A DNA stretch of 64,000 bases from contig CANNAN010000008.1 of NCBI GenBank assembly GCA_947502635.1, positions 62,001 to 126,000 of the forward strand, in the 5' to 3' direction. The translations under genes were made by a program, and so were the position numbers. The notes beneath the pieces are model-generated. The model saw nothing but the letters and a program-made list of their open reading frames with translations. It ran no database searches and was not told the origin of the DNA. The DNA comes from an uncultured Flavobacteriaceae bacterium. GTDB taxonomy: Bacteria > Bacteroidota > Bacteroidia > Flavobacteriales > Flavobacteriaceae. Below are positions 1-64,000 of the stretch, one piece after another (position 1 is the first letter of the stretch; the number at the start of each line of letters is the position of its first letter).

Positions 1-364
1 TTAAGCCATCTATACCAATTTCCTGGCATTTTTTACAAAAAGCTTCTACACCATATTGAAACATCGGATTGAAATACCCCATAATGATTAAAGGAATATT
101 AACAGATTGTCTAATATCCTTTAATTGCTCAAAAAGCACTTCGGTAGTCATGCCATTTTTTAAAGCTTGTGTCGAACTTGCTTGGATGGTTGGTCCATCG
201 GCTAGAGGATCACTAAATGGCAAGCCTATTTCAATCATATCAACCCCGTTTTTTTCTAAATCTTCAATGATTGTAGCTGTATCATTAATACTTGGGTAAC
301 CTGCTGTGAAGTATATGGAAAGTAACTTCTTATCTTCTTGTAATTTTTGATTTATTCTGTTCAT
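1..364 (-). CDS. trpA: Tryptophan synthase alpha chain, N-terminal part (runs off the window)
   Basis: TrpA cleaves indole-3-glycerol phosphate to indole and glyceraldehyde 3-phosphate and passes indole to TrpB. About 121 N-terminal residues are visible, starting at the ATG read from 364. The FTAGYPS strand near residue 20 and the IEIGLPFSDPLADGP block are typical; the first Glu of that block and its later Asp correspond to the catalytic pair of the family. The segment IIMGYFNPMFQYG also matches. It is the last gene of the trp operon, separated from trpB by the GIY-YIG cassette, which ends only about 20 bases before this start codon. The C-terminal half lies beyond the left edge. Confidence 0.95.
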   Translation of the reverse strand, partial: MNRINQKLQEDKKLLSIYFTAGYPSINDTATIIEDLEKNGVDMIEIGLPFSDPLADGPTIQASSTQALKNGMTTEVLFEQLKDIRQSVNIPLIIMGYFNPMFQYGVEAFCKKCQEIGIDGL

Positions 365-384
365 TTCAAATGAATAGTTTTTTC

Positions 385-404
385 ATTTCCGCGAAGGCGG
401 AAAT
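385..404. repeat. Left terminal hairpin of the GIY-YIG cassette
   Basis: Perfect 8-bp stem ATTTCCGC / GCGGAAAT with a GAAG loop. It lies about 20 bases upstream of the trpA start and is the inverted partner of the hairpin at 713-732. Confidence 0.75.
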
Positions 405-421
405 CTGTTTGTCGTTTATTT

Positions 422-697
422 TTAAATATATTCTGAAAGATCTTTCCAATCTGGATTTAAACTGTTTATTAGATTGATTTTCCATTCTCGATTCCACTTT
501 TTTAGTTGTCTTTCTCGTTTTATAGAATTATTTAGATATTTGGTTGTCTCAAAATATACTAACTTGTTTACATTGTATTTTCCAGTAAATTTTTTTAAAC
601 TATTATTTTTATGCTGTACTAAACGTTGTTTTAATCTACCGATGTATAATGTCGTATGATTTTTATTAGTTAATATGTAAACATAGTGAATATCCAT
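422..697 (-). CDS. GIY-YIG endonuclease-domain protein (UPF0213-like)
   Basis: A 91-residue protein made almost entirely of a single GIY-YIG nuclease domain. The N-terminal strand YVYILTNKNHTTLYIG supplies the motif, followed by RLKQRLVQHKN, a Lys-rich middle and the usual KRERQLKKWNREWKINLI helix. The start is placed at the Met 30 codons inside the longer open frame because the upstream part would read through the right terminal hairpin. A few residues usual between the IG and the Arg/Gln helix (a VTNDL-type stretch) appear to be missing, so activity is uncertain. It reads in the same direction as the trp genes and sits alone between the two hairpins. The role is unknown; related short genes are scattered in Bacteroidetes genomes. 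Confidence 0.8.
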   Translation of the reverse strand: MDIHYVYILTNKNHTTLYIGRLKQRLVQHKNNSLKKFTGKYNVNKLVYFETTKYLNNSIKRERQLKKWNREWKINLINSLNPDWKDLSEYI

Positions 698-712
698 AGG
701 TTGATTGATGAG

Positions 713-732
713 ATTTCCGTTTTCACGGAAAT
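713..732. repeat. Right terminal hairpin of the GIY-YIG cassette
   Basis: Perfect 8-bp stem ATTTCCGT / ACGGAAAT with a TTTC loop, nine bases from the trpB stop codon. Relative to the hairpin at 385-404 it is inverted and has one compensated base pair. Confidence 0.75.
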
Positions 733-740
733 ACAAAAAA

Positions 741-1922
741 TTATATCTTAAAATACTCGATATAATTCTCCAAATCCTTATCACCCCGGCCAGATAAACT
801 CACTACAACTACATCGTCGGATTTAAAACTTTTTTGTTCGAAAATGGCAAGTGCATGAGAACTTTCTATAGCAGGAATAATACCTTCTAATTTGCATAAT
901 TCTAATCCAGCTTTCATAGCTTCATCATCTGTGATTGCCATAAATTCTGCACGTCCTGTTTTACATAAATGAGCATGCATAGGACCAACTCCAGGATAAT
1001 CTAAGCCTGCCGAAATAGAGTAAGGCTCGGTTATTTGTCCATCGTTTGTTTGCATCAATAAGGTTTTACAACCATGTATAATACCTTCTTTTCCTAAAAC
1101 AGATGTTGCAGCACTTTCGCCAGAATCAACTCCTAAACCAGCAGCCTCAACAGCTATAATATTGACGTCGTTTTCATGTAAAAAATGATAATAGGTTCCT
1201 GCAGCATTACTACCACCACCGATACACGCAACTAAGTAATCAGGGTTTTCTCTTCCTTCATGTTCTTTTAGCTGCCATTTAATTTCTTCAGATATAATAG
1301 ATTGAAATTTAGTTACCATATCTGGGTAAGGATGTGGACCTATTGCAGAACCGATAATATAATGGGTGTCTACGGGGTTATTAATCCAATCTCGAATGGC
1401 TTCATTGGTAGCATCCTTTAGAGTACGACTTCCAGAAAGTGCAGGGATAACAGTAGCTCCTAACATTTTCATTCTGGCCACATTTGGTGCTTGTCTTTTA
1501 ATATCGATTTCACCCATATAGACAATACACTCTAATCCCATTAAAGCACAAACAGTAGCGGTGGCAACACCATGTTGACCAGCTCCAGTTTCAGCAATAA
1601 TACGATGTTTACCCAAACGTTTAGCCATGAGTATCTGACCAATCGTATTATTTATTTTATGGGCTCCTGTATGGTTGAGGTCTTCACGTTTTAAATAAAT
1701 TTTGGTGTTATATTTTTCTGAGAGACGTTTTGCAAAGTAGAGTGGAGAAGGGCGCCCCACATAATCTTTTAAAAGTTGATTAAACTCTTTTTGAAACTCA
1801 GGTTCTGCCATCACTTTTAGATAGTTTTGACGTAACTCTTCTACATTAGGATACAGCATTTCTGGAATATATGCCCCTCCAAACTCGCCGTAATATCCTT
1901 TTTCGTTTACATTGTAATTCAT
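741..1922 (-). CDS. trpB: Tryptophan synthase beta chain
   Basis: PLP enzyme that condenses indole with L-serine to give tryptophan. With the start chosen here it has 393 residues, the usual length. The N-terminus reads [17 protein letters not shown] as in other flavobacterial TrpB. The PLP-binding Lys is residue 89 in HTGAHKINN, followed by [11 protein letters not shown] and the phosphate-binding [10 protein letters not shown] loop. An in-frame ATG eight codons upstream (1946) is possible, but the downstream start fits family N-termini better. Next-to-last gene of the trp operon; the GIY-YIG cassette begins directly after its stop codon. Confidence 0.97.
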
Positions 1923-1992
1923 GTTATTTTCTTTGTTGCCATTCACTGCAAAATTTTTGAAAAAACTTTTGAGGTAATCTGTTTTTTAGAGA

Positions 1993-2673
1993 TTACTTCA
2001 GTCGTTCCTCTTTCGTAATGACATTATTTTTAAATACTTTTAATTTTTCAATATTCTTTAATCCAGGTTCTATTTCAAATTTGCTATTGACATCTAAAGC
2101 ATAACAATATTTTGAAGCTTCACTTTGTTTGAATCTTTTAATAGCATCAACTTGGTCTAATCCAATACCTCCACTTAGAAAGAAAAGCTTCGTAGATGGG
2201 TAGTTATTCAATACACTCCAATCGAAAGTATAACCATTGCCTCCAGGTAATTTGCCTTTTGTATCGAACAAAAAGTAATCGCAAACATCTTCATAAGGTT
2301 TTAGAACCTCAAAATTGAATTCATTTTTTATTGAAAATACTTTGATGATCTCAACCTGAACTTTTTTTAGGTTCTTTTCGTGAGATATTGAAATACGTTC
2401 AGCATCACGTAAAGCACTACAATATTCTGGAGATTCTTTCCCGTGTAATTGAACTGCTTGAAGTTGATGTGTGTTTATTAGTTCGATCACATTTTCTATA
2501 CTTTCATCTACAAAAACACCTGTTTTTTTAATAGAATCGGGTAACTCCGAAATACTAGTGTTAAAATGTCTTGCGGATTTTTTATAAAATATAAATCCAA
2601 GATAATCAGGTTGCAAATTTGCAATTTGACTTATATTATCCTCATATTTCATTCCACAAACTTTCAGTTTCAT
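1993..2673 (-). CDS. trpF: Phosphoribosylanthranilate isomerase
   Basis: Catalyses the Amadori rearrangement of phosphoribosylanthranilate to CdRP, the third committed step of tryptophan synthesis. The 226-residue (beta/alpha)8 protein begins MKLKVCGMK with the catalytic Cys at residue 6. It has the GVFVDE and VQLHG strands and ends with the DVNSKFEIEPGLKN segment, which carries the catalytic Asp. The start codon overlaps the trpC stop by four bases (ATGA), which indicates translational coupling within the operon. Confidence 0.95.
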   Translation of the reverse strand: MKLKVCGMKYEDNISQIANLQPDYLGFIFYKKSARHFNTSISELPDSIKKTGVFVDESIENVIELINTHQLQAVQLHGKESPEYCSALRDAERISISHEKNLKKVQVEIIKVFSIKNEFNFEVLKPYEDVCDYFLFDTKGKLPGGNGYTFDWSVLNNYPSTKLFFLSGGIGLDQVDAIKRFKQSEASKYCYALDVNSKFEIEPGLKNIEKLKVFKNNVITKEERLK

Positions 2674-3455
2674 GATTGTAAGTCTTTTATAAATTGTTTG
2701 GCACTTTCACCTGCATTATCTGTTTTCATAAAATTTTCTCCTATTAAAAAACCTTGGTAGCCATAGGGTTTTAATTCTTTGATAGCCTCAATATTACTAA
2801 TGCCACTTTCTGAAACTTTTACAAAATCATTTGGAATAAGTGTACTTAATGTTTTGCTTGTTTCTAAGCTAACGTCAAAGGTTTTTAAATTTCTATTATT
2901 CACACCTAACATATCTAATGATGGCATGACAGATTTATGGAGTTCTGCTTCGTTATGAACTTCTAATAAAACATCTAAATTCAAACTTTTTGCAAATTCT
3001 GAAAATTGCTTTATTTCATCTCTGGTTAAAATAGCTGCAATCAATAAAATAACATCTGCACCATGTGCTTTGGCTTCTAATAATTGATATTCATCTATAA
3101 TAAATTCTTTTCGGAGTAATGGTAAATTACAACTTGCTCTAGCAATTAATAAATCGTCTAAGGAGCCTCCAAAATATTTTCCGTCTGTTAAAACCGACAT
3201 ACCGCAAACACCAGCATCTTCATAACCTCTTGCTACCTCTTGAACATTTAAATCTTGGTTTATTACCGATTTTGAAGGAGACCGTCTTTTATGTTCTGCA
3301 ATAATCCCTGAGTCACTTTTACGTAAGTTATTTGCGAGAGAAATGGTTTCTCTTTCAAACAAAACAGATTGCTCTAATTGCGTTATTGGAATTAAACCTT
3401 TACGAAGCGCTACTTCTTCACGTTTATCTTTAACTATTTTATCTAATATGGTCAT
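2670..3455 (-). CDS. trpC: Indole-3-glycerol phosphate synthase
   Basis: Closes the indole ring: CdRP to indole-3-glycerol phosphate with loss of CO2. The 261-residue TIM barrel shows the expected active-site blocks in order: AEHKRRSPSK (about residue 55), MSVLTDGKYFGGS, LLRKEFIIDEYQLLEA, LLEVHNEAEL, LGVNNRNLKTF and VSESGI. It is a stand-alone enzyme, not fused to TrpF as in enterobacteria. Its stop codon overlaps the trpF start, and 43 bases separate it from trpD. Confidence 0.96.
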   Translation of the reverse strand: MTILDKIVKDKREEVALRKGLIPITQLEQSVLFERETISLANNLRKSDSGIIAEHKRRSPSKSVINQDLNVQEVARGYEDAGVCGMSVLTDGKYFGGSLDDLLIARASCNLPLLRKEFIIDEYQLLEAKAHGADVILLIAAILTRDEIKQFSEFAKSLNLDVLLEVHNEAELHKSVMPSLDMLGVNNRNLKTFDVSLETSKTLSTLIPNDFVKVSESGISNIEAIKELKPYGYQGFLIGENFMKTDNAGESAKQFIKDLQS

Positions 3456-3498
3456 TTTTTAGTGATCGGTGTTAGGTTATAAAAATGCTGATTTCAAA

Positions 3499-4494
3499 CT
3501 ATTTTTTACTCATTTCTATTAACGTATCTAAACTCGCTTTTGCTTTTCCTGAAAGCAACGATTCTTTTGCTTGTTCAAACCCTTCTTTATGACTAATTTG
3601 TTTTGTTGTTGCTATAGCTAAACCTGCATTGGCACAAACCACATTATTCTGAGGTTCGGTTCCTTTGCCTTCGATAACATTTATAAATATTTTAGCAGCA
3701 TCTTCTACAGTGTTTCCTCCAAAAATAGATTCCTGAGTGATTATTGAAATTCCTAAATCTTCTGGTGAAAACATGGTTTCAGAATTATTAGAAATGACTT
3801 TAGTATTACCAGTTAAGGAAATTTCATCATAACCATCTAATGCATGAACTATACTGTAATTTTTATCTGTATTCTGATATAAATAACCATATAAGCGTAA
3901 TAACTCTAAATTGAAAACCCCTACCATTTGGTTTTTAGGAAACGATGGATTTACCATAGGACCTAACATATTAAAAAATGTTTTTACACCCAGTTCGCGA
4001 CGAATAGGTGCTACATTTTTCATAGCAGGGTGAAATAATGGTGCGTGTAAAACACATATGCCAGCCTTATCTATGGTTCGTTTTAAAAAATCTTCATCAT
4101 TAGAAAATTTAATACCTAAATATTCCATAACGTTCGAAGACCCACAAGCAGAAGATACACCGTAGTTACCATGTTTTGCTACTTTAATACCAGCCCCAGC
4201 AGATACAAATGATGATAGGGTTGAGATATTAAAAGTATCTTTTCCATCACCTCCCGTTCCGCACAAATCAATAGCATTAAAGTCTTTTAAATCTATAGCA
4301 ACACATAATTCTAAAAGGGCATCTCTAAAACCACGTAACTCTTCTAGGGTAATACTTCGCATCATAAAAACGGTAAGGAAAGATGCTATCTGGCTTTGGT
4401 TGTACATCCCATTAGATATGTTTACCAATACTTGTTTTGCCTCCTCACTAGAGATGCTTTCGTGGTTTATAAGTCTGTTTAATAAGTTTTTCAT
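3499..4494 (-). CDS. trpD: Anthranilate phosphoribosyltransferase
   Basis: Transfers phosphoribose from PRPP to anthranilate. The 331 residues are normal length. LCGTGGDGKDTFNIST (about residues 77-92) is the PRPP-binding glycine-rich loop, followed by KHGNYGVSSACGSSN and the anthranilate-side HPAMKNVAPIRRELGVKTFFNMLGP, split here only by ordinary variation. Unlike the E. coli enzyme it is not fused to the glutaminase TrpG. The region immediately upstream of the start codon is one copy of the structured repeat described at 4495-4785. Confidence 0.96.
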   Translation of the reverse strand: MKNLLNRLINHESISSEEAKQVLVNISNGMYNQSQIASFLTVFMMRSITLEELRGFRDALLELCVAIDLKDFNAIDLCGTGGDGKDTFNISTLSSFVSAGAGIKVAKHGNYGVSSACGSSNVMEYLGIKFSNDEDFLKRTIDKAGICVLHAPLFHPAMKNVAPIRRELGVKTFFNMLGPMVNPSFPKNQMVGVFNLELLRLYGYLYQNTDKNYSIVHALDGYDEISLTGNTKVISNNSETMFSPEDLGISIITQESIFGGNTVEDAAKIFINVIEGKGTEPQNNVVCANAGLAIATTKQISHKEGFEQAKESLLSGKAKASLDTLIEMSKK

Positions 4495-4785
4495 TTTTTG
4501 TCATTCCTGTTTTTCGTCCTTTATTCAAGATAAACTAAAACAGGATTCTTTTAGGTTTTACTTTCTGTTTTTGTTTTAGTTCATTTTGCATTGATACAAA
4601 ACGAACCAAACCTGCCTGCCAGCAGGAAATCGTACCAAAATCAGGAAATTGTTAACCCATCATTCACTTTCGGAATTATGTGCTTGAAGCTGTGCTTCGC
4701 ATTTCCATTCTTTTGTTCTTTATTTCTGAATTTTGATGATTCCGACTGTGTCAGAAATTCAAATTCAATTTTTAATTATATTTTT
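4495..4785. repeat. Structured intergenic repeat, copy A (between trpG and trpD)
   Basis: Noncoding segment directly upstream of trpD that aligns over its length with 5405-5690 upstream of trpG (high similarity by eye, same start point relative to the gene). It holds three small hairpins: CCTGC/GCAGG at 4615-4626, GAAGC/GCTTC at 4686-4698 and TTCCGAC/GTCAGAA at 4740-4756 (one C.A mismatch). Several bases that differ from copy B change in pairs that keep the stems. Short open frames in both copies on the plus strand are similar only because the DNA is repeated; I do not call them genes. Confidence 0.7.
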
Positions 4786-4837
4786 TTCAGCTGAGTAAGC
4801 ACTGCTTATTACCACTGATTGTTGTGACTGAATACCG

Positions 4838-5404
4838 TTAGCTATTCAACCAGTTTTCTAATATTTTTTTTCCGTTTGGTGTTAATACCGATTCTGGATG
4901 GTACTGAACGCCTTTGACATCGTAAACTTTATGACGTAGCGACATCACTTGTCCGTTTTCATCAAACGAAGTGGCTTCCAAACTATCTGGTAAATCGGGA
5001 TTAACCACCCATGAGTGGTATCTGCCAACTTCTATATTTTTCTCTAACCCTTTAAAGATAGGTTCGTCATCAACACTAATAGTTACATTTGTTGAAACAC
5101 CATGGTATACTTCGTCCAGATTAATTAATGATCCGCCAAATACTTCGCCAATGGCTTGCTGACCTAAACAAACTCCTAAAATGCTTTTAGTAGGTGCAAA
5201 TCTTTCTATAATGGGCTTTAATAAACCAGCTTCGTCTGGAATACCAGGACCTGGGGATAATACAATTTTATCAAATGGTTCTACATCATCTAAAACTAAC
5301 TTATCATTTCTAACAACAGTGACATCACAATTTAAATCTTCTAGGTAATGAACTAGATTGTATGTAAAACTATCGTAATTGTCTATAACTAATACTTTTG
5401 TCAT
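4838..5404 (-). CDS. trpG: Anthranilate synthase component II (glutamine amidotransferase)
   Basis: Class I glutaminase that supplies ammonia to TrpE. The 188-residue protein starts VLVIDNYDSFTYNLVHYL, has the oxyanion strand LSPGPGIPDEAG, the nucleophile Cys 79 in LGVCLGQQAIG, and the His 169 / Glu 171 pair in YHPESVLTPNG. It is a separate subunit, neither fused to TrpD nor to TrpE. It lies second in the operon between the two copies of the structured repeat (copy B lies just before its start, copy A after its stop). Confidence 0.96.
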   Translation of the reverse strand: MTKVLVIDNYDSFTYNLVHYLEDLNCDVTVVRNDKLVLDDVEPFDKIVLSPGPGIPDEAGLLKPIIERFAPTKSILGVCLGQQAIGEVFGGSLINLDEVYHGVSTNVTISVDDEPIFKGLEKNIEVGRYHSWVVNPDLPDSLEATSFDENGQVMSLRHKVYDVKGVQYHPESVLTPNGKKILENWLNS

Positions 5405-5690
5405 TTTTTTGTTATTCCTAACCTTTCGTCTATACTTAAGATAAACTGCAGTTGGAATCTGTTTTAAATTAAACTTTTATCCTTGTTCATTTTGTCTTGA
5501 TACGAAATGAACCAAACCTGCCTGTCGACAGGAAATCATATCAAAATCAGGAAATTACTGAAGCACCATTCGCTTTCGGAATTACGTGCTTAAAGTTTTG
5601 CTTTGCACTTCTATCCCTTCACTCATTATTTCTTAATTTTGACTTTTCCGACTGTGTCGGAATTTCAAGATTGATTTATATTTTAAGTGT
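5405..5690. repeat. Structured intergenic repeat, copy B (between trpE and trpG)
   Basis: Second copy of the element at 4495-4785, again directly upstream of a trp gene start. Its three hairpins are CCTGT/ACAGG at 5521-5532, AAAGT/GCTTT at 5592-5604 (last pair T.G) and a perfect TTCCGAC/GTCGGAA at 5646-5662. Compared with copy A, the C-G pair closing the first stem has become T-A and the G-C pair opening the second has become A-T. These are compensated changes, so structure and not only sequence appears conserved. Confidence 0.7.
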
Positions 5691-5723
5691 CTTTTTATAC
5701 ATTTATTCTTTAATTAACGCCTC

Positions 5724-7127
5724 TTATATTTCTTCGGCTAGTTTAATAGCCTTTGTTAATGCGCCTAATTTATTATATACTTCTTGTAATTCGTTTTCTG
5801 AATTAGATTTTGATACTAAGCCTGCACCTGCTTGCCAATGTAGTTTATGATTTTTACTTAAAAAAGTTCTAATCATGATCGCGTGATTAAAATTGCCTTC
5901 AAAGTCCATAAAACCAATAGCGCCACCGTAAAAAGAACGGCTTGTTTTTTCGTATTCTTCAATAAGTTGCATCGCTCTGTGTTTTGGAGCACCACTTAAG
6001 GTTCCTGCAGGAAATGTATCTGCAACCACTTGCATTGTGGATGTGCTTTTGTGTTTTTGACCTGTAACTTTACTTACTAAATGTATAACATGAGAGAAAA
6101 ACTGAACTTCTCTATAAGTATCAACATTAACATGACTTCCGTTTCGACTTAAGTCATTTCTTGCTAAATCAACGAGCATTACATGTTCTGCGTTTTCTTT
6201 ATCATCTTTTATTAATAGTTTTGCTAATTCGGCATCTTGAGAATCATTTCCTGTGCGCTTAAATGTTCCTGCTATAGGATGAATTTCAGCTTTGCCATCG
6301 CTTACAATAAGTTGTGCTTCTGGCGAACTACCAAAAATCTTAAAGTTTCCGTAATCAAAGTAAAATAAATAAGGCGACGGGTTTATACTGCGTAAAGCAC
6401 GGTATACATTAAATTCATCACCTTTAAATTCTTGTGCAAAGCTTTTTGATAAAACCAATTGAAATACATCGCCTCTCGCACAGTGTTTTTTTGCTAATTC
6501 TACATGTGTTTTATATTCATCATCTGTTAAATTAGAAGTAATGTCTCCTTGTGAAGAAAAGTTATAAGATGCAAAATTTTTGACTTTGATAAGATGGTCT
6601 ATCTCATCAATATTACTTTCAGTATCATGGCAGTGTGCAAAAATATAGGCTTCGTTTTTATGATGATTTATAGCAATGATGTTTTGATAAACAGCATAAT
6701 AGACATCAGGGATATGAATGGAATCATCTTTTTTCGAAATGTCAACATCTTCGAAATAACGAACAGCATCATAGGCTATATAACCAAAGATCCCATTGTT
6801 TATAAATTTAAATTCAGTATCTGAATTGACATCAAATCGCTTTGTGAATTGATGTATTTCTTCAGAAACATCCATAGTATCTGTTATTGCTTTTTCTAAT
6901 GAACTTCCGTCAGGAAACGTCTGACTAATCATTTCATTTTCAACCTTAATGGAAGCTATTGGATTAAAACAGATATAGGAAAAACTATTATCATTTGCAT
7001 GATAGTCACTACTCTCAAGTAAAATACTATTTGGGTATTTGTCTCTAATTTTCAGGTAGATACTCACAGGCGTAATGGTATCTGCTAGAATTTTTTTGTA
7101 ATGTGTGTATAAATTATATTTTGTCAT
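5724..7127 (-). CDS. trpE: Anthranilate synthase component I
   Basis: Makes anthranilate from chorismate with ammonia from TrpG. The 467-residue protein has the chorismate-binding fold in the C-terminal half: FQLVLSKSF, PSPYLFYFDYG, IHPIAGTFKRTG, ENAEHVMLVDLARNDLSR, PAGTLSGAPKHRAMQLIEEYE and the final AGAGLVSKSNSENE. The SGAPK motif is present, and an N-terminal feedback-type LLESS element occurs near residue 38. It is the first structural gene of the operon, preceded by the trpL leader and attenuator. The gap to trpG is filled by repeat copy B. Confidence 0.96.
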   Translation of the reverse strand: MTKYNLYTHYKKILADTITPVSIYLKIRDKYPNSILLESSDYHANDNSFSYICFNPIASIKVENEMISQTFPDGSSLEKAITDTMDVSEEIHQFTKRFDVNSDTEFKFINNGIFGYIAYDAVRYFEDVDISKKDDSIHIPDVYYAVYQNIIAINHHKNEAYIFAHCHDTESNIDEIDHLIKVKNFASYNFSSQGDITSNLTDDEYKTHVELAKKHCARGDVFQLVLSKSFAQEFKGDEFNVYRALRSINPSPYLFYFDYGNFKIFGSSPEAQLIVSDGKAEIHPIAGTFKRTGNDSQDAELAKLLIKDDKENAEHVMLVDLARNDLSRNGSHVNVDTYREVQFFSHVIHLVSKVTGQKHKSTSTMQVVADTFPAGTLSGAPKHRAMQLIEEYEKTSRSFYGGAIGFMDFEGNFNHAIMIRTFLSKNHKLHWQAGAGLVSKSNSENELQEVYNKLGALTKAIKLAEEI

Positions 7128-7160
7128 TATGCTGAATTTATTTCAGTAATTTTTTAATTA

Positions 7161-7194
7161 AAAAAAGGCTTGTCGTGAATGACAAGCCTTTTTT
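7161..7194 (-). terminator. trp attenuator terminator hairpin
   Basis: On the transcribed strand a perfect stem AAGGCTTGTC / GACAAGCCTT with loop ATTCAC is followed by a run of T, and the stem extends into flanking A/T pairs. It lies between the stop of the trpL leader peptide and the trpE start, so it must be bypassed to express the operon. The loop and stem edge (TTCACGA, 7179-7173) are complementary to TCGTGAA (7233-7227) at the end of trpL, a possible antiterminator pairing. That leader segment can also pair with CTTCA earlier in trpL. Confidence 0.85.
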
Positions 7195-7227
7195 GATATT
7201 TTAAGTTTTAAATATACTAGGTTTCCT

Positions 7228-7284
7228 TCACGAATGTAAGTTTCTGAAGCTCCACCACCAAGTATTATTTAAAATTGTGTTCAT
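7228..7284 (-). CDS. trpL: trp operon leader peptide with three consecutive Trp codons
   Basis: An 18-residue reading frame, MNTILNNTWWWSFRNLHS, starts at the ATG read from 7284 and stops at 7228. Three adjacent TGG codons (7260-7252) are very unlikely by chance in this AT-rich DNA. It is preceded by an A-rich start region and a promoter-like box about 20 bases upstream, and is followed by the terminator hairpin. Known biology of trp leaders says that a ribosome stalled on the Trp codons when charged tRNA-Trp is scarce prevents terminator formation. The same mechanism is inferred here. Confidence 0.88.
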   Translation of the reverse strand: MNTILNNTWWWSFRNLHS

Positions 7285-7302
7285 TTTTAATTTTTGTTGG
7301 TT

Positions 7303-7333
7303 CAAATATAGAAATGAAAATATAAATACACAA
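7303..7333 (-). promoter_or_regulatory. Candidate trp operon promoter
   Basis: On the minus strand TATATTTG (7310-7303) matches the Bacteroidetes -7 box TAnnTTTG, with TTG at 7333-7331, 20 bases upstream, as the -33 element. Transcription would start roughly 10-15 bases before the trpL ATG, which gives the short 5' leader expected for attenuation. Confidence 0.6.
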
Positions 7334-7409
7334 TAGTTTAAAACATTTTTTATATAAAAGTTTGTTAAACTATAATAAATACACTGAAGTATTGATTAAT
7401 TTTAAGGCT

Positions 7410-7952
7410 ATGAAATTAAAATTGTTAATTGTTGCGATATTAATAATAACAAGTTGCAAGCAAGAGCATAAAAGTGCTGCTGAAAGTATAGATATTGCTA
7501 AGAAGGAAGTTGATACCATTAACTCGAACAATGTTGTATTAGAAGTTTACGATTATAATGGCTTTGAAAAATTCTTAAATAAGAAAGATGATAAAACATA
7601 CGTTATTAATTTTTGGGCTACTTGGTGTGCGCCTTGTGTAAAGGAGTTACCATATTTTGAAAAATTAAATTCGCAATACCTTGATAAAAATGTTGAAGTT
7701 ATTTTGGTGAGTTTAGACTTTCCTCATTTATATGAATCTAAATTGAAACCATTTATAAAAAAAAGAAAATTAAAGTCTAAAGTAATTGCTTTAGATGATG
7801 TTGATATGAATTCATGGATACCAAAAGTAAATCAAAATTGGTCAGGATCCATACCAGCAACAATTATATATAAAAATGATAATGCTAAATTTTTTGAGCA
7901 ATCATTTACTTATCAAGAATTAGAAATAGAAGTCAAACATTTTTTTAATTGA
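7410..7952 (+). CDS. TlpA-like thioredoxin-fold lipoprotein
   Basis: A 180-residue exported protein. The start is put at the ATG that opens a lipoprotein signal: hydrophobic residues 4-14, then lipobox ITSC with Cys 16. The thioredoxin domain follows with FWATWCAPCVKELP, active-site Cys 73 and Cys 76, and a cis-Pro region GSIPATIIY. It would act as a thiol-disulfide oxidoreductase anchored in the cell envelope. An upstream in-frame ATG at 7362 would bury the signal peptide and is rejected. It is followed after five bases by a second redoxin gene, probably co-transcribed. Confidence 0.85.
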   Translation: MKLKLLIVAILIITSCKQEHKSAAESIDIAKKEVDTINSNNVVLEVYDYNGFEKFLNKKDDKTYVINFWATWCAPCVKELPYFEKLNSQYLDKNVEVILVSLDFPHLYESKLKPFIKKRKLKSKVIALDDVDMNSWIPKVNQNWSGSIPATIIYKNDNAKFFEQSFTYQELEIEVKHFFN

Positions 7953-7957
7953 ACATT

Positions 7958-8581
7958 ATGAAAAAAGCAGTTCAAATAATTTCGGTAATAACCCTTGTCA
8001 TTTTTATAAGTGCATTTACCATGTATGAAGCACCCCTTGTTGATAATGGGTATAAAATAGGAGACGTCGCTGAAGATTTCTCATTAAAAAATATAGATGG
8101 TAATATGGTTTCGTTATCAGATTATAAAGATGCTAAAGGTTTTATTGTAACATTTACATGTAATACATGTCCTTATGCTGTTATGTATGAAGATAGAATT
8201 AATGATTTAAACAAAAAATATGCTTCAAAAGGCTTTCCTGTAATTGCTATCATGCCAAATAATACGGATGTAAAACCAGGAGATAATATGGAAGCTATGA
8301 AAGTTCGGGCAAAAAAGAAAGGGTTTACTTTTCCATATTTAATAGATGAAGGGCAGAAAGTATATCCTAAATATGGTGCGACTAAAACCCCACATGTATT
8401 TTTATTGCACAAAACGGATAACGGGAATGTTGTAAAGTACATTGGAGCTATAGATGATAATTATAAAGATGCTTCAGCAGTAAAGGCAAAATATGTAGAG
8501 AATGCTATTGATGCTCTTTTGTCAGGAAAGGAAGTTGAACAAACAGAAACTAAAGCTATAGGTTGTTCTATTAAAGTATAG
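7958..8581 (+). CDS. Thioredoxin/peroxiredoxin-like redoxin, exported
   Basis: A 207-residue protein with an N-terminal hydrophobic signal (residues 5-20) and an AhpC/TSA-type redoxin fold. DFSLKNIDGNMVSLSDYKDAKGFIV leads to the CNTCP active site (Cys 68, Cys 71). The C-terminus ends in GCSIKV, a short Cys tail seen in this flavobacterial subfamily. The ATG at 7958 is preferred over a TTG nine bases earlier that overlaps the previous gene. The likely role is disulfide or peroxide handling outside the cytoplasm; the specific substrate is unknown. Confidence 0.82.
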   Translation: MKKAVQIISVITLVIFISAFTMYEAPLVDNGYKIGDVAEDFSLKNIDGNMVSLSDYKDAKGFIVTFTCNTCPYAVMYEDRINDLNKKYASKGFPVIAIMPNNTDVKPGDNMEAMKVRAKKKGFTFPYLIDEGQKVYPKYGATKTPHVFLLHKTDNGNVVKYIGAIDDNYKDASAVKAKYVENAIDALLSGKEVEQTETKAIGCSIKV

Positions 8582-8719
8582 AAAAGGCCATTGTTATTAG
8601 AGAATGATGCTTCTATTGAAATTGTTTTTCCTGCGAAATCATAGATTAACAATATAGCTTTATTAAGATTTAAAGCTTTGAGTAAAATAGACATTTAAAC
8701 ATGGCTAAATATTTATAAG

Positions 8720-8750
8720 AATCTGAAGTGTAATATTTCGGATTTTTTTT
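8720..8750 (+). terminator. Rho-independent terminator after the redoxin pair
   Basis: AATCTGAA (8720-8727) pairs with TTCGGATT (8737-8744, one T.G pair) across a nine-base loop and runs into a T tract to 8750. It separates the redoxin pair from the rhodanese pair. Confidence 0.65.
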
Positions 8751-8803
8751 CGTCTATAATTTTAGATGTATTAATTTTGTATACACATATTTATATTAAA
8801 AAA

Positions 8804-9121
8804 ATGGAAGATTTAACACAAGAAGAATGGGCATCACAATTAGCTGGTGATAATAACGCTGTAATATTAGATGTAAGAACTGATGCTGAAGTTGCAGATG
8901 GGATTATACCTAATGCTATACACATAGATATATATAAAGGACAGGAGTTTATTTCAGAAATCGAAGATTTAGATAAAAGTAAAAACTATTATGTTTATTG
9001 TCGTTCAGGTAATAGAAGTGGTCAAGCATGCGCTATTATGGAAGAGTTAGGTTTTGAAAACTCTTATAATCTTGAAGGTGGTATTTTAGAGTGGGGAGGC
9101 GATTTAGTTGATTTTAACTAG
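8804..9121 (+). CDS. Rhodanese-like domain protein (cytoplasmic)
   Basis: A 105-residue single rhodanese domain. ILDVRTDAEVADGIIPNAIHID is the CH2A-like block and YCRSGNRSGQA holds the active-site Cys 66. No signal peptide is seen with the start at 8804; an ATG nine codons upstream is possible but adds a poorly conserved tail. A TAATTTTG box at 8772-8779 may be the -7 element. It is followed nine bases later by an exported rhodanese, which suggests a pair handling sulfane sulfur on both sides of the membrane. The physiological substrate is unknown. Confidence 0.85.
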   Translation: MEDLTQEEWASQLAGDNNAVILDVRTDAEVADGIIPNAIHIDIYKGQEFISEIEDLDKSKNYYVYCRSGNRSGQACAIMEELGFENSYNLEGGILEWGGDLVDFN

Positions 9122-9130
9122 GAATACTAA

Positions 9131-9538
9131 ATGAAGCGTTTCGTATTGTTTTTATGCTCCTTGTTTGGTCTCGTTGTATCTAGTTGTAAGGAGTCTTCAT
9201 CTAAAGGCATTATAAAAGTGGTTTCTTCAGAAGAGGTGCAAACACTTTTAATGGACGATTTTATGCAATTTGTTGATGTTAGAACCTCAAAAGAATTCCA
9301 TGCAGGCTATATAGAAGGGGCAAAAAATATAGATTACTTGTCGAACACTTTTGATTCAGAGATTCAAAAATTAGATAAAACGAAGCCTATTATTTTGTAT
9401 TGTAGATCGGGAAAGCGTAGTGCAAAAAGCAGTAAAAAATTATTGAAAGCTGGTTTTACTGAAATATACGATTTAGAAGGAGGCATAATGAAGTGGACAA
9501 AGCAGGGTTTTAAATTAAATTTAAGTAAACGCCATTGA
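9131..9538 (+). CDS. Rhodanese-like lipoprotein
   Basis: A 135-residue protein with an N-terminal signal and lipobox VSSC (Cys 19), followed by one rhodanese domain. The FVDVRTSKEFHAGYIEGAKNIDY block and YCRSGKRSAKS with Cys 91 are the substrate and active-site loops. It would carry persulfide sulfur in the envelope. It is probably co-transcribed with the cytoplasmic rhodanese just upstream, with which it shares the LEGGI..W closing segment. Confidence 0.88.
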   Translation: MKRFVLFLCSLFGLVVSSCKESSSKGIIKVVSSEEVQTLLMDDFMQFVDVRTSKEFHAGYIEGAKNIDYLSNTFDSEIQKLDKTKPIILYCRSGKRSAKSSKKLLKAGFTEIYDLEGGIMKWTKQGFKLNLSKRH

Positions 9539-9569
9539 ATTTGTGAGCGTACTGTTATTAATTTGAGAA

Positions 9570-10176
9570 CTATCTATCCATCACATTTTTAATTTTAAGT
9601 TTAGCATTACCTAAAATAGAATCTAATTGATCTCTATTTTGGTCAACCCCAAAAGCAGAGATTTGTTCTGAAGAAACGCCAATAAAATTAAAGTTTTGTT
9701 TTAAGGTAGGTGAGGCATATTCTTTTATATCACCAGAATTCTTGTAGTCAAACCCACTAACAATAATTGATACTGCTTTTTTATCATTACAGAGTCCTTC
9801 AAAACCAGTTTCTGAGTTAAAAGAAAAGGTTTTATTACTAACACAATAGCATCTATCCAAGCTTTTATGGTTGCTGGTATGGTAAAATTATATATTGGAA
9901 AAACCAAGACGATATTATCTGTTTTATGAATTTGCAGAACAAGCTTATGATGATTAGATAAAACAGACCGTTCTAATTCCGAAAAATCTCTTTTACCTTT
10001 ATTCCATTCCATCACCAAATTTAGATTTTCAGACAATAATAAATCTGGCGTGTTTCGCATAAATCCAGATGAGTAATTTCCGTTTTTCCTTTTGCTAATT
10101 TTATGAATTCATCAAGTAAGACTTTTGTGTATGATCCCTTTCTAGGCGTATATTTTACTATTAATGTTTTTGACAT
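9570..10176 (-). pseudogene. Frameshifted azoreductase/NAD(P)H-quinone reductase-like (flavodoxin fold) gene
   Basis: Three reading-frame pieces make one flavodoxin-fold reductase. From the ATG at 10176 the frame gives MSKTLIVKYTPRKGSYT and runs to THLDL. It then shifts near 10040-10050 into NTPDLLLSENL and continues to VFPIYNFTIPATIKAWID. It shifts again near 9850 into FSFNSETGFEGL, then VSIIVSGFDY, and ends at 9570. Each join looks like the loss of one base (or a gain of two). The FMN-binding P.YNF.IP..KAWID motif is intact but the protein is not continuous. Two independent shifts favour a decayed gene over a sequencing error. Confidence 0.8.
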
Positions 10177-10542
10177 AATTTATTTTTTTTCAAAAGTAAA
10201 TACAATTGATTAATAATTTTAAAATCAATTTGTTCAAAGAGAAAATGGATTAGGTTGTTAAACAACTTATAGATTAAAGGAAGCGTATGTCGTATTTAAA
10301 CCAAATCAATATAAAATGATACGATACAAAAATAAGATAAGTACCACTATACTCATTGTGGGGTTTTAATTAGAATTACATGTATCTGTTTTTAGCTTAT
10401 TAGCTCTTTCAACTATTTTTTAAGTACTTTACCTTTTTTATTTTTAAGAGAGGAACTATTTTTTCATCTTTATATAAAAGTTAGCTATTTTTTGTTAAAT
10501 AGTTTCTTTTTAGGGTTTTAATTTACTATTATTTAAAAAAAG
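10177..10542. other. Intergenic region with no recognised element
   Basis: About 366 AT-rich bases between the reductase pseudogene and the small membrane protein gene. I see no open frame, strong hairpin or repeat that I can support. It must hold the promoter of the gene at 10543, which I cannot place with confidence. Confidence 0.4.
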
Positions 10543-10812
10543 ATGGAAAACGGTTACATTATATTAAGCATAATTGCATTATTATTTTTAAGTATGTATG
10601 GTTACTCGTACATGACGGTGGCTATCGAAAAATTTAGACTTAACAAACAAAAGAAAAGAGATATTCATAAAGATGAATTAAGACGTCAACAGCGTATTAA
10701 AAATCAAGAGATCAGGGACGAAAAATTTCGAAAGTTTAATAAACGAAAAGAAGAAATTCAGCATGAACTTATGTTGTTAGAAAAAATGAAGGAAAAGCAA
10801 AAAGTAAGTTAA
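10543..10812 (+). CDS. Small membrane protein with basic coiled-coil tail
   Basis: An 89-residue protein of unknown function. Residues 4-26 form one hydrophobic segment (YIILSIIALLFLSMYGYSYM). The rest is strongly charged, rich in Lys, Arg, Glu and Gln, and looks like a helix or coiled coil facing the cytoplasm. It has its own A-rich start region and a strong terminator 35 bases after the stop, so it is probably a monocistronic gene. No family is recognised. Confidence 0.65.
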   Translation: MENGYIILSIIALLFLSMYGYSYMTVAIEKFRLNKQKKRDIHKDELRRQQRIKNQEIRDEKFRKFNKRKEEIQHELMLLEKMKEKQKVS

Positions 10813-10846
10813 TTAAAAATTACTATAACCAATCCCTTTGAAGAGA

Positions 10847-10884
10847 AAACCCTTTTGAATACATGTATTCAAAAGGGTTTTTTT
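10847..10884 (+). terminator. Strong rho-independent terminator
   Basis: A perfect 32-base palindrome with half-site AACCCTTTTGAATACA (10848-10863) is followed by a T run. It lies just after the small membrane protein gene. Confidence 0.85.
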
Positions 10885-11117
10885 ATTGAAATACTTTTTT
10901 AATAAATATACAGTTGATTAAAAAGTATTTGGATTCAATTAAATCACCTGTATTAAAGGTATACTTATAAGTCACCTGAGCTAGCATTACTGAAATAGAA
11001 AAAGGCATTAAAACTTATATTAAAATGGGATTTCGACTAGGCTCAACCTGACATTAAAATATAAGTTTTAGACCTTTAGTTTTTTATATTTATCTTATAG
11101 CGAACACGCGTAAATTA

Positions 11118-12791
11118 TCACCCTGTAAAGTAACTAAGAACACCAATTACTAATAGAACAAGAATTACTGACAGCACGACATCTATTCGGTCATAACTAT
11201 TTTTATTAGATGCTTTTTGCTCATCAGTAAGCGTACCAAATGCAAGTCCTTTAATAAGGCTGTAGTCTGGCGCTGTAGTAGCTAAACTCACTGAAATACA
11301 CAATATCACAGAAAAAACAAACATGAATATGGCCATGTGGGCAAAATTAATAGTTGCAAAACTATAAATAAAGCCATCTATACTTTCTCCTGCTGCTATT
11401 TGGGGTTGGTAGTAGATCTCAGAACTTAGGCGTATAACTAATAGTCCTAAACCAGCTAATAATGTTGTAATTGCCGCACTAGAGTTTACACGCTTCCATA
11501 TAATACCAAGTAAGAAGACTGCGGTAACTGGAGGAGCAATATAAGATTGTACGTTTTGAAGATATTGATACATAACACCACCTCCAATTTTTTCCATAAT
11601 AGGAATCCAAATAATACCTAGTACTACAATAAATCCTGTTGCAATCTTACCAGTATTAAGCAAAGATTTTTCAGATTTATGGGGTTTTAGTTTTTTATAA
11701 ATATCAATAGTAAATATGGTAGAACATGAGTTAAATACAGATGCTAAAGAACTCATTAATGCAGCCATTAAACCACCAGCCACTAGTCCTTTTAAACCTA
11801 CAGGCAATAATGTTTTTACAAGCATAGGAAAAGCTCTATCTGCTTTTTCTACAGAAAAAACTTCTGGATTTTGTATGGATAAAGCAAAAGCGATAATTCC
11901 AGGCACTAAAAAGATTAAAATAGGTAATAATTTTAAATAGGCACCAAAAATAGCACCTCTTCGTCCTATTTTAATATTATTAGCAGCTAATGTTCTTTGA
12001 ACAATGTATTGATCTGTACACCAATACCAAATACCCACAATAGTACCACCTATTAATAACCCTGTCCAAGGGAAATCAGGATCGTTCATAGGCCGCCACA
12101 TATTAAAATGATCTGGACTTACTGCCGTGACTGTTTCTCTAAGCTGAGACCACCCTCCAACTTCTTGCAATCCTAAATAGGTGATAATTATAGAACCTAA
12201 AATTAAGATAACAGTTTGTAACGTTTCTGTATATATCACTGCTTTCATACCTCCAACAACGGTGTAAATTCCAGTAAAAATTACAATACCTATAGCGCCA
12301 TACCAAAAAGGGATTCCTAGTAATTCGGAAACAACAATACCTCCAGCGTATATCGTTACAGATACCTTTGTAAGTACATAAGCAACTAATGAGAATAATG
12401 ATAAAAACCATCTAGACCGTGAATCGAAACGTTTTTCTAAGAATTCTGGCATTGTAAAGGCGCCACTTCTAATATAAAATGGCAAAAACAGCCACCCTAA
12501 TAATAATACAATCCAGGCATGAAGTTCGTAATGTGCCATGGGTGTTCCAGATTCGAAACCAGTTCCAGCAAGACCTACCACATGTTCAGATCCAATATTA
12601 GAAGCAAAAATAGAAGCCCCAATAACAAACCATCCTACATTTCGTCCTGCTAAAAAATAATCCTCGGTATTCTTGTTTTTTTGAAGCACGACCCATACAG
12701 CCACTGCAACAAGAGCGAGGAAATAAATCCCTAGGACTACCCAGTCTAAATTTTCCAGTACTGATTGTGCAGCTAAAAAATTATTCTTCAT
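11118..12791 (-). CDS. Sodium/solute symporter (SSS family), probable xylose transporter
   Basis: A 557-residue protein with about 13-14 hydrophobic segments and the SSS/SGLT hallmarks ASNIGSEHVVGLAGTGFESG near residue 60 and the GGMKAVIYTETLQTVIL segment near 180. It is the last gene after xylA and xylB on the same strand, 18 bases from xylA, so xylose (or xylosides) entering by sodium symport is the likely substrate. Other sugars such as galactose cannot be excluded from sequence alone. The final residues form an additional membrane helix. Confidence 0.85.
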   Translation of the reverse strand: MKNNFLAAQSVLENLDWVVLGIYFLALVAVAVWVVLQKNKNTEDYFLAGRNVGWFVIGASIFASNIGSEHVVGLAGTGFESGTPMAHYELHAWIVLLLGWLFLPFYIRSGAFTMPEFLEKRFDSRSRWFLSLFSLVAYVLTKVSVTIYAGGIVVSELLGIPFWYGAIGIVIFTGIYTVVGGMKAVIYTETLQTVILILGSIIITYLGLQEVGGWSQLRETVTAVSPDHFNMWRPMNDPDFPWTGLLIGGTIVGIWYWCTDQYIVQRTLAANNIKIGRRGAIFGAYLKLLPILIFLVPGIIAFALSIQNPEVFSVEKADRAFPMLVKTLLPVGLKGLVAGGLMAALMSSLASVFNSCSTIFTIDIYKKLKPHKSEKSLLNTGKIATGFIVVLGIIWIPIMEKIGGGVMYQYLQNVQSYIAPPVTAVFLLGIIWKRVNSSAAITTLLAGLGLLVIRLSSEIYYQPQIAAGESIDGFIYSFATINFAHMAIFMFVFSVILCISVSLATTAPDYSLIKGLAFGTLTDEQKASNKNSYDRIDVVLSVILVLLVIGVLSYFTG

Positions 12792-12809
12792 AGTTTATAA
12801 TTTTGTTGA

Positions 12810-14135
12810 TTAGATATATTGATTTATAATGTTTTCAAACAATTCTTGTTTTCCACTTTTTAGAGATAATTCACCATTTTCTTGAGCTATTTTGTACAAA
12901 TCTTCTAAATTCAGGTTCCCTTTTTCAAATTCCAATCCTTTTCCTGCATCGAAAGAGCTATAACGTGCTGTTCTTAATTTTTCATAAGGAGAAGATGTTA
13001 TGATTTTATCGGCAATTAAAAGGGCTCTGGCAAAAGTATCTGCACCACCAATGTGGGCATGAAAAACATCTTCTAAATCTGTTGAGTTTCTTCTTATTTT
13101 GGCATCAAAATTAACACCGCCACCTTGTAATCCACCAGCTTTTAAGAAGACTAACATAGCTTCGGTAGTTTCTTGGATGTTGTTTGGAAATTGGTCTGTA
13201 TCCCATCCGTTTTGATAATCTCCGCGATTGGCATCTAAGCTTCCTAACATGCCTGCTTTTGCAGCAACTTCCAATTCATGTTGGAAAGTGTGTTGTGCTA
13301 AAGTAGCGTGGTTCACTTCGATATTGATTTTAAAATCTTTATCTAATCCATATTCTTTTAAGAACCCTATAGCTGTAGCAGAATCAAAGTCATATTGATG
13401 CTTAGAAGGCTCCATTGGTTTAGGCTCTATAAAGAAGTTTCCTTTAAATCCTTGTGCACGGGCATAATCTTTACACATGTTTAAGAAGCGTCCCATATGA
13501 TCTAATTCACGTCCCATATCTGTATTCAATAAAGACATATAACCTTCGCGACCACCCCAGAACACATAGTTTTCTCCACCTAAAGCGATGGTAGCGTCTA
13601 AAGCTAACTTAATTTGCCCACCAGCTCTGGCTACTACATCAAAATCGGGGTTTGTAGCGGCTCCGTTCATATAACGGGGATTGGAAAAACAATTTGCAGT
13701 ACCCCAAAGTAATTTAGCGCCTGAAGCTGTTTGTTTGTCTTTTAGATAATCTGTAATCGTTAATAATCTTTTTTCAGACTCAGCAAAAGTTGCCCCTTCC
13801 TGAATTAAATCATAATCATGGAAGCAATAGTATCCGAATCCCATTTTAGTAATGAATTCAAAAGCAGCATCTGCTTTGTCTTTTGCAGCTTGTATTGGGT
13901 CTGTAGCTTGATCCCATTCAAAATTTTGTGTTCCAGGACCAAAAGGATCCGACCCTTGTCCGCAGAATGTATGCCAATAAGCTACAGAAAATTTAAAATG
14001 CTCTCGCATAGTTTTGCCTGCAACAACTTGATCTGGGTTGTAGTATTTGAATGCTAAAGGGTTGTCGGATTCTTTTCCTTCAAACTTAATTTCGCCTATA
14101 CCTTTGTAGTATTCTTTATTGCCTATAGTTGCCAT
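12810..14135 (-). CDS. xylA: Xylose isomerase
   Basis: Converts D-xylose to D-xylulose with two divalent metal ions. The 441 residues match the class II isomerase length. [13 protein letters not shown] holds the catalytic His/Asp, [17 protein letters not shown] the metal ligand Glu and Lys, and [22 protein letters not shown] and [20 protein letters not shown] the remaining metal ligands. It lies between xylB and the transporter with spacings of 16 and 18 bases, so the operon is read regulator-xylB-xylA-transporter. Confidence 0.97.
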
Positions 14136-14151
14136 GTTATTTTAAAATATT

Positions 14152-15636
14152 TTATTTATTGTTTAATATTATTTCTAATTCTTTTTTCCAATTTTGATAA
14201 GCCTTTATGTAAGGCTCATTATTCTTTATAGGTACAAAAGTCATTACATGATCATTTTTAGTAATATTTGCACCAAATTTCTCAAAATCACCATCGGTTA
14301 AACCAGCTGCTCTTGCAGCTCCTACAGAACCTGTAGTATTGTAAATTTCTATCTCATGTCCTATTAAGGTTGCTACTGTATTCGAAAAGATCTCTGAACG
14401 AAACAAGTTGTCATTTCCAGCTCTAATCACATTAATAGTGGCATTGTCGTTTTTCAAAATATCCATACCATAAACAAAAGAAAAAGCGATGCCTTCAAGT
14501 GCTGCACGATATAAATGCCCGTCATTATGCTTGTTGAAATTTAAGTTGCAATAATGTGACCCAACATTTTTATTGTTTAGCATTCTTTCTGCTCCATTTC
14601 CAAAAGGAATAACGCAAACACCATCAGAACCTACAGGAACTTCATTGGCTTTATTATTCATTTCTTCGTATGTATTACATGCTAGGTTATCTTTTAGCCA
14701 GCGGTATTGGATGCCTGCACCATTAATACACAATAATTTCCCCAGAGTAGGTTTTTCTTTTGTGTAGTTAACATGTGCAAAATGATTAATTCTTGAAGCT
14801 TCTTTTGATTTCAATGTATTTGTAACCGCATAAACAACTCCAGAAGTACCGCCAGTAGCTGCAACTTCACCATGGTTAAATACGTTTAAGGAAAGTGCAT
14901 TATTAGGCTGGTCACCAGCTCTATAGTTTACAGAGATCCCTATTGGTAGTCCAGTTTCGGAAGCTCCTTTTTCATTAACAGTTCCTTGATTTGTAAAGTT
15001 CTCTACAATATCTGGCGTTAATGAAGGATCGATTCCGTAATGCTCTAGTAAGAAACTTGCTAATGAATCCTCCTCATAATCCCAAAGAATCCCTTCAGAC
15101 AAACCATTTTTTGTGGTGTTTATAGCCCCTGTTAATTTGAAGGCTATAAAATCGCCAGGCAACATATATTTGTAGATTTTCGAATATAATTCAGGTTCAT
15201 TATCTAGAACCCATTTTAATTTCGAAGCTGTAAAGTTTCCAGGTGAGTTTAATAGTTTAGTAGTACAAACATCATGTTCTAATGTATTGAATGCCTCATT
15301 TCCAATGTCAATGGCTCTACTGTCACACCATATAATAGAATGACGTAAAGGTTCTCCTTGTTTGTCAACAACAACCAATCCGTGCATTTGGTAAGAAATT
15401 CCAATCCCAGAAATTAGGGAAGCATCAATATTGGCTTCTTTAATAGCTCTTTTGGTTGCAGTACAAACATATTGCCACCATAAGTTTGGGTCTTGTTCTG
15501 CCCAATCTGACTCAATGGCAATAATTTCCATTTCATTTTGTGGTTCGTGCAGTGCTGATAATTTTTCTCCTGTTTTTGCATTTACAATAGCAACTTTTAC
15601 AGAAGAACTTCCTAAATCATATCCTATATAATACAT
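14152..15636 (-). CDS. xylB: Xylulokinase (FGGY family)
   Basis: Phosphorylates D-xylulose to xylulose 5-phosphate for the pentose phosphate pathway. The 494-residue FGGY kinase begins YYIGYDLGSSSVKVAIVN (ATP/phosphate loop) and has the sugar-binding region SYQMHGLVVVDKQGEPLRHSIIWCDSRA. The C-terminal FGGY half contains AATGGTSGVVYAVTN and the nucleotide region VIRAGNDNLFRSEIFSNTVA. The start is four bases after the regulator stop, which indicates tight coupling in the xylose operon. Confidence 0.94.
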   Translation of the reverse strand: MYYIGYDLGSSSVKVAIVNAKTGEKLSALHEPQNEMEIIAIESDWAEQDPNLWWQYVCTATKRAIKEANIDASLISGIGISYQMHGLVVVDKQGEPLRHSIIWCDSRAIDIGNEAFNTLEHDVCTTKLLNSPGNFTASKLKWVLDNEPELYSKIYKYMLPGDFIAFKLTGAINTTKNGLSEGILWDYEEDSLASFLLEHYGIDPSLTPDIVENFTNQGTVNEKGASETGLPIGISVNYRAGDQPNNALSLNVFNHGEVAATGGTSGVVYAVTNTLKSKEASRINHFAHVNYTKEKPTLGKLLCINGAGIQYRWLKDNLACNTYEEMNNKANEVPVGSDGVCVIPFGNGAERMLNNKNVGSHYCNLNFNKHNDGHLYRAALEGIAFSFVYGMDILKNDNATINVIRAGNDNLFRSEIFSNTVATLIGHEIEIYNTTGSVGAARAAGLTDGDFEKFGANITKNDHVMTFVPIKNNEPYIKAYQNWKKELEIILNNK

Positions 15637-15639
15637 AGT

Positions 15640-16638
15640 TTATAACGATTCTCTTAATATTAGGTTAGTAGGTATAAATACCTGAATGGGTTCATCTTTA
15701 TAAATGAATTCTGCTGCTTTCTGACCTAAAGCTTTGAAATTGGTTGAAATAACAGAGATTCCTTTATATATAAATTTTTTCATGGGTGTTTCATTGTATG
15801 ACAAAAAACCAACATCGACACCAGGTTCTAAATCGTTACTTCGGCATTGTTCCAAAAATGTTCCTAAAAAACGATCGCTAACACTTATGTAGGCCACATT
15901 TTTTTCAATATTGAAGTTTTTTACATCGGTGATTACATTATGTTTGAATTTGAAATCAGTGCAAAATTTCTCGAAATAAGAGATTGCTTCTGCTGGATGA
16001 TAAGTGAATTTTGGATAAACAAAATTAATTTCTTTGTATTTTTTGAATGATTCACGAGCATCTTTTAGTGCATTAAAAAAGGAATCACCAAAATCCTGGC
16101 AAACGAAATTGTTATCTGCTTTTGAGTGTATGTTCCAATCTATTAAAAGTAATTTTTCATTTCTAAATCCTTCTAAAACAGAAGGGACAGCGGCATTATC
16201 GAACCCCATAACAACATATTTATAATATTTTCCTTTACTATTATTTAATATGGTTTTGAAATTTTCGATATCATAATGATGAAATTGCACATCTGTTATA
16301 ATATTTTCTGGAAGATTGTTTATAAAAGAATGGTACAAAACTTCTTTATATGCCTTAAATGTATCTAATACTAAAAGGACTTTTCTAGTGACATTCGCAA
16401 TGTAATACCCTTTATTTGGAACAGAATCTATTACCTTTTGTTCTTTTAAGATGGTATATGATTTAAAAACAGTGTCTCTTGATAGTTTATATTCTTTACA
16501 AATGCTATTTACAGAAGGAAGCATGTCTCCAACGGCCATTGTATTATTAGCTAAAGCATCATTAATAGCATTAACCAATTGTTGGTATTTTGGAATATCA
16601 CTATGAAGGTTAATATTGAAAATAAATTTATTTTTCAT
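15640..16638 (-). CDS. Xylose operon regulator: GntR-type DNA-binding domain with sugar-binding C-terminal domain
   Basis: A 332-residue regulator. Residues 1-75 are a GntR winged helix (IPKYQQLVNAINDALANNTMAVGDMLPSVNSICKEYKLSRDTVFKSYTILKEQKVIDS in two stretches). The remainder resembles the periplasmic-binding/LacI ligand-sensing fold, ending PTNLILRESL as LacI-type proteins do. This architecture is typical of the Bacteroidetes xylose and arabinose repressors. Being first in the operon it probably controls its own expression with xylB-xylA-transporter, in response to xylose. An in-frame ATG at 16695 would add 19 residues; the inner start is preferred because the domain begins there. Confidence 0.85.
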   Translation of the reverse strand: MKNKFIFNINLHSDIPKYQQLVNAINDALANNTMAVGDMLPSVNSICKEYKLSRDTVFKSYTILKEQKVIDSVPNKGYYIANVTRKVLLVLDTFKAYKEVLYHSFINNLPENIITDVQFHHYDIENFKTILNNSKGKYYKYVVMGFDNAAVPSVLEGFRNEKLLLIDWNIHSKADNNFVCQDFGDSFFNALKDARESFKKYKEINFVYPKFTYHPAEAISYFEKFCTDFKFKHNVITDVKNFNIEKNVAYISVSDRFLGTFLEQCRSNDLEPGVDVGFLSYNETPMKKFIYKGISVISTNFKALGQKAAEFIYKDEPIQVFIPTNLILRESL

Positions 16639-16741
16639 TTCAAATCTGTCCTGTTCTGTTCTGGTTTGTAAATATATAAAAAAAACGAATTTCAATTTGA
16701 CATATTTAAGGGATATTTTTCTTAGTAGGCTGATAAATAAA

Positions 16742-16770
16742 AAATAGAGCTAATATAAAAAGCTCTATTT
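16742..16770 (-). terminator. Terminator-like hairpin, duplicate copy
   Basis: AAATAGAGCT / AGCTCTATTT with a nine-base loop, followed on the minus strand by a T run. The hairpin and the next 45 bases (to about 16815) resemble 16991-17060, where the same sequence spans the true terminator and the last codons of the mutarotase gene. Confidence 0.65.
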
Positions 16771-16990
16771 TATCATCAACCATTTTAAAAATTGATTAGC
16801 TATTAATCATTTTTAAGTAAAGTTCTCGATTTTTTCGGTATTTGCTAGTACTTAAAATGTTCTAAATGGGTCGGTATAATGTTCAAAACAGTAATATTGA
16901 TTGAATTGACTTGCTAAAAATGATGTATTTGCAGTTTTTATTTATAAAGCGTATGATTGGTAGGCATCTTTTTGAATTATAATAAAAAAA

Positions 16991-17016
16991 AGAGCTACTA
17001 AATAAATAGTAGCTCT
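16991..17016 (-). terminator. Terminator of the L-galactose/L-fucose operon
   Basis: AGAGCTACTA / TAGTAGCTCT with a six-base loop, followed on the minus strand by eight T. It lies about 40 bases after the mutarotase stop codon. Confidence 0.8.
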
Positions 17017-17054
17017 AGTTTAATCATCAACTTAATAAATTGATTAACTATTAA

Positions 17055-17402
17055 TTATTTCTCTAGTTTGAATACTTTCTCTAAAGCAATCCACTTTTCT
17101 CCATCTTTAGCCCAAGGTAATTCTTGTTGGTAATCCCACATAAGGTTTTCCCACTCTTGTACTTTAGGATTGCTGGCGTCCATTTCAGCTTTTTTTACAG
17201 GATCAAAAGTGTCATCAACCTCCATGATCATAAACATTCTATTTCCTGTTAAATAAATTTCCATATCAACAATACCAGCATCTTTAATGCTTTTTGTTAT
17301 CTCTGGCCACGCATTACCTGCTGCATGGTATGCTTTATACTCAGCGATTAGTTTAGAATCATCTTTTAAATCGCATGAAAAGCAGTGTCTTTTTGTATTC
17401 AT
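17055..17402 (-). CDS. L-rhamnose/L-fucose mutarotase family protein
   Basis: A 115-residue RhaM-type protein (DUF718 family). It interconverts anomers of a 6-deoxy sugar or a related L-sugar. It carries the family pattern RHCFSCDLKDD, YKAYHAAGNAWPEI, MEIYLTGNRMFMIMEV and the C-terminal MWDYQQELPWAKDGEKWIALEKVF. It is the last gene of the operon and follows the FucP-type permease by 12 bases. With the rest of the operon this suggests that L-fucose or L-galactose is the sugar, since the two differ only at C6. Confidence 0.88.
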   Translation of the reverse strand: MNTKRHCFSCDLKDDSKLIAEYKAYHAAGNAWPEITKSIKDAGIVDMEIYLTGNRMFMIMEVDDTFDPVKKAEMDASNPKVQEWENLMWDYQQELPWAKDGEKWIALEKVFKLEK

Positions 17403-17414
17403 ATTTTGATTATT

Positions 17415-18764
17415 TTAAGCAGTCACTTTTTTGGTTGCTTTGTACGCGTAAACTCCGTATAGTGCTACGAATACAAGGCATATCATTGGTAGGATAAATG
17501 AAAAGTGAATTTCTGTAATCCCACCAGTTATAACATCTCCAAAAACTTCTTCATTATTTACGGTATCTCCAAAGTCCATTATTGCAGCTTGTATTTTAGG
17601 TAAAAAAGCACCTCCCACAATAGCCATTATTAATCCAGACGAGGCTAATTTTACTTCCTCTCCCATATCTTTAAGTGCCAGTCCATAAATTGTTGGGAAC
17701 ATAATTGACATGAAAACAGAAACAAGTACTAAACAAACTAAACTTGTTATACCAGTCGTCATTATAACGCCAACACATAACGCAGCAGCTGCAGCAGCAA
17801 AGATTGTTAGCATTCTTGCTGGACTTATTTTTTTCATTAAAGCCGTTCCAATAAACCTAGTTGAAACAAATAATATCATAGCGGCAATGTTCCAAAAAGT
17901 ACCATCAACTTTGTCTGCACCACTTAGATCTTCATTGATATATTCAACTAATTGAAAAATGGCTGTCCAACACATGATTTGTGCACCGACATAAAACATT
18001 TGAGCAATAACACCGAATAAATAGGTTTTATTCTTAAAGATTCTGTTAACAGAGTCTTTAATAGATAAATGTTCTCCCATTGACATTGAAGGTATTTTAG
18101 TTTTCATAATAATAAAGAAAACGACTGCAACAAATAAACCTACAGCAATATATGGTGTACTAATAATATCCAAATCATGTGCTTTTATTTCGGCAGCCTT
18201 TTCGGTACCAAGGGCAACAATTTCAGAACTATCATCATAATCTGCAGATAAAATTCTGTCAAGTACAACAAACTTTGCAATCATCATGCCTGTTAAAGAA
18301 CCTATCGGATTAAACGATTGTGCAAGATTTAATCGTTGTGTTGCGGTTGATGGATCTCCCATTGATAGTATTAATGGATTAGATGTTGTCTCAAGAAATC
18401 CAAGCCCACATGTAATAACAAATAGTGAAATTAAAAAATAGGAGTAGCTGCCTTCAAGAGCAGCTGGGTAAAACAGGACGGCACCAATAGCGTATAATGC
18501 AAGACCAAGTAAAATACCTGATTTATAACTAAACCTTCTAATAAAAAGGGCTGCAGGAATAGCCATGACACCATAACCAAAATAAAATGCAAATTGTACA
18601 TTATAAGCTTCTTTGTTAGAAAGAATCATAACCTTTTTAAAAGCCGCTACCATTGGATTGGTTAAATCGTTTGCAAAACCCCACAATGCAAAAATTGATG
18701 TTGCTGCAATAAACGGCACCAATAAATTCTTTGGAACGACAGGTATATTTTTTAGTTTGCTCAT
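17415..18764 (-). CDS. fucP: MFS sugar permease, L-fucose:H+ symporter type
   Basis: A 449-residue major facilitator with about 12 membrane segments. FucP-like signatures include FALWGFANDLTNPMVAAFKKVM near the N-terminus, FYFGYGVMAIPAALFIRRFSYKSGI, and CGLGFLETTSNPLILSMGDPSTATQRLNLAQSFNPIG in the middle. Asn/Asp residues in the first helix are used for sugar binding in FucP. Given the LgoD-UxaB-UxaA genes upstream it may carry L-galactose as well as or instead of L-fucose. Spacing to the SDR gene is 92 bases, with no terminator seen. Confidence 0.88.
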   Translation of the reverse strand: MSKLKNIPVVPKNLLVPFIAATSIFALWGFANDLTNPMVAAFKKVMILSNKEAYNVQFAFYFGYGVMAIPAALFIRRFSYKSGILLGLALYAIGAVLFYPAALEGSYSYFLISLFVITCGLGFLETTSNPLILSMGDPSTATQRLNLAQSFNPIGSLTGMMIAKFVVLDRILSADYDDSSEIVALGTEKAAEIKAHDLDIISTPYIAVGLFVAVVFFIIMKTKIPSMSMGEHLSIKDSVNRIFKNKTYLFGVIAQMFYVGAQIMCWTAIFQLVEYINEDLSGADKVDGTFWNIAAMILFVSTRFIGTALMKKISPARMLTIFAAAAAALCVGVIMTTGITSLVCLVLVSVFMSIMFPTIYGLALKDMGEEVKLASSGLIMAIVGGAFLPKIQAAIMDFGDTVNNEEVFGDVITGGITEIHFSFILPMICLVFVALYGVYAYKATKKVTA

Positions 18765-18856
18765 AATGTAATGTGTTTTTATTTAGTTGATAAATGTATT
18801 CTTTAGTTTAATAAAAAGTTGGTTGTTTTGTTCAAAAGAAGAGAACAAATGATTTA

Positions 18857-19648
18857 TTATTCGGTTAACAAGGATCTATCTAAATGCACATAACCGCCAT
18901 CGCAGAATATAAACTGCCCAGTTGTATGTGAGGATTTCTCTGATATGGTAAAAAGAGAAGTATCTGCAATTTCTTCTGGAGTCGTCATTCTATTTTCTAA
19001 AGGAATTTTCTTTACAATAGATTTTAGTTTTTCCTCTCCATCGTCAAGTGTTTTTATCCAATTATTATAAGCAGGTGTCCAGCTTTCTGCAATAATAATG
19101 GCATTAACTCTAATTTGATCTTTAATTAAATCTACGGCCCATTCACGCGTTAATCCGAGCACACCACCTTTTGATGCAGCGTAGCCAGAAGTCCCTCCTT
19201 GGCCAGTTAAACCTACTTTAGAACCTATGTTAAGAATATTTCCTTTTGATTTTTTTAATAGAGGCAGTGCATGTTTTACGACTAAAAAATAACTGACCAT
19301 GTTTAGTTTCAATGAGTTCATGAAATCTTCATAAGAAGCATCTAACCCAACGCCATCATTTACCCCAACATTATTAATGATAGCATCTATTCTACCATAT
19401 TTCTCTGAAATAGTAGCAATAGCACTTTTTATTTGATCAGGATTTGTAACATCTGTTTGACAAAATATGGCGTCAATACCTCTTTTTTGTAATTTTTCAA
19501 CATAACCAAAACCTCTGGCGTTTCTGTCTATAACAGCTGGTGTAGCGCCCTCATCTGCCAGTTTTTGTAAAATGGTTTCTCCTATGCTGCCTTCAATTCC
19601 TGCAGCCCCCGTAATAACAACTACTTTTCCTTTTAATCCTAAATCCAT
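18857..19648 (-). CDS. Short-chain dehydrogenase, probable L-fucose/L-galactose 1-dehydrogenase
   Basis: A 263-residue classical SDR. The cofactor loop is TGAAGIEGSIG (residues 13-23, an enlarged TGxxxGxG), then NNVG, the catalytic Ser in NIGSKVG and Tyr/Lys in YAASKGG. The family oxidises L-fucose or L-galactose at C1 to the 1,5-lactone. The next gene upstream in the operon is a lactonase, which supports this step. The insertion in the glycine loop is unusual but intact. Exact sugar preference is inferred from context. Confidence 0.75.
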   Translation of the reverse strand: MDLGLKGKVVVITGAAGIEGSIGETILQKLADEGATPAVIDRNARGFGYVEKLQKRGIDAIFCQTDVTNPDQIKSAIATISEKYGRIDAIINNVGVNDGVGLDASYEDFMNSLKLNMVSYFLVVKHALPLLKKSKGNILNIGSKVGLTGQGGTSGYAASKGGVLGLTREWAVDLIKDQIRVNAIIIAESWTPAYNNWIKTLDDGEEKLKSIVKKIPLENRMTTPEEIADTSLFTISEKSSHTTGQFIFCDGGYVHLDRSLLTE

Positions 19649-19662
19649 TCTTAAATATTTTT

Positions 19663-20493
19663 TTATTTTAAATTGTAAAATTTAATAGCATTACCGCCCA
19701 TTATGGCGGCCTGTTCTGTGGTACTCATTTTTGCTATAAATTCTGTTACTAACCCTTTTACTTTTCTATAATTACCTGCGACCAAACAAACTGGCCAATC
19801 CGACCCAAATAGGGTTCTTTCTGCTCCAAAAACTTCCAGAATTAAACTCATGTATGGATGTATTTGTGATGGTGTCCATGTGTTAAAATTGGCTTCTGTA
19901 ATCATCCCTGATAGTTTACAGCACACATTTTCGTGCTTTCCAATTTCTTTCATCAAAAGCGCCCATCCTTCATAAAAACCATCTTTTATGTATGGCTTTG
20001 CTATATGGTCAATAACAAATTTCTGATTTGGAAACTGTTTTACGAATTCTAAAACGGCTCCTAATTGATGTGGAAACACCAAAATATCATATGCATAATG
20101 GTGTTTTTCTAAAATTGAAATCCCTTTCATGAAATTAGGTCGTAACAAAAAATTAGAATCTTCTTCACCTTGTACAACATGGCGAAAGCCTTTTAGTTTT
20201 TCGTATGCTTTATAAGCTTCTAAAACCGTCTCAAGATTATTAGCTCTTAAATCGACCCAACCAACAACACCCTTAATGAAATCATTTTTAGAAGCTAAAT
20301 CTAATAAGAAATCTGTCTCAAGGATTGTTTGATCTGCTTGCACAGCTACACAACCATCAATACCATTCTCATTGTATACTTTTTTTAAATCATCAGGTAA
20401 AAAATCGTTGCGAATAGCAGACATGCTTTCGTCTATCCACTTGTGTTTTACAGGTTCGTAATTCCAAAAATGCTGATGAGAATCTATGGTCAT
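19663..20493 (-). CDS. Amidohydrolase-family sugar lactonase (L-fuconolactonase type)
   Basis: A 276-residue TIM-barrel amidohydrolase 2 protein. It begins TIDSHQHFWNYEP with the HxH metal motif and has KFVIDHIAKP, LSGMITEA and FGSDWPVC with the terminal catalytic Asp. Relatives hydrolyse L-fucono- or L-galactono-lactone to the open acid. It fits directly between the SDR dehydrogenase that would make the lactone and the LgoD-like enzyme that would oxidise the acid. It abuts the GH29 gene (1-base spacing). Confidence 0.85.
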   Translation of the reverse strand: MTIDSHQHFWNYEPVKHKWIDESMSAIRNDFLPDDLKKVYNENGIDGCVAVQADQTILETDFLLDLASKNDFIKGVVGWVDLRANNLETVLEAYKAYEKLKGFRHVVQGEEDSNFLLRPNFMKGISILEKHHYAYDILVFPHQLGAVLEFVKQFPNQKFVIDHIAKPYIKDGFYEGWALLMKEIGKHENVCCKLSGMITEANFNTWTPSQIHPYMSLILEVFGAERTLFGSDWPVCLVAGNYRKVKGLVTEFIAKMSTTEQAAIMGGNAIKFYNLK

Positions 20494-20494
20494 T

Positions 20495-22033
20495 TTATGC
20501 AGATGTTTCTATTTTGATTACTGTGGCCATTTCGTCTACTATTTCAGAGGGAAGCTTAATTTTTAAACCTGCTTTATCATCGATAGACCATTCTATTTTT
20601 TCGTCAGATCCTAGTATAGAAATAGACTCTATTCTTACTTTATCCTTTATATTCTTCTTTGCAAAGGATGTTAATAATATTTCTTTATTTGGGACTGTTG
20701 CTCCCATAATAATGCCATAGATATTATAGTCTTTCGTTGTGTAACGAATATCTTTGTTGCTGTATTTTATTTTATGGAAGGCTTTATGATTTCCAAAATG
20801 TCCTTCAGGTTCTTTTGTAGGCCCTTCACCAAACGTATACCAAGCTTCAGTTCCATAAATTGCCTCGCCGTATTTTTCTAGCCAAGCGCCCATTTTTAGT
20901 AAGCATTTCTCCTGATTTTCTGGAATGATTCCATTTGCCATAGGAGAAACATTAAGAAGTAAAACCCCATTCTTACTAACAATATCAATTAACATGTGTA
21001 AAACATCTGTTGAAGATTTTACGCCTAGATCGTTTTTATAAGACCAACTTCCATTACTAATAGTTGCATCAGTCATCCAAGTTTTTGTTCCAATAACATT
21101 TTTACGGGACTGCTCTAAATCCATAACACTCATAGATAAAGGCAGATCGTTTTGTTTTCTAACAATTACAACTTCTTTGTCTAATTTCTCAGCTTCGTTT
21201 AAATAATAAGCCGCAAACTCTTTTCTGTAGTTTTCAGGAATAGCATCCAACATGAAATCAAACCAAATAATATCTGGCTGGTAATTATCAATAACTTCTT
21301 TTAATTTTCCAAACCAAACTTCTTTATTCCATTTTTCAGCAGGTATGTTTCCATATAAATAAGCCAATGTCGAATCTTTAGAAGTAGGAGGCATGCCTTC
21401 CATATATGGATAATGACTTCTCCAATCTGCTTCATTTAACTTGGTATTTCTCTGTAAATTTCTTGCATGATGAAAGGCGGTAATAAACTTCATGCCTTTT
21501 GACGAAATGGCTTTTTTTAATTCGCCAGTCACATCACGTTTAGGTCCTTTATCCATAGCATTCCAAGGTGTTATTTCGCTATCCCACATGGCAAACCCAT
21601 CATGGTGCTCTGCTACTGGTCCTGCAAATTTAGCACCTGCTTTTTTGAATAATGTGGCCCATTTCTCTGGATCAAATTTTTCTGCTTTGAACATGGGGAC
21701 AAAGTCATGGTATCCAAATTTTGACGGATGCCCATATTTTTCAACATGATGTTTGTAAACGTTATGTTTTTCTAAATGCATGTATCGAGGATACCATTCA
21801 TCATGAAACGCAGGAACAGAATAGATGCCCCAATGAAAATAAATGCCCAATTTGGCTTCTTTAAACCAGTCTGGTGATTCGTTATGTTTTCCTAAAGAGG
21901 CCCATTCTTTTGTATAGGGATCTTTTGTTTCTTCTTTTGCTGTGATAACTTCATTTTTCTCTTCTTTAAGGGCACAACTCCCCAAAGAAATGATAAAAAT
22001 AAAAACTAAAATTTTTAAATAAGAAACTTTCAT
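20495..22033 (-). CDS. GH29 alpha-L-fucosidase/alpha-L-galactosidase-like lipoprotein
   Basis: A 512-residue exported enzyme with lipobox LGSC (Cys about 20). The GH29 domain shows WFKEAKLGIYFHWGIYSVPAFHDEWYPR, KFAGPVAEHHDGFAMWDSE and the catalytic nucleophile Asp in PDIIWFDFMLD, then NVSPMANGIIPENQ. GH29 retains alpha-L-fucoside stereochemistry. Some porphyran-PUL members release L-galactose, the 6-hydroxy analogue of fucose. Location inside an operon that encodes a tagaturonate route makes L-galactose the better candidate here. A paralogue lies at 27531-29066. Confidence 0.88.
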   Translation of the reverse strand: MKVSYLKILVFIFIISLGSCALKEEKNEVITAKEETKDPYTKEWASLGKHNESPDWFKEAKLGIYFHWGIYSVPAFHDEWYPRYMHLEKHNVYKHHVEKYGHPSKFGYHDFVPMFKAEKFDPEKWATLFKKAGAKFAGPVAEHHDGFAMWDSEITPWNAMDKGPKRDVTGELKKAISSKGMKFITAFHHARNLQRNTKLNEADWRSHYPYMEGMPPTSKDSTLAYLYGNIPAEKWNKEVWFGKLKEVIDNYQPDIIWFDFMLDAIPENYRKEFAAYYLNEAEKLDKEVVIVRKQNDLPLSMSVMDLEQSRKNVIGTKTWMTDATISNGSWSYKNDLGVKSSTDVLHMLIDIVSKNGVLLLNVSPMANGIIPENQEKCLLKMGAWLEKYGEAIYGTEAWYTFGEGPTKEPEGHFGNHKAFHKIKYSNKDIRYTTKDYNIYGIIMGATVPNKEILLTSFAKKNIKDKVRIESISILGSDEKIEWSIDDKAGLKIKLPSEIVDEMATVIKIETSA

Positions 22034-22043
22034 ACCTTTTGAT

Positions 22044-23474
22044 TTATAAAGCGTTTAATGCTTGTTTCATTCCATTTGAAACGATATTTTCTAAATAATT
22101 GGTTACGGTATCTAAAAGCCCATCAAATTCTGTTAAATCAATTCCCCAGAAATCTGTATTAGATAACGTTGCTTTTGCTATTCCAGCAATATCTCCTGTT
22201 GCCCATTGCGTAGCAAAGAAGTCCAGTGCAGACGGATCGTCTTTTAAAGTAATAGCTTCGCCATCTCTATGTCCCCTATAAAAGGCAATTAAAGACGCTA
22301 GAGAAAACAATAATCTATTTGGTAATTCATTTTTTCTTTTGATGTATTCTAATACCGATGGTAATACTCTTGTTTTGTATTTTGAAGTTGAATTCAATGA
22401 AATACTAATCAAAGCATGTTCTAGATAAGGGTTTCTAAAACGATCTAACACATCATTAGAAAACTGGTCTAATTCTTCTTTAGAAAGGTCTAAAGTTGGA
22501 CAAATTTCATTAAAAATAGCATCTTTCAAGAAACCACCTACAACATCATCTTCTAAAGATTCACGTACTTTGTCTATCCCGTACAAATAGCCTACAGGGA
22601 CTAAAGTGGTGTGCGCACCATTTAAAATCCTTACTTTACGTGTTCTATAAGGCTCCATATTATCGGTAAATACAATATTCAATCCGCAAGCTTCAGCAGG
22701 AATTTCTTCTTTTACAGAAGCAGGGCCTTCTATAACCCATAAGTGGAATTGCTCACCTTCAACAACTAGGTTGTCTTTGTATCCTAATTCTTTAGTAATG
22801 GAATCCATCTTATCTCTTGGGTAACCTGGAACAATTCTATCTACTAAAGTATTACAAAAAATATTATCTTCATGAATCCATTCAACAAATCCTTCATCTA
22901 AATTCCATTTATCAGCATATTGTAAAACGATTCTTTTTAAATTGTCACCATTCTTATCAATTAACTCACAGGGAATTATAATCATACCTTTATCTGAAGC
23001 ACCTCCAAAAATTTGATACCTCTTGTATAGCAAAGCAGTTAATTTCCCTGGGAAGCTGGATTGCGGTGTGTCTTCTAGTTTATCATCAGGGTTATAGGCG
23101 ATTCCAGCTTCTGTGGTATTGGAAATGACAAAACGTAAGTCTGGGTTTTCGGCATTTGCTAAATAATCTGCATAATTTTCATAAGGATTGATACCTCTTT
23201 GAATACAATCGATAATTTCATGTTCACTAATGGCCTTTCCGTTTTTAATGCCATTTAAATACAAGGTGTACAAACCGTCTTGGTCGTTTAACATTTTAAT
23301 TAAACCTTGATCTATTGGTTGTACAGCTACAACTCCCGCATCAAAAGCTGCTTTTTTATTCATTTCATGAATCATCCAATTCGCAAAGGCTCTCAAAAAG
23401 TTACCTTCTCCAAATTGGATGATACGCTCTGTATACATTTTAGCCTCAGCTGTATTTCTATTTAATTCTTGCAT
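22044..23474 (-). CDS. uxaB: Tagaturonate reductase (altronate oxidoreductase)
   Basis: A 476-residue long-chain polyol dehydrogenase. It has the N-terminal nucleotide-binding IIQFGEGNFLRAFANWM and the catalytic Lys/Asn region YRTRKVRILNGAHTTLVPVGYLYGIDKVRE. It reduces D-tagaturonate to D-altronate with NADH. In E. coli this serves galacturonate; here it would take tagaturonate produced from L-galactonate by the LgoD-like enzyme. The start overlaps the end of the small membrane-protein gene by 17 bases. A fructuronate reductase role is less likely because UxaA rather than UxuA is adjacent. Confidence 0.85.
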   Translation of the reverse strand: MQELNRNTAEAKMYTERIIQFGEGNFLRAFANWMIHEMNKKAAFDAGVVAVQPIDQGLIKMLNDQDGLYTLYLNGIKNGKAISEHEIIDCIQRGINPYENYADYLANAENPDLRFVISNTTEAGIAYNPDDKLEDTPQSSFPGKLTALLYKRYQIFGGASDKGMIIIPCELIDKNGDNLKRIVLQYADKWNLDEGFVEWIHEDNIFCNTLVDRIVPGYPRDKMDSITKELGYKDNLVVEGEQFHLWVIEGPASVKEEIPAEACGLNIVFTDNMEPYRTRKVRILNGAHTTLVPVGYLYGIDKVRESLEDDVVGGFLKDAIFNEICPTLDLSKEELDQFSNDVLDRFRNPYLEHALISISLNSTSKYKTRVLPSVLEYIKRKNELPNRLLFSLASLIAFYRGHRDGEAITLKDDPSALDFFATQWATGDIAGIAKATLSNTDFWGIDLTEFDGLLDTVTNYLENIVSNGMKQALNAL

Positions 23475-23667
23475 TAATTTTTTGTTTTTTTAATTCACGG
23501 TAAAAATATTCTATCATGGCTATTATAACTATACTCCAAATGACTCTATACACCCATACATTTATTTCAAAAGAGAATAGAGTCGTTTCTTTTTCAGGAT
23601 AGATAAAACTTGTTATAACTTTATATAAACCAGCAATTCCACATAATAAATAAAATATATGTTTCAT
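23458..23667 (-). CDS. Small membrane protein between uxaA and uxaB
   Basis: A 69-residue protein of unknown function with two hydrophobic segments (residues 3-18 and about 38-54) and a basic tail. The start is the ATG at 23667, three bases after the uxaA stop region; an upstream start at 23694 overlaps uxaA. It overlaps uxaB by 17 bases, which indicates translational coupling and argues that it is a real gene. No family is recognised. Confidence 0.6.
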   Translation of the reverse strand: MKHIFYLLCGIAGLYKVITSFIYPEKETTLFSFEINVWVYRVIWSIVIIAMIEYFYRELKKQKINARIK

Positions 23668-23669
23668 AT

Positions 23670-25322
23670 CTATAATGAAACACCTCGTTTCCAAGGAATA
23701 AAATCATTGTTTCCGTGTAATACTGCTTTTGAAGCAACTTCACCGCTTGCTACTTTTATAATATGATCTAATATTTTTTCACCCATAGATTCAATGGTAT
23801 CTTCACCACTAATTACAGTTCCTGCGTTTATATCAATAATGTCATTCATTCTTTCATATAAATGAGTATTACTAGACATTTTTAAAACAGGAGCCACAGG
23901 ATTTCCAGTTGGAGTTCCTAAACCTGTTGTAAATACGACAACATTACATCCAGATCCTACTAAACCTGTGGTAGACTCTACATCGTTTCCTGGTGTGCAT
24001 AATAAATTTAAACCTGGTTTTGTTACTTGCTCTGTATAATCTAAAACCTGAGTTACAGGTGATGTGCCACCTTTTTTAGCGGCTCCAGCAGATTTCATTG
24101 CATCTGTAATTAAACCATCTTTTATATTGCCTGGAGAAGGATTGTTTTCAAATCCAGATCCCACTGCTACTGCGGCTGCAGAATAGGCGCGCATTAAATC
24201 GTAAAATTTCTTTGAATCTTCTTCTGTTTCGCAGCGGTTGATAATTTCTTGTTCTACACCGTTCAATTCTGGGAATTCTGATAGTACAGGGCTTCCACCA
24301 AGTGCTACTAATAAATCAGATGCATAACCTAAAGCTGGATTTGCAGAAATTCCCGAAAACCCATCAGAACCACCACACTCTAAACCTAATACTAATTTAC
24401 TTAAAGGAGCAGGTTGTCTGGTTATTTTATTGGCTTCAATTAAGCCTAAAAATGTATGTTTAACAGCTTCTTCAATCAACTGTCGTTCACTTTCACTTTG
24501 TTGTTGTTCTAAATAGTGAACAGGCTTGTCTAAATTCGGATTGATGGCATCTAATGCATTTTGCAGCATTTCTATTTGTGCATTCTGGCAACCTAAACTA
24601 AAAATAGTAGCGCCAGCAACGTTCGGGTTTGTAATATAACCTGCTAATAATTTGCAAAGCGTTTCAGAGTCTTGACGTATACCTCCACAACCGCCATCAT
24701 GTTTTAAGAACTTAATACCATCAACATTAGGGAAGGTTCGATTTTTAGTCATTTCTTCCTTAGTTGTAATGATGGGCGTATTTAAAATAGCCTCTTTGGA
24801 TGCGCCTGCTTTATATTGATTGATTAAAGCATCTGTATCTACTGCAAAATCTTTTTTGGTTTCATATCCTAGTTTTTCAGAAAGAGCACCTTCTAAAACA
24901 TCAACATTTCTATTTTCACAAAAAGTCAATGGAATGACTAACCAATAGTTTCCTGTGCCTACTTTTCCGTCTTTTCTGTGATAACCATTAAATGTTCTAT
25001 TTTCAAATTTGGAGGCATCGGGTGCGCTCCAGGTAAACTTTTCTTTTGAATCTTGAAATTCGGCAGAGGCATGTTTTACATTATCAATAGTGATAGCACA
25101 TCCTGCTTGAATAGGCTCTATGGCTTTGCCAATTAAGACACCATACATGAAAATTTCATCACCTACAGCAAAATCATTTAAAGCAAACTTATGTTTTTGT
25201 TTTATATTTTCTTTCAGGATAATATCGACACCTTGAATTGTCGTTATTGTCCCTTTTTCAAGTGACGTAATAGCAACAATAATATTGTCTTTTGGATCTA
25301 TTTGAACGTAATTCTTAGACAT
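23670..25322 (-). CDS. uxaA: Altronate dehydratase (UxaA family)
   Basis: A 550-residue dehydratase that converts D-altronate to 2-keto-3-deoxy-D-gluconate. Residues 1-95 form the SAF-like substrate-binding domain. The long C-terminal part has YHRKDGKVGTGNYWLVIP, HDGGCGGIRQDSETL, LGLECGGSDGFSGISANPALG and LLCTPGNDVESTTGLVGSGCN, with conserved Cys residues that could bind iron. It is second in the operon, eight bases from the LgoD-like gene. A role on L-fuconate as a direct dehydratase is the main alternative. Confidence 0.88.
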   Translation of the reverse strand: MSKNYVQIDPKDNIIVAITSLEKGTITTIQGVDIILKENIKQKHKFALNDFAVGDEIFMYGVLIGKAIEPIQAGCAITIDNVKHASAEFQDSKEKFTWSAPDASKFENRTFNGYHRKDGKVGTGNYWLVIPLTFCENRNVDVLEGALSEKLGYETKKDFAVDTDALINQYKAGASKEAILNTPIITTKEEMTKNRTFPNVDGIKFLKHDGGCGGIRQDSETLCKLLAGYITNPNVAGATIFSLGCQNAQIEMLQNALDAINPNLDKPVHYLEQQQSESERQLIEEAVKHTFLGLIEANKITRQPAPLSKLVLGLECGGSDGFSGISANPALGYASDLLVALGGSPVLSEFPELNGVEQEIINRCETEEDSKKFYDLMRAYSAAAVAVGSGFENNPSPGNIKDGLITDAMKSAGAAKKGGTSPVTQVLDYTEQVTKPGLNLLCTPGNDVESTTGLVGSGCNVVVFTTGLGTPTGNPVAPVLKMSSNTHLYERMNDIIDINAGTVISGEDTIESMGEKILDHIIKVASGEVASKAVLHGNNDFIPWKRGVSL

Positions 25323-25330
25323 TTATATTT

Positions 25331-26341
25331 TTAATTAAAATTTACAGTCGCTTTAATAACGCCAGTTTCTGGATTTAACCAACTATCAAAATTTTCTATC
25401 ATTTCAGTAAAAGGAACATTGTGGGTGATGAAAGAATCTGTTGGAAATTGACCTAAAACACTTATAACATGTTCAAAATCTTCTGTGGTAGCATTTCTAC
25501 TGCACATTAATGTCATTTCCTTAGAATGGATTGCTGGATGGTTATAGGTTAATTCGCCTTTTGATAAGCCTACTAAAATAAATCTGCCTCCATGCGACAT
25601 ATAGTTTGGACCTGTTTCTAAAGCACCTTTATGTCCAGACGCATCAAATACGGCAGTAGCCAAATCACCATTAGTGATTTCTGAGATTTGTTTTACAGGA
25701 TCATTACCAACATTTACAGTGTAATCAACACCTATTTTATCTTTTGCATATTTTAAACGATCCTCATTTAAGTCTAAAGCAATAACTTTAGCTCCTGCAA
25801 TTTGTGCTAATTTCATAATACCTATTCCAATAGGACCACAGCCTATAACGACTACGAATTCACCTTTTTTAATACCGGCTCTTCTAACAGCATGTGCTCC
25901 AATTGCCAAAGGCTCTACGATAGCCATCTCATCATTAGAGAGGTTATTAGCGGGTAGTAAAATATTTGTAGGTACCGTTATTTGTTCTTGCATACCACCA
26001 TCTCCATGTACTCCAAGTACAGAAATGTTAGTACAACAATTTGTTTTACCATTTCTACATGCGATACATTTACCACAGCTAACATAAGGCATGACAACTA
26101 CTTTATCGCCAGCTTTTATTCCTTGTGGATTTTCTCCTATTTCTAAAACTTCTGAAGCCAATTCATGTCCTAAAATTCTAGGATATGTAAAAAAAGCTTG
26201 ATTTCCAGAGTAGGCATGTAGGTCTGTCCCACATATACCAACTTTATTTATTTGTAATAAAGCTTCATTTTCTTTTCTAATTGGAGCCTCTTTTTCCTTT
26301 AAAAGAAATTCTCCTGGCTTTTCGCAAACAATGTATTTCAT
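25331..26341 (-). CDS. Zinc alcohol dehydrogenase, L-galactonate 5-dehydrogenase-like (LgoD/YjjN type)
   Basis: A 336-residue medium-chain dehydrogenase. VGICGTDLHAYSGN supplies the catalytic zinc Cys, GHELASEV the zinc His/Glu, CGKCIACRNGKTNCC the structural zinc Cys set and VIGCGPIGIG the NAD loop. The ordering ICGTD.HA..GNQ.FF.YPR..GHE and LVGLSKGEL is strikingly like E. coli LgoD, which oxidises L-galactonate to D-tagaturonate. It is the first gene of the operon and is followed by uxaA and uxaB, which would take tagaturonate onward. An alternative is a 2-keto-3-deoxy-L-fuconate dehydrogenase. Confidence 0.8.
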   Translation of the reverse strand: MKYIVCEKPGEFLLKEKEAPIRKENEALLQINKVGICGTDLHAYSGNQAFFTYPRILGHELASEVLEIGENPQGIKAGDKVVVMPYVSCGKCIACRNGKTNCCTNISVLGVHGDGGMQEQITVPTNILLPANNLSNDEMAIVEPLAIGAHAVRRAGIKKGEFVVVIGCGPIGIGIMKLAQIAGAKVIALDLNEDRLKYAKDKIGVDYTVNVGNDPVKQISEITNGDLATAVFDASGHKGALETGPNYMSHGGRFILVGLSKGELTYNHPAIHSKEMTLMCSRNATTEDFEHVISVLGQFPTDSFITHNVPFTEMIENFDSWLNPETGVIKATVNFN

Positions 26342-26362
26342 AAAAAAATAATATTAAGAACA

Positions 26363-26370
26363 CAAAATTA
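26363..26370 (-). promoter_or_regulatory. Candidate -7 box of the L-galactose operon
   Basis: TAATTTTG on the minus strand matches TAnnTTTG and lies about 22-29 bases upstream of the LgoD-like start. No clear -33 TTG partner was found, so the call is tentative. Confidence 0.4.
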
Positions 26371-26422
26371 GACCGATTATTAAGTTAAATCTACCTCATA
26401 AAAGACATTTTTCGATACTTTG

Positions 26423-26460
26423 ATTGCATTAAAAAAAATATTTAGGCTATTATTGCATTA
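26423..26460 (+). promoter_or_regulatory. Direct repeat ATTGCATTA, candidate AraC operator
   Basis: ATTGCATTA occurs at 26423-26431 and 26452-26460, the same orientation, 29 bases apart (close to three helical turns). Both lie in the divergent space between the L-galactose operon and the AraC gene, 25 bases or more upstream of that gene. AraC-family proteins usually bind direct repeats of this kind. Confidence 0.45.
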
Positions 26461-26484
26461 TAAGATCAATAATAAAGTAGGTAT

Positions 26485-27360
26485 ATGAAGCTTCATTTTA
26501 TAGATAGAAGTGATTTAAATAACAATACTTTTACTGTTACACATCACAATTATCCATATTTTTTAAAAATTTGGCACCATCATAGAGAGCTGGAATTGGT
26601 GTTGTCCATAAAAAGTAAAGGCACTCGGTTTGTTGGTGATAGCATTCTTAAATTTGATGAAGGTGATTTAGTGCTTATTGGTAAAGATTTACCGCATATG
26701 TGGTTAAATGATGATGAGTATTTTGAAGCATCATCTAACTTAAAAGCGGAAGCTATAGCTATACATTTTAAGCAGGATTTTCTTGGAGATGTTTTTTTTA
26801 AAATTAATGAAATGAAACCAATTTCAGATCTAATAGACAGAGCCAAGTATGGGATTAAATTCTTGAATATTAGCACGGAATTAACCCATAAAATAAAAAC
26901 GATTTCAAGTCTTAATGGATTTAATAGAATTATGAGTTTTATTGATGTTTTAAACGATCTGGCTCATTGTGAAACCTATGAACTAATAGCAAGTAAAGGG
27001 TTTATTAATTCTTTTAATAAAGGGAGTCATAGAAATTTAGATAAAGCTTACGAGTATATATTTAATAATTTTAAAGAGCAAATATCACTTATTGATGTTG
27101 CTAAAATAGCTTGTATGAACCCATCATCGTTTAGCAGGCTTTTCAAAAAAGTAAATGGAAAATCCTTTTCAGAATATTTGAATGAAGTAAGAGTTGGGTA
27201 TGCTTGCAAACTTTTAATGGAAAGAAATAAAAATATTTCTAAAGTATGTTATGAATCTGGTTTTAATAATATTTCTAATTTCAATAGAAGGTTTAAGGCA
27301 CTTATGTTAATGTCTCCTAAAGTTTACATTCAGCATTATAACAAAGTGAAGTATATGTAA
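26485..27360 (+). CDS. AraC-family transcriptional regulator
   Basis: A 291-residue regulator with an N-terminal cupin sugar-sensing domain (residues about 15-105, HHRELELVLSIKSKGTRFVGD, FDEGDLVLIGKDLPHMW) and a C-terminal AraC double helix-turn-helix (about 190-285: ISLIDVAKIACMNPSSFSRLFKK and ISKVCYESGFNNISNFNRRFK). It is transcribed divergently from the L-galactose operon and has candidate operators in the shared spacer, so it is the likely activator of that operon. A paralogue with the same architecture regulates the P450 side (38555-39415). Confidence 0.9.
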   Translation: MKLHFIDRSDLNNNTFTVTHHNYPYFLKIWHHHRELELVLSIKSKGTRFVGDSILKFDEGDLVLIGKDLPHMWLNDDEYFEASSNLKAEAIAIHFKQDFLGDVFFKINEMKPISDLIDRAKYGIKFLNISTELTHKIKTISSLNGFNRIMSFIDVLNDLAHCETYELIASKGFINSFNKGSHRNLDKAYEYIFNNFKEQISLIDVAKIACMNPSSFSRLFKKVNGKSFSEYLNEVRVGYACKLLMERNKNISKVCYESGFNNISNFNRRFKALMLMSPKVYIQHYNKVKYM

Positions 27361-27469
27361 GGTTTTCTTAATTGGCTTTAAGTAGAATAATTTGAAAGGG
27401 TGCAATGAAAATCATTCTAGTCTGAATTTATTAAAGGTAGAAATAAAAGATAATATTATTTAAATTAAA

Positions 27470-27493
27470 AAGAGTGCATTTTAATGCACTCTT
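27470..27493 (-). terminator. Terminator between convergent AraC and GH29 genes
   Basis: AAGAGTGCATT / AATGCACTCTT with a two-base central gap, flanked by A and T runs so it can act for both strands. It is about 40 bases after the GH29 stop. Confidence 0.75.
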
Positions 27494-27530
27494 TAACTAA
27501 ACAAACAAAAAAAACTAAATTGAGGTATAA

Positions 27531-29066
27531 TTACATAGTGATTTCTAGCACAAATGCATGATCACAAGGTTTTTTTGTAGGCATTTCTACAGTTAAACCA
27601 CTAGCATCTTGAGACCATTTTATTTCTGCATCGCTTCCAAGCATTTTAACTTTGGTAACAAGGTCTTCGGTCTTTTTAACTGATTTGATATTAACTTTAT
27701 TATTTTCAGGCCATGCCATCATAATGGCATATAGTTTTCCGTCTTTTTGAGTGAAACGAATATCCTGCCCCGTAAATTCTTTATTATCTCCTTCAGAATG
27801 ATGTCCTTTACTTACTTCTGTTGGTCCTTCACCGAATACTTTCCAATATTTTGTATCATATATAGCGGCTCCATTAATCGATAACCAATCACCTATTTCT
27901 AGTAAAATATCTTTTTGATCATCTGGTATGGTACCGTCTGCTTTAGGACCAATATTTAATAAAAGATTTCCATTTTTTGATACGATATCTACTAAGTCGT
28001 CAATTAATTGATTTGCAGTTTTAGATTCCCAGTTTGATACATGACTCCAAGAATTTTTACCAATAGAGGTATCTGTTTGCCAAGGTAGTTTTCTAATACC
28101 AGGCAATTTGCCTCTTTCTAAATCGTAAATAACGGTGCCTTCAGGAAAAGCATCATGATCGAAATTCTTGTCTTGAAGCACAACTTCTTTGCCCCATTCA
28201 ATACCTTTATTATAATAATAAGCAGCAATCTTTGGACGCATATCCTTATAGTCTGGAATATCTAAATAAAAATCGAACCAAAGAATGTCTGGTTGATAAT
28301 TATCAATTAAATCTACCGTTCTATCCCACCACTTTTTCTTAAACTCTTCAGAAACAGGTTCTGTTAAATCTTTTCCTTTTGGAGAGTATAAATCTGCATA
28401 TTCAGGATCTGTAGTATCAAAATGATCTTTTTTATTATAAAAAGACCAATTAAAAGCATAATGAGAAGAAGCGCCCATAATTAAACCTTTACTTCTACCT
28501 TCTTTAAAAAGCTCTCCTAAAATATCCCTTTTTGGACCCATGTCTACAGAATTCCAACGCGTAGTATTCGATTTGTACATAGCAAATCCGTCATGATGAT
28601 CTGCTACAGGAACAACATATCTGGCTCCAGATTTTTTAAATAAATCAATCCATTCTGCTGCGTTAAATTTTTCGCCTTTAAACATAGGTACAAAATCTTT
28701 ATAACCAAACGTTTTTTGATCTCCCCATGTTTTTTTATGATGAGTATAGGCATCATTAGGACCTGCTTTTTGTGGATTTAATTGAGCCGTAAATGTTGCA
28801 GTATCCATATACATACGTCTTGGATACCATTCCGATCCAAAAGCAGGAACAGAATAGACGCCCCAATGTATAAATATTCCAAATTTTTGGTTGTTAAACC
28901 ACGCAGGATCTTTGTAATGCTTTTTAATAGATTCCCAGTTTGGCTGGTAAACTTGAACGGAATCCTTTGCAACCACTTCAGCGATTTTTTTGTCATTTTT
29001 TGAACCACAAGAAGCTAAAAAAATAAGAAGAAGTATTAATAATAAATGATTTTGCTTAAAGGTCAT
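27531..29066 (-). CDS. GH29 alpha-L-fucosidase/alpha-L-galactosidase-like lipoprotein (second copy)
   Basis: A 511-residue exported enzyme with lipobox LASC and the same GH29 layout as 20495-22033: WFNNQKFGIFIHWGVYSVPAFGSEWYPRRMY, RYVVPVADHHDGFAMYKS and nucleophile Asp in PDILWFDFYLD, then LLNIGPKADGTIP. It is a paralogue rather than a copy, with many differences outside motifs, so a different linkage or sulfation state of the substrate is possible. Monocistronic: a terminator follows and 276 bases separate it from the esterase gene. Confidence 0.9.
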   Translation of the reverse strand: MTFKQNHLLLILLLIFLASCGSKNDKKIAEVVAKDSVQVYQPNWESIKKHYKDPAWFNNQKFGIFIHWGVYSVPAFGSEWYPRRMYMDTATFTAQLNPQKAGPNDAYTHHKKTWGDQKTFGYKDFVPMFKGEKFNAAEWIDLFKKSGARYVVPVADHHDGFAMYKSNTTRWNSVDMGPKRDILGELFKEGRSKGLIMGASSHYAFNWSFYNKKDHFDTTDPEYADLYSPKGKDLTEPVSEEFKKKWWDRTVDLIDNYQPDILWFDFYLDIPDYKDMRPKIAAYYYNKGIEWGKEVVLQDKNFDHDAFPEGTVIYDLERGKLPGIRKLPWQTDTSIGKNSWSHVSNWESKTANQLIDDLVDIVSKNGNLLLNIGPKADGTIPDDQKDILLEIGDWLSINGAAIYDTKYWKVFGEGPTEVSKGHHSEGDNKEFTGQDIRFTQKDGKLYAIMMAWPENNKVNIKSVKKTEDLVTKVKMLGSDAEIKWSQDASGLTVEMPTKKPCDHAFVLEITM

Positions 29067-29342
29067 AAGGTATTTTATTTAAATGATTTTGGTTAGATGT
29101 TATTATAAATGCACCCAATATTTCAGCTGCTAAATTCTAATTTTATTAGTTTTTATAAAGTGTCGAATGTTGAAAACTATATAACAAATGGGTTTTTATT
29201 CTTTCTATACTGTTAAAATATGTTAGTTATTGTGCTGTCTTACAGTGTTTTTCATTTTAATAGTAATTAATTAATTGTTTTTGTGTGTTAAAAATATTAC
29301 AAACTAAATTGTGAAATAAAATAATTTTAAATTTTTTTGATA

Positions 29343-30440
29343 TTAATTAGTTATTATTTTGTTTTTTATTAATTGAGTTAATGCTTTTGCTATTATTGCA
29401 TGTTCTTCAACTTTTGGGTGCCCTTCAGAATTTTTATACGGAACAAAGCAGGTATGAATTTTTTTATCATTTAATGCATCTACTGCTTTTTGAACATATT
29501 CTGGCCATAAAGAACCTTTTTTAGTGATGTCCATATTTCCTAGAACACACACAATGCTGGCTGTTGGATTTTTTTCTCGAAGCGTTTTTATAAAGGATCT
29601 ATAGGCTTTTATTGTTTGTTCTTGAGAAGGTTTTTGATCTTTAAATCTGCGTTTAAATTCAACATGGTCTGGTTGATTTACAATCCAGGAATCATTTTGA
29701 AATAAGTTAACAACCATGATATCTGCTTGTTTTTTAGAAAAATCCCATTTACTATTTGTATCATTTGGATTTAACCTATCATACATTTCTGGTATTACCA
29801 TGTTAAACCAACTTACCATAATCCCTATACCTCCTCTTGCAATACAAGAATACTCTGCATTTATATTGCGAGCAGTCATTGCTGCATAAGTATTATAATT
29901 ATTAGTAACGTTACCCTCTGGTTTGTCGTTTCCAGAATAGTCTTCATTGCCATGACCAGTTGTTATGGAATCTCCATAAAACTCAATAAATATAGGTTTC
30001 CTTTTATCTGCGTCTAAAACTTTAGACCCCAAAATTTCAAAACCATAAAAACGCGTTGTTCCATAAGTCCATTCATTTCTTTTAATCAATTCGATTGAAT
30101 GTTTTCCAAAAGGCAAATTCTCAATAAGAGTGTAGGTTTTTTCTTCTCGACTTAACCTCAACGTTTTAAACTTAGTGCCATCAATAATAACGTTGAAATA
30201 ATTCTTTCCAGTTTCGTCTTCTAAAATTGCTTTAATTGCAGTGCCTTCAAAATTTATTTTAATGGATGATCCAGACCAATATATTTCTGAAGCGGTATTG
30301 TCTTCATTTTTGCCTATTCTTCCTTCGTATACAATGCTTTTATCAATATGATTTATTGAAATCAGATGGATACTGGTCTGAAGATTTTTACAATTTGTAA
30401 AAAGGAAAAGTATAATTAAATAAGCAAAAATATTTTTCAT
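29343..30440 (-). CDS. SGNH carbohydrate esterase (CE2-like)
   Basis: A 365-residue protein with an N-terminal signal peptide and possible lipobox (FTNC at about residue 17). Residues 20-145 form a jelly-roll domain (IYWSGSSIKINFEGTAIKAILED). The SGNH hydrolase part begins FIEFYGDSITTGHGNEDYS with nucleophile Ser in GDSIT, and ends EGHPKVEEHAIIAKAL with the catalytic His. CE2 enzymes remove acetyl groups from polysaccharides such as xylan. The motif normally carries Asp before the His; here it is Glu-Gly-His, a dyad arrangement seen in the family. The actual ester is unknown. Confidence 0.82.
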   Translation of the reverse strand: MKNIFAYLIILFLFTNCKNLQTSIHLISINHIDKSIVYEGRIGKNEDNTASEIYWSGSSIKINFEGTAIKAILEDETGKNYFNVIIDGTKFKTLRLSREEKTYTLIENLPFGKHSIELIKRNEWTYGTTRFYGFEILGSKVLDADKRKPIFIEFYGDSITTGHGNEDYSGNDKPEGNVTNNYNTYAAMTARNINAEYSCIARGGIGIMVSWFNMVIPEMYDRLNPNDTNSKWDFSKKQADIMVVNLFQNDSWIVNQPDHVEFKRRFKDQKPSQEQTIKAYRSFIKTLREKNPTASIVCVLGNMDITKKGSLWPEYVQKAVDALNDKKIHTCFVPYKNSEGHPKVEEHAIIAKALTQLIKNKIITN

Positions 30441-30992
30441 TATAACTATTTCAACTAATAACTAAAGTTATTTAATTTTTCTGAAAGCGCATAGGTGCTG
30501 TTGTTTTTTTATGTATATCAAATGATTTTACAAAAAGCCAGATACATGGCATTTAAAAGCCCATTTTGTACAGGCCGTTTTCTCCCCAAATTATAATTAT
30601 TAAGATTAAAAAAGTGTTTAGGTTGATCGTTAAGAAATGTCTATTAGGCAAATTCTATTCTTTGTAAGAATAAAACTCAAGTTTTGGGACTCAGGAACAT
30701 TATGTTGGATGGTATTGTGTCGAGACATTGAAATTTAGGGCTTTGTTTTTATTGCGCCTAAGTAAGAGAAGAAATTCTTATTCAAGGAATGTCCTTTTTT
30801 TGTTACTCTTCTTTGAACGCACAAAGAAAAGTAAATAATAAAATATAAATCTTCTCTAAAAGGTATGGGACATCGTAGCTGAGAGTTAGTATGAATAGTT
30901 GGCTTTCAAGGAATTCTTTATTATCTATTAAATGTTATAATACATAGTTTTATTTTTTTATATTCATCGCTCAATACTTACAAAAACAAAGT
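30441..30992. other. Long intergenic region with one interspersed-type hairpin
   Basis: 552 bases between the divergent esterase and kelch genes. It contains one notable stem: TTACTCTTCTTTG (30803-30815) pairs with CAAAGAAAAGTAA (30822-30834) around a six-base loop with one non-Watson-Crick position. This resembles short palindromic repeats often seen between genes in flavobacteria. I see no gene and cannot place promoters with confidence. Confidence 0.5.
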
Positions 30993-31982
30993 ATGTTTAA
31001 AAAGAACTTAATTTTAATGCTACTGCTTTCACTTATTCTGTCCTGTAAATCTCATAAGCATGACGATTCTAAACCTCAAAAAATATGGCATCAGGTTATT
31101 GCATCAGATGATTCAACACCAATAGCAAGACATGAGGCTGCTTTTGTAAATGTAGGAGACAAGTTTTATTTATTAGGAGGAAGGAAGATAAGAGCCGTTA
31201 GTATTTTTGATACCAAAACTCGAAAATGGACCTTAGGTAAAAAACCGCCTATTGAGTTTCATCATTTTCAACCCATCGTATTTGAAGACCATATATATAT
31301 AATAGGTGCACTAACAGGAAAATACCCCAGAGAAACTCCAGTTGAACATGTTTATATGTATAACACAACAGCCGATACCTGGATAAAAGGAGATCCTATT
31401 CCTAAAGACAGGCTAAGAGGTTCTACAGGTAATGTTATAAAAGACGAAGTAGTTTATATATCATGTGGTATTAGTAATGGGCATATGAGTGGACATAAAA
31501 AATGGCTAGATAGTTATAATCTTAAAACGGGGTTATGGAAAGTTCTTCCAGATGCGCCTAGGGAAAGAGATCATTTTCAGGCTGTAGAAAATGATAATAA
31601 AATTTATGTGTTGGCTGGACGATTATCAAAAGCACCAGATGCAACGTTTCAAGAAACCATTGCAGAGGTTGATGTATATGATATTGAAAAGAACGAATGG
31701 ATAACGTTAGAAAAAGAGATTCCTACGCAACGGGCTGGTAATATAGCAATACTATATAAAGATGATGTTTTAGTTATTGGAGGTGAGTCTGTTAATCAAA
31801 CAACAGCGCATAATGAGGTAGAGGCCTTAAATACCAGAGATTATACATGGCGTACTTATCCTTCTTTATTGGAGGGCAGGCATGGCACAGGAGCCCTATT
31901 ATTCGATAATCACATTTATATTGCTTCAGGTTGCGGTAATAGAGGCGGTTCTCCAGAATTAAGCACTATGGAAAAATATTAA
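30993..31982 (+). CDS. Kelch-repeat lipoprotein
   Basis: A 329-residue lipoprotein (lipobox LSC near residue 18) made of about six kelch blades, each with a gly-gly or gly-containing turn: YLLGGRKI, IIGALTG, ISCGISN, VLAGRLS, VIGGES and IASGCGNRGG. A beta-propeller of this type can bind or modify sugars; no catalytic residue set is evident. Sixteen bases separate it from a sulfatase that is probably co-expressed, so it may bind or present the sulfated substrate. Confidence 0.85.
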   Translation: MFKKNLILMLLLSLILSCKSHKHDDSKPQKIWHQVIASDDSTPIARHEAAFVNVGDKFYLLGGRKIRAVSIFDTKTRKWTLGKKPPIEFHHFQPIVFEDHIYIIGALTGKYPRETPVEHVYMYNTTADTWIKGDPIPKDRLRGSTGNVIKDEVVYISCGISNGHMSGHKKWLDSYNLKTGLWKVLPDAPRERDHFQAVENDNKIYVLAGRLSKAPDATFQETIAEVDVYDIEKNEWITLEKEIPTQRAGNIAILYKDDVLVIGGESVNQTTAHNEVEALNTRDYTWRTYPSLLEGRHGTGALLFDNHIYIASGCGNRGGSPELSTMEKY

Positions 31983-31998
31983 CATAAAGCATACTTTA

Positions 31999-33822
31999 AT
32001 GAAAAGGTCCATTAAAATAGTTACCATTCTCATCGTTTTTGTTTTTATAAGTTGTAAAACAAAAAATGAAGAAGTAACAAAGAAAACTAAAAAGCCTAAT
32101 GTAATTTTAGTCATTACAGACGATCAAGGTTATGGAGACATTGGAGTACACGGAAACCAAATTATTAAAACGCCAAATATTGATGCGTTTTATAATGAAA
32201 GTTACCATTTAACAGATTTTCATGTTAACCCTACATGTGCGCCAACGCGTTCGGCTTTAATGACGGGAAGGTTTGCTAATAGTACGGGAGTCTGGCATAC
32301 AGTTGGAGGTAGGTCTCTATTAAGAGAAGATGAGAAAACGCTTGCAGATATGTTTACAGAAAATGGTTATGTAACTGGTGCTTTTGGTAAATGGCATATG
32401 GGAGATAATTATCCGTTTAGAGCGCATGATCGTGGCTTTCAGGAAACAGTGATGCACTACGGTGGCGGTGCACAACAAACTCCAGATTATTGGGATAATG
32501 ATTATTTTGATGATACGTATTTTAAAAATGGAAAACCTGTTAAGTATAATGGCTATTGTACAGATGTGTTTTTTGATGAAGCTATCAAGTTTATTGAATC
32601 GAATAAAGAAGCTCCGTTTTTTTGTTACATATCAACAAATGCACCTCATGGACCTTATAATGTTCCTGTAAACTATTATAATATTTATAAAGATTTAAGC
32701 GATACTATTTTAGCTGATACTCAAAAGCGTTTTTATGGAATGATTACTAATGTTGATGATAATTTTGGAAAATTAAGAAGTACCTTGAAGACATTAAATA
32801 TAGCTGATAATACCATTCTAATTTTCATGACAGATAATGGAACATCTTCTGGGTATTATAACAAAAATGGTAAAATTACAGGGTATAATGCAGAAATGAG
32901 AGGGATTAAAGGAAGTGAATATGAAGGGGGGCACAGAGTCCCGTTTTTTATTCATTGGAAGGATGGAAATATTAGTGTATCAAAAGATATCAATGAGCTA
33001 ACAGCTCAAATCGATATATTACCAACGTTAGCGGAGTTGTGTGACTTAAAATTGCCTAATGAGCATTTGGAAATTCATGGAGAAAGTTTAGTTTCAATGT
33101 TTTCGGACTCCGAAAGCATGAATAATAGAATGTTAGTTACAGATTCTCAACGGCTGGAAGTACCCAAAAAATGGAAAAACTCATCAGTAATGCAAAATAA
33201 GTGGCGATTGATTAATGGGGCTGAGCTTTACAACTTAAAGAATGATAAGGGCCAAGCAAACAATATAGCTTCTCAATATCCAGAAAGAGTAGAAGCTATG
33301 CGAAGTTTCTATGAAAAATGGTGGACACGTATATCTGGTAAATTTGATGAACAAATCTTCTTTAAAATTGGCATAGAAGAAGAAAATCCTGTGACTTTAA
33401 CAGCTCATGATGTCCATTCTGCTAAAGAAGACTATCCTTGGAATCAAATTCAAATTAGAAAAGGGAAAGTAGGATCAGGTTATTGGAGTATTGATGTAAA
33501 GCATGAAGGTGATTATGAGATTTCTTTGAGAAGGTATCCTGAAGAATCAGACTTATTAATAAACACATCCATACCTAAAGTGACAATAGAAGAACTTCCT
33601 GGGTTAGAATTTGATATTCCCGAAGGTGTAAACTTAAATTTCACGAAGGCATCTATAATGATAGGGGACCAAATAAATGAAACTAAACAGGTCGCAAACA
33701 CCGATAAATCAGCAGATTTCAAAGTGCATTTAATACCTGGGAAAACTAAATTTACGGCTCATTTTACAAATTCAAAAGGAGAAAAAAATATCGCTTATTA
33801 TGCTTATGTTAAAAAAATATAA
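31999..33822 (+). CDS. Exported S1-family sulfatase with C-terminal extension
   Basis: A 607-residue lipoprotein (lipobox ISC, Cys 19). The alkaline-phosphatase-fold sulfatase domain spans about residues 33-450: NVILVITDDQGYGDIG with metal Asp residues, Cys 80 in CAPTRSALMTGR as the formylglycine site, GKWHMGDNYPFRAHDRGF and LIFMTDNGTSS. Residues 455-607 form an added beta-rich segment. It hydrolyses a sulfate ester on an algal polysaccharide or oligosaccharide; position specificity cannot be read from the sequence. It pairs with the kelch protein gene. Confidence 0.92.
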   Translation: MKRSIKIVTILIVFVFISCKTKNEEVTKKTKKPNVILVITDDQGYGDIGVHGNQIIKTPNIDAFYNESYHLTDFHVNPTCAPTRSALMTGRFANSTGVWHTVGGRSLLREDEKTLADMFTENGYVTGAFGKWHMGDNYPFRAHDRGFQETVMHYGGGAQQTPDYWDNDYFDDTYFKNGKPVKYNGYCTDVFFDEAIKFIESNKEAPFFCYISTNAPHGPYNVPVNYYNIYKDLSDTILADTQKRFYGMITNVDDNFGKLRSTLKTLNIADNTILIFMTDNGTSSGYYNKNGKITGYNAEMRGIKGSEYEGGHRVPFFIHWKDGNISVSKDINELTAQIDILPTLAELCDLKLPNEHLEIHGESLVSMFSDSESMNNRMLVTDSQRLEVPKKWKNSSVMQNKWRLINGAELYNLKNDKGQANNIASQYPERVEAMRSFYEKWWTRISGKFDEQIFFKIGIEEENPVTLTAHDVHSAKEDYPWNQIQIRKGKVGSGYWSIDVKHEGDYEISLRRYPEESDLLINTSIPKVTIEELPGLEFDIPEGVNLNFTKASIMIGDQINETKQVANTDKSADFKVHLIPGKTKFTAHFTNSKGEKNIAYYAYVKKI

Positions 33823-33988
33823 GCTAATAAAATGATGCTAAATTATTAGACGAATCAATTTCAATACCAGCATAAGTTAGCATCTTAATAAATTTATAGA
33901 TAAACCAGAAGAAACCAGAAGCATAAAAAGAGTTCATCGAAATAAACCTCCAAAGTTTGCCTTAGAGCTGTTTATCTTAAGAAATTTT

Positions 33989-36184
33989 TTATTTTTCGCC
34001 AGAGCTATTCTCTTCCTGATAGGTCCTAATGTTTTTGGCAAAATCAACTTCTTTTTTTACAGCTTCTAATTGAAGTTCCCAATCAAAGGTTCTTAAACGG
34101 GCAAAGTTTTGTCGTTTATACCTAGGAACATTAATATTTGTATATTTCTCCCAGCTTGTGACCGCATTTTTTAAGTGTTCAACAGCTTTTTCTTTATAAG
34201 AAGCTTCTCCATTGTTTTTGTAAAACTCCAATGCTACTGCTGCATTAATTTTATGAGCATAGTATTCACCTAAAAAACTCATGGATTTAATATCTAATAA
34301 GGTTTGTTTTAATGCTTCAGAAGTTTCCCCAGCTAATAACTTATCGGCGTTTTTAATTGAATTACTAGAATAAGCTGTCAGGTTACTTACAACTTCAAGA
34401 GGTGTTATTAATTTAATGTCTTCGCCATTTAAAATAGCCTTAACATAATCTGAAGCATTTAAAATACCACTACCTTCCATAGTAGGATTGGTTCTAAATT
34501 TATCAACCGATTTTAAATCATTCCATATTTCCATACAAGCTTCTGGCTGCCAATGAAAATCCCAATCTCCCCAAACAAATCTTGTAACTTGGGGTATTAT
34601 TTTAGAAGCTTCTGCCCAAGTGTTTATTAATAATTCAGCATCAGTTTCTGGGTATTTTGAAGCTATGATTTGTTGAAATCTATTTTTTGGAATATCGGGA
34701 TTGTATCCTAGCCTTCCCCAAAGCATAAAATTGTACCAATGTTTGTCAATCTCTAATTGTCTAGGCGCTTCAGGTTGTTTGCTAATAAATTCTCTGCCCC
34801 AAACATAACCGTCTGATCCCATATGGTAACCAGCCGTTTGATCATAAGGTAAATTTTTAATAAAATCACTAGCAAATTTGGGGTCTCCCCAACGATGAAT
34901 AAAAATATCATCATTTCTAAGATTCCACCAAGATTTTAAGTTTTCACCTTGCATCCATTCAACAAAAGGTTTGTGAAAAGGCGGATCTACAGCAGCATAC
35001 ATATGGGCCTTGGCATATTTAAAACTCATATCAAAAGGATCAGGATAATTGCCCCAATATTTGTTTACTATTTTCATGTCTGTCCACCAAAACCGATGAA
35101 TAAAATTCACAGTTCTATTTGGTTGTATTTCTTTAGTATCTAAAATACCTAAACCATAAGTTTCCCAGAGCCATTTTTCTTTATCATCGTCATTCATTGG
35201 AGTACGCATGTTTTCACCAGCGGTAACTCCAATACCTGTAACATCTGGATAATTTATCAGAAACTGTTTTACAGATTTTCGTAAATAATCTTTACTAATG
35301 TCGTTTTTATAATCGTTTGTAATACCATATTTTCCAATCTGACCTTCATTTTCCCGATTGGGCCCTGGAGGTGATGCACCGTTTAAACAAATATTCCAGG
35401 TAATGAAATAGATGTTAATACCTCTGTTTTTTGCATGTTTCATGACCTTTTGCCAAAACACAATTTTTTCGTCAATGGTCATTTTTTTAAGAACTTTTAA
35501 ATTGGCAATAATTTTACTGCTAGGCATTTCGGGGACATTCCAATAATTACCATTTTCTTGAGGTTTGATCGTTGTCCCACAAACATCCTGTAGTGCGACA
35601 TCAGGATAATCGTCTAGCTTAACCATAGAAGAGAAAGGATGCGCATTCCAGTAAGAAATCGTATTGTAACGGTGTCGTGCCATATTATCAAAAAACTGTT
35701 CCCAGAATTCCAGATTCCACATGTCAACAATATTATTTTGGGCTGCGTCTCCAGAATCATCAAAGCTTGAAGTTCTTACATCTAAGGGAATATTAAATTT
35801 AATTCCTCGCTTCTCTATATAAGGCTTATCTTCTACTTTAGTAATTGAATTTATATTTTTTCCAATATTAATTAATTCGGTAAGCTCTAAGCCACCATAC
35901 ATTAAACCATTTGCGTCACTGGATTTTATAAGGATTTCGGAATCTGAGTTTTTTTCAATTTTAAAACCCTGTGGGACGCTACTATTTGCTTCTAGTATAA
36001 ATTTAATGGTAAAGTCAGCATCGTTATTTACTTCGTAAGATTTTGATTTTAGCGCGTTTGTTAAATCTGTTACAGCGAAACCAATTTGAGGTATAGAAGT
36101 ATCGTATTCTATTTTAATTGTTTTTTCATTGGAGCATGAAATTAATGTAAGTAAGCAGACAATTAGTTTTGTAATGTATTTCAT
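33989..36184 (-). CDS. GH67-like (alpha-glucuronidase-type) exported protein
   Basis: A 731-residue lipoprotein (lipobox ISC near residue 17). Residues 25-110 look like the GH67/GH20-type N-terminal alpha/beta domain (ADFTIKFILEANSS, GLMYGGLELTELINIG). A TIM-barrel-like region follows (EKRGIKFNIPLDVRTSSFDD, RHRYNTISYWNAHP, INIYFITWNICLNGASPPGPN, GIGVTAGENM), then a helical C-terminal region. Acidic pairs in TAGENM could be catalytic. Family assignment is by resemblance only. The substrate is unknown; a sugar acid or L-galactose linkage in red-algal galactan is plausible from neighbours. Confidence 0.55.
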   Translation of the reverse strand: MKYITKLIVCLLTLISCSNEKTIKIEYDTSIPQIGFAVTDLTNALKSKSYEVNNDADFTIKFILEANSSVPQGFKIEKNSDSEILIKSSDANGLMYGGLELTELINIGKNINSITKVEDKPYIEKRGIKFNIPLDVRTSSFDDSGDAAQNNIVDMWNLEFWEQFFDNMARHRYNTISYWNAHPFSSMVKLDDYPDVALQDVCGTTIKPQENGNYWNVPEMPSSKIIANLKVLKKMTIDEKIVFWQKVMKHAKNRGINIYFITWNICLNGASPPGPNRENEGQIGKYGITNDYKNDISKDYLRKSVKQFLINYPDVTGIGVTAGENMRTPMNDDDKEKWLWETYGLGILDTKEIQPNRTVNFIHRFWWTDMKIVNKYWGNYPDPFDMSFKYAKAHMYAAVDPPFHKPFVEWMQGENLKSWWNLRNDDIFIHRWGDPKFASDFIKNLPYDQTAGYHMGSDGYVWGREFISKQPEAPRQLEIDKHWYNFMLWGRLGYNPDIPKNRFQQIIASKYPETDAELLINTWAEASKIIPQVTRFVWGDWDFHWQPEACMEIWNDLKSVDKFRTNPTMEGSGILNASDYVKAILNGEDIKLITPLEVVSNLTAYSSNSIKNADKLLAGETSEALKQTLLDIKSMSFLGEYYAHKINAAVALEFYKNNGEASYKEKAVEHLKNAVTSWEKYTNINVPRYKRQNFARLRTFDWELQLEAVKKEVDFAKNIRTYQEENSSGEK

Positions 36185-36369
36185 TTATGGAAGTAATGAT
36201 TGATAGTTGATAAATTTAATTAATTATAAGACACCATGTGAGTTAAGTTCTGTTTATTGAGTATTTTTTGTAGGAAATAGAGTGTGCTTTGTTTTTAACT
36301 AAGTAGATGCCCTAATTCGGATGGTATGATAGAAGAAGAAACTTTACACGTTTAAGCCAAAAAATAAAA

Positions 36370-37569
36370 TCACTCTATTTGGTTGAGATTAAAGTTTAAA
36401 AGCATTTCAGAAATATGGTTTAATTCATTAAAACTTCCAGAGAAATGATAGACTCTATGAAAATGTTCTATCGTTTCATTTGGCAATAGCTCTTTCATTG
36501 CCGAAGTCGATTCTAATTCAAAAAAGCTAATCTCATTTGTAGTAGAATAATCCATAGTCCCATTGTTGTAAATAGGAATAGCTTCTCCTTTATAAGGGGT
36601 TTTTTGAACAGAAACATCCGAATTAAAATAAAGACTGTCATTTGTTTTTCGATATTGAATAATAGTTAACCGTTGTTGATCTTTAGAGTAGCAGCCATAA
36701 ATTTCTGGAGCAAATTTATGCGGAACCCCAATTTTACTTCTGTACTTACCATTCGTTTTATAAAGCAATGTTTTGTCTTTGGTATATAGCCTTTTGGTAT
36801 CTAAAGGTCCCATGTATTTATATATGTCGACTATCGAACCGTTGTTTTTTAAAGGAATAATAACCGTAGTGTTATCGCCGCCTTTAAACATACCAGCGCT
36901 CCAAATAGACGCTAAACCTGTTTCTTTTTTCCAGCTAACAGAATCTATATTTTTAAGAATATGAGAACTATCGTAAGCAACAAAATCAATAGCAGAGTTT
37001 AATTTAAACTTTAAGTTTTCTTCAATACTGTTTTTGTCTAAAATGGAAATATCACGTTTAATATTTAAGCTTAGGGACGTGCCTGAAAAGTTGGTCAATC
37101 GCAAGGTGTTTTCTAATGATACATGTACATTGGTTTTGGACAGTTCATTAAAGACCATGTTTTCTAAAGTAGTGGGGACTTGCCAGTTTTTTTCATCCAA
37201 AGGTTTAATTTGTTGATAGTAAAAGGAAAATTGCCCACCTAACGGGCCAATCCAGATTCTATCTTCACCTCCAAGACCATTTCCATTTGGGTTTTGCTTG
37301 TTTATAGCCGCTCGGTTTAGCCATCCATTGCTTTTTCCATCGATACCATTGTAGGTACTAGTAATAATTTTTCCCTGATATTTTGGACAAATTATAAGTC
37401 TGGACTTGCCTTTATTTGTTGTGAGTTCGATAAAATCGGTGTGTCTTTTTATTAATTCTAAATCATCTTTATAACTACCCGTGTTGTCTTTATTGCAGCT
37501 CATAACCACGCACATAATTATGAGTAGTTTTACAATGTTAAAACACATAGTGAATAAAGATTTTTGCAT
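36370..37569 (-). CDS. DUF6786-like lipoprotein
   Basis: A 399-residue exported protein with lipobox VMSC (about residue 25; the start may also be at Met 8). It has a beta-rich aldose-epimerase-like look: GGEDRIWIGPLGGQFSFYY, INKQNPNGNGLGG and SLSLNIKRDI. Proteins of this kind sit beside glycoside hydrolases in Bacteroidetes sugar loci, but the function is not established. Five bases separate it from the GH16 gene, so the two are co-transcribed, and it may process or bind the GH16 products. Confidence 0.6.
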   Translation of the reverse strand: MQKSLFTMCFNIVKLLIIMCVVMSCNKDNTGSYKDDLELIKRHTDFIELTTNKGKSRLIICPKYQGKIITSTYNGIDGKSNGWLNRAAINKQNPNGNGLGGEDRIWIGPLGGQFSFYYQQIKPLDEKNWQVPTTLENMVFNELSKTNVHVSLENTLRLTNFSGTSLSLNIKRDISILDKNSIEENLKFKLNSAIDFVAYDSSHILKNIDSVSWKKETGLASIWSAGMFKGGDNTTVIIPLKNNGSIVDIYKYMGPLDTKRLYTKDKTLLYKTNGKYRSKIGVPHKFAPEIYGCYSKDQQRLTIIQYRKTNDSLYFNSDVSVQKTPYKGEAIPIYNNGTMDYSTTNEISFFELESTSAMKELLPNETIEHFHRVYHFSGSFNELNHISEMLLNFNLNQIE

Positions 37570-37574
37570 ATAAC

Positions 37575-38441
37575 TTATTGTTTTTGTTTCCAGGCTCTAA
37601 AATATTTGACATGATATTCACCATCTAAACGATTATCATCAGGAAGCGCACCGAACCACTTGTTAGATTCGCAATTAAAATTCACTTCCAAAGGTTGATG
37701 CCAATGGGTGTTTTTGGCCTCTCTAAATAAGATACCATCAATATAAAAACGAATAAACTCAGGAGTCCATTCTAAGCCCCAAACATGATAATCTGCTTGT
37801 AATTCTTTAGGAAAATAATATTTTTTTGTTCTGGAAAAATGCTTTTTAATGTTTCCTTTGTTTTTTGGAGTCCTAAAAACATGAATGTTAGAATTTAAAT
37901 CATGTCTATTATAATGTAAGCCAGGCGCGTTTTCACAAATATCAATTTCGGTCCACCAATCTTTACTCACATTAGTCATCCAAAAACCAGAAACCCACGG
38001 TGCATCCATTAGTTTTGCCTCAGCTTCAAAATAACCATATAAAAATTGTTGTTTGCTTTTAATAAAACCAGTTGTATGTGTGAAATTAGCTGGTAATTTT
38101 TCATTACCGTGTTTGTTGACTCTAATAACCAATTCACCATTTTCTAAGCTTACATTAGATCCGTGAAAATAAGTAGGGGGTCTGCCTTTCCATTTTGGGT
38201 TATTAGGATACCATCTTTTTTCATTTAGCTTCTCATCATCAAATTCATCGGAGTACTTTTTTAATAATTCCCATTGTTTGGAATTCTTTTGATCCGATAA
38301 AGGAAAATCATTATTACTCCTAATAATAGCTTTTTCTATATTGACAGAATCCACATAATTTTTAGGAGGAATTGTTAGGTCTTGAGAATAGGTTAAAAAT
38401 GTAGTTAATAAGGTGTAAGCAAATATTAATTTGGATTTCAT
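37575..38441 (-). CDS. GH16 endo-galactanase, porphyranase/agarase type
   Basis: A 288-residue secreted enzyme with a signal peptide (cleavage after about residue 19, TYSQD). The GH16 active-site signature WTEIDICE places the catalytic acids at Glu 165, Asp 167 and Glu 170. Flanking aromatics (APWVSGFWMTN, YHVWGLEWTPEFIRFYIDGILFREAKN) match the beta-agarase/porphyranase clan. It would cut beta-1,4 galactose linkages in a red-algal galactan. The signal-peptidase I rather than lipoprotein signal suggests it is released or acts on bulk polymer. Agarase activity is the alternative to porphyranase. Confidence 0.88.
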   Translation of the reverse strand: MKSKLIFAYTLLTTFLTYSQDLTIPPKNYVDSVNIEKAIIRSNNDFPLSDQKNSKQWELLKKYSDEFDDEKLNEKRWYPNNPKWKGRPPTYFHGSNVSLENGELVIRVNKHGNEKLPANFTHTTGFIKSKQQFLYGYFEAEAKLMDAPWVSGFWMTNVSKDWWTEIDICENAPGLHYNRHDLNSNIHVFRTPKNKGNIKKHFSRTKKYYFPKELQADYHVWGLEWTPEFIRFYIDGILFREAKNTHWHQPLEVNFNCESNKWFGALPDDNRLDGEYHVKYFRAWKQKQ

Positions 38442-38509
38442 GATAATGAATTAAAATTTTAATAAAACTAATTCATTGAAATTCTTACAAATGCTACTAG
38501 TGTCTTTAT

Positions 38510-38519
38510 TTAGGATACA
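38510..38519 (+). promoter_or_regulatory. TTAGGATACA motif, candidate AraC site (GH16 side)
   Basis: The ten-base word TTAGGATACA lies 69 bases upstream of the GH16 start and recurs at 39498-39507 on the other side of the AraC gene. Both copies are followed by a run of T and A. It is offered as a candidate binding site for the AraC protein encoded between them. Confidence 0.35.
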
Positions 38520-38554
38520 GATGTTTTTTTATAAAAAAATAAGACTTATATAAA

Positions 38555-39415
38555 TTATAGATTCATTTTTAAATAAGATTTTTTGAATACGAGTGGTGAG
38601 CAGTTCATGAATTTTTGAAATTGTTTGTAAAAGAAAGGCAGACTTTCATAGCCACATTCGTATGCAATTTGGTTGACTTGTTTGTTTGTTTCGGAAAGTA
38701 ATTTACACGCTAAGTTGACTCTGTATTCATTTATAAATGTAAAAAAAGATTTGTTGAATGATTTTTTAAAGAAACGACAAAAAGCTTCATCACTCATAGA
38801 AACCAAGCTTGATACATCATTCAGTTTTATTTTCTTATCATAATTGTGTCTTACAAAATGATAAACTGTTTCAATTCTATTGGTTGCTTTTCTGTTTAAA
38901 ATAGGAGTGAAATCGGGAGAACATAGAAGTTCATAGGCTTCAACATGACTTAGTTCTTCCAGAAATTCTAAAAAACTAATCATTTTTTTAAAAGGAGGCT
39001 GTTCTAATATGTCTTTTAATCTTTCTGAATATTTTTTAGCAGTTTTTAAGTGAAACTTTATGCCTTTTGAGGCTTTCTGTAGGAGTTTTTTAATTTCGGA
39101 AAATTCAGATTTTAAAATCCAATCATTCCCCAAAAGGTTCTCATCCCATTGAAAAATAATAGATTTTACAAGCCCTTCATTCGTTTCTGTGTTTTTCCAA
39201 CAATGCGGTAGGTTAGATCCGATTAAAACAAAATCACCTGCTTCAAATTTTTGAATATTATTGCCAACATAGCGAATGCCTTTTCCTTTTTCAATATAAG
39301 TAAGCTCAAACTCGGGATGAAAATGCCAGGGCGCATCAAATTTTTTACCTTCATAAATAAAAGATTTAAAGGAATTTTCTAAAGGTGCTGCTATTTTTTC
39401 AAACTGTGCTTTCAC
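38555..39415 (-). CDS. AraC-family transcriptional regulator
   Basis: A 286-residue AraC-type regulator with an N-terminal cupin domain (WHFHPEFELTYIEKGKGIRYVGN, FEAGDFVLIGSNLPHCW) and a C-terminal double helix-turn-helix (KLNDVSSLVSMSDEAFCRFFKK and VNQIAYECGYESLPFFYKQFQK). It sits between the GH16 gene and the divergent P450 operon and is a paralogue of 26485-27360. It probably activates one or both neighbours when a red-algal sugar is present; this is inferred from position and the TTAGGATACA sites. Confidence 0.9.
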   Translation of the reverse strand: MKAQFEKIAAPLENSFKSFIYEGKKFDAPWHFHPEFELTYIEKGKGIRYVGNNIQKFEAGDFVLIGSNLPHCWKNTETNEGLVKSIIFQWDENLLGNDWILKSEFSEIKKLLQKASKGIKFHLKTAKKYSERLKDILEQPPFKKMISFLEFLEELSHVEAYELLCSPDFTPILNRKATNRIETVYHFVRHNYDKKIKLNDVSSLVSMSDEAFCRFFKKSFNKSFFTFINEYRVNLACKLLSETNKQVNQIAYECGYESLPFFYKQFQKFMNCSPLVFKKSYLKMNL

Positions 39416-39497
39416 AATGTTTTATAATTATAATATTCAATTCTAACTTAAATTTTAAATAAAAATATAAAAATAGTCAAAATACATTACTATTTGG

Positions 39498-39507
39498 TTA
39501 GGATACA
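39498..39507 (+). promoter_or_regulatory. TTAGGATACA motif, candidate AraC site (P450 operon side)
   Basis: Second copy of the ten-base motif, 64 bases upstream of the zinc dehydrogenase start in the divergent spacer. A TAATTTTG -7 box follows at 39533-39540, which places the motif at about the usual activator position. Confidence 0.4.
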
Positions 39508-39540
39508 TACTTTTTTAAAAATAGTTAATCTCTAATTTTG

Positions 39541-39556
39541 TAAATTGTTAGTTTAA
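39541..39556 (+). repeat. Leader 16-mer shared with the operon at 60498
   Basis: TAAATTGTTAGTTTAA lies directly after the -7 box and 15 bases before the zinc dehydrogenase ATG. The same 16 bases recur at 60451-60466, about 30 bases before the SDR start. Confidence 0.4.
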
Positions 39557-39570
39557 AAAGACAAAAAGGT

Positions 39571-40689
39571 ATGAGTCTATTATGTAAAGCGGCTATCTCT
39601 CATGGAGACGGCACATTTTCTATTGATACGATTGAAGTTCAAAACCCAAAAAGTGATGAGGTTTTAGTTGCAGTAAAAGCAGCTGGCTTATGTCACACAG
39701 ACCATGATTCTTTAAATTGGGGAAAGCCTATAATTATGGGGCACGAAGGTGCTGGTGTTGTTAAGGCTATCGGTTCAAATGTAACAAGTGTCAAAATAGG
39801 AGATGCTGTTATTTTAAATTGGGCGACACCTTGTGGAGTTTGTTTTCAATGTGAGAATGAGAATGAACACATCTGCGAAAATAATTCACCTGTGGTAGCG
39901 GGGGCGAATGGTTATACAGATGGGCATGCTCATATAGAAGGCGCTACCTTAAATGGCACACCTATAGAACGTTCCTTTAATATAGGAACGCTTTCAGAAT
40001 ATACTTTAGTAAAAGAATCTGCAGTGGTTAAAAACCCTATTCAAGATATGTCCTTTAGTGCGGCAAGTATTGTGAGTTGTGGTGTTATGACGGGTTTTGG
40101 TTCGGCAGTAAATACAGCTCAGGTAACTGAAAATGCTTCAGCGGTTGTCTTAGGAACTGGTGGCGTAGGCTTAAATGTGATTCAAGGGATTAAAGTGTCT
40201 AAAGCATCTAAAATTATTGCTGTAGATATCAACCAAACACGGTTAGATATGGCTATAGAGTTTGGAGCCACGCACACAATTTTAGCTGATAAAGATGATA
40301 AAGGTTTACTAAAAGCTGCAGAAAAAGTAAAAGAAATGACTGATGGAAGAGGGGCAGACTATGCTTTTGAATGTACCGCAATTCCAGCTTTGGGAGCAGC
40401 GCCATTGGCAATGGTTAGAAATGCAGGTACGGCAGTTCAGGTAAGTGGTATTGAGGAAGAAGTGTTAATTGATATGGCACTGTTTGAATGGGATAAAAAA
40501 TACATCAATCCATTATATGGTAAGTGCAATCCTCAAAAAGATTTCCCGAAAATAATCGAACACTATAGAAATGGAGACATCAAATTAGATGAAATGATTA
40601 CCAGAACCTATGCATTGGATAATTTGCAACAAGCCTTTGATGATATGTTGTCTGGAAAAAATGCTAAAGGCGTTATTGTATTTGAATAA
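39571..40689 (+). CDS. Zinc-dependent alcohol dehydrogenase of the 6-O-methyl-galactose cluster
   Basis: A 372-residue medium-chain dehydrogenase. GLCHTDHDSLNWGKPIIMGHEGAG holds catalytic zinc ligands, CGVCFQCENENEHIC the structural zinc ligands, and VVLGTGGVGLN the NAD loop. Dehydrogenases of this kind are found next to the methyl-galactose P450 in porphyran-using flavobacteria. From memory, the published ones are needed for growth on that sugar yet prefer aromatic aldehydes and do not detoxify formaldehyde. Here it is the first gene of the P450 operon; 13 bases separate it from the esterase. Confidence 0.85.
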   Translation: MSLLCKAAISHGDGTFSIDTIEVQNPKSDEVLVAVKAAGLCHTDHDSLNWGKPIIMGHEGAGVVKAIGSNVTSVKIGDAVILNWATPCGVCFQCENENEHICENNSPVVAGANGYTDGHAHIEGATLNGTPIERSFNIGTLSEYTLVKESAVVKNPIQDMSFSAASIVSCGVMTGFGSAVNTAQVTENASAVVLGTGGVGLNVIQGIKVSKASKIIAVDINQTRLDMAIEFGATHTILADKDDKGLLKAAEKVKEMTDGRGADYAFECTAIPALGAAPLAMVRNAGTAVQVSGIEEEVLIDMALFEWDKKYINPLYGKCNPQKDFPKIIEHYRNGDIKLDEMITRTYALDNLQQAFDDMLSGKNAKGVIVFE

Positions 40690-40702
40690 GAAATGAAAGC
40701 TC

Positions 40703-41503
40703 ATGTCAAAATTTAAAACCACAGAAATATCAGACCCTCGTTTTGAAGCAAATCATTTGCGGCATATTACAGTAAAAAGTAACCATTTAAAAAACCGAGG
40801 AGATATCACTGTTTTTGTTCCGCCAGGAGACCATTTAACCGATTTGCCCATTGTCATTTTATTACATGGTGTATACGGAAGTCACTGGGTTTGGTCTCAA
40901 AAAACAGGGATTCATTTAAAAATGAAGACGTGGATAGAAAATGGAGATATAGTTCCTATGATTATAGCCATGCCGTCAGATGGTTTATGGGGTGATGGTA
41001 GTGGTTATCTGCCTCATGAAAATTCAGATTTTGAGAAATGGATTGTTGATGATGTGCCTAATGCGGTTTCTGAATTAATTCCTCAAGCAAGCAACAATTC
41101 TAAATTATTTATTGCGGGTTTGTCTATGGGAGGCTTTGGTGCTTTACGAATGGGAATTAAATACCATGATAAATTTTCGGGAGTATCAGGGTTGTCTTCT
41201 ATTACGGTTATTGAAGAAATGGCTTTGTTTGTTGAAGAAGCACTTGATGCATACAATCAGACGGAAACAGAAAATGAATCGGTTTATCAAACCATAGTAA
41301 AACATAAAAATAACTTACCGCCTTTTAGGTTCGATTGTGGTAAAGAAGACGAACTTATTGAAGGAAATAGAAAATTGCATCAACAATTAAACGATTTAAA
41401 TATTTCTCATACTTACAAAGAAAATTCAGGGAAGCATGAGTGGATTTATTGGGAAACACATATTAAGGAAACCATGGCGTTTTTTGATGAGATTTTAAAA
41501 TAA
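40703..41503 (+). CDS. Alpha/beta hydrolase, esterase D-like
   Basis: A 266-residue putative esterase. HGVYGSHWVWSQKTG is the oxyanion strand, GLSMGGFGALRMG has the nucleophile Ser, and GKHEWIYWETHIKE carries the terminal His. The fold is that of esterase D and S-formylglutathione hydrolases. No signal peptide is seen, so it acts in the cytoplasm. Between the dehydrogenase and the P450 it may handle an ester or a formaldehyde adduct released by demethylation, but no substrate is shown. Confidence 0.8.
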   Translation: MSKFKTTEISDPRFEANHLRHITVKSNHLKNRGDITVFVPPGDHLTDLPIVILLHGVYGSHWVWSQKTGIHLKMKTWIENGDIVPMIIAMPSDGLWGDGSGYLPHENSDFEKWIVDDVPNAVSELIPQASNNSKLFIAGLSMGGFGALRMGIKYHDKFSGVSGLSSITVIEEMALFVEEALDAYNQTETENESVYQTIVKHKNNLPPFRFDCGKEDELIEGNRKLHQQLNDLNISHTYKENSGKHEWIYWETHIKETMAFFDEILK

Positions 41504-41516
41504 TAAATAGATACAG

Positions 41517-42674
41517 ATGAAAAAAAGTGCCCTTCCAGATCCATTTGAAGAAGCTAGAGTTAATAAAGGTTATGGCGAAATGGATGATCAAAACGATCCT
41601 GTTACCATGATTTTAGGTCTAAAAGACCTACGTAAATGTGCGCATAATTGGAAAACATTTCAATCTGGTGCAGAACCAGGACGTATTGTCATACCTTCAG
41701 AAGTAAATATTCGTGACACGCGGCAGATTCCATTTGAGGTAGACCCTCCAGAACATAAAGATTTTCGAGCCTTAGTTGAACCTTGGTTTAAGCGCCCTTT
41801 AGAAGCAGATTACAAAGCAGCTTTAACTCAGCAAATTAATGATATTGTTGATGAAGTACTTACTAAAGACTCTGTTGAAGTGGTAGGAGAGTTCTCATTA
41901 CGTTTACAATCACGTGCACTCACATTATTGTTGAATATACCTTACGAAGAATCTGAAACTTGGATTTCCTGGGGAACGCACGTATTTAGAAGTGAAGGAG
42001 AAGCATTAGATGGTGATAAGGCTAATATTCTTTATGATTATATTGATGAAAGAATAAGTAAAGCGATTGAAAATCCTGGTTCCGATTTATATTCCATGCT
42101 TTTAGCAGCAACGGTAAATGGTAAAAAGTTAACACGAGAAGAAGTTAAGGGGGTGATGATTTTAACCTTTGCAGGTGGTCGGGATACGGTTATTAATGCC
42201 GTTACGAATTCTATAGCTTACTTTGCCGAACACCCAGAATCGTTAGATAAGTTATTAGGCGATCCAGATATTACAGGCAAAGCGGTTGAAGAATTAATTC
42301 GTTACTTTTCACCACTAACGCAGATGGGACGTGTTGCAACTGAAGATACTCAAGTATGTGAATACGCTATAAAAGAAGATACACGTATTTCATTATGTTG
42401 GGCATCAGCAAACCGAGATGCTAAAGTATTTGAAAACCCAAATGATGTTGTTTTAGATCGGAAAATCAATCCGCATGTTGCTTTTGGTTTTAGTCACCAT
42501 AACTGTTTGGGTGCAACTCATGCACGTCAAATCATGAATATCCTATTAACAACGTTGGCTAAAAAAGTAAAGTCAATTGATATTATTGATTACAAAGAAA
42601 ATATTGAAGAATTAGGTGAATTTAAGCGTAAGGTTGGTTATGACAATCTTACGGTGAAGTTCCATACAAGGTAA
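41517..42674 (+). CDS. Cytochrome P450, probable 6-O-methyl-D-galactose demethylase (CYP236A-like)
   Basis: A 385-residue bacterial P450. The I-helix oxygen-activation motif is FAGGRDTV, the ExxR motif is EELIR, and the heme-thiolate Cys is residue 330 in FGFSHHNCLG. The fourth position of that signature is Ser instead of Gly or Asp. With the adjacent ferredoxin and reductase it forms a class I system. Such trios in porphyran loci oxidatively remove the methyl group of 6-O-methyl-D-galactose to give galactose and formaldehyde. Assignment is by context and overall form. No signal peptide, so it is cytoplasmic. Confidence 0.88.
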   Translation: MKKSALPDPFEEARVNKGYGEMDDQNDPVTMILGLKDLRKCAHNWKTFQSGAEPGRIVIPSEVNIRDTRQIPFEVDPPEHKDFRALVEPWFKRPLEADYKAALTQQINDIVDEVLTKDSVEVVGEFSLRLQSRALTLLLNIPYEESETWISWGTHVFRSEGEALDGDKANILYDYIDERISKAIENPGSDLYSMLLAATVNGKKLTREEVKGVMILTFAGGRDTVINAVTNSIAYFAEHPESLDKLLGDPDITGKAVEELIRYFSPLTQMGRVATEDTQVCEYAIKEDTRISLCWASANRDAKVFENPNDVVLDRKINPHVAFGFSHHNCLGATHARQIMNILLTTLAKKVKSIDIIDYKENIEELGEFKRKVGYDNLTVKFHTR

Positions 42675-42728
42675 GCCGTTCCAAAACCTTGATTTTATAT
42701 AACTCATTTACAATTTAAAATAAAAATT

Positions 42729-43043
42729 ATGGCAAAAATAACTTTTATAACAACGGATAATAAAACAATAAACTTAGAAGGAACTTCGGGTTCTGTCATG
42801 CAACTAGCAGTAGATAATGGTGTTCCTGGTATTGATGGTGATTGTGGAGGAGTATGTTCCTGTGCAACATGCCATGTTCATGTAGCTCCAGAGCATGTTG
42901 GAAAAACAGGTGAGGCTAGTGAGATAGAAGAAGACATGCTGGATTTAAACGATTATTCAAATGAACGTAGTCGTTTATGCTGTCAACTTGAAATTAGTGA
43001 TGCACTTAATGGCTTGGTGCTTCAAGTAGCAGAATCAGATTAA
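42729..43043 (+). CDS. 2Fe-2S ferredoxin (adrenodoxin type), P450 partner
   Basis: A 104-residue plant/adrenodoxin-type ferredoxin. The cluster ligands are Cys 39, Cys 45 and Cys 48 in DCGGVCSCATCH and Cys 85 in RLCCQLEI; Cys 43 and Cys 84 are extra. Acidic residues between positions 58 and 80 fit docking to a P450. It follows the P450 by 54 bases and precedes its reductase, the order expected for an electron-transfer chain. Confidence 0.93.
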   Translation: MAKITFITTDNKTINLEGTSGSVMQLAVDNGVPGIDGDCGGVCSCATCHVHVAPEHVGKTGEASEIEEDMLDLNDYSNERSRLCCQLEISDALNGLVLQVAESD

Positions 43044-43112
43044 TTGAAGTAGCTCTAAAAAGAATTTTTAAGGAGAACGCTTTAAAATATATTTTTCATA
43101 AAAGTAAATTTA

Positions 43113-44369
43113 ATGTCAGATAGCCATACTAAAGAACGCATTTGTGTCGTTATTGGAGCCAGTCATGCAGGCGTAAATTTTGCATTTTCATTACGTAAAG
43201 AAGGTTGGGAAGGTACTATTGTTCTTTTTGATAAAGACCCTGTACTTCCTTATCATCGTCCACCACTTTCAAAGGCATATTTGACTAGTGAAGATGGTAT
43301 TGAAAAAAACTTATTGAAATCTGCCGAGAGTTACGAAAAAGAGGATATCAGTTTGAATTTGGGTGTTTTGGTGCATTCCATAAACCGTGAAGGCAAAACT
43401 GTTCAATTAAGTGATGGTCGTGTTCAGGCCTACGATAAATTAGTCTTGGCTACAGGTGCACGTCCTATTATACCGTCCATTCCAGGAATCGATACAGCAA
43501 CGAATGTATATCCTTTACGTACCGCTGAAGATGTTGAAAATATTCGTAACGCATTTCATGCAAGTTCCAACAAACGTGCTATAATTATTGGAGGTGGTTA
43601 CATTGGTTTAGAAACAGCTGCGTCTTTAAAAAAACTAGGAGGTATAGTTACTGTTTTAGAACGAGAAGAACGCATTTTAGCACGCGTTACAGCACCAGAA
43701 ATGTCAAATTTCTTTATGCAACTGCATGCTCAAAATGGAGTAGATGTGCTAACTAGCAAAAATGTTGTTGCCATAAATAATGCTGATGGTGTCAATACAG
43801 TTACTTGCGAAGATGGTTCTCATTTTGAAGCAGATATTATTGTAGTAGGTGTAGGTATTCGAGTTAATTTAGAATTAGCTAAAGATGCAGGCTTGCATAT
43901 AGAAAACGGTATTGCTGTAGATGAGACAGCTTGTACAAATGATAAAGATATTTACGCTATAGGCGATTGTACCTACCATTATAATCCGCATTATAGACGC
44001 CACGTACGATTAGAATCTGTACAAAATGCCGTAGATCAAGCTAAAGTGGCAGCCGCAGCAATTTGCGAAAAGAATCCAATTTATAATAGCATTCCTTGGT
44101 TTTGGTCAGATCAATATGATATTAAGCTACAAATGGTAGGCTTGTCTGATGGTTATAATAACATCTTAATTAGAGAAGAAGAAAGTGAAGGGACTAAGCT
44201 TTCTATGTGGTATTTTAAAGATGATGTTTTGTTGGCAGTAGATGCTATTAATAATGCGAAAGCTTATGTGTTGGGGACAAAGTTTATAAAAGGCAATAAT
44301 AAAGTAGATAAATTAAAATTGGCAGATGCTTCAATATCTCTTAAACCATTAAATCTATTAGTGGAATAA
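43113..44369 (+). CDS. FAD-dependent ferredoxin reductase, P450 partner
   Basis: A 418-residue NAD(P)H-ferredoxin reductase of the putidaredoxin reductase family. VVIGASHAGVNFAF is the FAD loop, LATGARP the linker, IIIGGGYIGLETAASLKKLG the NADH loop and DIYAIGDC the C-terminal FAD site. It would pass electrons from NADH to the ferredoxin at 42729. It completes the class I P450 system and precedes GH2 by 45 bases. Confidence 0.92.
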   Translation: MSDSHTKERICVVIGASHAGVNFAFSLRKEGWEGTIVLFDKDPVLPYHRPPLSKAYLTSEDGIEKNLLKSAESYEKEDISLNLGVLVHSINREGKTVQLSDGRVQAYDKLVLATGARPIIPSIPGIDTATNVYPLRTAEDVENIRNAFHASSNKRAIIIGGGYIGLETAASLKKLGGIVTVLEREERILARVTAPEMSNFFMQLHAQNGVDVLTSKNVVAINNADGVNTVTCEDGSHFEADIIVVGVGIRVNLELAKDAGLHIENGIAVDETACTNDKDIYAIGDCTYHYNPHYRRHVRLESVQNAVDQAKVAAAAICEKNPIYNSIPWFWSDQYDIKLQMVGLSDGYNNILIREEESEGTKLSMWYFKDDVLLAVDAINNAKAYVLGTKFIKGNNKVDKLKLADASISLKPLNLLVE

Positions 44370-44414
44370 TATAATATACAGTAACATTGGAGTTGTTTTG
44401 TGTCATTCATTAAA

Positions 44415-46967
44415 ATGAAAAATATGAGAATTTTTGGCCTTTTTGTTTCCTTATTAATAATACTTGTTTCGTGCAATGAACCAGTTGATTCAGTTCGGGA
44501 GATTGAAGATTTTAATTATGATTGGAAGTTCCAATTAGCAGATGATGATACAGCGTCTAAACTGAGTTTTGATGATTCTGATTGGAAAAAAATTAATGTG
44601 CCTCACGATTGGAGTATTGAGGTGGGGTATCAAAAAGAAAATGGCGCAGCAAGTACTGGTTTTGCTGTTGGAGGTGTTGGTTGGTACCGTAAAGCTTTTA
44701 CGCTTCCAAAAGGAGATGAAACAAAAGAGATTCGTGTTGTTTTTGATGGTGTTTATAATAACTCAAGCGTTTGGATAAATGGCCATTTTTTAGGAAAAAG
44801 ACCTTATGGATACAGTACGTTTTCTTATAATTTATCTGAACATTTAAAATTTGATGGATCAGAAAATGTGATCGCTGTAAAAGTTGATAGAACAGCCTAT
44901 ATTGATTCTCGTTGGTACACGGGTTCTGGAATTTATAGAAAAGTACAGTTGATAAAAACCAACCCTTTACATATTAAGCAATGGGGGATACAGATTACAA
45001 CACCAAAGGTGTCTTCAAGAATAGCAGAGGTTCATGTTACGGCAAGAGTAGAAAACACAAATACGGAATCAATTGAAAACGGATCGGTAAAGTATACTAT
45101 TTTAGATGCTAAAGGTAAGCTTGTGTTAGAAAAGATTGTCTCTATAAATATAGAAGCCTCTAATAAAGCGGTATTAACCATTGAAAATCCAAAACTGTGG
45201 GATTTAGAGACTCCAAATTTGTATACTTTAAAAACTCAGTTATTTATTGAAAAAGAACTAATAGATGATGTTTCTGAGGTGTTTGGAATTCGCACTTTTA
45301 ATTTTGATGCTAATAAAGGCTTCTCTTTAAACGGTAAAAATTTTAAAATAAAAGGGGTGAATTTGCATCATGATGCAGGAGCTGTTGGAGCTGCTGTTCC
45401 TAAAGCTATTTGGGAGTATCGTATAGATCAGCTAAAATCCATTGGTGTAAATGCAGTACGCATGGCTCACAATCCTCATGCCATTGAATTGTTGGAGGTT
45501 TGTGATGAAAAAGGTCTGTTAGTAATGAATGAAGCTTTCGATGAGTGGAGTCGTCCAAAAGGAAAAAGCTTAGTCTATTTGGGAGATAATGCAGCACCTG
45601 AAGAAGTTTCGAAGGCATATCCAGAACAGTTTGAAGTCTGGGCAGAAAGAGATTTAAAAGATTTGATTTTACGTGATTTTAACCATCCTTCAGTAATCAT
45701 GTGGAGTATTGGAAATGAAATAGAATGGACCTTTCCTCATTATTCTAAAACGTTTAATGATGTTAATATAGAGCCTAGTGCAGATGGCTATAATTTTGTT
45801 CCAAATTATAATTCTATAGCCATAAAAGAAGCTTTTGATAAAAATATAGAAGGACCAGATCCATTAGCTACAACAGCAAAACAATTAGTAGATTGGGTTA
45901 AAGAAATTGATAAGACCCGTCCAACGATTTGTGGTAGTGTACTGCCTTCGGTTACCATGGTAAGTGGTTATGGAACAGCTGTCGATGTTTTAGGTTTTAA
46001 TTATAGATTAGCAGATTATGATGCTGCACATAAACAATATCCTGATTTGAAAATTTTAGGATCAGAAAATTGGGGGGCTTATAAAGAATGGAAGGCATGT
46101 GTAGATCGAGATTTTGTTGCGGGTATTTTTGCATGGACAGGTTTTGCATATATGGGTGAAGCAGGACCTTGGCCTAGAAAAGGTTTAGAGATTTCGTTTT
46201 TTGATTATGCTGGTTTTAAAACACCAAGAGGTCACTTTTTTGAATGTTTATGGAAAGAAGACCCCAAAGTATATATGGTTACAACACCAGCAGCTGAGTC
46301 TGAATTTTCATTTACAGATAAAGATGGTTGGAAATTCGACATTCAATTAACACCACCACCAGTATGGAGTAAGTTGCGTCTATGGGAATGGTATAAAGTG
46401 AATCCGAAATGGCATTATTCAGAAGACGAATCTGTTGTTGTTCAGGTTTATACGAATTGTGAAGAAGCCGAATTGTTTTTAAATGGGGCATCGTTAGGGA
46501 AACAAAAACGCTCAGATTTTGAAGATGATAATATTATTAAATGGTTGGTTCCGTATAAAACAGGAGCGCTTAAAGTTGTGGGTTATAATAAAGGAAAGCA
46601 GGTAGGCACATACACTTTGAATACCCAAGGAATGTTTTCAAAAATAAGCCTGTCGTCTAATAAACAAATCGTTAAGGCTGATGATTATGATGTGGCAGTC
46701 GTTACTGTTGAATTATTAGATGAAAATGGTGAATTAATAACAGATGCAGAAGAGGACATTACGTTTAGTATTGAAGGTGCTGCCAAAAACATCGGAGTAG
46801 ATAACGGGTGGGAAAAAAATGTATCATCTCATAAAAGAAATACAGTAACAACACATCTTGGAAAAGCTGTGATTTTTGTTCAATCAACTAAGAAAAAAGG
46901 TGATGTGATAATAAACGCATCAAGTAATAATGGCGTGTCTGGAAATCTTATTTTAAAAATGAATTAG
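44415..46967 (+). CDS. GH2 beta-galactosidase-like lipoprotein
   Basis: An 850-residue exported enzyme with lipobox LVSC. It shows the GH2 order: sugar-binding domain (WKKINVPHDWSIEVG, GGVGWYRKAF), beta-sandwich, then the TIM barrel with acid/base Glu in WSIGNEIEW and nucleophile Glu in ILGSENWGAY, and C-terminal beta domains. It probably releases terminal galactose or 6-O-methyl-galactose from oligosaccharides, feeding the P450 encoded just upstream. The start is set at the ATG at 44415 so the signal begins MKNMRIFGLFV; a GTG at 44400 is possible. It ends the plus-strand operon. Confidence 0.88.
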   Translation: MKNMRIFGLFVSLLIILVSCNEPVDSVREIEDFNYDWKFQLADDDTASKLSFDDSDWKKINVPHDWSIEVGYQKENGAASTGFAVGGVGWYRKAFTLPKGDETKEIRVVFDGVYNNSSVWINGHFLGKRPYGYSTFSYNLSEHLKFDGSENVIAVKVDRTAYIDSRWYTGSGIYRKVQLIKTNPLHIKQWGIQITTPKVSSRIAEVHVTARVENTNTESIENGSVKYTILDAKGKLVLEKIVSINIEASNKAVLTIENPKLWDLETPNLYTLKTQLFIEKELIDDVSEVFGIRTFNFDANKGFSLNGKNFKIKGVNLHHDAGAVGAAVPKAIWEYRIDQLKSIGVNAVRMAHNPHAIELLEVCDEKGLLVMNEAFDEWSRPKGKSLVYLGDNAAPEEVSKAYPEQFEVWAERDLKDLILRDFNHPSVIMWSIGNEIEWTFPHYSKTFNDVNIEPSADGYNFVPNYNSIAIKEAFDKNIEGPDPLATTAKQLVDWVKEIDKTRPTICGSVLPSVTMVSGYGTAVDVLGFNYRLADYDAAHKQYPDLKILGSENWGAYKEWKACVDRDFVAGIFAWTGFAYMGEAGPWPRKGLEISFFDYAGFKTPRGHFFECLWKEDPKVYMVTTPAAESEFSFTDKDGWKFDIQLTPPPVWSKLRLWEWYKVNPKWHYSEDESVVVQVYTNCEEAELFLNGASLGKQKRSDFEDDNIIKWLVPYKTGALKVVGYNKGKQVGTYTLNTQGMFSKISLSSNKQIVKADDYDVAVVTVELLDENGELITDAEEDITFSIEGAAKNIGVDNGWEKNVSSHKRNTVTTHLGKAVIFVQSTKKKGDVIINASSNNGVSGNLILKMN

Positions 46968-47005
46968 CCTTTTTATTGGTTAAGCTTTAACGATAAAAAG
47001 AGGGC

Positions 47006-47050
47006 GTCTAAAAAAGATTTTCGCTTTGCTCTAAATGCTGTTTTTTAGAC
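47006..47050. terminator. Bidirectional terminator between GH2 and the convergent lipoprotein gene
   Basis: GTCTAAAAAA (47006-47015) pairs with TTTTTTAGAC (47041-47050) across a 25-base loop. It lies between two convergent stop codons. Confidence 0.65.
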
Positions 47051-47080
47051 ACCTTCTTTCTCGTTTTATTAATAGAAGTT

Positions 47081-47866
47081 TTAAGGTTTTTGCTCTGTAA
47101 GTTTAAAAGAATCTATAGCGTGAAAATCTGATCTTGCTGCAATTTCAACAGTATATTTTTTTGCCTCGTTAAAAGTGGCATAGATTTGATGCGCATTATT
47201 ATCTGAGGTACTACTAACCATGGACCATTTGTCAACATTATTCATGTATACTTTAAAAAACCCATTTCCATTTTCGCCTGCTGGATTTGGTGATTTTCCA
47301 GATCCCTTAGGGTAAATAGTGTTTTCATCTCTTTTTGCAAAAAAATTATCTGCATCAGGAAATTTAAGCCAAGTATCATTATGTTCTGCCCATGGGTCTT
47401 TGTCTGCCTTTTTTGCGATATAAGATCGCCATTGAAAAAGATAGGTCCCTGCTCTAGGAACATCAATAGTATACGTTAATTTTCCAACTTCTCCGATGGT
47501 GCCTTTCCAGGTTTGGCCAGGACCTTCCCAAACGATATACCCTTCTCCTGTATAACCTGCAATATCGGTTCGCTTTTTCCAATCCTCAGCTAAGGTTACA
47601 ACGGATGCATCGACCTCAATGACAGAAGCTATAAATTCTTCACATTCGCAAGTATCCACATTTAAAATAAAATTACCATCACAGGTCTTGGTACAGACCT
47701 CTTCTTCGCATTCGCAAGTATCCGTGTTCAGTAAAAAGCCCGTAGAACAGGTTTTTGTGCATTCTTCGGATTTTGGTTCAGATTCAGAGTCACTGCCTGA
47801 GCAGGACAAGAACATGAAAAGACCTGATAAAATAATTGCTGATGATAGTACTTTTAGTGTTTTCAT
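47081..47866 (-). CDS. Lipoprotein with two Cys-rich repeats and an agarase-associated sugar-binding-type domain
   Basis: A 261-residue lipoprotein (lipobox FLSC). Residues about 34-77 contain two tandem copies of a short unit with six Cys-like pattern ECTKTC...DTCECEE, a tether that could form disulfides or bind metal. From residue 85 on is a beta-sandwich domain of the kind appended to marine agarases and porphyranases (YIVWEGPGQTWKGTIG, EHNDTWLKFPDADNFFAKRD, YPKGSGKSPNPAGENG, ARSDFHAIDSFKL). No catalytic domain is present. A role in holding red-algal galactan at the cell surface is inferred. Confidence 0.75.
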   Translation of the reverse strand: MKTLKVLSSAIILSGLFMFLSCSGSDSESEPKSEECTKTCSTGFLLNTDTCECEEEVCTKTCDGNFILNVDTCECEEFIASVIEVDASVVTLAEDWKKRTDIAGYTGEGYIVWEGPGQTWKGTIGEVGKLTYTIDVPRAGTYLFQWRSYIAKKADKDPWAEHNDTWLKFPDADNFFAKRDENTIYPKGSGKSPNPAGENGNGFFKVYMNNVDKWSMVSSTSDNNAHQIYATFNEAKKYTVEIAARSDFHAIDSFKLTEQKP

Positions 47867-48012
47867 TTTTGAATTTCTATTTGAGGTTTGATAAATATTT
47901 TTTAGTAATTAAATACGTACAATATTCAAAGATAACGAAGAGTTAACATTATGCAAATAACATTTGTTTTAAATCAAGGAGTATATGGTTTTAAAAAATA
48001 TTGAAACCGTAA

Positions 48013-48783
48013 TTAACTTCCAATCAATTGATTTATTTTGAGTTGTGTTTTTTTTAGAGCATCAATTATGGTGTCGATGCTCGTATCCTCTTCTAAACTG
48101 GAAGAAAAAATAGAAATAGCTAAAACAGCATTTATATTAGAATTCTTAGAGCCTAATGGGACAGCAATATCAGTAACGCCACCAGTGAGCTTGCTTTTAG
48201 AGCATCTATAACCATCTTTTTCTATATTTTCAATAGTCGATAAAAGCGCTTCTTTTTGTTTTTTGTCCCATGTTTTAAAATGTTTATCTCTAGATAAAAT
48301 AGACAGTCTCTTTTCTTTCGAAAACATGGATAATAATGCGCTGCCAGAAGTTGTCATAGATAATGGGAAATGTGTGCCTTCTTCAATGGATAATGATACA
48401 GGGCTGGGACTTCTCATTTGATAAATTACCAATAGCTGATCATTATTCATGATGCTTAAATGACAAGACTGTCGGGTAGTTTCAGATAAGTGCTGCATGG
48501 GGTATCGAGCGACACGTTTTAGCTCATCAAATGGTGTATGTGTATGAGATAAATTGTACATTTTTAATGATAATCTATATTTGCCAGCATTAGTTCCTCT
48601 TATTAAATAGCCGCGTTCCTCTAGGCATATTAGCATTCTATATATTTCGCTAGGTGTCCTGTCTATGCCTTGAGCAATTTCAACCTGAGTTAAAGGAATA
48701 CCTTCTTGAGATAAATATTCAATGATATCAAGACCCTTGTCTAATGCAGGAGCGTTATATTTTGTAGAATTAATTTTAGCCAT
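48013..48783 (-). CDS. IclR-family transcriptional regulator
   Basis: A 256-residue IclR-type regulator. Residues 10-70 are the winged helix (LDIIEYLSQEGIPLTQVEIAQ, RTPSEIYRMLICLEERGYLI). The rest is the effector-binding domain (THTPFDELKRVARYPMQHLSE, ISIEEGTHFP, RCSKSKLTGGVTDIAVP). It is transcribed divergently from the RhaT/CoA-transferase operon, with a candidate operator in the spacer. IclR proteins often sense acids or sugar-acid intermediates, which would fit the operon; the ligand is not known. Confidence 0.92.
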   Translation of the reverse strand: MAKINSTKYNAPALDKGLDIIEYLSQEGIPLTQVEIAQGIDRTPSEIYRMLICLEERGYLIRGTNAGKYRLSLKMYNLSHTHTPFDELKRVARYPMQHLSETTRQSCHLSIMNNDQLLVIYQMRSPSPVSLSIEEGTHFPLSMTTSGSALLSMFSKEKRLSILSRDKHFKTWDKKQKEALLSTIENIEKDGYRCSKSKLTGGVTDIAVPLGSKNSNINAVLAISIFSSSLEEDTSIDTIIDALKKTQLKINQLIGS

Positions 48784-48828
48784 TAAGTAACTATATATAA
48801 TGCAATATTAATAAAAACTATTTGGTTC

Positions 48829-48867
48829 TTGTATTATTCATATATAAAATATATTTTTGTATATGAA
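48829..48867 (+). promoter_or_regulatory. Promoter with overlapping inverted repeat (candidate IclR operator)
   Basis: TTG (48829-48831) and TATTTTTG (48852-48859), 20 bases apart, match the Bacteroidetes -33/-7 elements. The -7 box lies inside an 8-base inverted repeat TTCATATA (48837-48844) / TATATGAA (48860-48867). A bound dimer there would block the promoter of the operon that starts at 48898. Confidence 0.6.
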
Positions 48868-48897
48868 ATTTTAAAATTAATTTATAGCTAAATAATT

Positions 48898-49968
48898 ATG
48901 GCAAATCCATTAATAGGTACCTTAATTCATGCCATTGGAGGCGTAGCTGCTTCTACATGCTATGTTCCTTTTCAAAAAGTTAAAAAGTGGTCTTGGGATT
49001 CTTATTGGATCGTTCAAGCTTCTTTTGCGTGGTTTATTTTTCCATTTTTAATAGGGTTCTTAACAGTGCCTAATCTCATGAGTGTTTTTACAGATGCATC
49101 ATCTGAGGTTTTGATAAACGCGACATTATTAGGAGCTGTTTATGGTTTTGGAGGGATGTGTTTTGGGTTTGCAATTAAACATATAGGATATTCCTTAACC
49201 TATACTATATCTATCGGTATCTCTGCGATTTTAGGAACGATTGTCCCCTTAGTAATGCATGGCGAATTGTTGCAAAAGTTTAACGCTCCAGGAGGTTATA
49301 CAATCTTTTTCGGAATGGGTTTAGCACTTGTTGGTATTATAATATGTGGTATTGCTGGTTATAGAAAAGAAAAGGATTTAAAGAATAATAATGTTAATAA
49401 AGGAGAGGCTTTAACTTTTAATATGAAAAAAGGGTTGACACTTACTTTAATTGCAGGTGTCTTGTCTGCTGTTTTTGGAATTTCGTTAGAAGTAGGAGCG
49501 CCTGTTGCCGAAATTGCAGGAAACTATGGAGCAGGAAATTTTGAAGGTAATGCTAACTTGATATTATCAACTGGAGGTGCTTTTATTATTAACTTTATTT
49601 GGTTTATCGTTGTAGGTATAAAAAATAATACCCTAAAGGAAATTATTGATGTTAAGGGCGTAGGTAAAAAGAGCTTGGTGTTAAATTTTGGAATGTCAAT
49701 TCTTAGTGGCGCCTTATGGTATGGTCAATTCTTTTTTTACGGAATAGGGCATGTGCAAATGGGAGCCTACAAGTTTGCAAGTTGGGTGTTACACATGTCG
49801 ATGCTCATATTTTTTAGCTATATCGTTGGTATTGTTATGAAAGAATGGAAACAGGTAACAAAACGGACTTATTTTACTTTAGTACTAGCACTTATAGTTT
49901 TAGTTATTTCTTTTGTAATTATGGCTTATGGAAGTAAGTTAGGGACAGAAATAATAACAGGTCATTAG
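48898..49968 (+). CDS. RhaT-type sugar/H+ symporter
   Basis: A 356-residue membrane protein of the L-rhamnose:H+ symporter family with about ten helices. The N-terminus HAIGGVAASTCYVPFQKVKKWSWDSYWIV is the clearest family mark. GALWYGQFFFYGIGHVQMGAYKFASW appears late in the protein. It brings a 6-deoxy sugar or related monosaccharide across the inner membrane. It opens the operon containing the two CoA-transferases; the actual substrate is unknown, and a rhamnose pathway (RhaA, RhaB, RhaD) is not in this window. Confidence 0.85.
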   Translation: MANPLIGTLIHAIGGVAASTCYVPFQKVKKWSWDSYWIVQASFAWFIFPFLIGFLTVPNLMSVFTDASSEVLINATLLGAVYGFGGMCFGFAIKHIGYSLTYTISIGISAILGTIVPLVMHGELLQKFNAPGGYTIFFGMGLALVGIIICGIAGYRKEKDLKNNNVNKGEALTFNMKKGLTLTLIAGVLSAVFGISLEVGAPVAEIAGNYGAGNFEGNANLILSTGGAFIINFIWFIVVGIKNNTLKEIIDVKGVGKKSLVLNFGMSILSGALWYGQFFFYGIGHVQMGAYKFASWVLHMSMLIFFSYIVGIVMKEWKQVTKRTYFTLVLALIVLVISFVIMAYGSKLGTEIITGH

Positions 49969-49995
49969 ATAAAAATTATTATACCATATATTAGA

Positions 49996-51150
49996 ATGAG
50001 TACAAAAAGAATACAATTAAAAGGAATTACATGGAATCATAGTAGAGGTTTTACTTCCATGGTAGCCACTGCACAACGTTTTTCAGAATTACATCCAAAC
50101 GTTGATATTACATGGGAAAAAAGATCGTTACAAGCATTTGCAGATGAACCAATAAACGAATTAGCAAAAAGATATGATTTGCTAATTATTGATCATCCAT
50201 GGGCAGGGTTTGCTGGTAAAAATAATGTAATTCTACCTTTGGATACCTATTTGCCTAAAGCATTTATGGATGATTTAGCAGAAAATACCGTAGGACGTTC
50301 TCATGAAAGCTACTCGTCAAATAATCACCAATGGGCTTTAGCGGTTGATGCTGCCACACCAGTGGCTGCAAGTAGACCAGATATTCTTACTGAAAAGGGA
50401 TATAAACTTCCAGAAACATATGATGATTTATTAACTTTAGCTAAAGAAGGATTAGTCATCATGCCAGGAATACCACAAGACACATTAATGAATTTTTATA
50501 TGATGTGTTGCACTTTAGGAGAAGATGTCTGTGTTTCACAAGATCATGTTGTGAGCGAAGAAATAGGTGTTAAAGCATTACAATTATTGCGAGCATTGGC
50601 TGTTGAAATGGACCCTCAAATTTTCGATTGGAATCCAATTCGGGTATACGAAGCGATGACACTTACAGATAAATATGCTTATTGCCCATGGGCATATGGC
50701 TATACAAACTATAGCAGAAAAGGTTATGCACGTAAGTTATTGCATTTTCATGACATGGTAGATATTAAAGGTTTTGGAAAAGCAATTACGACTCTGGGAG
50801 GAACGGGATTAGCTGTTTCTGCAGAAGCAAAAGAGATAGAGACTATTATGAAATATGTGGAGTATGTAGGCTCTGAAGCTTGTCAAAAAACAGTGTTTTT
50901 TGATGGAGGTGGGCAGCCTGGCCATAGAAAAGCATGGACAGATGCATATACTAATAGTATAACTTCAAATTTCTTTAAAAATACATTGCCTAGTTTAGAT
51001 CGTGCATTTTTACGCCCACGTTATAACGGACATATGTACTTTCAAGACAGAGCTGGAGCGCCTATTAGAGATTATTTGATGCATGGAGGTGATGAAAAAG
51101 CATTACTTACTCAGATGAATATTTTATATAAAGAATCACTAGACATTTAA
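49996..51150 (+). CDS. Solute-binding-protein-fold protein without signal peptide (1)
   Basis: A 384-residue protein with the type 1 extracellular solute-binding fold: GITWNHSRGFTSMVATAQRFSELHPNVDITWEKR, RYDLLIIDHPWAG, LPETYDDLLTLAKEG and FFDGGGQPGHRKAW. The N-terminus MSTKRIQLKGITW has no hydrophobic signal or lipobox, so it should stay in the cytoplasm. No ABC permease or ATPase gene is nearby. It follows the symporter by 27 bases and precedes the first CoA-transferase. It could be a soluble sensor, a ligand carrier or an enzyme on an SBP fold. Confidence 0.75.
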   Translation: MSTKRIQLKGITWNHSRGFTSMVATAQRFSELHPNVDITWEKRSLQAFADEPINELAKRYDLLIIDHPWAGFAGKNNVILPLDTYLPKAFMDDLAENTVGRSHESYSSNNHQWALAVDAATPVAASRPDILTEKGYKLPETYDDLLTLAKEGLVIMPGIPQDTLMNFYMMCCTLGEDVCVSQDHVVSEEIGVKALQLLRALAVEMDPQIFDWNPIRVYEAMTLTDKYAYCPWAYGYTNYSRKGYARKLLHFHDMVDIKGFGKAITTLGGTGLAVSAEAKEIETIMKYVEYVGSEACQKTVFFDGGGQPGHRKAWTDAYTNSITSNFFKNTLPSLDRAFLRPRYNGHMYFQDRAGAPIRDYLMHGGDEKALLTQMNILYKESLDI

Positions 51151-51225
51151 AAGTATTTCATAGCTCATTATACTCGCTTGTTGACAAGGCATGTCTAATC
51201 GAATTAATAAAATAAATATAAACAG

Positions 51226-52368
51226 ATGAAACCATTAGAAGGTATTTTAGTTCTTGAATTTGCACAGTTTATGGCGGGGCCGTCTGCTGGATTAAAATTG
51301 GCAGATTTAGGAGCAAGGGTTATAAAAATAGAAAGACCAAATCATGGTGAGGCAGGAAGACAAATAGCCTTAAAAAATTTATTTTTAGATGGAAGCAGTT
51401 TAGTTTTTCATACAGTAAATAGAAATAAAGATTCTTATGCAGCGAATTTAAAAGATGCAGATGATTTAGATCGCGTTAAAAAGCTAATTAGTCAAGCAGA
51501 TGTTATGACCCATAATTTCCGACCTGGCGTTATGGAAAAAATTGGCTTAGATTATCAAACAGTTCAGAAAATTAATCCTCAATTAGTTTATGCAACTGTT
51601 ACTGGGTATGGAACAGAAGGTCCGTGGGCTAAAAAGCCAGGGCAAGATTTATTGATTCAGTCCATGTCTGGGTTTGCAAATTTAACAGGAAATAAAAATG
51701 ATGATCCTGTTCCTGTTGGGGCAGCTGTTTCTGATATCATCACGGGTACACATTTGGCTCATGGTATTTTAGCAAGCTTTTTAAAAAGGATAAAAACAAA
51801 TAATGGATCGTTGGTAGAGGTTAGTTTGTTGGAATCTACTTTAGATTTTCAGTTTGAAGTTATTACAACTTATTTGAACGATGGTAATAAAAAACCTGTA
51901 AGAGCAAAACAGGGCGCGGCACATGCTTACCTAGGAGCGCCTTATGGTGTTTATAAAACAAAAGATGGCTATATGGCAATTGCTATGGGGTCGCTATTGA
52001 AATTAGGGGAAGTTATAGGTTGTAAAGCGTTAGATGTCTTTACAAATACAGATTCTTGGTTTACTCAAAGAGATGAAATCATGGCTATTTTAGGCGATTT
52101 CTTAATTCATAAAAATACGGATGATTGGTTAGATATACTAGAACCCGCAGGTGTTTGGTGCTCTGATGTTTTTGATTATAAGACCTTATTGAGGCATGAA
52201 GCCTATAAAGTATTAAAAATGGATCAAAAATTACCATTGCTTTCAGGCGAAGAAGTCCATACAATACGCTGTCCGATACGATTGAATGATGAACGATTAT
52301 TTGCTTCTAAGCCAGCTCCAAGAGTTGGTCAACATACAGAGGATCTCATTAAAGAATTTAATCTGTAA
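51226..52368 (+). CDS. Class III (CaiB/BaiF) CoA-transferase, first of pair
   Basis: A 380-residue family III CoA-transferase. The N-terminus [36 protein letters not shown] and [15 protein letters not shown] are typical. The catalytic Asp aligns at residue 170 in [10 protein letters not shown]. These enzymes move CoA between acids through an aspartyl-CoA anhydride. It is about 56% identical to the next gene over the first 170 residues by eye. It lies between a signal-less solute-binding-fold protein and its paralogue, so the acid is probably derived from the transported sugar. The CoA donor is unknown; a racemase role is the alternative. Confidence 0.85.
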
Positions 52369-52385
52369 ATCTAAAAATTAGTAAA

Positions 52386-53531
52386 ATGAAACCATTAGAA
52401 GATATATTAGTTATAGATTTAAGTCAGTTTTTATCAGCACCTTCTGCAACTTTGCGTTTGGCAGATTTAGGAGCAAGAGTCATTAAAGTTGAAAGACCAA
52501 TAACAGGAGATATTTGTCGTCAATTATACGTTTCAAATGTGAATATAAATGGGGAGTCTTCCATTTTTAGAGCGATTAATAGAAATAAAGAAAGTTTTCA
52601 AGCAGATTTAAAGCATGCTATTGATAAACAACGTGTTTTAAAATTAGTAGAAAAAGCAGATGTTTTAGTTCATAATTTCAGACCTGGTGTCATTGAACGA
52701 TTGGGATTTGATTACGATACAATTAAAAAAATAAATCCAGGTATTGTTTATGGTGATATTTCAGGGTACGGATCAGAAGGACCATGGAGAAATAAGCCAG
52801 GACAAGATTTATTGGTACAATCTTTATCTGGTTTAACTTGGTTGAACGGCATTGAAGGAAGTGGGCCAACGCCAGTTGGCTTAGCTATTGTAGATATTTT
52901 ATCTGGAGCTCATTTAGTGCAAGGAATTTTAGCGGCTTTGATTAAAAAAGCTAAAACGGGCAACGGCACCAAAGTTTCAGTAAGCATGTTGGAGTCTATT
53001 ATAGATTTTCAATTTGAATCCATTACAACTTTTTATCAAGATGGCGGGCAGCCTACTGTGCGTCCAGCAAGTAATAGTGCTCATGCTTATTTAGGAGCTC
53101 CCTACGGTGTTTATAAAACTCAAAATGGTTATTTAGCTTTAGCAATGGGAGCCATTCCTTTTATTGGTGAATTGTTAGGGTGTGAAGCGCTTTTGAGGTA
53201 TAAAGACGTGGCAAGTTGGTTTGATGATAGGGATGCGATTAAAAAAATATTGGCAGATCATTTGAGTACGGGCACTACCGAAAAATGGCTATCCTTATTG
53301 GAGCCTGCAGATATTTGGTGCGCTAATATAATGGATTGGGAAACACTATTTGCTACCGATGGGTTTAAGGTGTTAGATATGATTCAAAAGGTACAAATGA
53401 GTGATGGTTTTGAATACGAAACAACACGCTGTCCTATTAAAATTGATGGTGAATATTTAACGTCGCCCATAGGATGTCCTGCATTGGGAGAGCACACAAA
53501 TTCAATAGTGAATGAGCTAATTGAAGACTGA
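52386..53531 (+). CDS. Class III (CaiB/BaiF) CoA-transferase, second of pair
   Basis: A 381-residue paralogue of the preceding protein, with the same length and layout and a conserved catalytic Asp at residue 170 ([10 protein letters not shown]). The family forms interlocked dimers, so a heterodimer of the two products is possible. The stop codon overlaps the start of the second solute-binding-fold gene by one base. Differences in the substrate-facing loops (residues 40-62 and 150-162) suggest that the two differ in role. Function is inferred. Confidence 0.85.
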
Positions 53532-54766
53532 TGAAATCAAATAAATTTAGAATTGCTGTTCGTAAATTTGATGCGTTTGAATCAGCAATAAATAAAATAT
53601 GGAAGTCTTTTTGTGATGAAACGGGCTGTCATTTAGAGTTGGAGGCGGTTCCTTTAGATTTGCACCCATTATACCATACTATTCTAAAAGAAAAGGGGTT
53701 GGCAAATGGTACTTGGGATGTGTCTTTAATGAACACAGATTGGATTACAGAAGCTTATACTACTAATGCTATTGAAGATTTAACACCATATATTAATAAA
53801 AATGCGCCTAGTAATTTTCCTGACGGATGGTCGAGGTCCTTACTTTATAAACAAGAATTTGAAAATAAAATAGTAGGGCTACCATTTCATGACGGACCAG
53901 AATGCTTAATCTATAGAAAAGACCTGTTCGAATCTGCTAAAGAAGGTACAGATTTCTACAAAAAATATGGAAAACCATTAGAAATTCCAGAAACATGGGA
54001 TGATTTAATAGAAGTTGCTGAATTTTTCAATAGACCAGAAGATCATTTGTACGGAACTACTTTTGCAGCGTATCCAGATGGTCATAATACAGTGTTTGAT
54101 TTCTGCTTGCAATTATGGACCCGTGGTGGAGAATTATTTGATGATAATAAAAAAATAAAATTAAATTCAGGACAGGTCATTAAAGGCATGGAGTTTTACA
54201 GAAAGGCACTTCAAAATTCAAATGCAATTCATCCAGAATCGAGAGATTTTGATTCTGTAAAATCAGGCATGGCGTTCGCTAATGGTCATTTAGCGATGAT
54301 GGTAAACTGGTTTGGATTTGCCTCAATGTGTGAGTTTTTGGAAAATTCGAAAGTTAAAGGAAAAGTCGATATTGCCAACGTGCCAGCAGGGCCAGATGGT
54401 GAAGGGGCCTCTTTAAATGCCTATTGGATGTATGTTATTGGAAGCGGCAGTAAACATAAAGATTTAGCATACGAATTTATTAAATATGCAGTGAACGAAG
54501 AAAATGATAAACTACTAACCTTAGAAGGCGCTATAGGTTGTCGTAAATCTACCTGGCATGATGCCGATGTAAATAATAAAATTCCTTATTATCACAAATT
54601 AGAAGCCTTGCATAAAAACACACGATCACTCCCTAGAAAAAGTAATTGGTCTGAAATAGCAGATGTCATTGATCAATTGGTTTTAGATGTCATTAATACT
54701 TCAAAAGATATCAAGTCTATTATAGATTCTGCACAAAAGGAAATTGATCGCATAGAAAATATTTAG
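53531..54766 (+). CDS. Solute-binding-protein-fold protein without signal peptide (2)
   Basis: A 411-residue type 1 solute-binding-fold protein: LPFHDGPECLIYRKDLFE, IPETWDDLIEVAEFFNRPEDHLYGTTFAAY, LQLWTRGGELFDD, HLAMMVNWFGFASM and NVPAGPDGEGASLNAYWMYVIG. It starts [17 protein letters not shown] with no signal peptide, so it should be cytoplasmic. It is clearly different from the first such protein in the operon. It overlaps the CoA-transferase stop by one base and is followed after three bases by the oxidoreductase, which shows tight co-translation. As with the first, no transporter subunits accompany it. Confidence 0.75.
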   Translation: MKSNKFRIAVRKFDAFESAINKIWKSFCDETGCHLELEAVPLDLHPLYHTILKEKGLANGTWDVSLMNTDWITEAYTTNAIEDLTPYINKNAPSNFPDGWSRSLLYKQEFENKIVGLPFHDGPECLIYRKDLFESAKEGTDFYKKYGKPLEIPETWDDLIEVAEFFNRPEDHLYGTTFAAYPDGHNTVFDFCLQLWTRGGELFDDNKKIKLNSGQVIKGMEFYRKALQNSNAIHPESRDFDSVKSGMAFANGHLAMMVNWFGFASMCEFLENSKVKGKVDIANVPAGPDGEGASLNAYWMYVIGSGSKHKDLAYEFIKYAVNEENDKLLTLEGAIGCRKSTWHDADVNNKIPYYHKLEALHKNTRSLPRKSNWSEIADVIDQLVLDVINTSKDIKSIIDSAQKEIDRIENI

Positions 54767-54768
54767 TT

Positions 54769-55839
54769 ATGGAATTAATTTATAAACCAGAATTACCAAA
54801 AGAAAAACGTCCAATATATATCATTGGGGCAGGAGGTATAGTTCGTGATGCACATTTGCCAGCATATAGAAATGCAGGTTTTGTCGTTGAAGGTATTACT
54901 AACAGAACCAAACAAAGAGCTATAGATTTAGCTGAAATGTTTAAGATTCCTAATGTTTACAATAATGTAGAAGAGATGGTAGCTGTAGCTCCAGAAAATG
55001 CTGTTTTTGATTTAACACTAATGCCAAACCAATTTGTGGCTACCTTAGAATTATTACCAAACGAATCTGCGGTATTGATTCAAAAACCAATGGGTGATAA
55101 TTATGGACAGACTTTAGAGATTTTAGAGGTTTGTAGAAGAAAAAAACTAAAGGCTGCTATTAATTGTCAAATGCGTTTTGCTCCATATGTTATGGCTGCT
55201 AAATATCTAATAGAACAAGGTCTCATAGGTGAATTGTACGATTTTGAAGTCCGCTTAACAACCTATACACCATGGGAGTATTTTCCAAACGTGGTGAATC
55301 ATCCGCGTTTAGAAATTCAACAACATAGTATTCATTACATCGATTTGATTCGTTCATTTTTAGGAAATCCAAAGAAAGTGTATTCTAAAACATTGAAGAA
55401 TCCAGGAAAACCAATGTCCTCTACACGTACCACGACCATTATGGATTATAATGATGCGATGCGTGCGATTATCAATACCAATCACGATCATAATTTTGGA
55501 GAGAAAAATCAGGAAAGTTTTGTGAAATGGGAGGGGACTAAAGGCGCTATTAAGGCAAGAATAGGCTTGTTGTTGGATTATCCTAATGGAAAACCAGATT
55601 TATTCCAATATTGTATTGTTAAAGATGGGGAAGACCCTAAATGGGTTGAGGTGCCATTGGAAGGATCATGGTTTCCAGATGCTTTTGTGGGAACGATGGC
55701 ATCTTTAATGCGTTATGTTGAAGGTTCTACTGAAGAGCTTCCAACAAGTGTTGAAGATGTTGTGCATTCAATGGCCATAGTAGAATCTGCTTATCAATCT
55801 AATAATCATGGAGGTGTTACTCCAAACTATAATTTATGA
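54769..55839 (+). CDS. Gfo/Idh/MocA-family oxidoreductase
   Basis: A 356-residue NAD(P)-dependent oxidoreductase. YIIGAGGIVRDAHLPAYRNAGF is the Rossmann loop; VLIQKPMGDN holds the catalytic Lys (QKP rather than EKP). The C-terminal domain shows EIQQHSIHYIDLIRSFLG, with His and Asp of the usual active site. Members oxidise a sugar or cyclitol hydroxyl, or reduce a keto-sugar. It ends the operon and, with the symporter at the start, suggests that the carried compound is a sugar before any CoA chemistry. Confidence 0.85.
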   Translation: MELIYKPELPKEKRPIYIIGAGGIVRDAHLPAYRNAGFVVEGITNRTKQRAIDLAEMFKIPNVYNNVEEMVAVAPENAVFDLTLMPNQFVATLELLPNESAVLIQKPMGDNYGQTLEILEVCRRKKLKAAINCQMRFAPYVMAAKYLIEQGLIGELYDFEVRLTTYTPWEYFPNVVNHPRLEIQQHSIHYIDLIRSFLGNPKKVYSKTLKNPGKPMSSTRTTTIMDYNDAMRAIINTNHDHNFGEKNQESFVKWEGTKGAIKARIGLLLDYPNGKPDLFQYCIVKDGEDPKWVEVPLEGSWFPDAFVGTMASLMRYVEGSTEELPTSVEDVVHSMAIVESAYQSNNHGGVTPNYNL

Positions 55840-56041
55840 GAAGAAGTTTCTAATCTAATAAAAAAAGGAAATCAATTAAATTGGAGGTAGCAATGTTTTG
55901 AAAATTTTTGAAAGCAAATTTTCACTGGATTCGGGGTAATGTAAAAAGATAGTTGCGCTTATTTTTACGTATTCTTTATTATATTTTATTTAAAAAACAA
56001 GATTGAATATCGTTTGGGAGTGAATAAGCTATAAAAATAAA

Positions 56042-58261
56042 ATGAAAGAACTGCAAAAAATTTTTGAAGACCTACCGAGTAGATATAAAAAATACTTGTC
56101 AAACGTGGAGAAAGAGAAAGCAATGTATTTATACAGTGCTTATGATTTTTTTAGTTTAGAGCCATTTCATTGTGAAAGGACTAATATGCCGTTGGATAAA
56201 TTAAAATTTGAAACGTCTCTTGAAGCGCTAGAAGAACAAGACCAGTATCTGTGTATGCTCAAAGATCGAAAATTAATTTTTTCTCGATTGTTTTGTGGAG
56301 GAGAAACTTACTATGACAGCTTTTATAAAACAGAAGAAAACCTTTCGTGGCGCTATGAGATATATAGCAATCCAAATATTAAGAAGGCTGTGCATGTAGA
56401 ATATTTAGAAAAATTAGATTCAGGTGCTCCAAAATGTTTTAAAAAATTCGGGATGTATGGCGGGGAGCAACATGATTTTGTTTATGTGTCGGAGGTAGAA
56501 ATACATATTACTATTCATTATTTTGATTCAAAATGTAACGCTTCGTATTCTGAGCAGCGTAAAGTATACTTAAAAGCAGATCAATCTGGAGTGGATAAAA
56601 TTGTTTCTGTTGTAGAAGGAGTTGATGTTGAGGTTTTTGATGCAAATTTGGCTCAAGAATCAATTGATTCCTTGTTGGAGAAGTGTAAGCAATCCATTTT
56701 TGAAGTTATTAAAGAAGGTATTATATCCAATCCTCCAAAAGAAAAAGATATTTGTTTGTCTTTAATGGAATATAATATGCAATTCCCTTTTCCGCCAACT
56801 TTCGCTATGGCAACAGTTCAGGAAAAAGAATCTATATTGGAAGAGTATGATGGTGGATCTTTAAGTTGGATTAATGCTCCAGATCTTCGTTTGTTTAGTG
56901 AAGATGGTGTTTTTTCGATTGATTTTAATAAAGATGATGCATTGTATTCTAGAACGAATGCCTTAATCGAAGACCTCCCTTTCGAAGAAGTAGAACCTAA
57001 AGTTATAGATGTTTATGTTGAAATATCCAAAGCTCTAAAAAATGATGAAATGTTTAATGAAAGCATTAATCAGACCAAAGATTATTTTGTTTTAGCAAGG
57101 GATTATAACGCTTGTAATGAAGAAATGTTTATGGAAAAAACACTTCCCAGAAAAGTCTGGGCTGAGTGGGAAAAAGAAATAAATGAAAGAGAACAAAAAG
57201 AACAAAGTGCGTTTGATCAAGATGAAGAAATTATTGAAGTAAAACGAATTATTCAAGAACAACTAGATCGTTACCCTCATATTTTAGAACAAAATCAAAA
57301 ACGAGAAGGAAAAAATTTTTATAGTATATCTCAAGAGTATTATAGTGAGCCTTTTTATAAGGAATTAACAAAACATAAACCTTCTTATGGTTGGATGGAA
57401 AGATTGCAGACAGATGTTCCAGATGCTAAATCCTATTTTCATTATAAAATAAAAGACAGGAAACCTTATATGATTAAAGAATTTTATGATGGAAGTTTAT
57501 TGAGAATTGATTTTTTAGAACATCATAAAAATACATTATATCACCATAATTTTCATGTTAAGGAAAAACCTAGTCTGGAAGAGTATAGTATAATCCAATA
57601 TCGCAATGGTTTACCTGTTGAGTGTCTAAAATACTCAGATTTAAGATTTGAATCCATAAACTATCTGGTTGAAGAAGATAAAATAGTAAGAGCTAATGTT
57701 TCTCATACTATGTATTTTTCACGATATAAAGACGAAACTAAGCATGATTATGAGTATATGTATAAGGATGAGAATCTGTATCGAATTGACATGATAAATA
57801 TGGGTAATAGATCGGTGAGATTTTGTGTAGATGATTCTTATATGTATGAAGTAATAGATAATATGGTTGCTCTTTTAAGTAAACTGATCGTACCTGTTAT
57901 TGGAAAGGAAAATTTAGCATCACTCAAAGGAATAGTTTTAGAGTATGAAGACCGAATGACTTTTCCGCCAAAAGTGTACTTGGTGCAACAAGATGATTTT
58001 ACAGAAGTTGATATTCCTAATATTTGGAATAGTGATGTTGATGATGTAATGACCAATTTTAAAGTATACACTTTTATTGGTCATACGAGTGAAGGGCTTA
58101 GATTTGAGCCAGAGTCATGTCTACAATTTGTCAATTTAGCGTATAAGAAACTTTGCAAGGCAATTAATAGTCTTCTAAAAGAAGAGAATGCGATTGATAT
58201 TAAGGTGGTATATAAGGAGCAATATCAGCCAACGGAAGAGGTCTTAAAGGAACTGAGCTAA
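56042..58261 (+). CDS. Large protein of unknown function with internal duplication
   Basis: A 739-residue protein with no recognised family and no signal peptide. It appears to consist of two related halves (about 1-370 and 430-739) joined by a charged linker. The pair MLKDRKLIFSRLFCGGETYYD and KIKDRKPYMIKEFYDGSLLRID, and the pair MEYNMQFPFPPTFAMATVQ and LEYEDRMTFPPKVYLVQQD, mark the repeat. It is acidic. It lies between the two CoA-related operons but shows no link to sugar metabolism. A toxin-immunity type role is a guess based on the YwqG-like neighbour. Confidence 0.6.
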   Translation: MKELQKIFEDLPSRYKKYLSNVEKEKAMYLYSAYDFFSLEPFHCERTNMPLDKLKFETSLEALEEQDQYLCMLKDRKLIFSRLFCGGETYYDSFYKTEENLSWRYEIYSNPNIKKAVHVEYLEKLDSGAPKCFKKFGMYGGEQHDFVYVSEVEIHITIHYFDSKCNASYSEQRKVYLKADQSGVDKIVSVVEGVDVEVFDANLAQESIDSLLEKCKQSIFEVIKEGIISNPPKEKDICLSLMEYNMQFPFPPTFAMATVQEKESILEEYDGGSLSWINAPDLRLFSEDGVFSIDFNKDDALYSRTNALIEDLPFEEVEPKVIDVYVEISKALKNDEMFNESINQTKDYFVLARDYNACNEEMFMEKTLPRKVWAEWEKEINEREQKEQSAFDQDEEIIEVKRIIQEQLDRYPHILEQNQKREGKNFYSISQEYYSEPFYKELTKHKPSYGWMERLQTDVPDAKSYFHYKIKDRKPYMIKEFYDGSLLRIDFLEHHKNTLYHHNFHVKEKPSLEEYSIIQYRNGLPVECLKYSDLRFESINYLVEEDKIVRANVSHTMYFSRYKDETKHDYEYMYKDENLYRIDMINMGNRSVRFCVDDSYMYEVIDNMVALLSKLIVPVIGKENLASLKGIVLEYEDRMTFPPKVYLVQQDDFTEVDIPNIWNSDVDDVMTNFKVYTFIGHTSEGLRFEPESCLQFVNLAYKKLCKAINSLLKEENAIDIKVVYKEQYQPTEEVLKELS

Positions 58262-58458
58262 AGATTAAGTGTTTTAGCTAATTTGAAAATAAAATTCTCA
58301 TCTACCATTTGTAATCATAAAAAAGGGGGTAACGAATGTTTCCTATAATTACTAACAGCTTGTCATGCCCCAAGAGATAACAATTTTCACTGAAAACAGG
58401 GTATTATAACTAGTCTGAACTGGGTATTTTTGCTTTTATTAATTAGTAACAATATCCC

Positions 58459-59322
58459 ATGATCAACAAGAAAGAACATTTAAACATACTTAAAAACAAA
58501 TTTGATAAAATCAAATGGGAAAACCCCAATACCATAAAGAAGTCTTATTTTGATTTTATCGAATCAGAAACTATTCCAGCTATAAAAATTGAAGGAGTAG
58601 TTTCAAAAAAAATAACCTTAGGAATGTCAAAAATAGGAGGTACGCCTCATTTAGCACCTAACATGAAATGGCCAGAGTATGAAGGTGCTCCTATGGTGTT
58701 TTTTGCACAATTGAATTTTTCTGAAATAGCATCGAATCACGTTCAAGATTATTTACCTAAAAGTGGCATTTTATATTTCTTTGCGCACTATGAAGAACCA
58801 ATAAATGAATATGGAGCAGAATTTGAATTTATAGAGCCTAAAGAAAAATACCAGGTGCTTTTTTATGACGGAGATGATATGGCTCAATTAAAGAATGTGC
58901 CTTTTCCAAAAACACTGCCCCTTGGTTATCAATTTAAAGAATCGGCAATAAGCTTTGAACCTTTTTTTGAGGTTCCAAACGATATTTATAGCTATACAGA
59001 ATTTGAGGAAAATCTTTCTAACAATGATTATAATCATATCATCGAATTTCACGAAGCAATATCAAAAGATTCAGATGCAAGTCAAATATTAGGAGTACCT
59101 CCAGCGATTCAGGATGATGTGGCTTACGATTGGGTGTATGCATATATGGAAGAAGAGGAATGTGATGTAGATGAAGATGAATTGGCGGAAGAATTTGTTA
59201 ACATACTATCTATGCCTATTTTTAGCAATATTGGTGATGCACAAGGGTATTTTGGAATTCGAAAAGACGATTTAGCCGACAAAAATTTTGAGGCATGTGT
59301 TTTTGTTATGCAGGGCACGTAG
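58459..59322 (+). CDS. DUF1963 (YwqG-like) protein
   Basis: A 287-residue protein with the DUF1963 pattern: SKIGGTPHLAPNMKWPEYEGAPMVFFAQLNFSEI, GILYFFAHYEEP, and IGDAQGYFGIRKDDLADKNFEACVFVMQG at the end. Residues about 230-250 are very acidic (EEEECDVDEDELAEEF). The function of the family is not known; some members occur in polymorphic-toxin settings as possible immunity proteins. It is the second gene of the insert between the two CoA-related operons. Confidence 0.75.
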   Translation: MINKKEHLNILKNKFDKIKWENPNTIKKSYFDFIESETIPAIKIEGVVSKKITLGMSKIGGTPHLAPNMKWPEYEGAPMVFFAQLNFSEIASNHVQDYLPKSGILYFFAHYEEPINEYGAEFEFIEPKEKYQVLFYDGDDMAQLKNVPFPKTLPLGYQFKESAISFEPFFEVPNDIYSYTEFEENLSNNDYNHIIEFHEAISKDSDASQILGVPPAIQDDVAYDWVYAYMEEEECDVDEDELAEEFVNILSMPIFSNIGDAQGYFGIRKDDLADKNFEACVFVMQGT

Positions 59323-59467
59323 AAGTATTTGTCAATTGGTTGATAAAAAATAACATATAAAAGCTTTGACTAAATGCTTGATTAAGAGTTTGTAGCTTTT
59401 AGTTTCAGTACTAGTCTTAGCTCAATTTTATTAGGTTTAAAGGAGGTTTTTATTACGTTAAACGCAG

Positions 59468-59941
59468 TTGAAATTAAAAAACCTAAGAAAGGTGAAAACA
59501 AAATTCCAAAATATTTCTATACTAAAAATAAGTATTTTTTTATTTGTTATTCTTTTTTCAAACTTTCTAACATACGCCCAAATTAAACCTGAAAAACAAA
59601 AAATGTTAAATCAAAATTTTCAGTATGGAGTAATTGTTGAGTTAAAGATTAATGAAAAATTGCATTTTGAGGATTCTCTGTCTATCTCATTAACTGAATT
59701 TAGTCACAAACGACCATATATTGGAGGTCCAACAAAAGCAACGGCATATCTTTCTCTTTTCAAAGGAGATATCCATGAAGAAATAATGCTTTCTATTCAT
59801 GGAATAGAGGGAGAATCGAAATCTAGTGATGGACTTTCTGATTCAGAGCGCTACGATTCCTTAGTTTGGATGGAATATGAGTTTCAGCTTAAGAATTTCG
59901 ATTATGATAAATCTGTTAAAATTATTATTTCCAAAAAATAG
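59468..59941 (+). CDS. Small secreted protein of unknown function
   Basis: A 157-residue protein with an N-terminal hydrophobic segment (residues 18-36) and a likely signal cleavage after TYAQ, so it would be exported. The rest is hydrophilic with a repeated DSLS/SDGLSDSERYDSL pattern and no family I recognise. The start is uncertain: no ATG is in place, a TTG at 59468 or a GTG at 59492 could serve, and an AAAGGAGG stretch 22-29 bases upstream is too far for either. The gene may be shorter than given. Confidence 0.45.
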   Translation: MKLKNLRKVKTKFQNISILKISIFLFVILFSNFLTYAQIKPEKQKMLNQNFQYGVIVELKINEKLHFEDSLSISLTEFSHKRPYIGGPTKATAYLSLFKGDIHEEIMLSIHGIEGESKSSDGLSDSERYDSLVWMEYEFQLKNFDYDKSVKIIISKK

Positions 59942-60497
59942 TGAACCAAATTTTTGAATTTAGTTTTTTTAATAAAAAAATAAAAAGACATGGAAAATAA
60001 TTCATGAATCTTTCATATTCAAAAATTATAATCAATTAAAACCTTCTATCAATATTGTATAAGAGCAATTATCCTATAACTAAAATTATAAGCTAAAACG
60101 AAGTCTTTTAAACTAAAATTTGTTCAATAGTTCTTAGCATATAATTTTCTGCTTTTTACGATTGCAAACACTTTTAATAAATACATTGAATTTCTTTTAA
60201 AAACATTAAAAAGATCTGAATATTTCTAATTAGAGGAACTCGTGAAAGCTTATTCTTGCTCTCTCCAATTTGAGCGGTTATATTATCTGTTAAATGACTC
60301 ATGTTTCTAAAAAAAAATCAAATTTAAACTGTTTAAAAGAAAGGGTTTAGCATATGACCTAAAAAAGGTGGTATTTGAACTTTTTGGCGGTGAAGAAAGT
60401 ATCATTTGAGAACAAAATTCTAAGGAACTTTATTTAACTTCGCCACCGGATAAATTGTTAGTTTAACAAAGGGAAAAATAATAAATAAAATTATATA
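59942..60497. other. Intergenic region before the SDR-MaoC-sulfatase operon
   Basis: About 556 AT-rich bases with no gene I can support. Near the end GGCGGTGAAG (about 60389) and CTTCGCCACC (about 60439) form a weak, imperfect inverted pair. The 16-mer TAAATTGTTAGTTTAA follows at 60451-60466. The promoter of the SDR operon must lie here but is not clear. Confidence 0.45.
60451..60466 (+). repeat. Leader 16-mer shared with the P450 operon
   Basis: TAAATTGTTAGTTTAA, identical to 39541-39556, about 31 bases before the SDR start codon. In both places it falls in the presumed 5' leader of an operon. Confidence 0.4.
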
Positions 60498-61268
60498 ATG
60501 AGTATTTTGAACAAATTTAGTTTAGAAGGAAAAACAGCTTTAATAACAGGGTGTAAAAGAGGTATTGGAAAAGCTATGGCAATTGGTCTGGCAGAAGCAG
60601 GTGCTAATATTATTGGTGTGTCAGCTTCATTGGAATTGGAAGGTAGCGATGTTGAAAAAGAAGTACAGGCTGTAGGTAAAAGTTTTAAAGCTTATCAATG
60701 TGATTTTTCAGATAGAAAGGCATTGTATACTTTTATAGCAGAAGCTAAAAAAGACAATCCGACCATAGATATTTTAGTAAACAACGCAGGAACTATTTTA
60801 AGAGCTCCAGCTGTTGAGCATTCAGATGATCTGTGGGATAAAGTAATTGAAGTAAACCAGAATGCACAGTTTATTTTAACGAGAGAGTTCGGTAAAGATA
60901 TGGTGTCAAGAGGTTCTGGTAAAGTAATATTTACAGCGTCGTTATTAACATTTCAGGGAGGAATCACCGTTCCTGGGTATGCTGCAAGTAAAGGAGCTAT
61001 AGGACAATTAACAATGGCTTTTGCTAACGAATGGGCAGGGAAAGGTGTTAATGTAAATGCGATAGCACCTGGCTATATTTCAACAGATAATACAGAAGCT
61101 TTACGAAATGATAAGACTAGAGCTGAATCTATTTTATCTCGTATTCCTGCTGGTAGATGGGGTGAAGCTGAAGATTTTGCTGGTCCAACAGTATTTTTAG
61201 CTTCAGAAGCTGCTGCTTACATGAATGGTACTACTGTTCTTGTTGACGGAGGCTGGATGGGTAGATAG
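60498..61268 (+). CDS. KduD-type short-chain dehydrogenase
   Basis: A 256-residue classical SDR with the cofactor loop TGCKRGIG (residues about 18-25), NNAG, the catalytic Ser in FTASLL and Tyr/Lys in YAASK. Overall form (MSILNKFSLEGKTALITG, NAIAPGYISTDNTEALRND, RIPAGRWGEAEDFAGPTVFLASE) is that of 2-deoxy-D-gluconate 3-dehydrogenase/KduD enzymes, which oxidise keto-deoxy sugar acids. It starts an operon with MaoC and a sulfatase. In the KduD pathway one would expect KduI and KDG genes, which are absent, so another sugar acid or hydroxyacyl substrate is likely. Confidence 0.85.
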   Translation: MSILNKFSLEGKTALITGCKRGIGKAMAIGLAEAGANIIGVSASLELEGSDVEKEVQAVGKSFKAYQCDFSDRKALYTFIAEAKKDNPTIDILVNNAGTILRAPAVEHSDDLWDKVIEVNQNAQFILTREFGKDMVSRGSGKVIFTASLLTFQGGITVPGYAASKGAIGQLTMAFANEWAGKGVNVNAIAPGYISTDNTEALRNDKTRAESILSRIPAGRWGEAEDFAGPTVFLASEAAAYMNGTTVLVDGGWMGR

Positions 61269-61291
61269 TTTCATCACAAAAATATTAAGAC

Positions 61292-61744
61292 ATGCACATT
61301 GTATCAAGATTTTATGAAGATTACGAATTAGGTAGTAAAAGGGAGACTTTAGGAAGAACGATTACTGAAACAGATTTTGTTGTTCATGCTGGGCATACAG
61401 GGGATTATTTTCCACATCATATGGATGCCGAATGGTGTAAAAAACAGCCCTTTAAACAACGAATAGCCCATGGAACACTTACATTTAGTGTTGGTATTGG
61501 TATGACTGCTACAGAGATTAATCCAGAGGCCTTTTCTAAAGGGTATGACCGATTGCGTTTTATAAAGCCAGTATATATTGGAGATACAATTCGAGTTGTA
61601 GTAACGATTAGTGAAAAGAAAGAATCCAAGCGTCCCGAATTGGGACATGTTAATGAGCATGTTGAAATATTTAATCAACGAGATGAGTTGGTTTTAGTTT
61701 GTGATCATATTTTGCTAGCTAAGAAAAAAGAATTTGAAGCCTAA
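61292..61744 (+). CDS. MaoC-type (R)-hydratase/dehydratase
   Basis: A 150-residue hot-dog-fold protein. [18 protein letters not shown] (Asp 38 and His 42/43) is the hydratase signature, followed by [13 protein letters not shown] and the C-terminal strand [13 protein letters not shown]. MaoC enzymes hydrate or dehydrate the double bond of acyl-CoA thioesters. Its place 23 bases after a KduD-type SDR, and in the same region as two CoA-transferases, gives the acyl-CoA that such an enzyme needs. The actual substrate is unknown. Confidence 0.88.
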
Positions 61745-61781
61745 AATTTTATAAATACCTCTTTTTAAATAACCAAAAAGA

Positions 61782-63404
61782 ATGAAAAATATAAAGACAT
61801 TAAAATTTTCTGTAATCTTAGGATTATTATTTTGTGGATTGGTATTTATTTCTTGTGGGCAAACTGAGAAAAAGGCAGCTAAAAAACCAAATATCATCTA
61901 TATTATGACAGATGATCATGCAGCTGGAGCAACAGGTATGTATGGAGGGCGTTTAGCAAGTTTAAATCCAACGCCAAATTTGGATAGGTTAGGAAGTGAA
62001 GGGATGGTTTTTGATAATTGTTTTGTTACGAATTCTATCTGTACTCCAAGTAGAGCGTCTATTATGACAGGGCAATACAGTCAGGCAAATGGTGTTTTAG
62101 ATTTGTGGCATGAATTAGATACAGAAAAGCAATATCTTCCACAAGAAATGAAAAAGTTGGGGTATAAAACGGCCATGATTGGAAAATGGCATTTACATTC
62201 GGAACCTGAAGCTTTTGATTATTATAAAGTACTGCCAAAACAAGGAAAGTATTTCGATCCAGTTTTTAGAGTACGTGGAGAAAAAGAATGGCCAAATAAT
62301 ACTGTTGAATACAAAGGACATTGTACAGATGTTATTACAGATCAAGTATTAGATTGGTTTGAAAATACAAAGGGTAATGATGAAACGCCTTTTTTCTTAA
62401 TGTATCATTTAAAAGCACCGCATGATATGTTTGAATTCAACCCTAAATATGCCGATTATTTAGAAAATGAATTTATTCCTGAACCAGAAAGTTTGTACAA
62501 TCAACCACTTTGGGGGTCTGAAGCAACTCGTGGTAAAAATGACAGTTTAGTAAATATGATAGGATCTTCTATTTCTAAAAGACATCCAAATCGTAGTTAT
62601 GTTAATGTTTATAAAACAGGTGATAAGCCTACAGAAAAAGAAGCAACTAGTGCTGCCTACCAAGAATATTTAAAAAGATATTTAAGATGCGTAAAAGGTG
62701 TAGATGATAACTTAGGACGTTTTTTTGATTATTTAAAAAAGAAAGGTCTGTGGGAAAACACGATTATAGTATATACTTCAGACCAAGGAATGATGTTAGG
62801 AGAACATGATTTTGAAGATAAGAGATGGATGTATGAGGAATCAATTCACATGCCTTTAATTGTTCGTTATCCAGAAAAGGTAGAGAAAGGCTCCAGAACA
62901 GATTTGATGGTAAATAATACCGATTTTGCGCCTACTTTAATAGAATTGGCTGGCGGTAAAAAACCAGAGTACATGCAAGGAGAAAGTGCACTGGAAATTT
63001 TAAAAGGAAACACACCTGAAGGCTGGAGAACAAGCACCTATTATCGCTATTGGATGCAAATGATCCATCATGATATTCCAGCTCATTTTGGAATAAGGAG
63101 CAAGGAACATAAATTAATTTTCTTTTACGGAAGACATTATGATTTAGAAAAAGAAGGCTCGCTTACTATGTATTGGAATGATGAAACGCATTCTAACAAA
63201 GTAGGAGTGACCCCAGCTGCTTGGGAGTTTTATGATATAAAGAATGATCCAGGAGAATTAGTGAATCAATACAGTAATCCAGAATATAAAGACATTATTG
63301 AAAAGATGAAGGCTGAATTGAAAGAAACAAGAAAAAAGCTAAATGAAGAAGATCATGATTATCCACATTTAAAAGAAATCATTGACGAACATTGGAATGA
63401 TTAA
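61782..63404 (+). CDS. Exported S1-family sulfatase
   Basis: A 540-residue lipoprotein (lipobox ISC, Cys 25). The sulfatase domain begins NIIYIMTDDHAAGATGMYGG with metal Asp residues; Cys 87 in CTPSRASIMTGQ is the formylglycine site. AMIGKWHLHSEPEAFDYY, YTSDQGMMLGEHDFEDKRWMYEESIHMPLIVRYP and YDIKNDPGELVNQYS are typical. It is the last gene of the SDR-MaoC operon, so it is expected to free the sugar that the cytosolic enzymes use. It differs from 31999-33822 and lacks the C-terminal extension. Confidence 0.92.
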   Translation: MKNIKTLKFSVILGLLFCGLVFISCGQTEKKAAKKPNIIYIMTDDHAAGATGMYGGRLASLNPTPNLDRLGSEGMVFDNCFVTNSICTPSRASIMTGQYSQANGVLDLWHELDTEKQYLPQEMKKLGYKTAMIGKWHLHSEPEAFDYYKVLPKQGKYFDPVFRVRGEKEWPNNTVEYKGHCTDVITDQVLDWFENTKGNDETPFFLMYHLKAPHDMFEFNPKYADYLENEFIPEPESLYNQPLWGSEATRGKNDSLVNMIGSSISKRHPNRSYVNVYKTGDKPTEKEATSAAYQEYLKRYLRCVKGVDDNLGRFFDYLKKKGLWENTIIVYTSDQGMMLGEHDFEDKRWMYEESIHMPLIVRYPEKVEKGSRTDLMVNNTDFAPTLIELAGGKKPEYMQGESALEILKGNTPEGWRTSTYYRYWMQMIHHDIPAHFGIRSKEHKLIFFYGRHYDLEKEGSLTMYWNDETHSNKVGVTPAAWEFYDIKNDPGELVNQYSNPEYKDIIEKMKAELKETRKKLNEEDHDYPHLKEIIDEHWND

Positions 63405-63440
63405 TATTCTTGGTTAAATAACATATATTTTTTAATAAAA

Positions 63441-63468
63441 AAACCTGTGCCAAATACTGCGCAGGTTT
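63441..63468 (+). terminator. Terminator after the sulfatase operon
   Basis: AAACCTGTGC / GCGCAGGTTT with an eight-base loop (one T.G pair), followed by a T run. It is 37 bases after the sulfatase stop codon. Confidence 0.75.
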
Positions 63469-63662
63469 TGTTTTTTATAGGTTATATATATAAGAAAGTT
63501 AACTTTTGTAGTCAGTGAATTTCTTAATTTAACGTGAGTTTGATATGTTGTAAATTGGTGATAAGGGAAGCTATGTTGTTCTAAATGAGGGATGAGTAGG
63601 GGCTTGCCTTTTTAAGGTGTCTAGTTATTCAATCAACATGACAAAATTTATAATTTAGATTA

Positions 63663-64000
63663 TTAGTTCCTTTCTAACTTTACAATTAAAGGGGTGTTGA
63701 TTTTTAATGAAAATTGATTCAAATAGTTTTCCCATTCTTTTTTGCTTTCAAATTGCCCACTTTTTTTCCAACCAAATCCAGCATAATATGTCACTTTATT
63801 ATTTAAAATATTCAAGTTAGCAAAAGCATTACTCAAATCTTTTTTATCAGTGTTATACTTTTCAGAATCAATAAAATATTCTTTTGTAGAAACGATAGCA
63901 GTTCCAAGTTCAGAATCGTCATGTGGTTGCCAGTAGCTTATCCAATAATTATCATTATTACTTACAACGTCTCCATCTTTTTCATGTAAGGTTAAACCAG
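63663..64000 (-). CDS. DUF4861-like protein, C-terminal part (runs off the window)
   Basis: The last 112 residues of a minus-strand protein are visible, ending NTPLIVKLERN. TAIVSTKEYFIDSEKYN, TYYAGFGWKKSGQFESKKEW and NYLNQFSLKIN match the end of DUF4861 proteins, a Bacteroidetes family found near polysaccharide-degrading enzymes. Its start is beyond the right edge, so signal and length cannot be judged. It faces the sulfatase operon convergently. Confidence 0.6.
   Translation of the reverse strand, partial: GLTLHEKDGDVVSNNDNYWISYWQPHDDSELGTAIVSTKEYFIDSEKYNTDKKDLSNAFANLNILNNKVTYYAGFGWKKSGQFESKKEWENYLNQFSLKINTPLIVKLERN

Follow-up and report, generated by a model that had tools for sequence, protein, structure and literature searches.

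The window analysed here is a 64,000-nucleotide stretch of DNA from an uncultured Flavobacteriaceae bacterium, in which ten genes at positions 48013-63404 proved to be intact open reading frames (ORFs) where they had first been annotated, with families confirmed by Pfam. An IclR-family regulator (48013..48783, minus strand; Pfam IclR_C 88 bits, HTH_IclR 42 bits) is divergent from a plus-strand operon encoding a RhaT-like sugar/H+ symporter (48898..49968; Pfam RhaT 186 bits), the cytosolic solute-binding-fold protein SBP1 (49996..51150), the class III CoA-transferases CoAT1 (51226..52368) and CoAT2 (52386..53531), a second cytosolic solute-binding-fold protein, SBP2 (53531..54766), and a Gfo/Idh/MocA oxidoreductase (54769..55839; Pfam GFO_IDH_MocA 40 bits). 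Gaps are 75 bp between SBP1 and CoAT1, 17 bp between CoAT1 and CoAT2 and 2 bp between SBP2 and Gfo/Idh, and CoAT2 and SBP2 overlap by 1 bp. A second plus-strand unit comprises a KduD-like SDR oxidoreductase (60498..61268), a MaoC-type hot-dog CoA-thioester hydratase/dehydratase (61292..61744; MaoC_dehydratas 83 bits) and an accessory sulfatase (61782..63404; Sulfatase 195 bits) with a lipoprotein-like signal, judged by eye. The gene set, order and tight spacings described in the initial annotation are borne out by ORF coordinates and Pfam, its distance of 4.7 kb between the units is correct, and its sequence observation is confirmed as real. Three other plus-strand ORFs (56042..59941) separate the units, of 739 aa (no Pfam match), 287 aa (DUF1963) and 157 aa (no Pfam match). 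They are not at the corresponding place in genomes G019 and G248, the first two have no match outside the window among the loci compared, and together they are probably an insertion here.

The CoA_transf_3 domain spans the whole of CoAT1 (322 bits) and CoAT2 (315 bits), with a cut-off of 23. The two proteins are 51% identical to each other, and the genome (5.44 Mb) has no further match to family III. The best solved relative of CoAT1 is 9br6, a succinate-hydroxymethylglutarate CoA-transferase (198 bits). With fused ORFs above 600 aa and a third CoAT group left out, Asp170, which we take to be the catalytic Asp of class III CoA-transferases, is kept in 81 of 81 CoAT1 and 84 of 84 CoAT2 sequences, and aligns with the position in 9br6. 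CoAT1 and CoAT2 are naturally fused in seven of 11 Hymenobacter loci. Both are thus class III CoA-transferases with intact active-site residues, and CoA transfer is predicted from their sequences.

SBP1 and SBP2 both exceed the Pfam cut-off for SBP_bac_1 (40 and 99 bits), and the AlphaFold2 model of SBP1 is alpha/beta with a mean pLDDT of 93. They had been annotated as signal-less, which agrees with a hydropathy measure used in place of a signal-peptide predictor: the N-terminal peak is 0.39 for SBP1 and 0.29 for SBP2 in the window, against 1.88-2.50 in eight exported SBPs of related loci. The peak stays at or below 1.07 for SBP1 across 14 loci (window included), 0.98 across 46 aligned SBP1 sequences, and 1.09 for SBP2 in three loci. 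No permease or ATPase gene was found among the ORFs of at least 100 aa in 48013-63404. Those 46 sequences, each at least 61% identical to the SBP1 of the window, contain 103 invariant columns, and in a set of six sequences with identities as low as 36% about 91 columns are invariant. The SBP1 gene adjoins a CoA-transferase gene in Bacteroidota, Proteobacteria and Actinomycetota, and SBP2 is naturally fused to Gfo/Idh in a single 759-aa ORF of genome G159; a class-level search found SBP2 in five of 395 genomes, too few for fusion statistics. We propose that SBP1 is the partner of the CoA-transferase and SBP2 that of Gfo/Idh. The initial annotation had rightly listed both as solute-binding-fold proteins but missed them as conserved cytosolic parts, one fused to an oxidoreductase.

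Of 299 genomes from the family, 14 bear MaoC, and 13 of these also have SBP1, on the same contig and 1-20 kb apart, compared with 1.0 expected (Fisher p 4e-16, kinship among genomes ignored). Both units form a single run in five loci (L022, L030, L036, L131 and L132), so that MaoC shares its run with Gfo/Idh. These results uphold the earlier view that the two units belong together, for which genome co-occurrence had been named as the check. In loci selected by similarity to SBP1, the core consists of a class III CoAT and a signal-less SBP1; it recurs in the above three phyla, which argues against chance. A relative of SBP1 is encoded in at least 585 stretches (585 of 593 among the matches listed). 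Sinorhizobium meliloti 1021 likewise has relatives, including a CoAT-SBP1 pair. SBP1 occurs without CoAT in six of 111 loci, five of them of the version labelled type C, and Gfo/Idh relatives occur without SBP1 in six of 19 genomes. The glycosidases vary with the module version while CoAT stays (type A and type B loci).

A thioester hydratase is encoded in 96 of 105 loci with SBP1 and CoAT (MaoC only in 56, crotonase only in 35, both in five), and neither in the other nine. Because MaoC and crotonase are unrelated folds with a common CoA-thioester hydratase chemistry, their exchange counts in favour of a CoA scheme. Asp38 and His43 of MaoC, presumably its catalytic dyad, are kept in 48 of 48 sequences, and Glu115 and Glu136 of crotonase each in 37 of 38. 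The MaoC of the window is 65% identical to that of a fucose-type operon in Roseibium, and 4ffu is a close solved relative (200 bits). L-fuconate and L-rhamnonate are 3R, and D-mannonate is 3S. Matching of the former two to MaoC and of the latter to crotonase also counts for the CoA scheme, 3R being the sense of MaoC-type and 3S that of crotonase-type hydratases according to a passage of PMC9007349. The fit breaks for type B if the acid is 3,6-anhydro-L-galactonate, which is 3R, yet meets a crotonase. Within type C, CoAT is present in just four of nine loci and crotonase in six, which leaves few loci of this type as a basis for the stereochemical fit and the CoA scheme.

Among the 73 type A loci, Gfo/Idh is matched in all, IclR in 43, RhaT in 34 and FucP in 31. 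The earlier labels RhaT and KduD hold as far as the RhaT Pfam family and a likeness to KduD, but not at the equivalog level: the porter falls under the cut-offs of all four RhaT equivalog models (best 298 of 468 bits) and of the RhaT/GlcU subfamily model, and the SDR scores 323 bits against TIGR01832, with a cut-off of 339. In other loci, relatives 78-95% identical to this SDR are flanked by Gfo/ADH on one side and MaoC on the other. In other lineages, sugar importers, sugar dehydrogenases and lactonases share a run with the CoA-transferase and hydratase. One locus (L134) has the order MaoC-SBP1-CoAT1-CoAT2-lactonase-like-RhaT-Gfo; four (L124-L127) combine an SDR, a lactonase-like gene, SBP1, crotonase and CoAT in one run; and Streptomyces, Variovorax and Pseudosulfitobacter loci carry genes for an aldose epimerase, SDR, CoAT, SBP1, crotonase and a FAH-family protein. 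The substrate had initially been described as a desulfated sugar of algal origin, which does not hold generally. Relatives of the window sulfatase are found in just nine of 73 type A and two of 31 type B loci, and Pedobacter and Hymenobacter often carry the module, beside rhamnosidases. Desulfation was therefore rejected as a general reading, and sulfation looks incidental.

The window also has its own L-fucose oxidation genes (17415..20493, minus strand; assigned by profile scores), which were missed in the initial annotation. They encode FucP (469 bits, over the cut-off), an L-fucose dehydrogenase (18857-19648; 357 bits, cut-off 300) about 28 kb from the module, and a fuconolactonase-like candidate L-fucono-1,5-lactonase (274 bits, cut-off 400). 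Relatives of some of these genes flank the module in three loci (L045, L152 and L166). In genomes G127 and G402 the module lies opposite L-fucose dehydrogenase and lactonase genes, in G127 also FAH and SDR genes. No match to FucD (L-fuconate dehydratase) at E<=1e-8 was found in either genome, nor was one found in G159, G245 or G100; partial matches of 30% occur in G000 and G061. The idea of a whole-genome lack of dehydratase is weakened by the UxaA and MR/MLE families, each with members in six of six genomes searched (a set that includes G127; G402 lies outside it). In G127, one MR/MLE copy (C27) is 25% identical to the enolase-family reference and one UxaA copy (C22) adjoins a UxaB relative. 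The window, too, has a UxaA-family gene, and an annotated L-fuconate dehydratase lies beside the module in Roseibium and Shinella. With classical dehydratase families in the same genomes, plain dehydration by the module may be redundant. The genome of the window lacks the L-rhamnose isomerase RhaA; this fits oxidative rhamnose use and proves nothing.

We suggest, with confidence evenly balanced, that these genes form a module that processes aldonic acids by way of CoA; in the window the acid would most likely derive from a 6-deoxyhexose (L-fucose, L-rhamnose or a substituted form). The RhaT-like porter would import the sugar, and Gfo/Idh or another dehydrogenase, together with a lactonase, would convert it to the aldonate. 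CoAT1-CoAT2, aided by SBP1, would then load CoA onto the aldonate; the thioester would acidify the C2 proton, and MaoC would eliminate the C3 substituent rather than hydrate. The resulting enol would give a 2-keto-3-deoxyacyl-CoA able to hand its CoA to the next aldonate, while the SDR and conventional pathways of the aldolase or hydrolase type would take up the 2-keto-3-deoxy acid. As subunits in the cytosol, SBP1 may hold substrate for the CoA-transferase, and SBP2 for Gfo/Idh. Since CoA would cycle catalytically, no ligase, thiolase or lyase would be needed, a point missed when the lack of an acyl-CoA lyase or thiolase was first remarked on. The pathway drawn initially thus keeps its import, oxidation to an acid, CoA loading and hydratase steps, which agree with the gene context, and loses desulfation and the algal source as general features. 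The scheme would account neither for the presence of two transferases nor for the role of Gfo/Idh. More broadly, and tentatively, since we think it likelier to be wrong than right, the module could represent a third chemistry of sugar-acid dehydration beside the iron-sulfur and enolase types, in which a heteromeric class III transferase activates the aldonate, MaoC (3R) or crotonase (3S) eliminates at C3, and former transport proteins act as cytosolic substrate-holding subunits. Its purpose may be the opening of ether-substituted acids (O-methyl, 3,6-anhydro) that are intractable to metalloenzymes.

Several known systems share parts of this scheme. The carnitine CaiB/CaiD system uses a class III CoA-transferase to load a hydroxy acid and a hydratase-family enzyme, a crotonase, to dehydrate the thioester, and its CoA cycles, as is proposed for the module. 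However, the module has MaoC in the place of the crotonase, two transferases, two SBPs and a sugar-catabolic context; crotonobetainyl-CoA:carnitine CoA-transferase structures score just 49-53 bits to CoAT1, and the CoATs score 78 and 80 bits against the L-carnitine CoA-transferase equivalog, below its cut-off of 413. The oxidative L-fucose/L-rhamnose pathway, which comprises a dehydrogenase, lactonase, dehydratase, 2-keto-3-deoxy acid dehydrogenase and 2,4-diketo acid hydrolase, works on free acids with dehydratases that are metalloenzymes, and is not known to include a CoA-transferase or thioester hydratase. Some of its genes (FucP, L-fucose dehydrogenase, lactonase, SDR and FAH) adjoin the module in several loci, and the FAH of Roseibium scores 412 bits against 2,4-didehydro-3-deoxy-L-rhamnonate hydrolase (cut-off 500). 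Deoxyribose/deoxyribonate oxidation uses a beta-keto acid cleavage enzyme; no gene in 48013-63404 was recognised as encoding one. Like the module, it handles a sugar acid at the CoA level, with glyceryl-CoA mentioned in an excerpt of PMC9007349. A literature search that was narrow in aim and in journal and preprint coverage returned no earlier description of the gene set, and the initial statement that no described sugar pathway has this set is so far uncontradicted.

Alternatively, the module might serve ether removal, with an O-methyl or 3,6-anhydro acid carried on CoA, the C3 alkoxy group eliminated (as methanol or by ring opening) and ordinary dehydratases taking the plain acid. We regard this as rather unlikely, although the module is often accompanied by enzymes that serve the plain sugar, as in Roseibium and Shinella, and UxuA-like genes occur in all four CoAT-bearing type C loci. 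P450 genes of the 6-O-methylgalactose type lie near two of 73 type A and three of 31 type B loci, but this link may reflect just agar or porphyran habitats; no methanol-handling gene is known to be tied to the module, and no glycosidase family seen suggests O-methyl specificity. The window MaoC scores 83 bits against the PaaZ model (cut-off 563). The oxepin-CoA step of phenylacetate degradation, carried out by the hydratase domain of PaaZ or a proposed crotonase-type substitute, differs from the module in acting on an aromatic-derived ring ether, and is not known to involve a CoA-transferase or SBP. It also lends some support to ether removal, as its ring is opened by MaoC-type hydratases and, it is proposed, by crotonase-type ones in their place on the same CoA thioester (excerpt of PMC9007349). 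For type B, the acid could come from 3,6-anhydro-L-galactose (AHG), which is catabolised by an AHG dehydrogenase and a cycloisomerase; the canonical form of the latter does not require CoA. At 437 bits, the type B ALDH is a relative of 6J75, given as the AHG dehydrogenase reference in a section of PMC10163077. Unlike in a plain AHG route, the two type B genomes examined (Flammeovirga SJP92 and Zobellia uliginosa) each carry a second, AHG-dehydrogenase-like ALDH, which weakens a simple equation of type B with that route and is in keeping with ether removal. In F. pacifica, the copy that occupies the position of the active AHG dehydrogenase AHGAD4985 (excerpt of PMC6581685) is 88% and 74% identical, respectively, to these second ALDHs, against 41-47% between these copies and the Z. 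uliginosa type B ALDH; with the type B ALDH used as query, the F. pacifica copy shows 40% identity.

It is also unlikely that the substrate of the transferases is a small acid split off from the sugar (lactate, glycolate, glycerate or a dicarboxylate) instead of the aldonate. The best-scoring named relatives of the CoATs do use succinate, glutarate, mesaconate, oxalate and hydroxymethylglutarate, and lactaldehyde dehydrogenase/aldehyde dehydrogenase A is a further relative of the type B ALDH (349 bits). However, lactonase-like and sugar dehydrogenase genes share a run with CoAT in L134 and L124-L127, CoAT is constant while glycosidase contexts change between versions, and sugar-binding-fold proteins are coupled to CoAT. 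Epimerisation of the aldonate at C2 or C3 via its CoA thioester, in preparation for a classical dehydratase, would agree with the coexistence of such dehydratase families and with the alpha-methylacyl-CoA racemases among the class III relatives (97 bits), but the closest named relatives are transferases and the hydratase active sites, needless for a pure racemase, are intact, making this reading very improbable. Finally, as members of the SBP_bac_1 family, the signal-less SBPs might be transport proteins that have decayed or been mis-annotated, in a neighbourhood that arose by accident. The invariant columns of SBP1, the absence of signals in any sequence tested, the fusion of SBP2 to the oxidoreductase and the recurrence in three phyla argue against this; a decayed ABC transporter was rejected on these grounds, and we give the idea hardly any credence.

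If the aldonate module proposed above is real, a widespread catabolic route would have been overlooked, its parts being annotated as transporter, fatty-acid or carnitine genes, and the label "extracellular solute-binding protein" in such loci would need correcting. It would provide a case of solute-binding proteins turned cytosolic enzyme subunits, would bring CoA thioesters into sugar-acid chemistry, and would account for the use of deoxy- and substituted sugars by bacteria of algae, soil and roots.

The gene set and order described in the initial annotation were borne out, as all ten ORFs of the module (10/10) are intact and each family was matched by Pfam. Only two class III CoA-transferases were matched in the 5.44 Mb genome, namely the module's own pair, CoAT1 and CoAT2. 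The proposed lack of an export signal in the two solute-binding-fold proteins, SBP1 and SBP2, was also upheld by a hydropathy measure of the N-terminus, with peaks of 0.39 and 0.29 versus 1.88-2.50 in eight exported SBPs of related loci used as controls. The predicted structure of SBP1 is a confident model (mean pLDDT 93.2, pTM 0.90). The two halves of the module are interrupted by three other ORFs, and the ADH found in the runs of relatives is absent from the module among the window's ORFs. Directly before the IclR gene, a cysteine-rich lipoprotein-like protein without Pfam match is encoded (47081-47866), and similar proteins occupy the equivalent place in loci L030 and L036 (by clustering) and L131 and L132 (by eye); a lipoprotein-like protein of ~730 aa at 33989-36184 is likewise without Pfam match.

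The two gene units, previously assigned to a single pathway, do belong together, since they are contiguous in relatives and SBP1 and MaoC co-occur in 13 genomes of the family. The order RhaT-SBP1-CoAT1-CoAT2-SBP2-Gfo-ADH-SDR-MaoC is present in Persicobacter (L022) and in Flavobacteriaceae loci L036, L038, and L040; L030 follows the same order with an additional MaoC-like gene separating the two CoATs. G248 and G019, genomes of the window's own genus, likewise have the set as a single run, G019 with two additional genes upstream of the SDR. Among 299 family genomes, 14 have MaoC (E<=1e-30) and 22 have SBP1 (E<=1e-40); 13 have both genes, against 1.0 expected (Fisher p 4e-16, kinship of genomes uncorrected). 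Both genes lie on the same contig in 13/13 of these genomes, 1.1-19.6 kb apart; the sole genome with MaoC and without SBP1, G155, has a MaoC of only 47%. Relatives of the Gfo/Idh oxidoreductase (48-51%) were found in G050, G115, G203, G250, G257, and G270, from which SBP1 is absent at E<=1e-40, indicating that this family has other uses.

When genome contigs were scanned with a profile built from six aligned SBP1 sequences, at least 593 stretches matched, at least 585 of which were confirmed. In the best 80 of these at least 585, which are skewed to close relatives because only top-scoring stretches were retained, SBP1 lies <=605 bp from a class III CoA-transferase match in 80/80 and <=300 bp in 77/80. 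Plasmid records added Rhizobiaceae, Roseibium, Thalassospira, Variovorax, and Streptomyces as hosts. With gene coordinates fixed, CoAT and SBP1 overlap by 1-8 bp in 9 of 13 loci, the rest, including the window, having gaps of 2-75 bp; with ORF starts set mechanically, 39 of 90 adjacent pairs overlap, 29 are 1-30 bp apart, five 31-100 bp, and 17 farther. Gene fusions point to probable physical partners: CoAT1 and CoAT2 form a single ORF in 7/11 Hymenobacter loci, and SBP2 and Gfo/Idh are joined in a lone 759-aa ORF (genome G159), which could be an assembly error.

The best evidence that the module really handles a CoA thioester is that two unrelated folds occupy one slot with their active-site residues kept. 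According to tblastn, 105 of 111 loci have a CoA-transferase, accompanied by MaoC only (56), crotonase only (35), both (five), or neither (nine); two of the six loci lacking the transferase have crotonase. Some of the nine are explained by a distant MaoC, as in S. meliloti L025 (~19 kb) and G169, whose contig carries L034/L136 (19.6 kb). MaoC Asp38/His43 are kept in 48/48 sequences, each residue of the crotonase Glu pair in 37/38, and the catalytic-position Asp of the CoA-transferases in 81/81 and 84/84. The PDB copy of 4ffu, a solved structure closely related to the window's MaoC (200 bits), carries the label 'oxidase', a name that looks wrong.

Of 116 loci given, the 115 that bear SBP1 were typed as A (73), B (31), C (nine), and other (two); L034 and L136 are the same contig entered twice. 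The counts are bounded by the use of one to three queries for each family and of stretches of ~20 kb. Type A, defined by a match to SBP2 or MaoC, has CoAT in 73/73, MaoC in 67/73, and Gfo/Idh, no part of the criterion, in 73/73; its SBP2 count (71/73) is inflated, since five Proteobacterial matches of just 24-26% are probably exported SBPs. Relatives of GH29 fucosidases (10/73) and GH78/GH106 rhamnosidases (29/73) accompany type A, and neither was matched in type B (0/31). Type B, the crotonase version, has CoAT in 31/31 and ALDH in 26/31, with agarase-CBM protein relatives in 7/31 versus 2/73 in type A. Type C, defined by a UxuA-like gene, has SDR in 9/9, GH38 and crotonase each in 6/9, and CoAT in just 4/9. 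In the type C loci L124-L130 and L137, SBP1 occurs with RraA-like, UxuA-like, and lactonase-like genes, in many cases with GH38; no CoAT match was found in the L128, L129, L130, and L137 stretches. An SBP1-like protein of Microvirga (L118, 5943-9176) overlaps two UxuA-like genes in a stretch without CoA-transferase. Relatives of the window's DUF6786 protein (36370-37569) occur in 3/73 type A and 7/31 type B loci.

Gene context suggests that the acid handled is a sugar acid. Aldose epimerase, SDR, CoAT, SBP1, crotonase, and an FAH-family gene are grouped in Streptomyces, Variovorax, and Pseudosulfitobacter; L124-L127 carry SDR, a 6-phosphogluconolactonase-like gene (165 of 500 bits in L124), SBP1, crotonase, and CoAT in a single run, and L134 has the tight run MaoC-SBP1-CoAT1-CoAT2-fuconolactonase-like-RhaT-Gfo (fuconolactonase-like gene, 145 of 400 bits). 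A mutarotase lies in the module loci of Roseibium, Shinella, Qingshengfaniella, Martelella, and Thalassospira, which variously add a lactonase-like amidohydrolase, SDR, annotated L-fuconate dehydratase, and FAH. Upstream of the module in L150 (1589-7404) and L151 (1192-6961), a run of DapA-like, transporter-like, iron-ADH-like, PdxA-like, and kinase-like genes was recognized by eye, possibly genes for a four-carbon acid sugar. The window also holds a separate L-fucose set (17415-26341) with FucP, L-fucose dehydrogenase, and tagaturonate reductase, each over cut-off, and fuconolactonase-like, fucosidase, UxaA-family, and zinc ADH genes; at 11118-15636, a xylose isomerase over cut-off adjoins kinase-like and SSS-type transporter-like genes (by eye).

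The simplest scheme employing the conserved parts would be a CoA-dependent beta-elimination of an aldonate, after which the transferase would give the CoA back. The carnitine enzymes CaiB/CaiD are a CoA-dependent precedent for such an elimination. Another is oxepin-CoA opening, for which MaoC-type and crotonase-type enzymes are proposed as mutual substitutes (PMC9007349); a reported beta-valine pathway with a CoA-dependent ammonia lyase (PMC4619459) is a further precedent. The group leaving C3 would be water from a plain substrate or an alkoxy group from a substituted one. The plain substrate is favoured by a local gap in G127 and G402 of the window's family, where the module faces a lactonase gene and a relative (73-74%) of the window's L-fucose dehydrogenase, with FAH and SDR also opposite it in G127, and where no FucD relative was found in the whole genomes (E<=1e-8). 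The substituted substrate is favoured by coexisting classical enzymes; UxaA-family and MR/MLE-family genes are present in G127, the one of these two genomes covered by that search. The C3 configuration agrees in part with the hydratase type: the 3R acids L-fuconate and L-rhamnonate would go with the MaoC of type A, and the 3S acid D-mannonate with the crotonase of the four type C loci that are complete. If the type B acid is 3,6-anhydro-L-galactonate, it would not fit this rule. At 39571-44369, the window has one run of ADH, esterase-like, P450-like, ferredoxin-like, and ferredoxin-reductase-like genes, which we take to be a cluster of the 6-O-methyl-D-galactose demethylase type (NCBIfam match at E<=1e-40 for ADH only); P450 relatives again lie close to the module in L036, L041, L069, and L088.

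No described sugar pathway combining these parts was found in our literature search, most of which was loosely aimed. The proposed chemistry belongs to a type already described; new are the probable class of substrate and the putative role of SBPs as cytosolic subunits.
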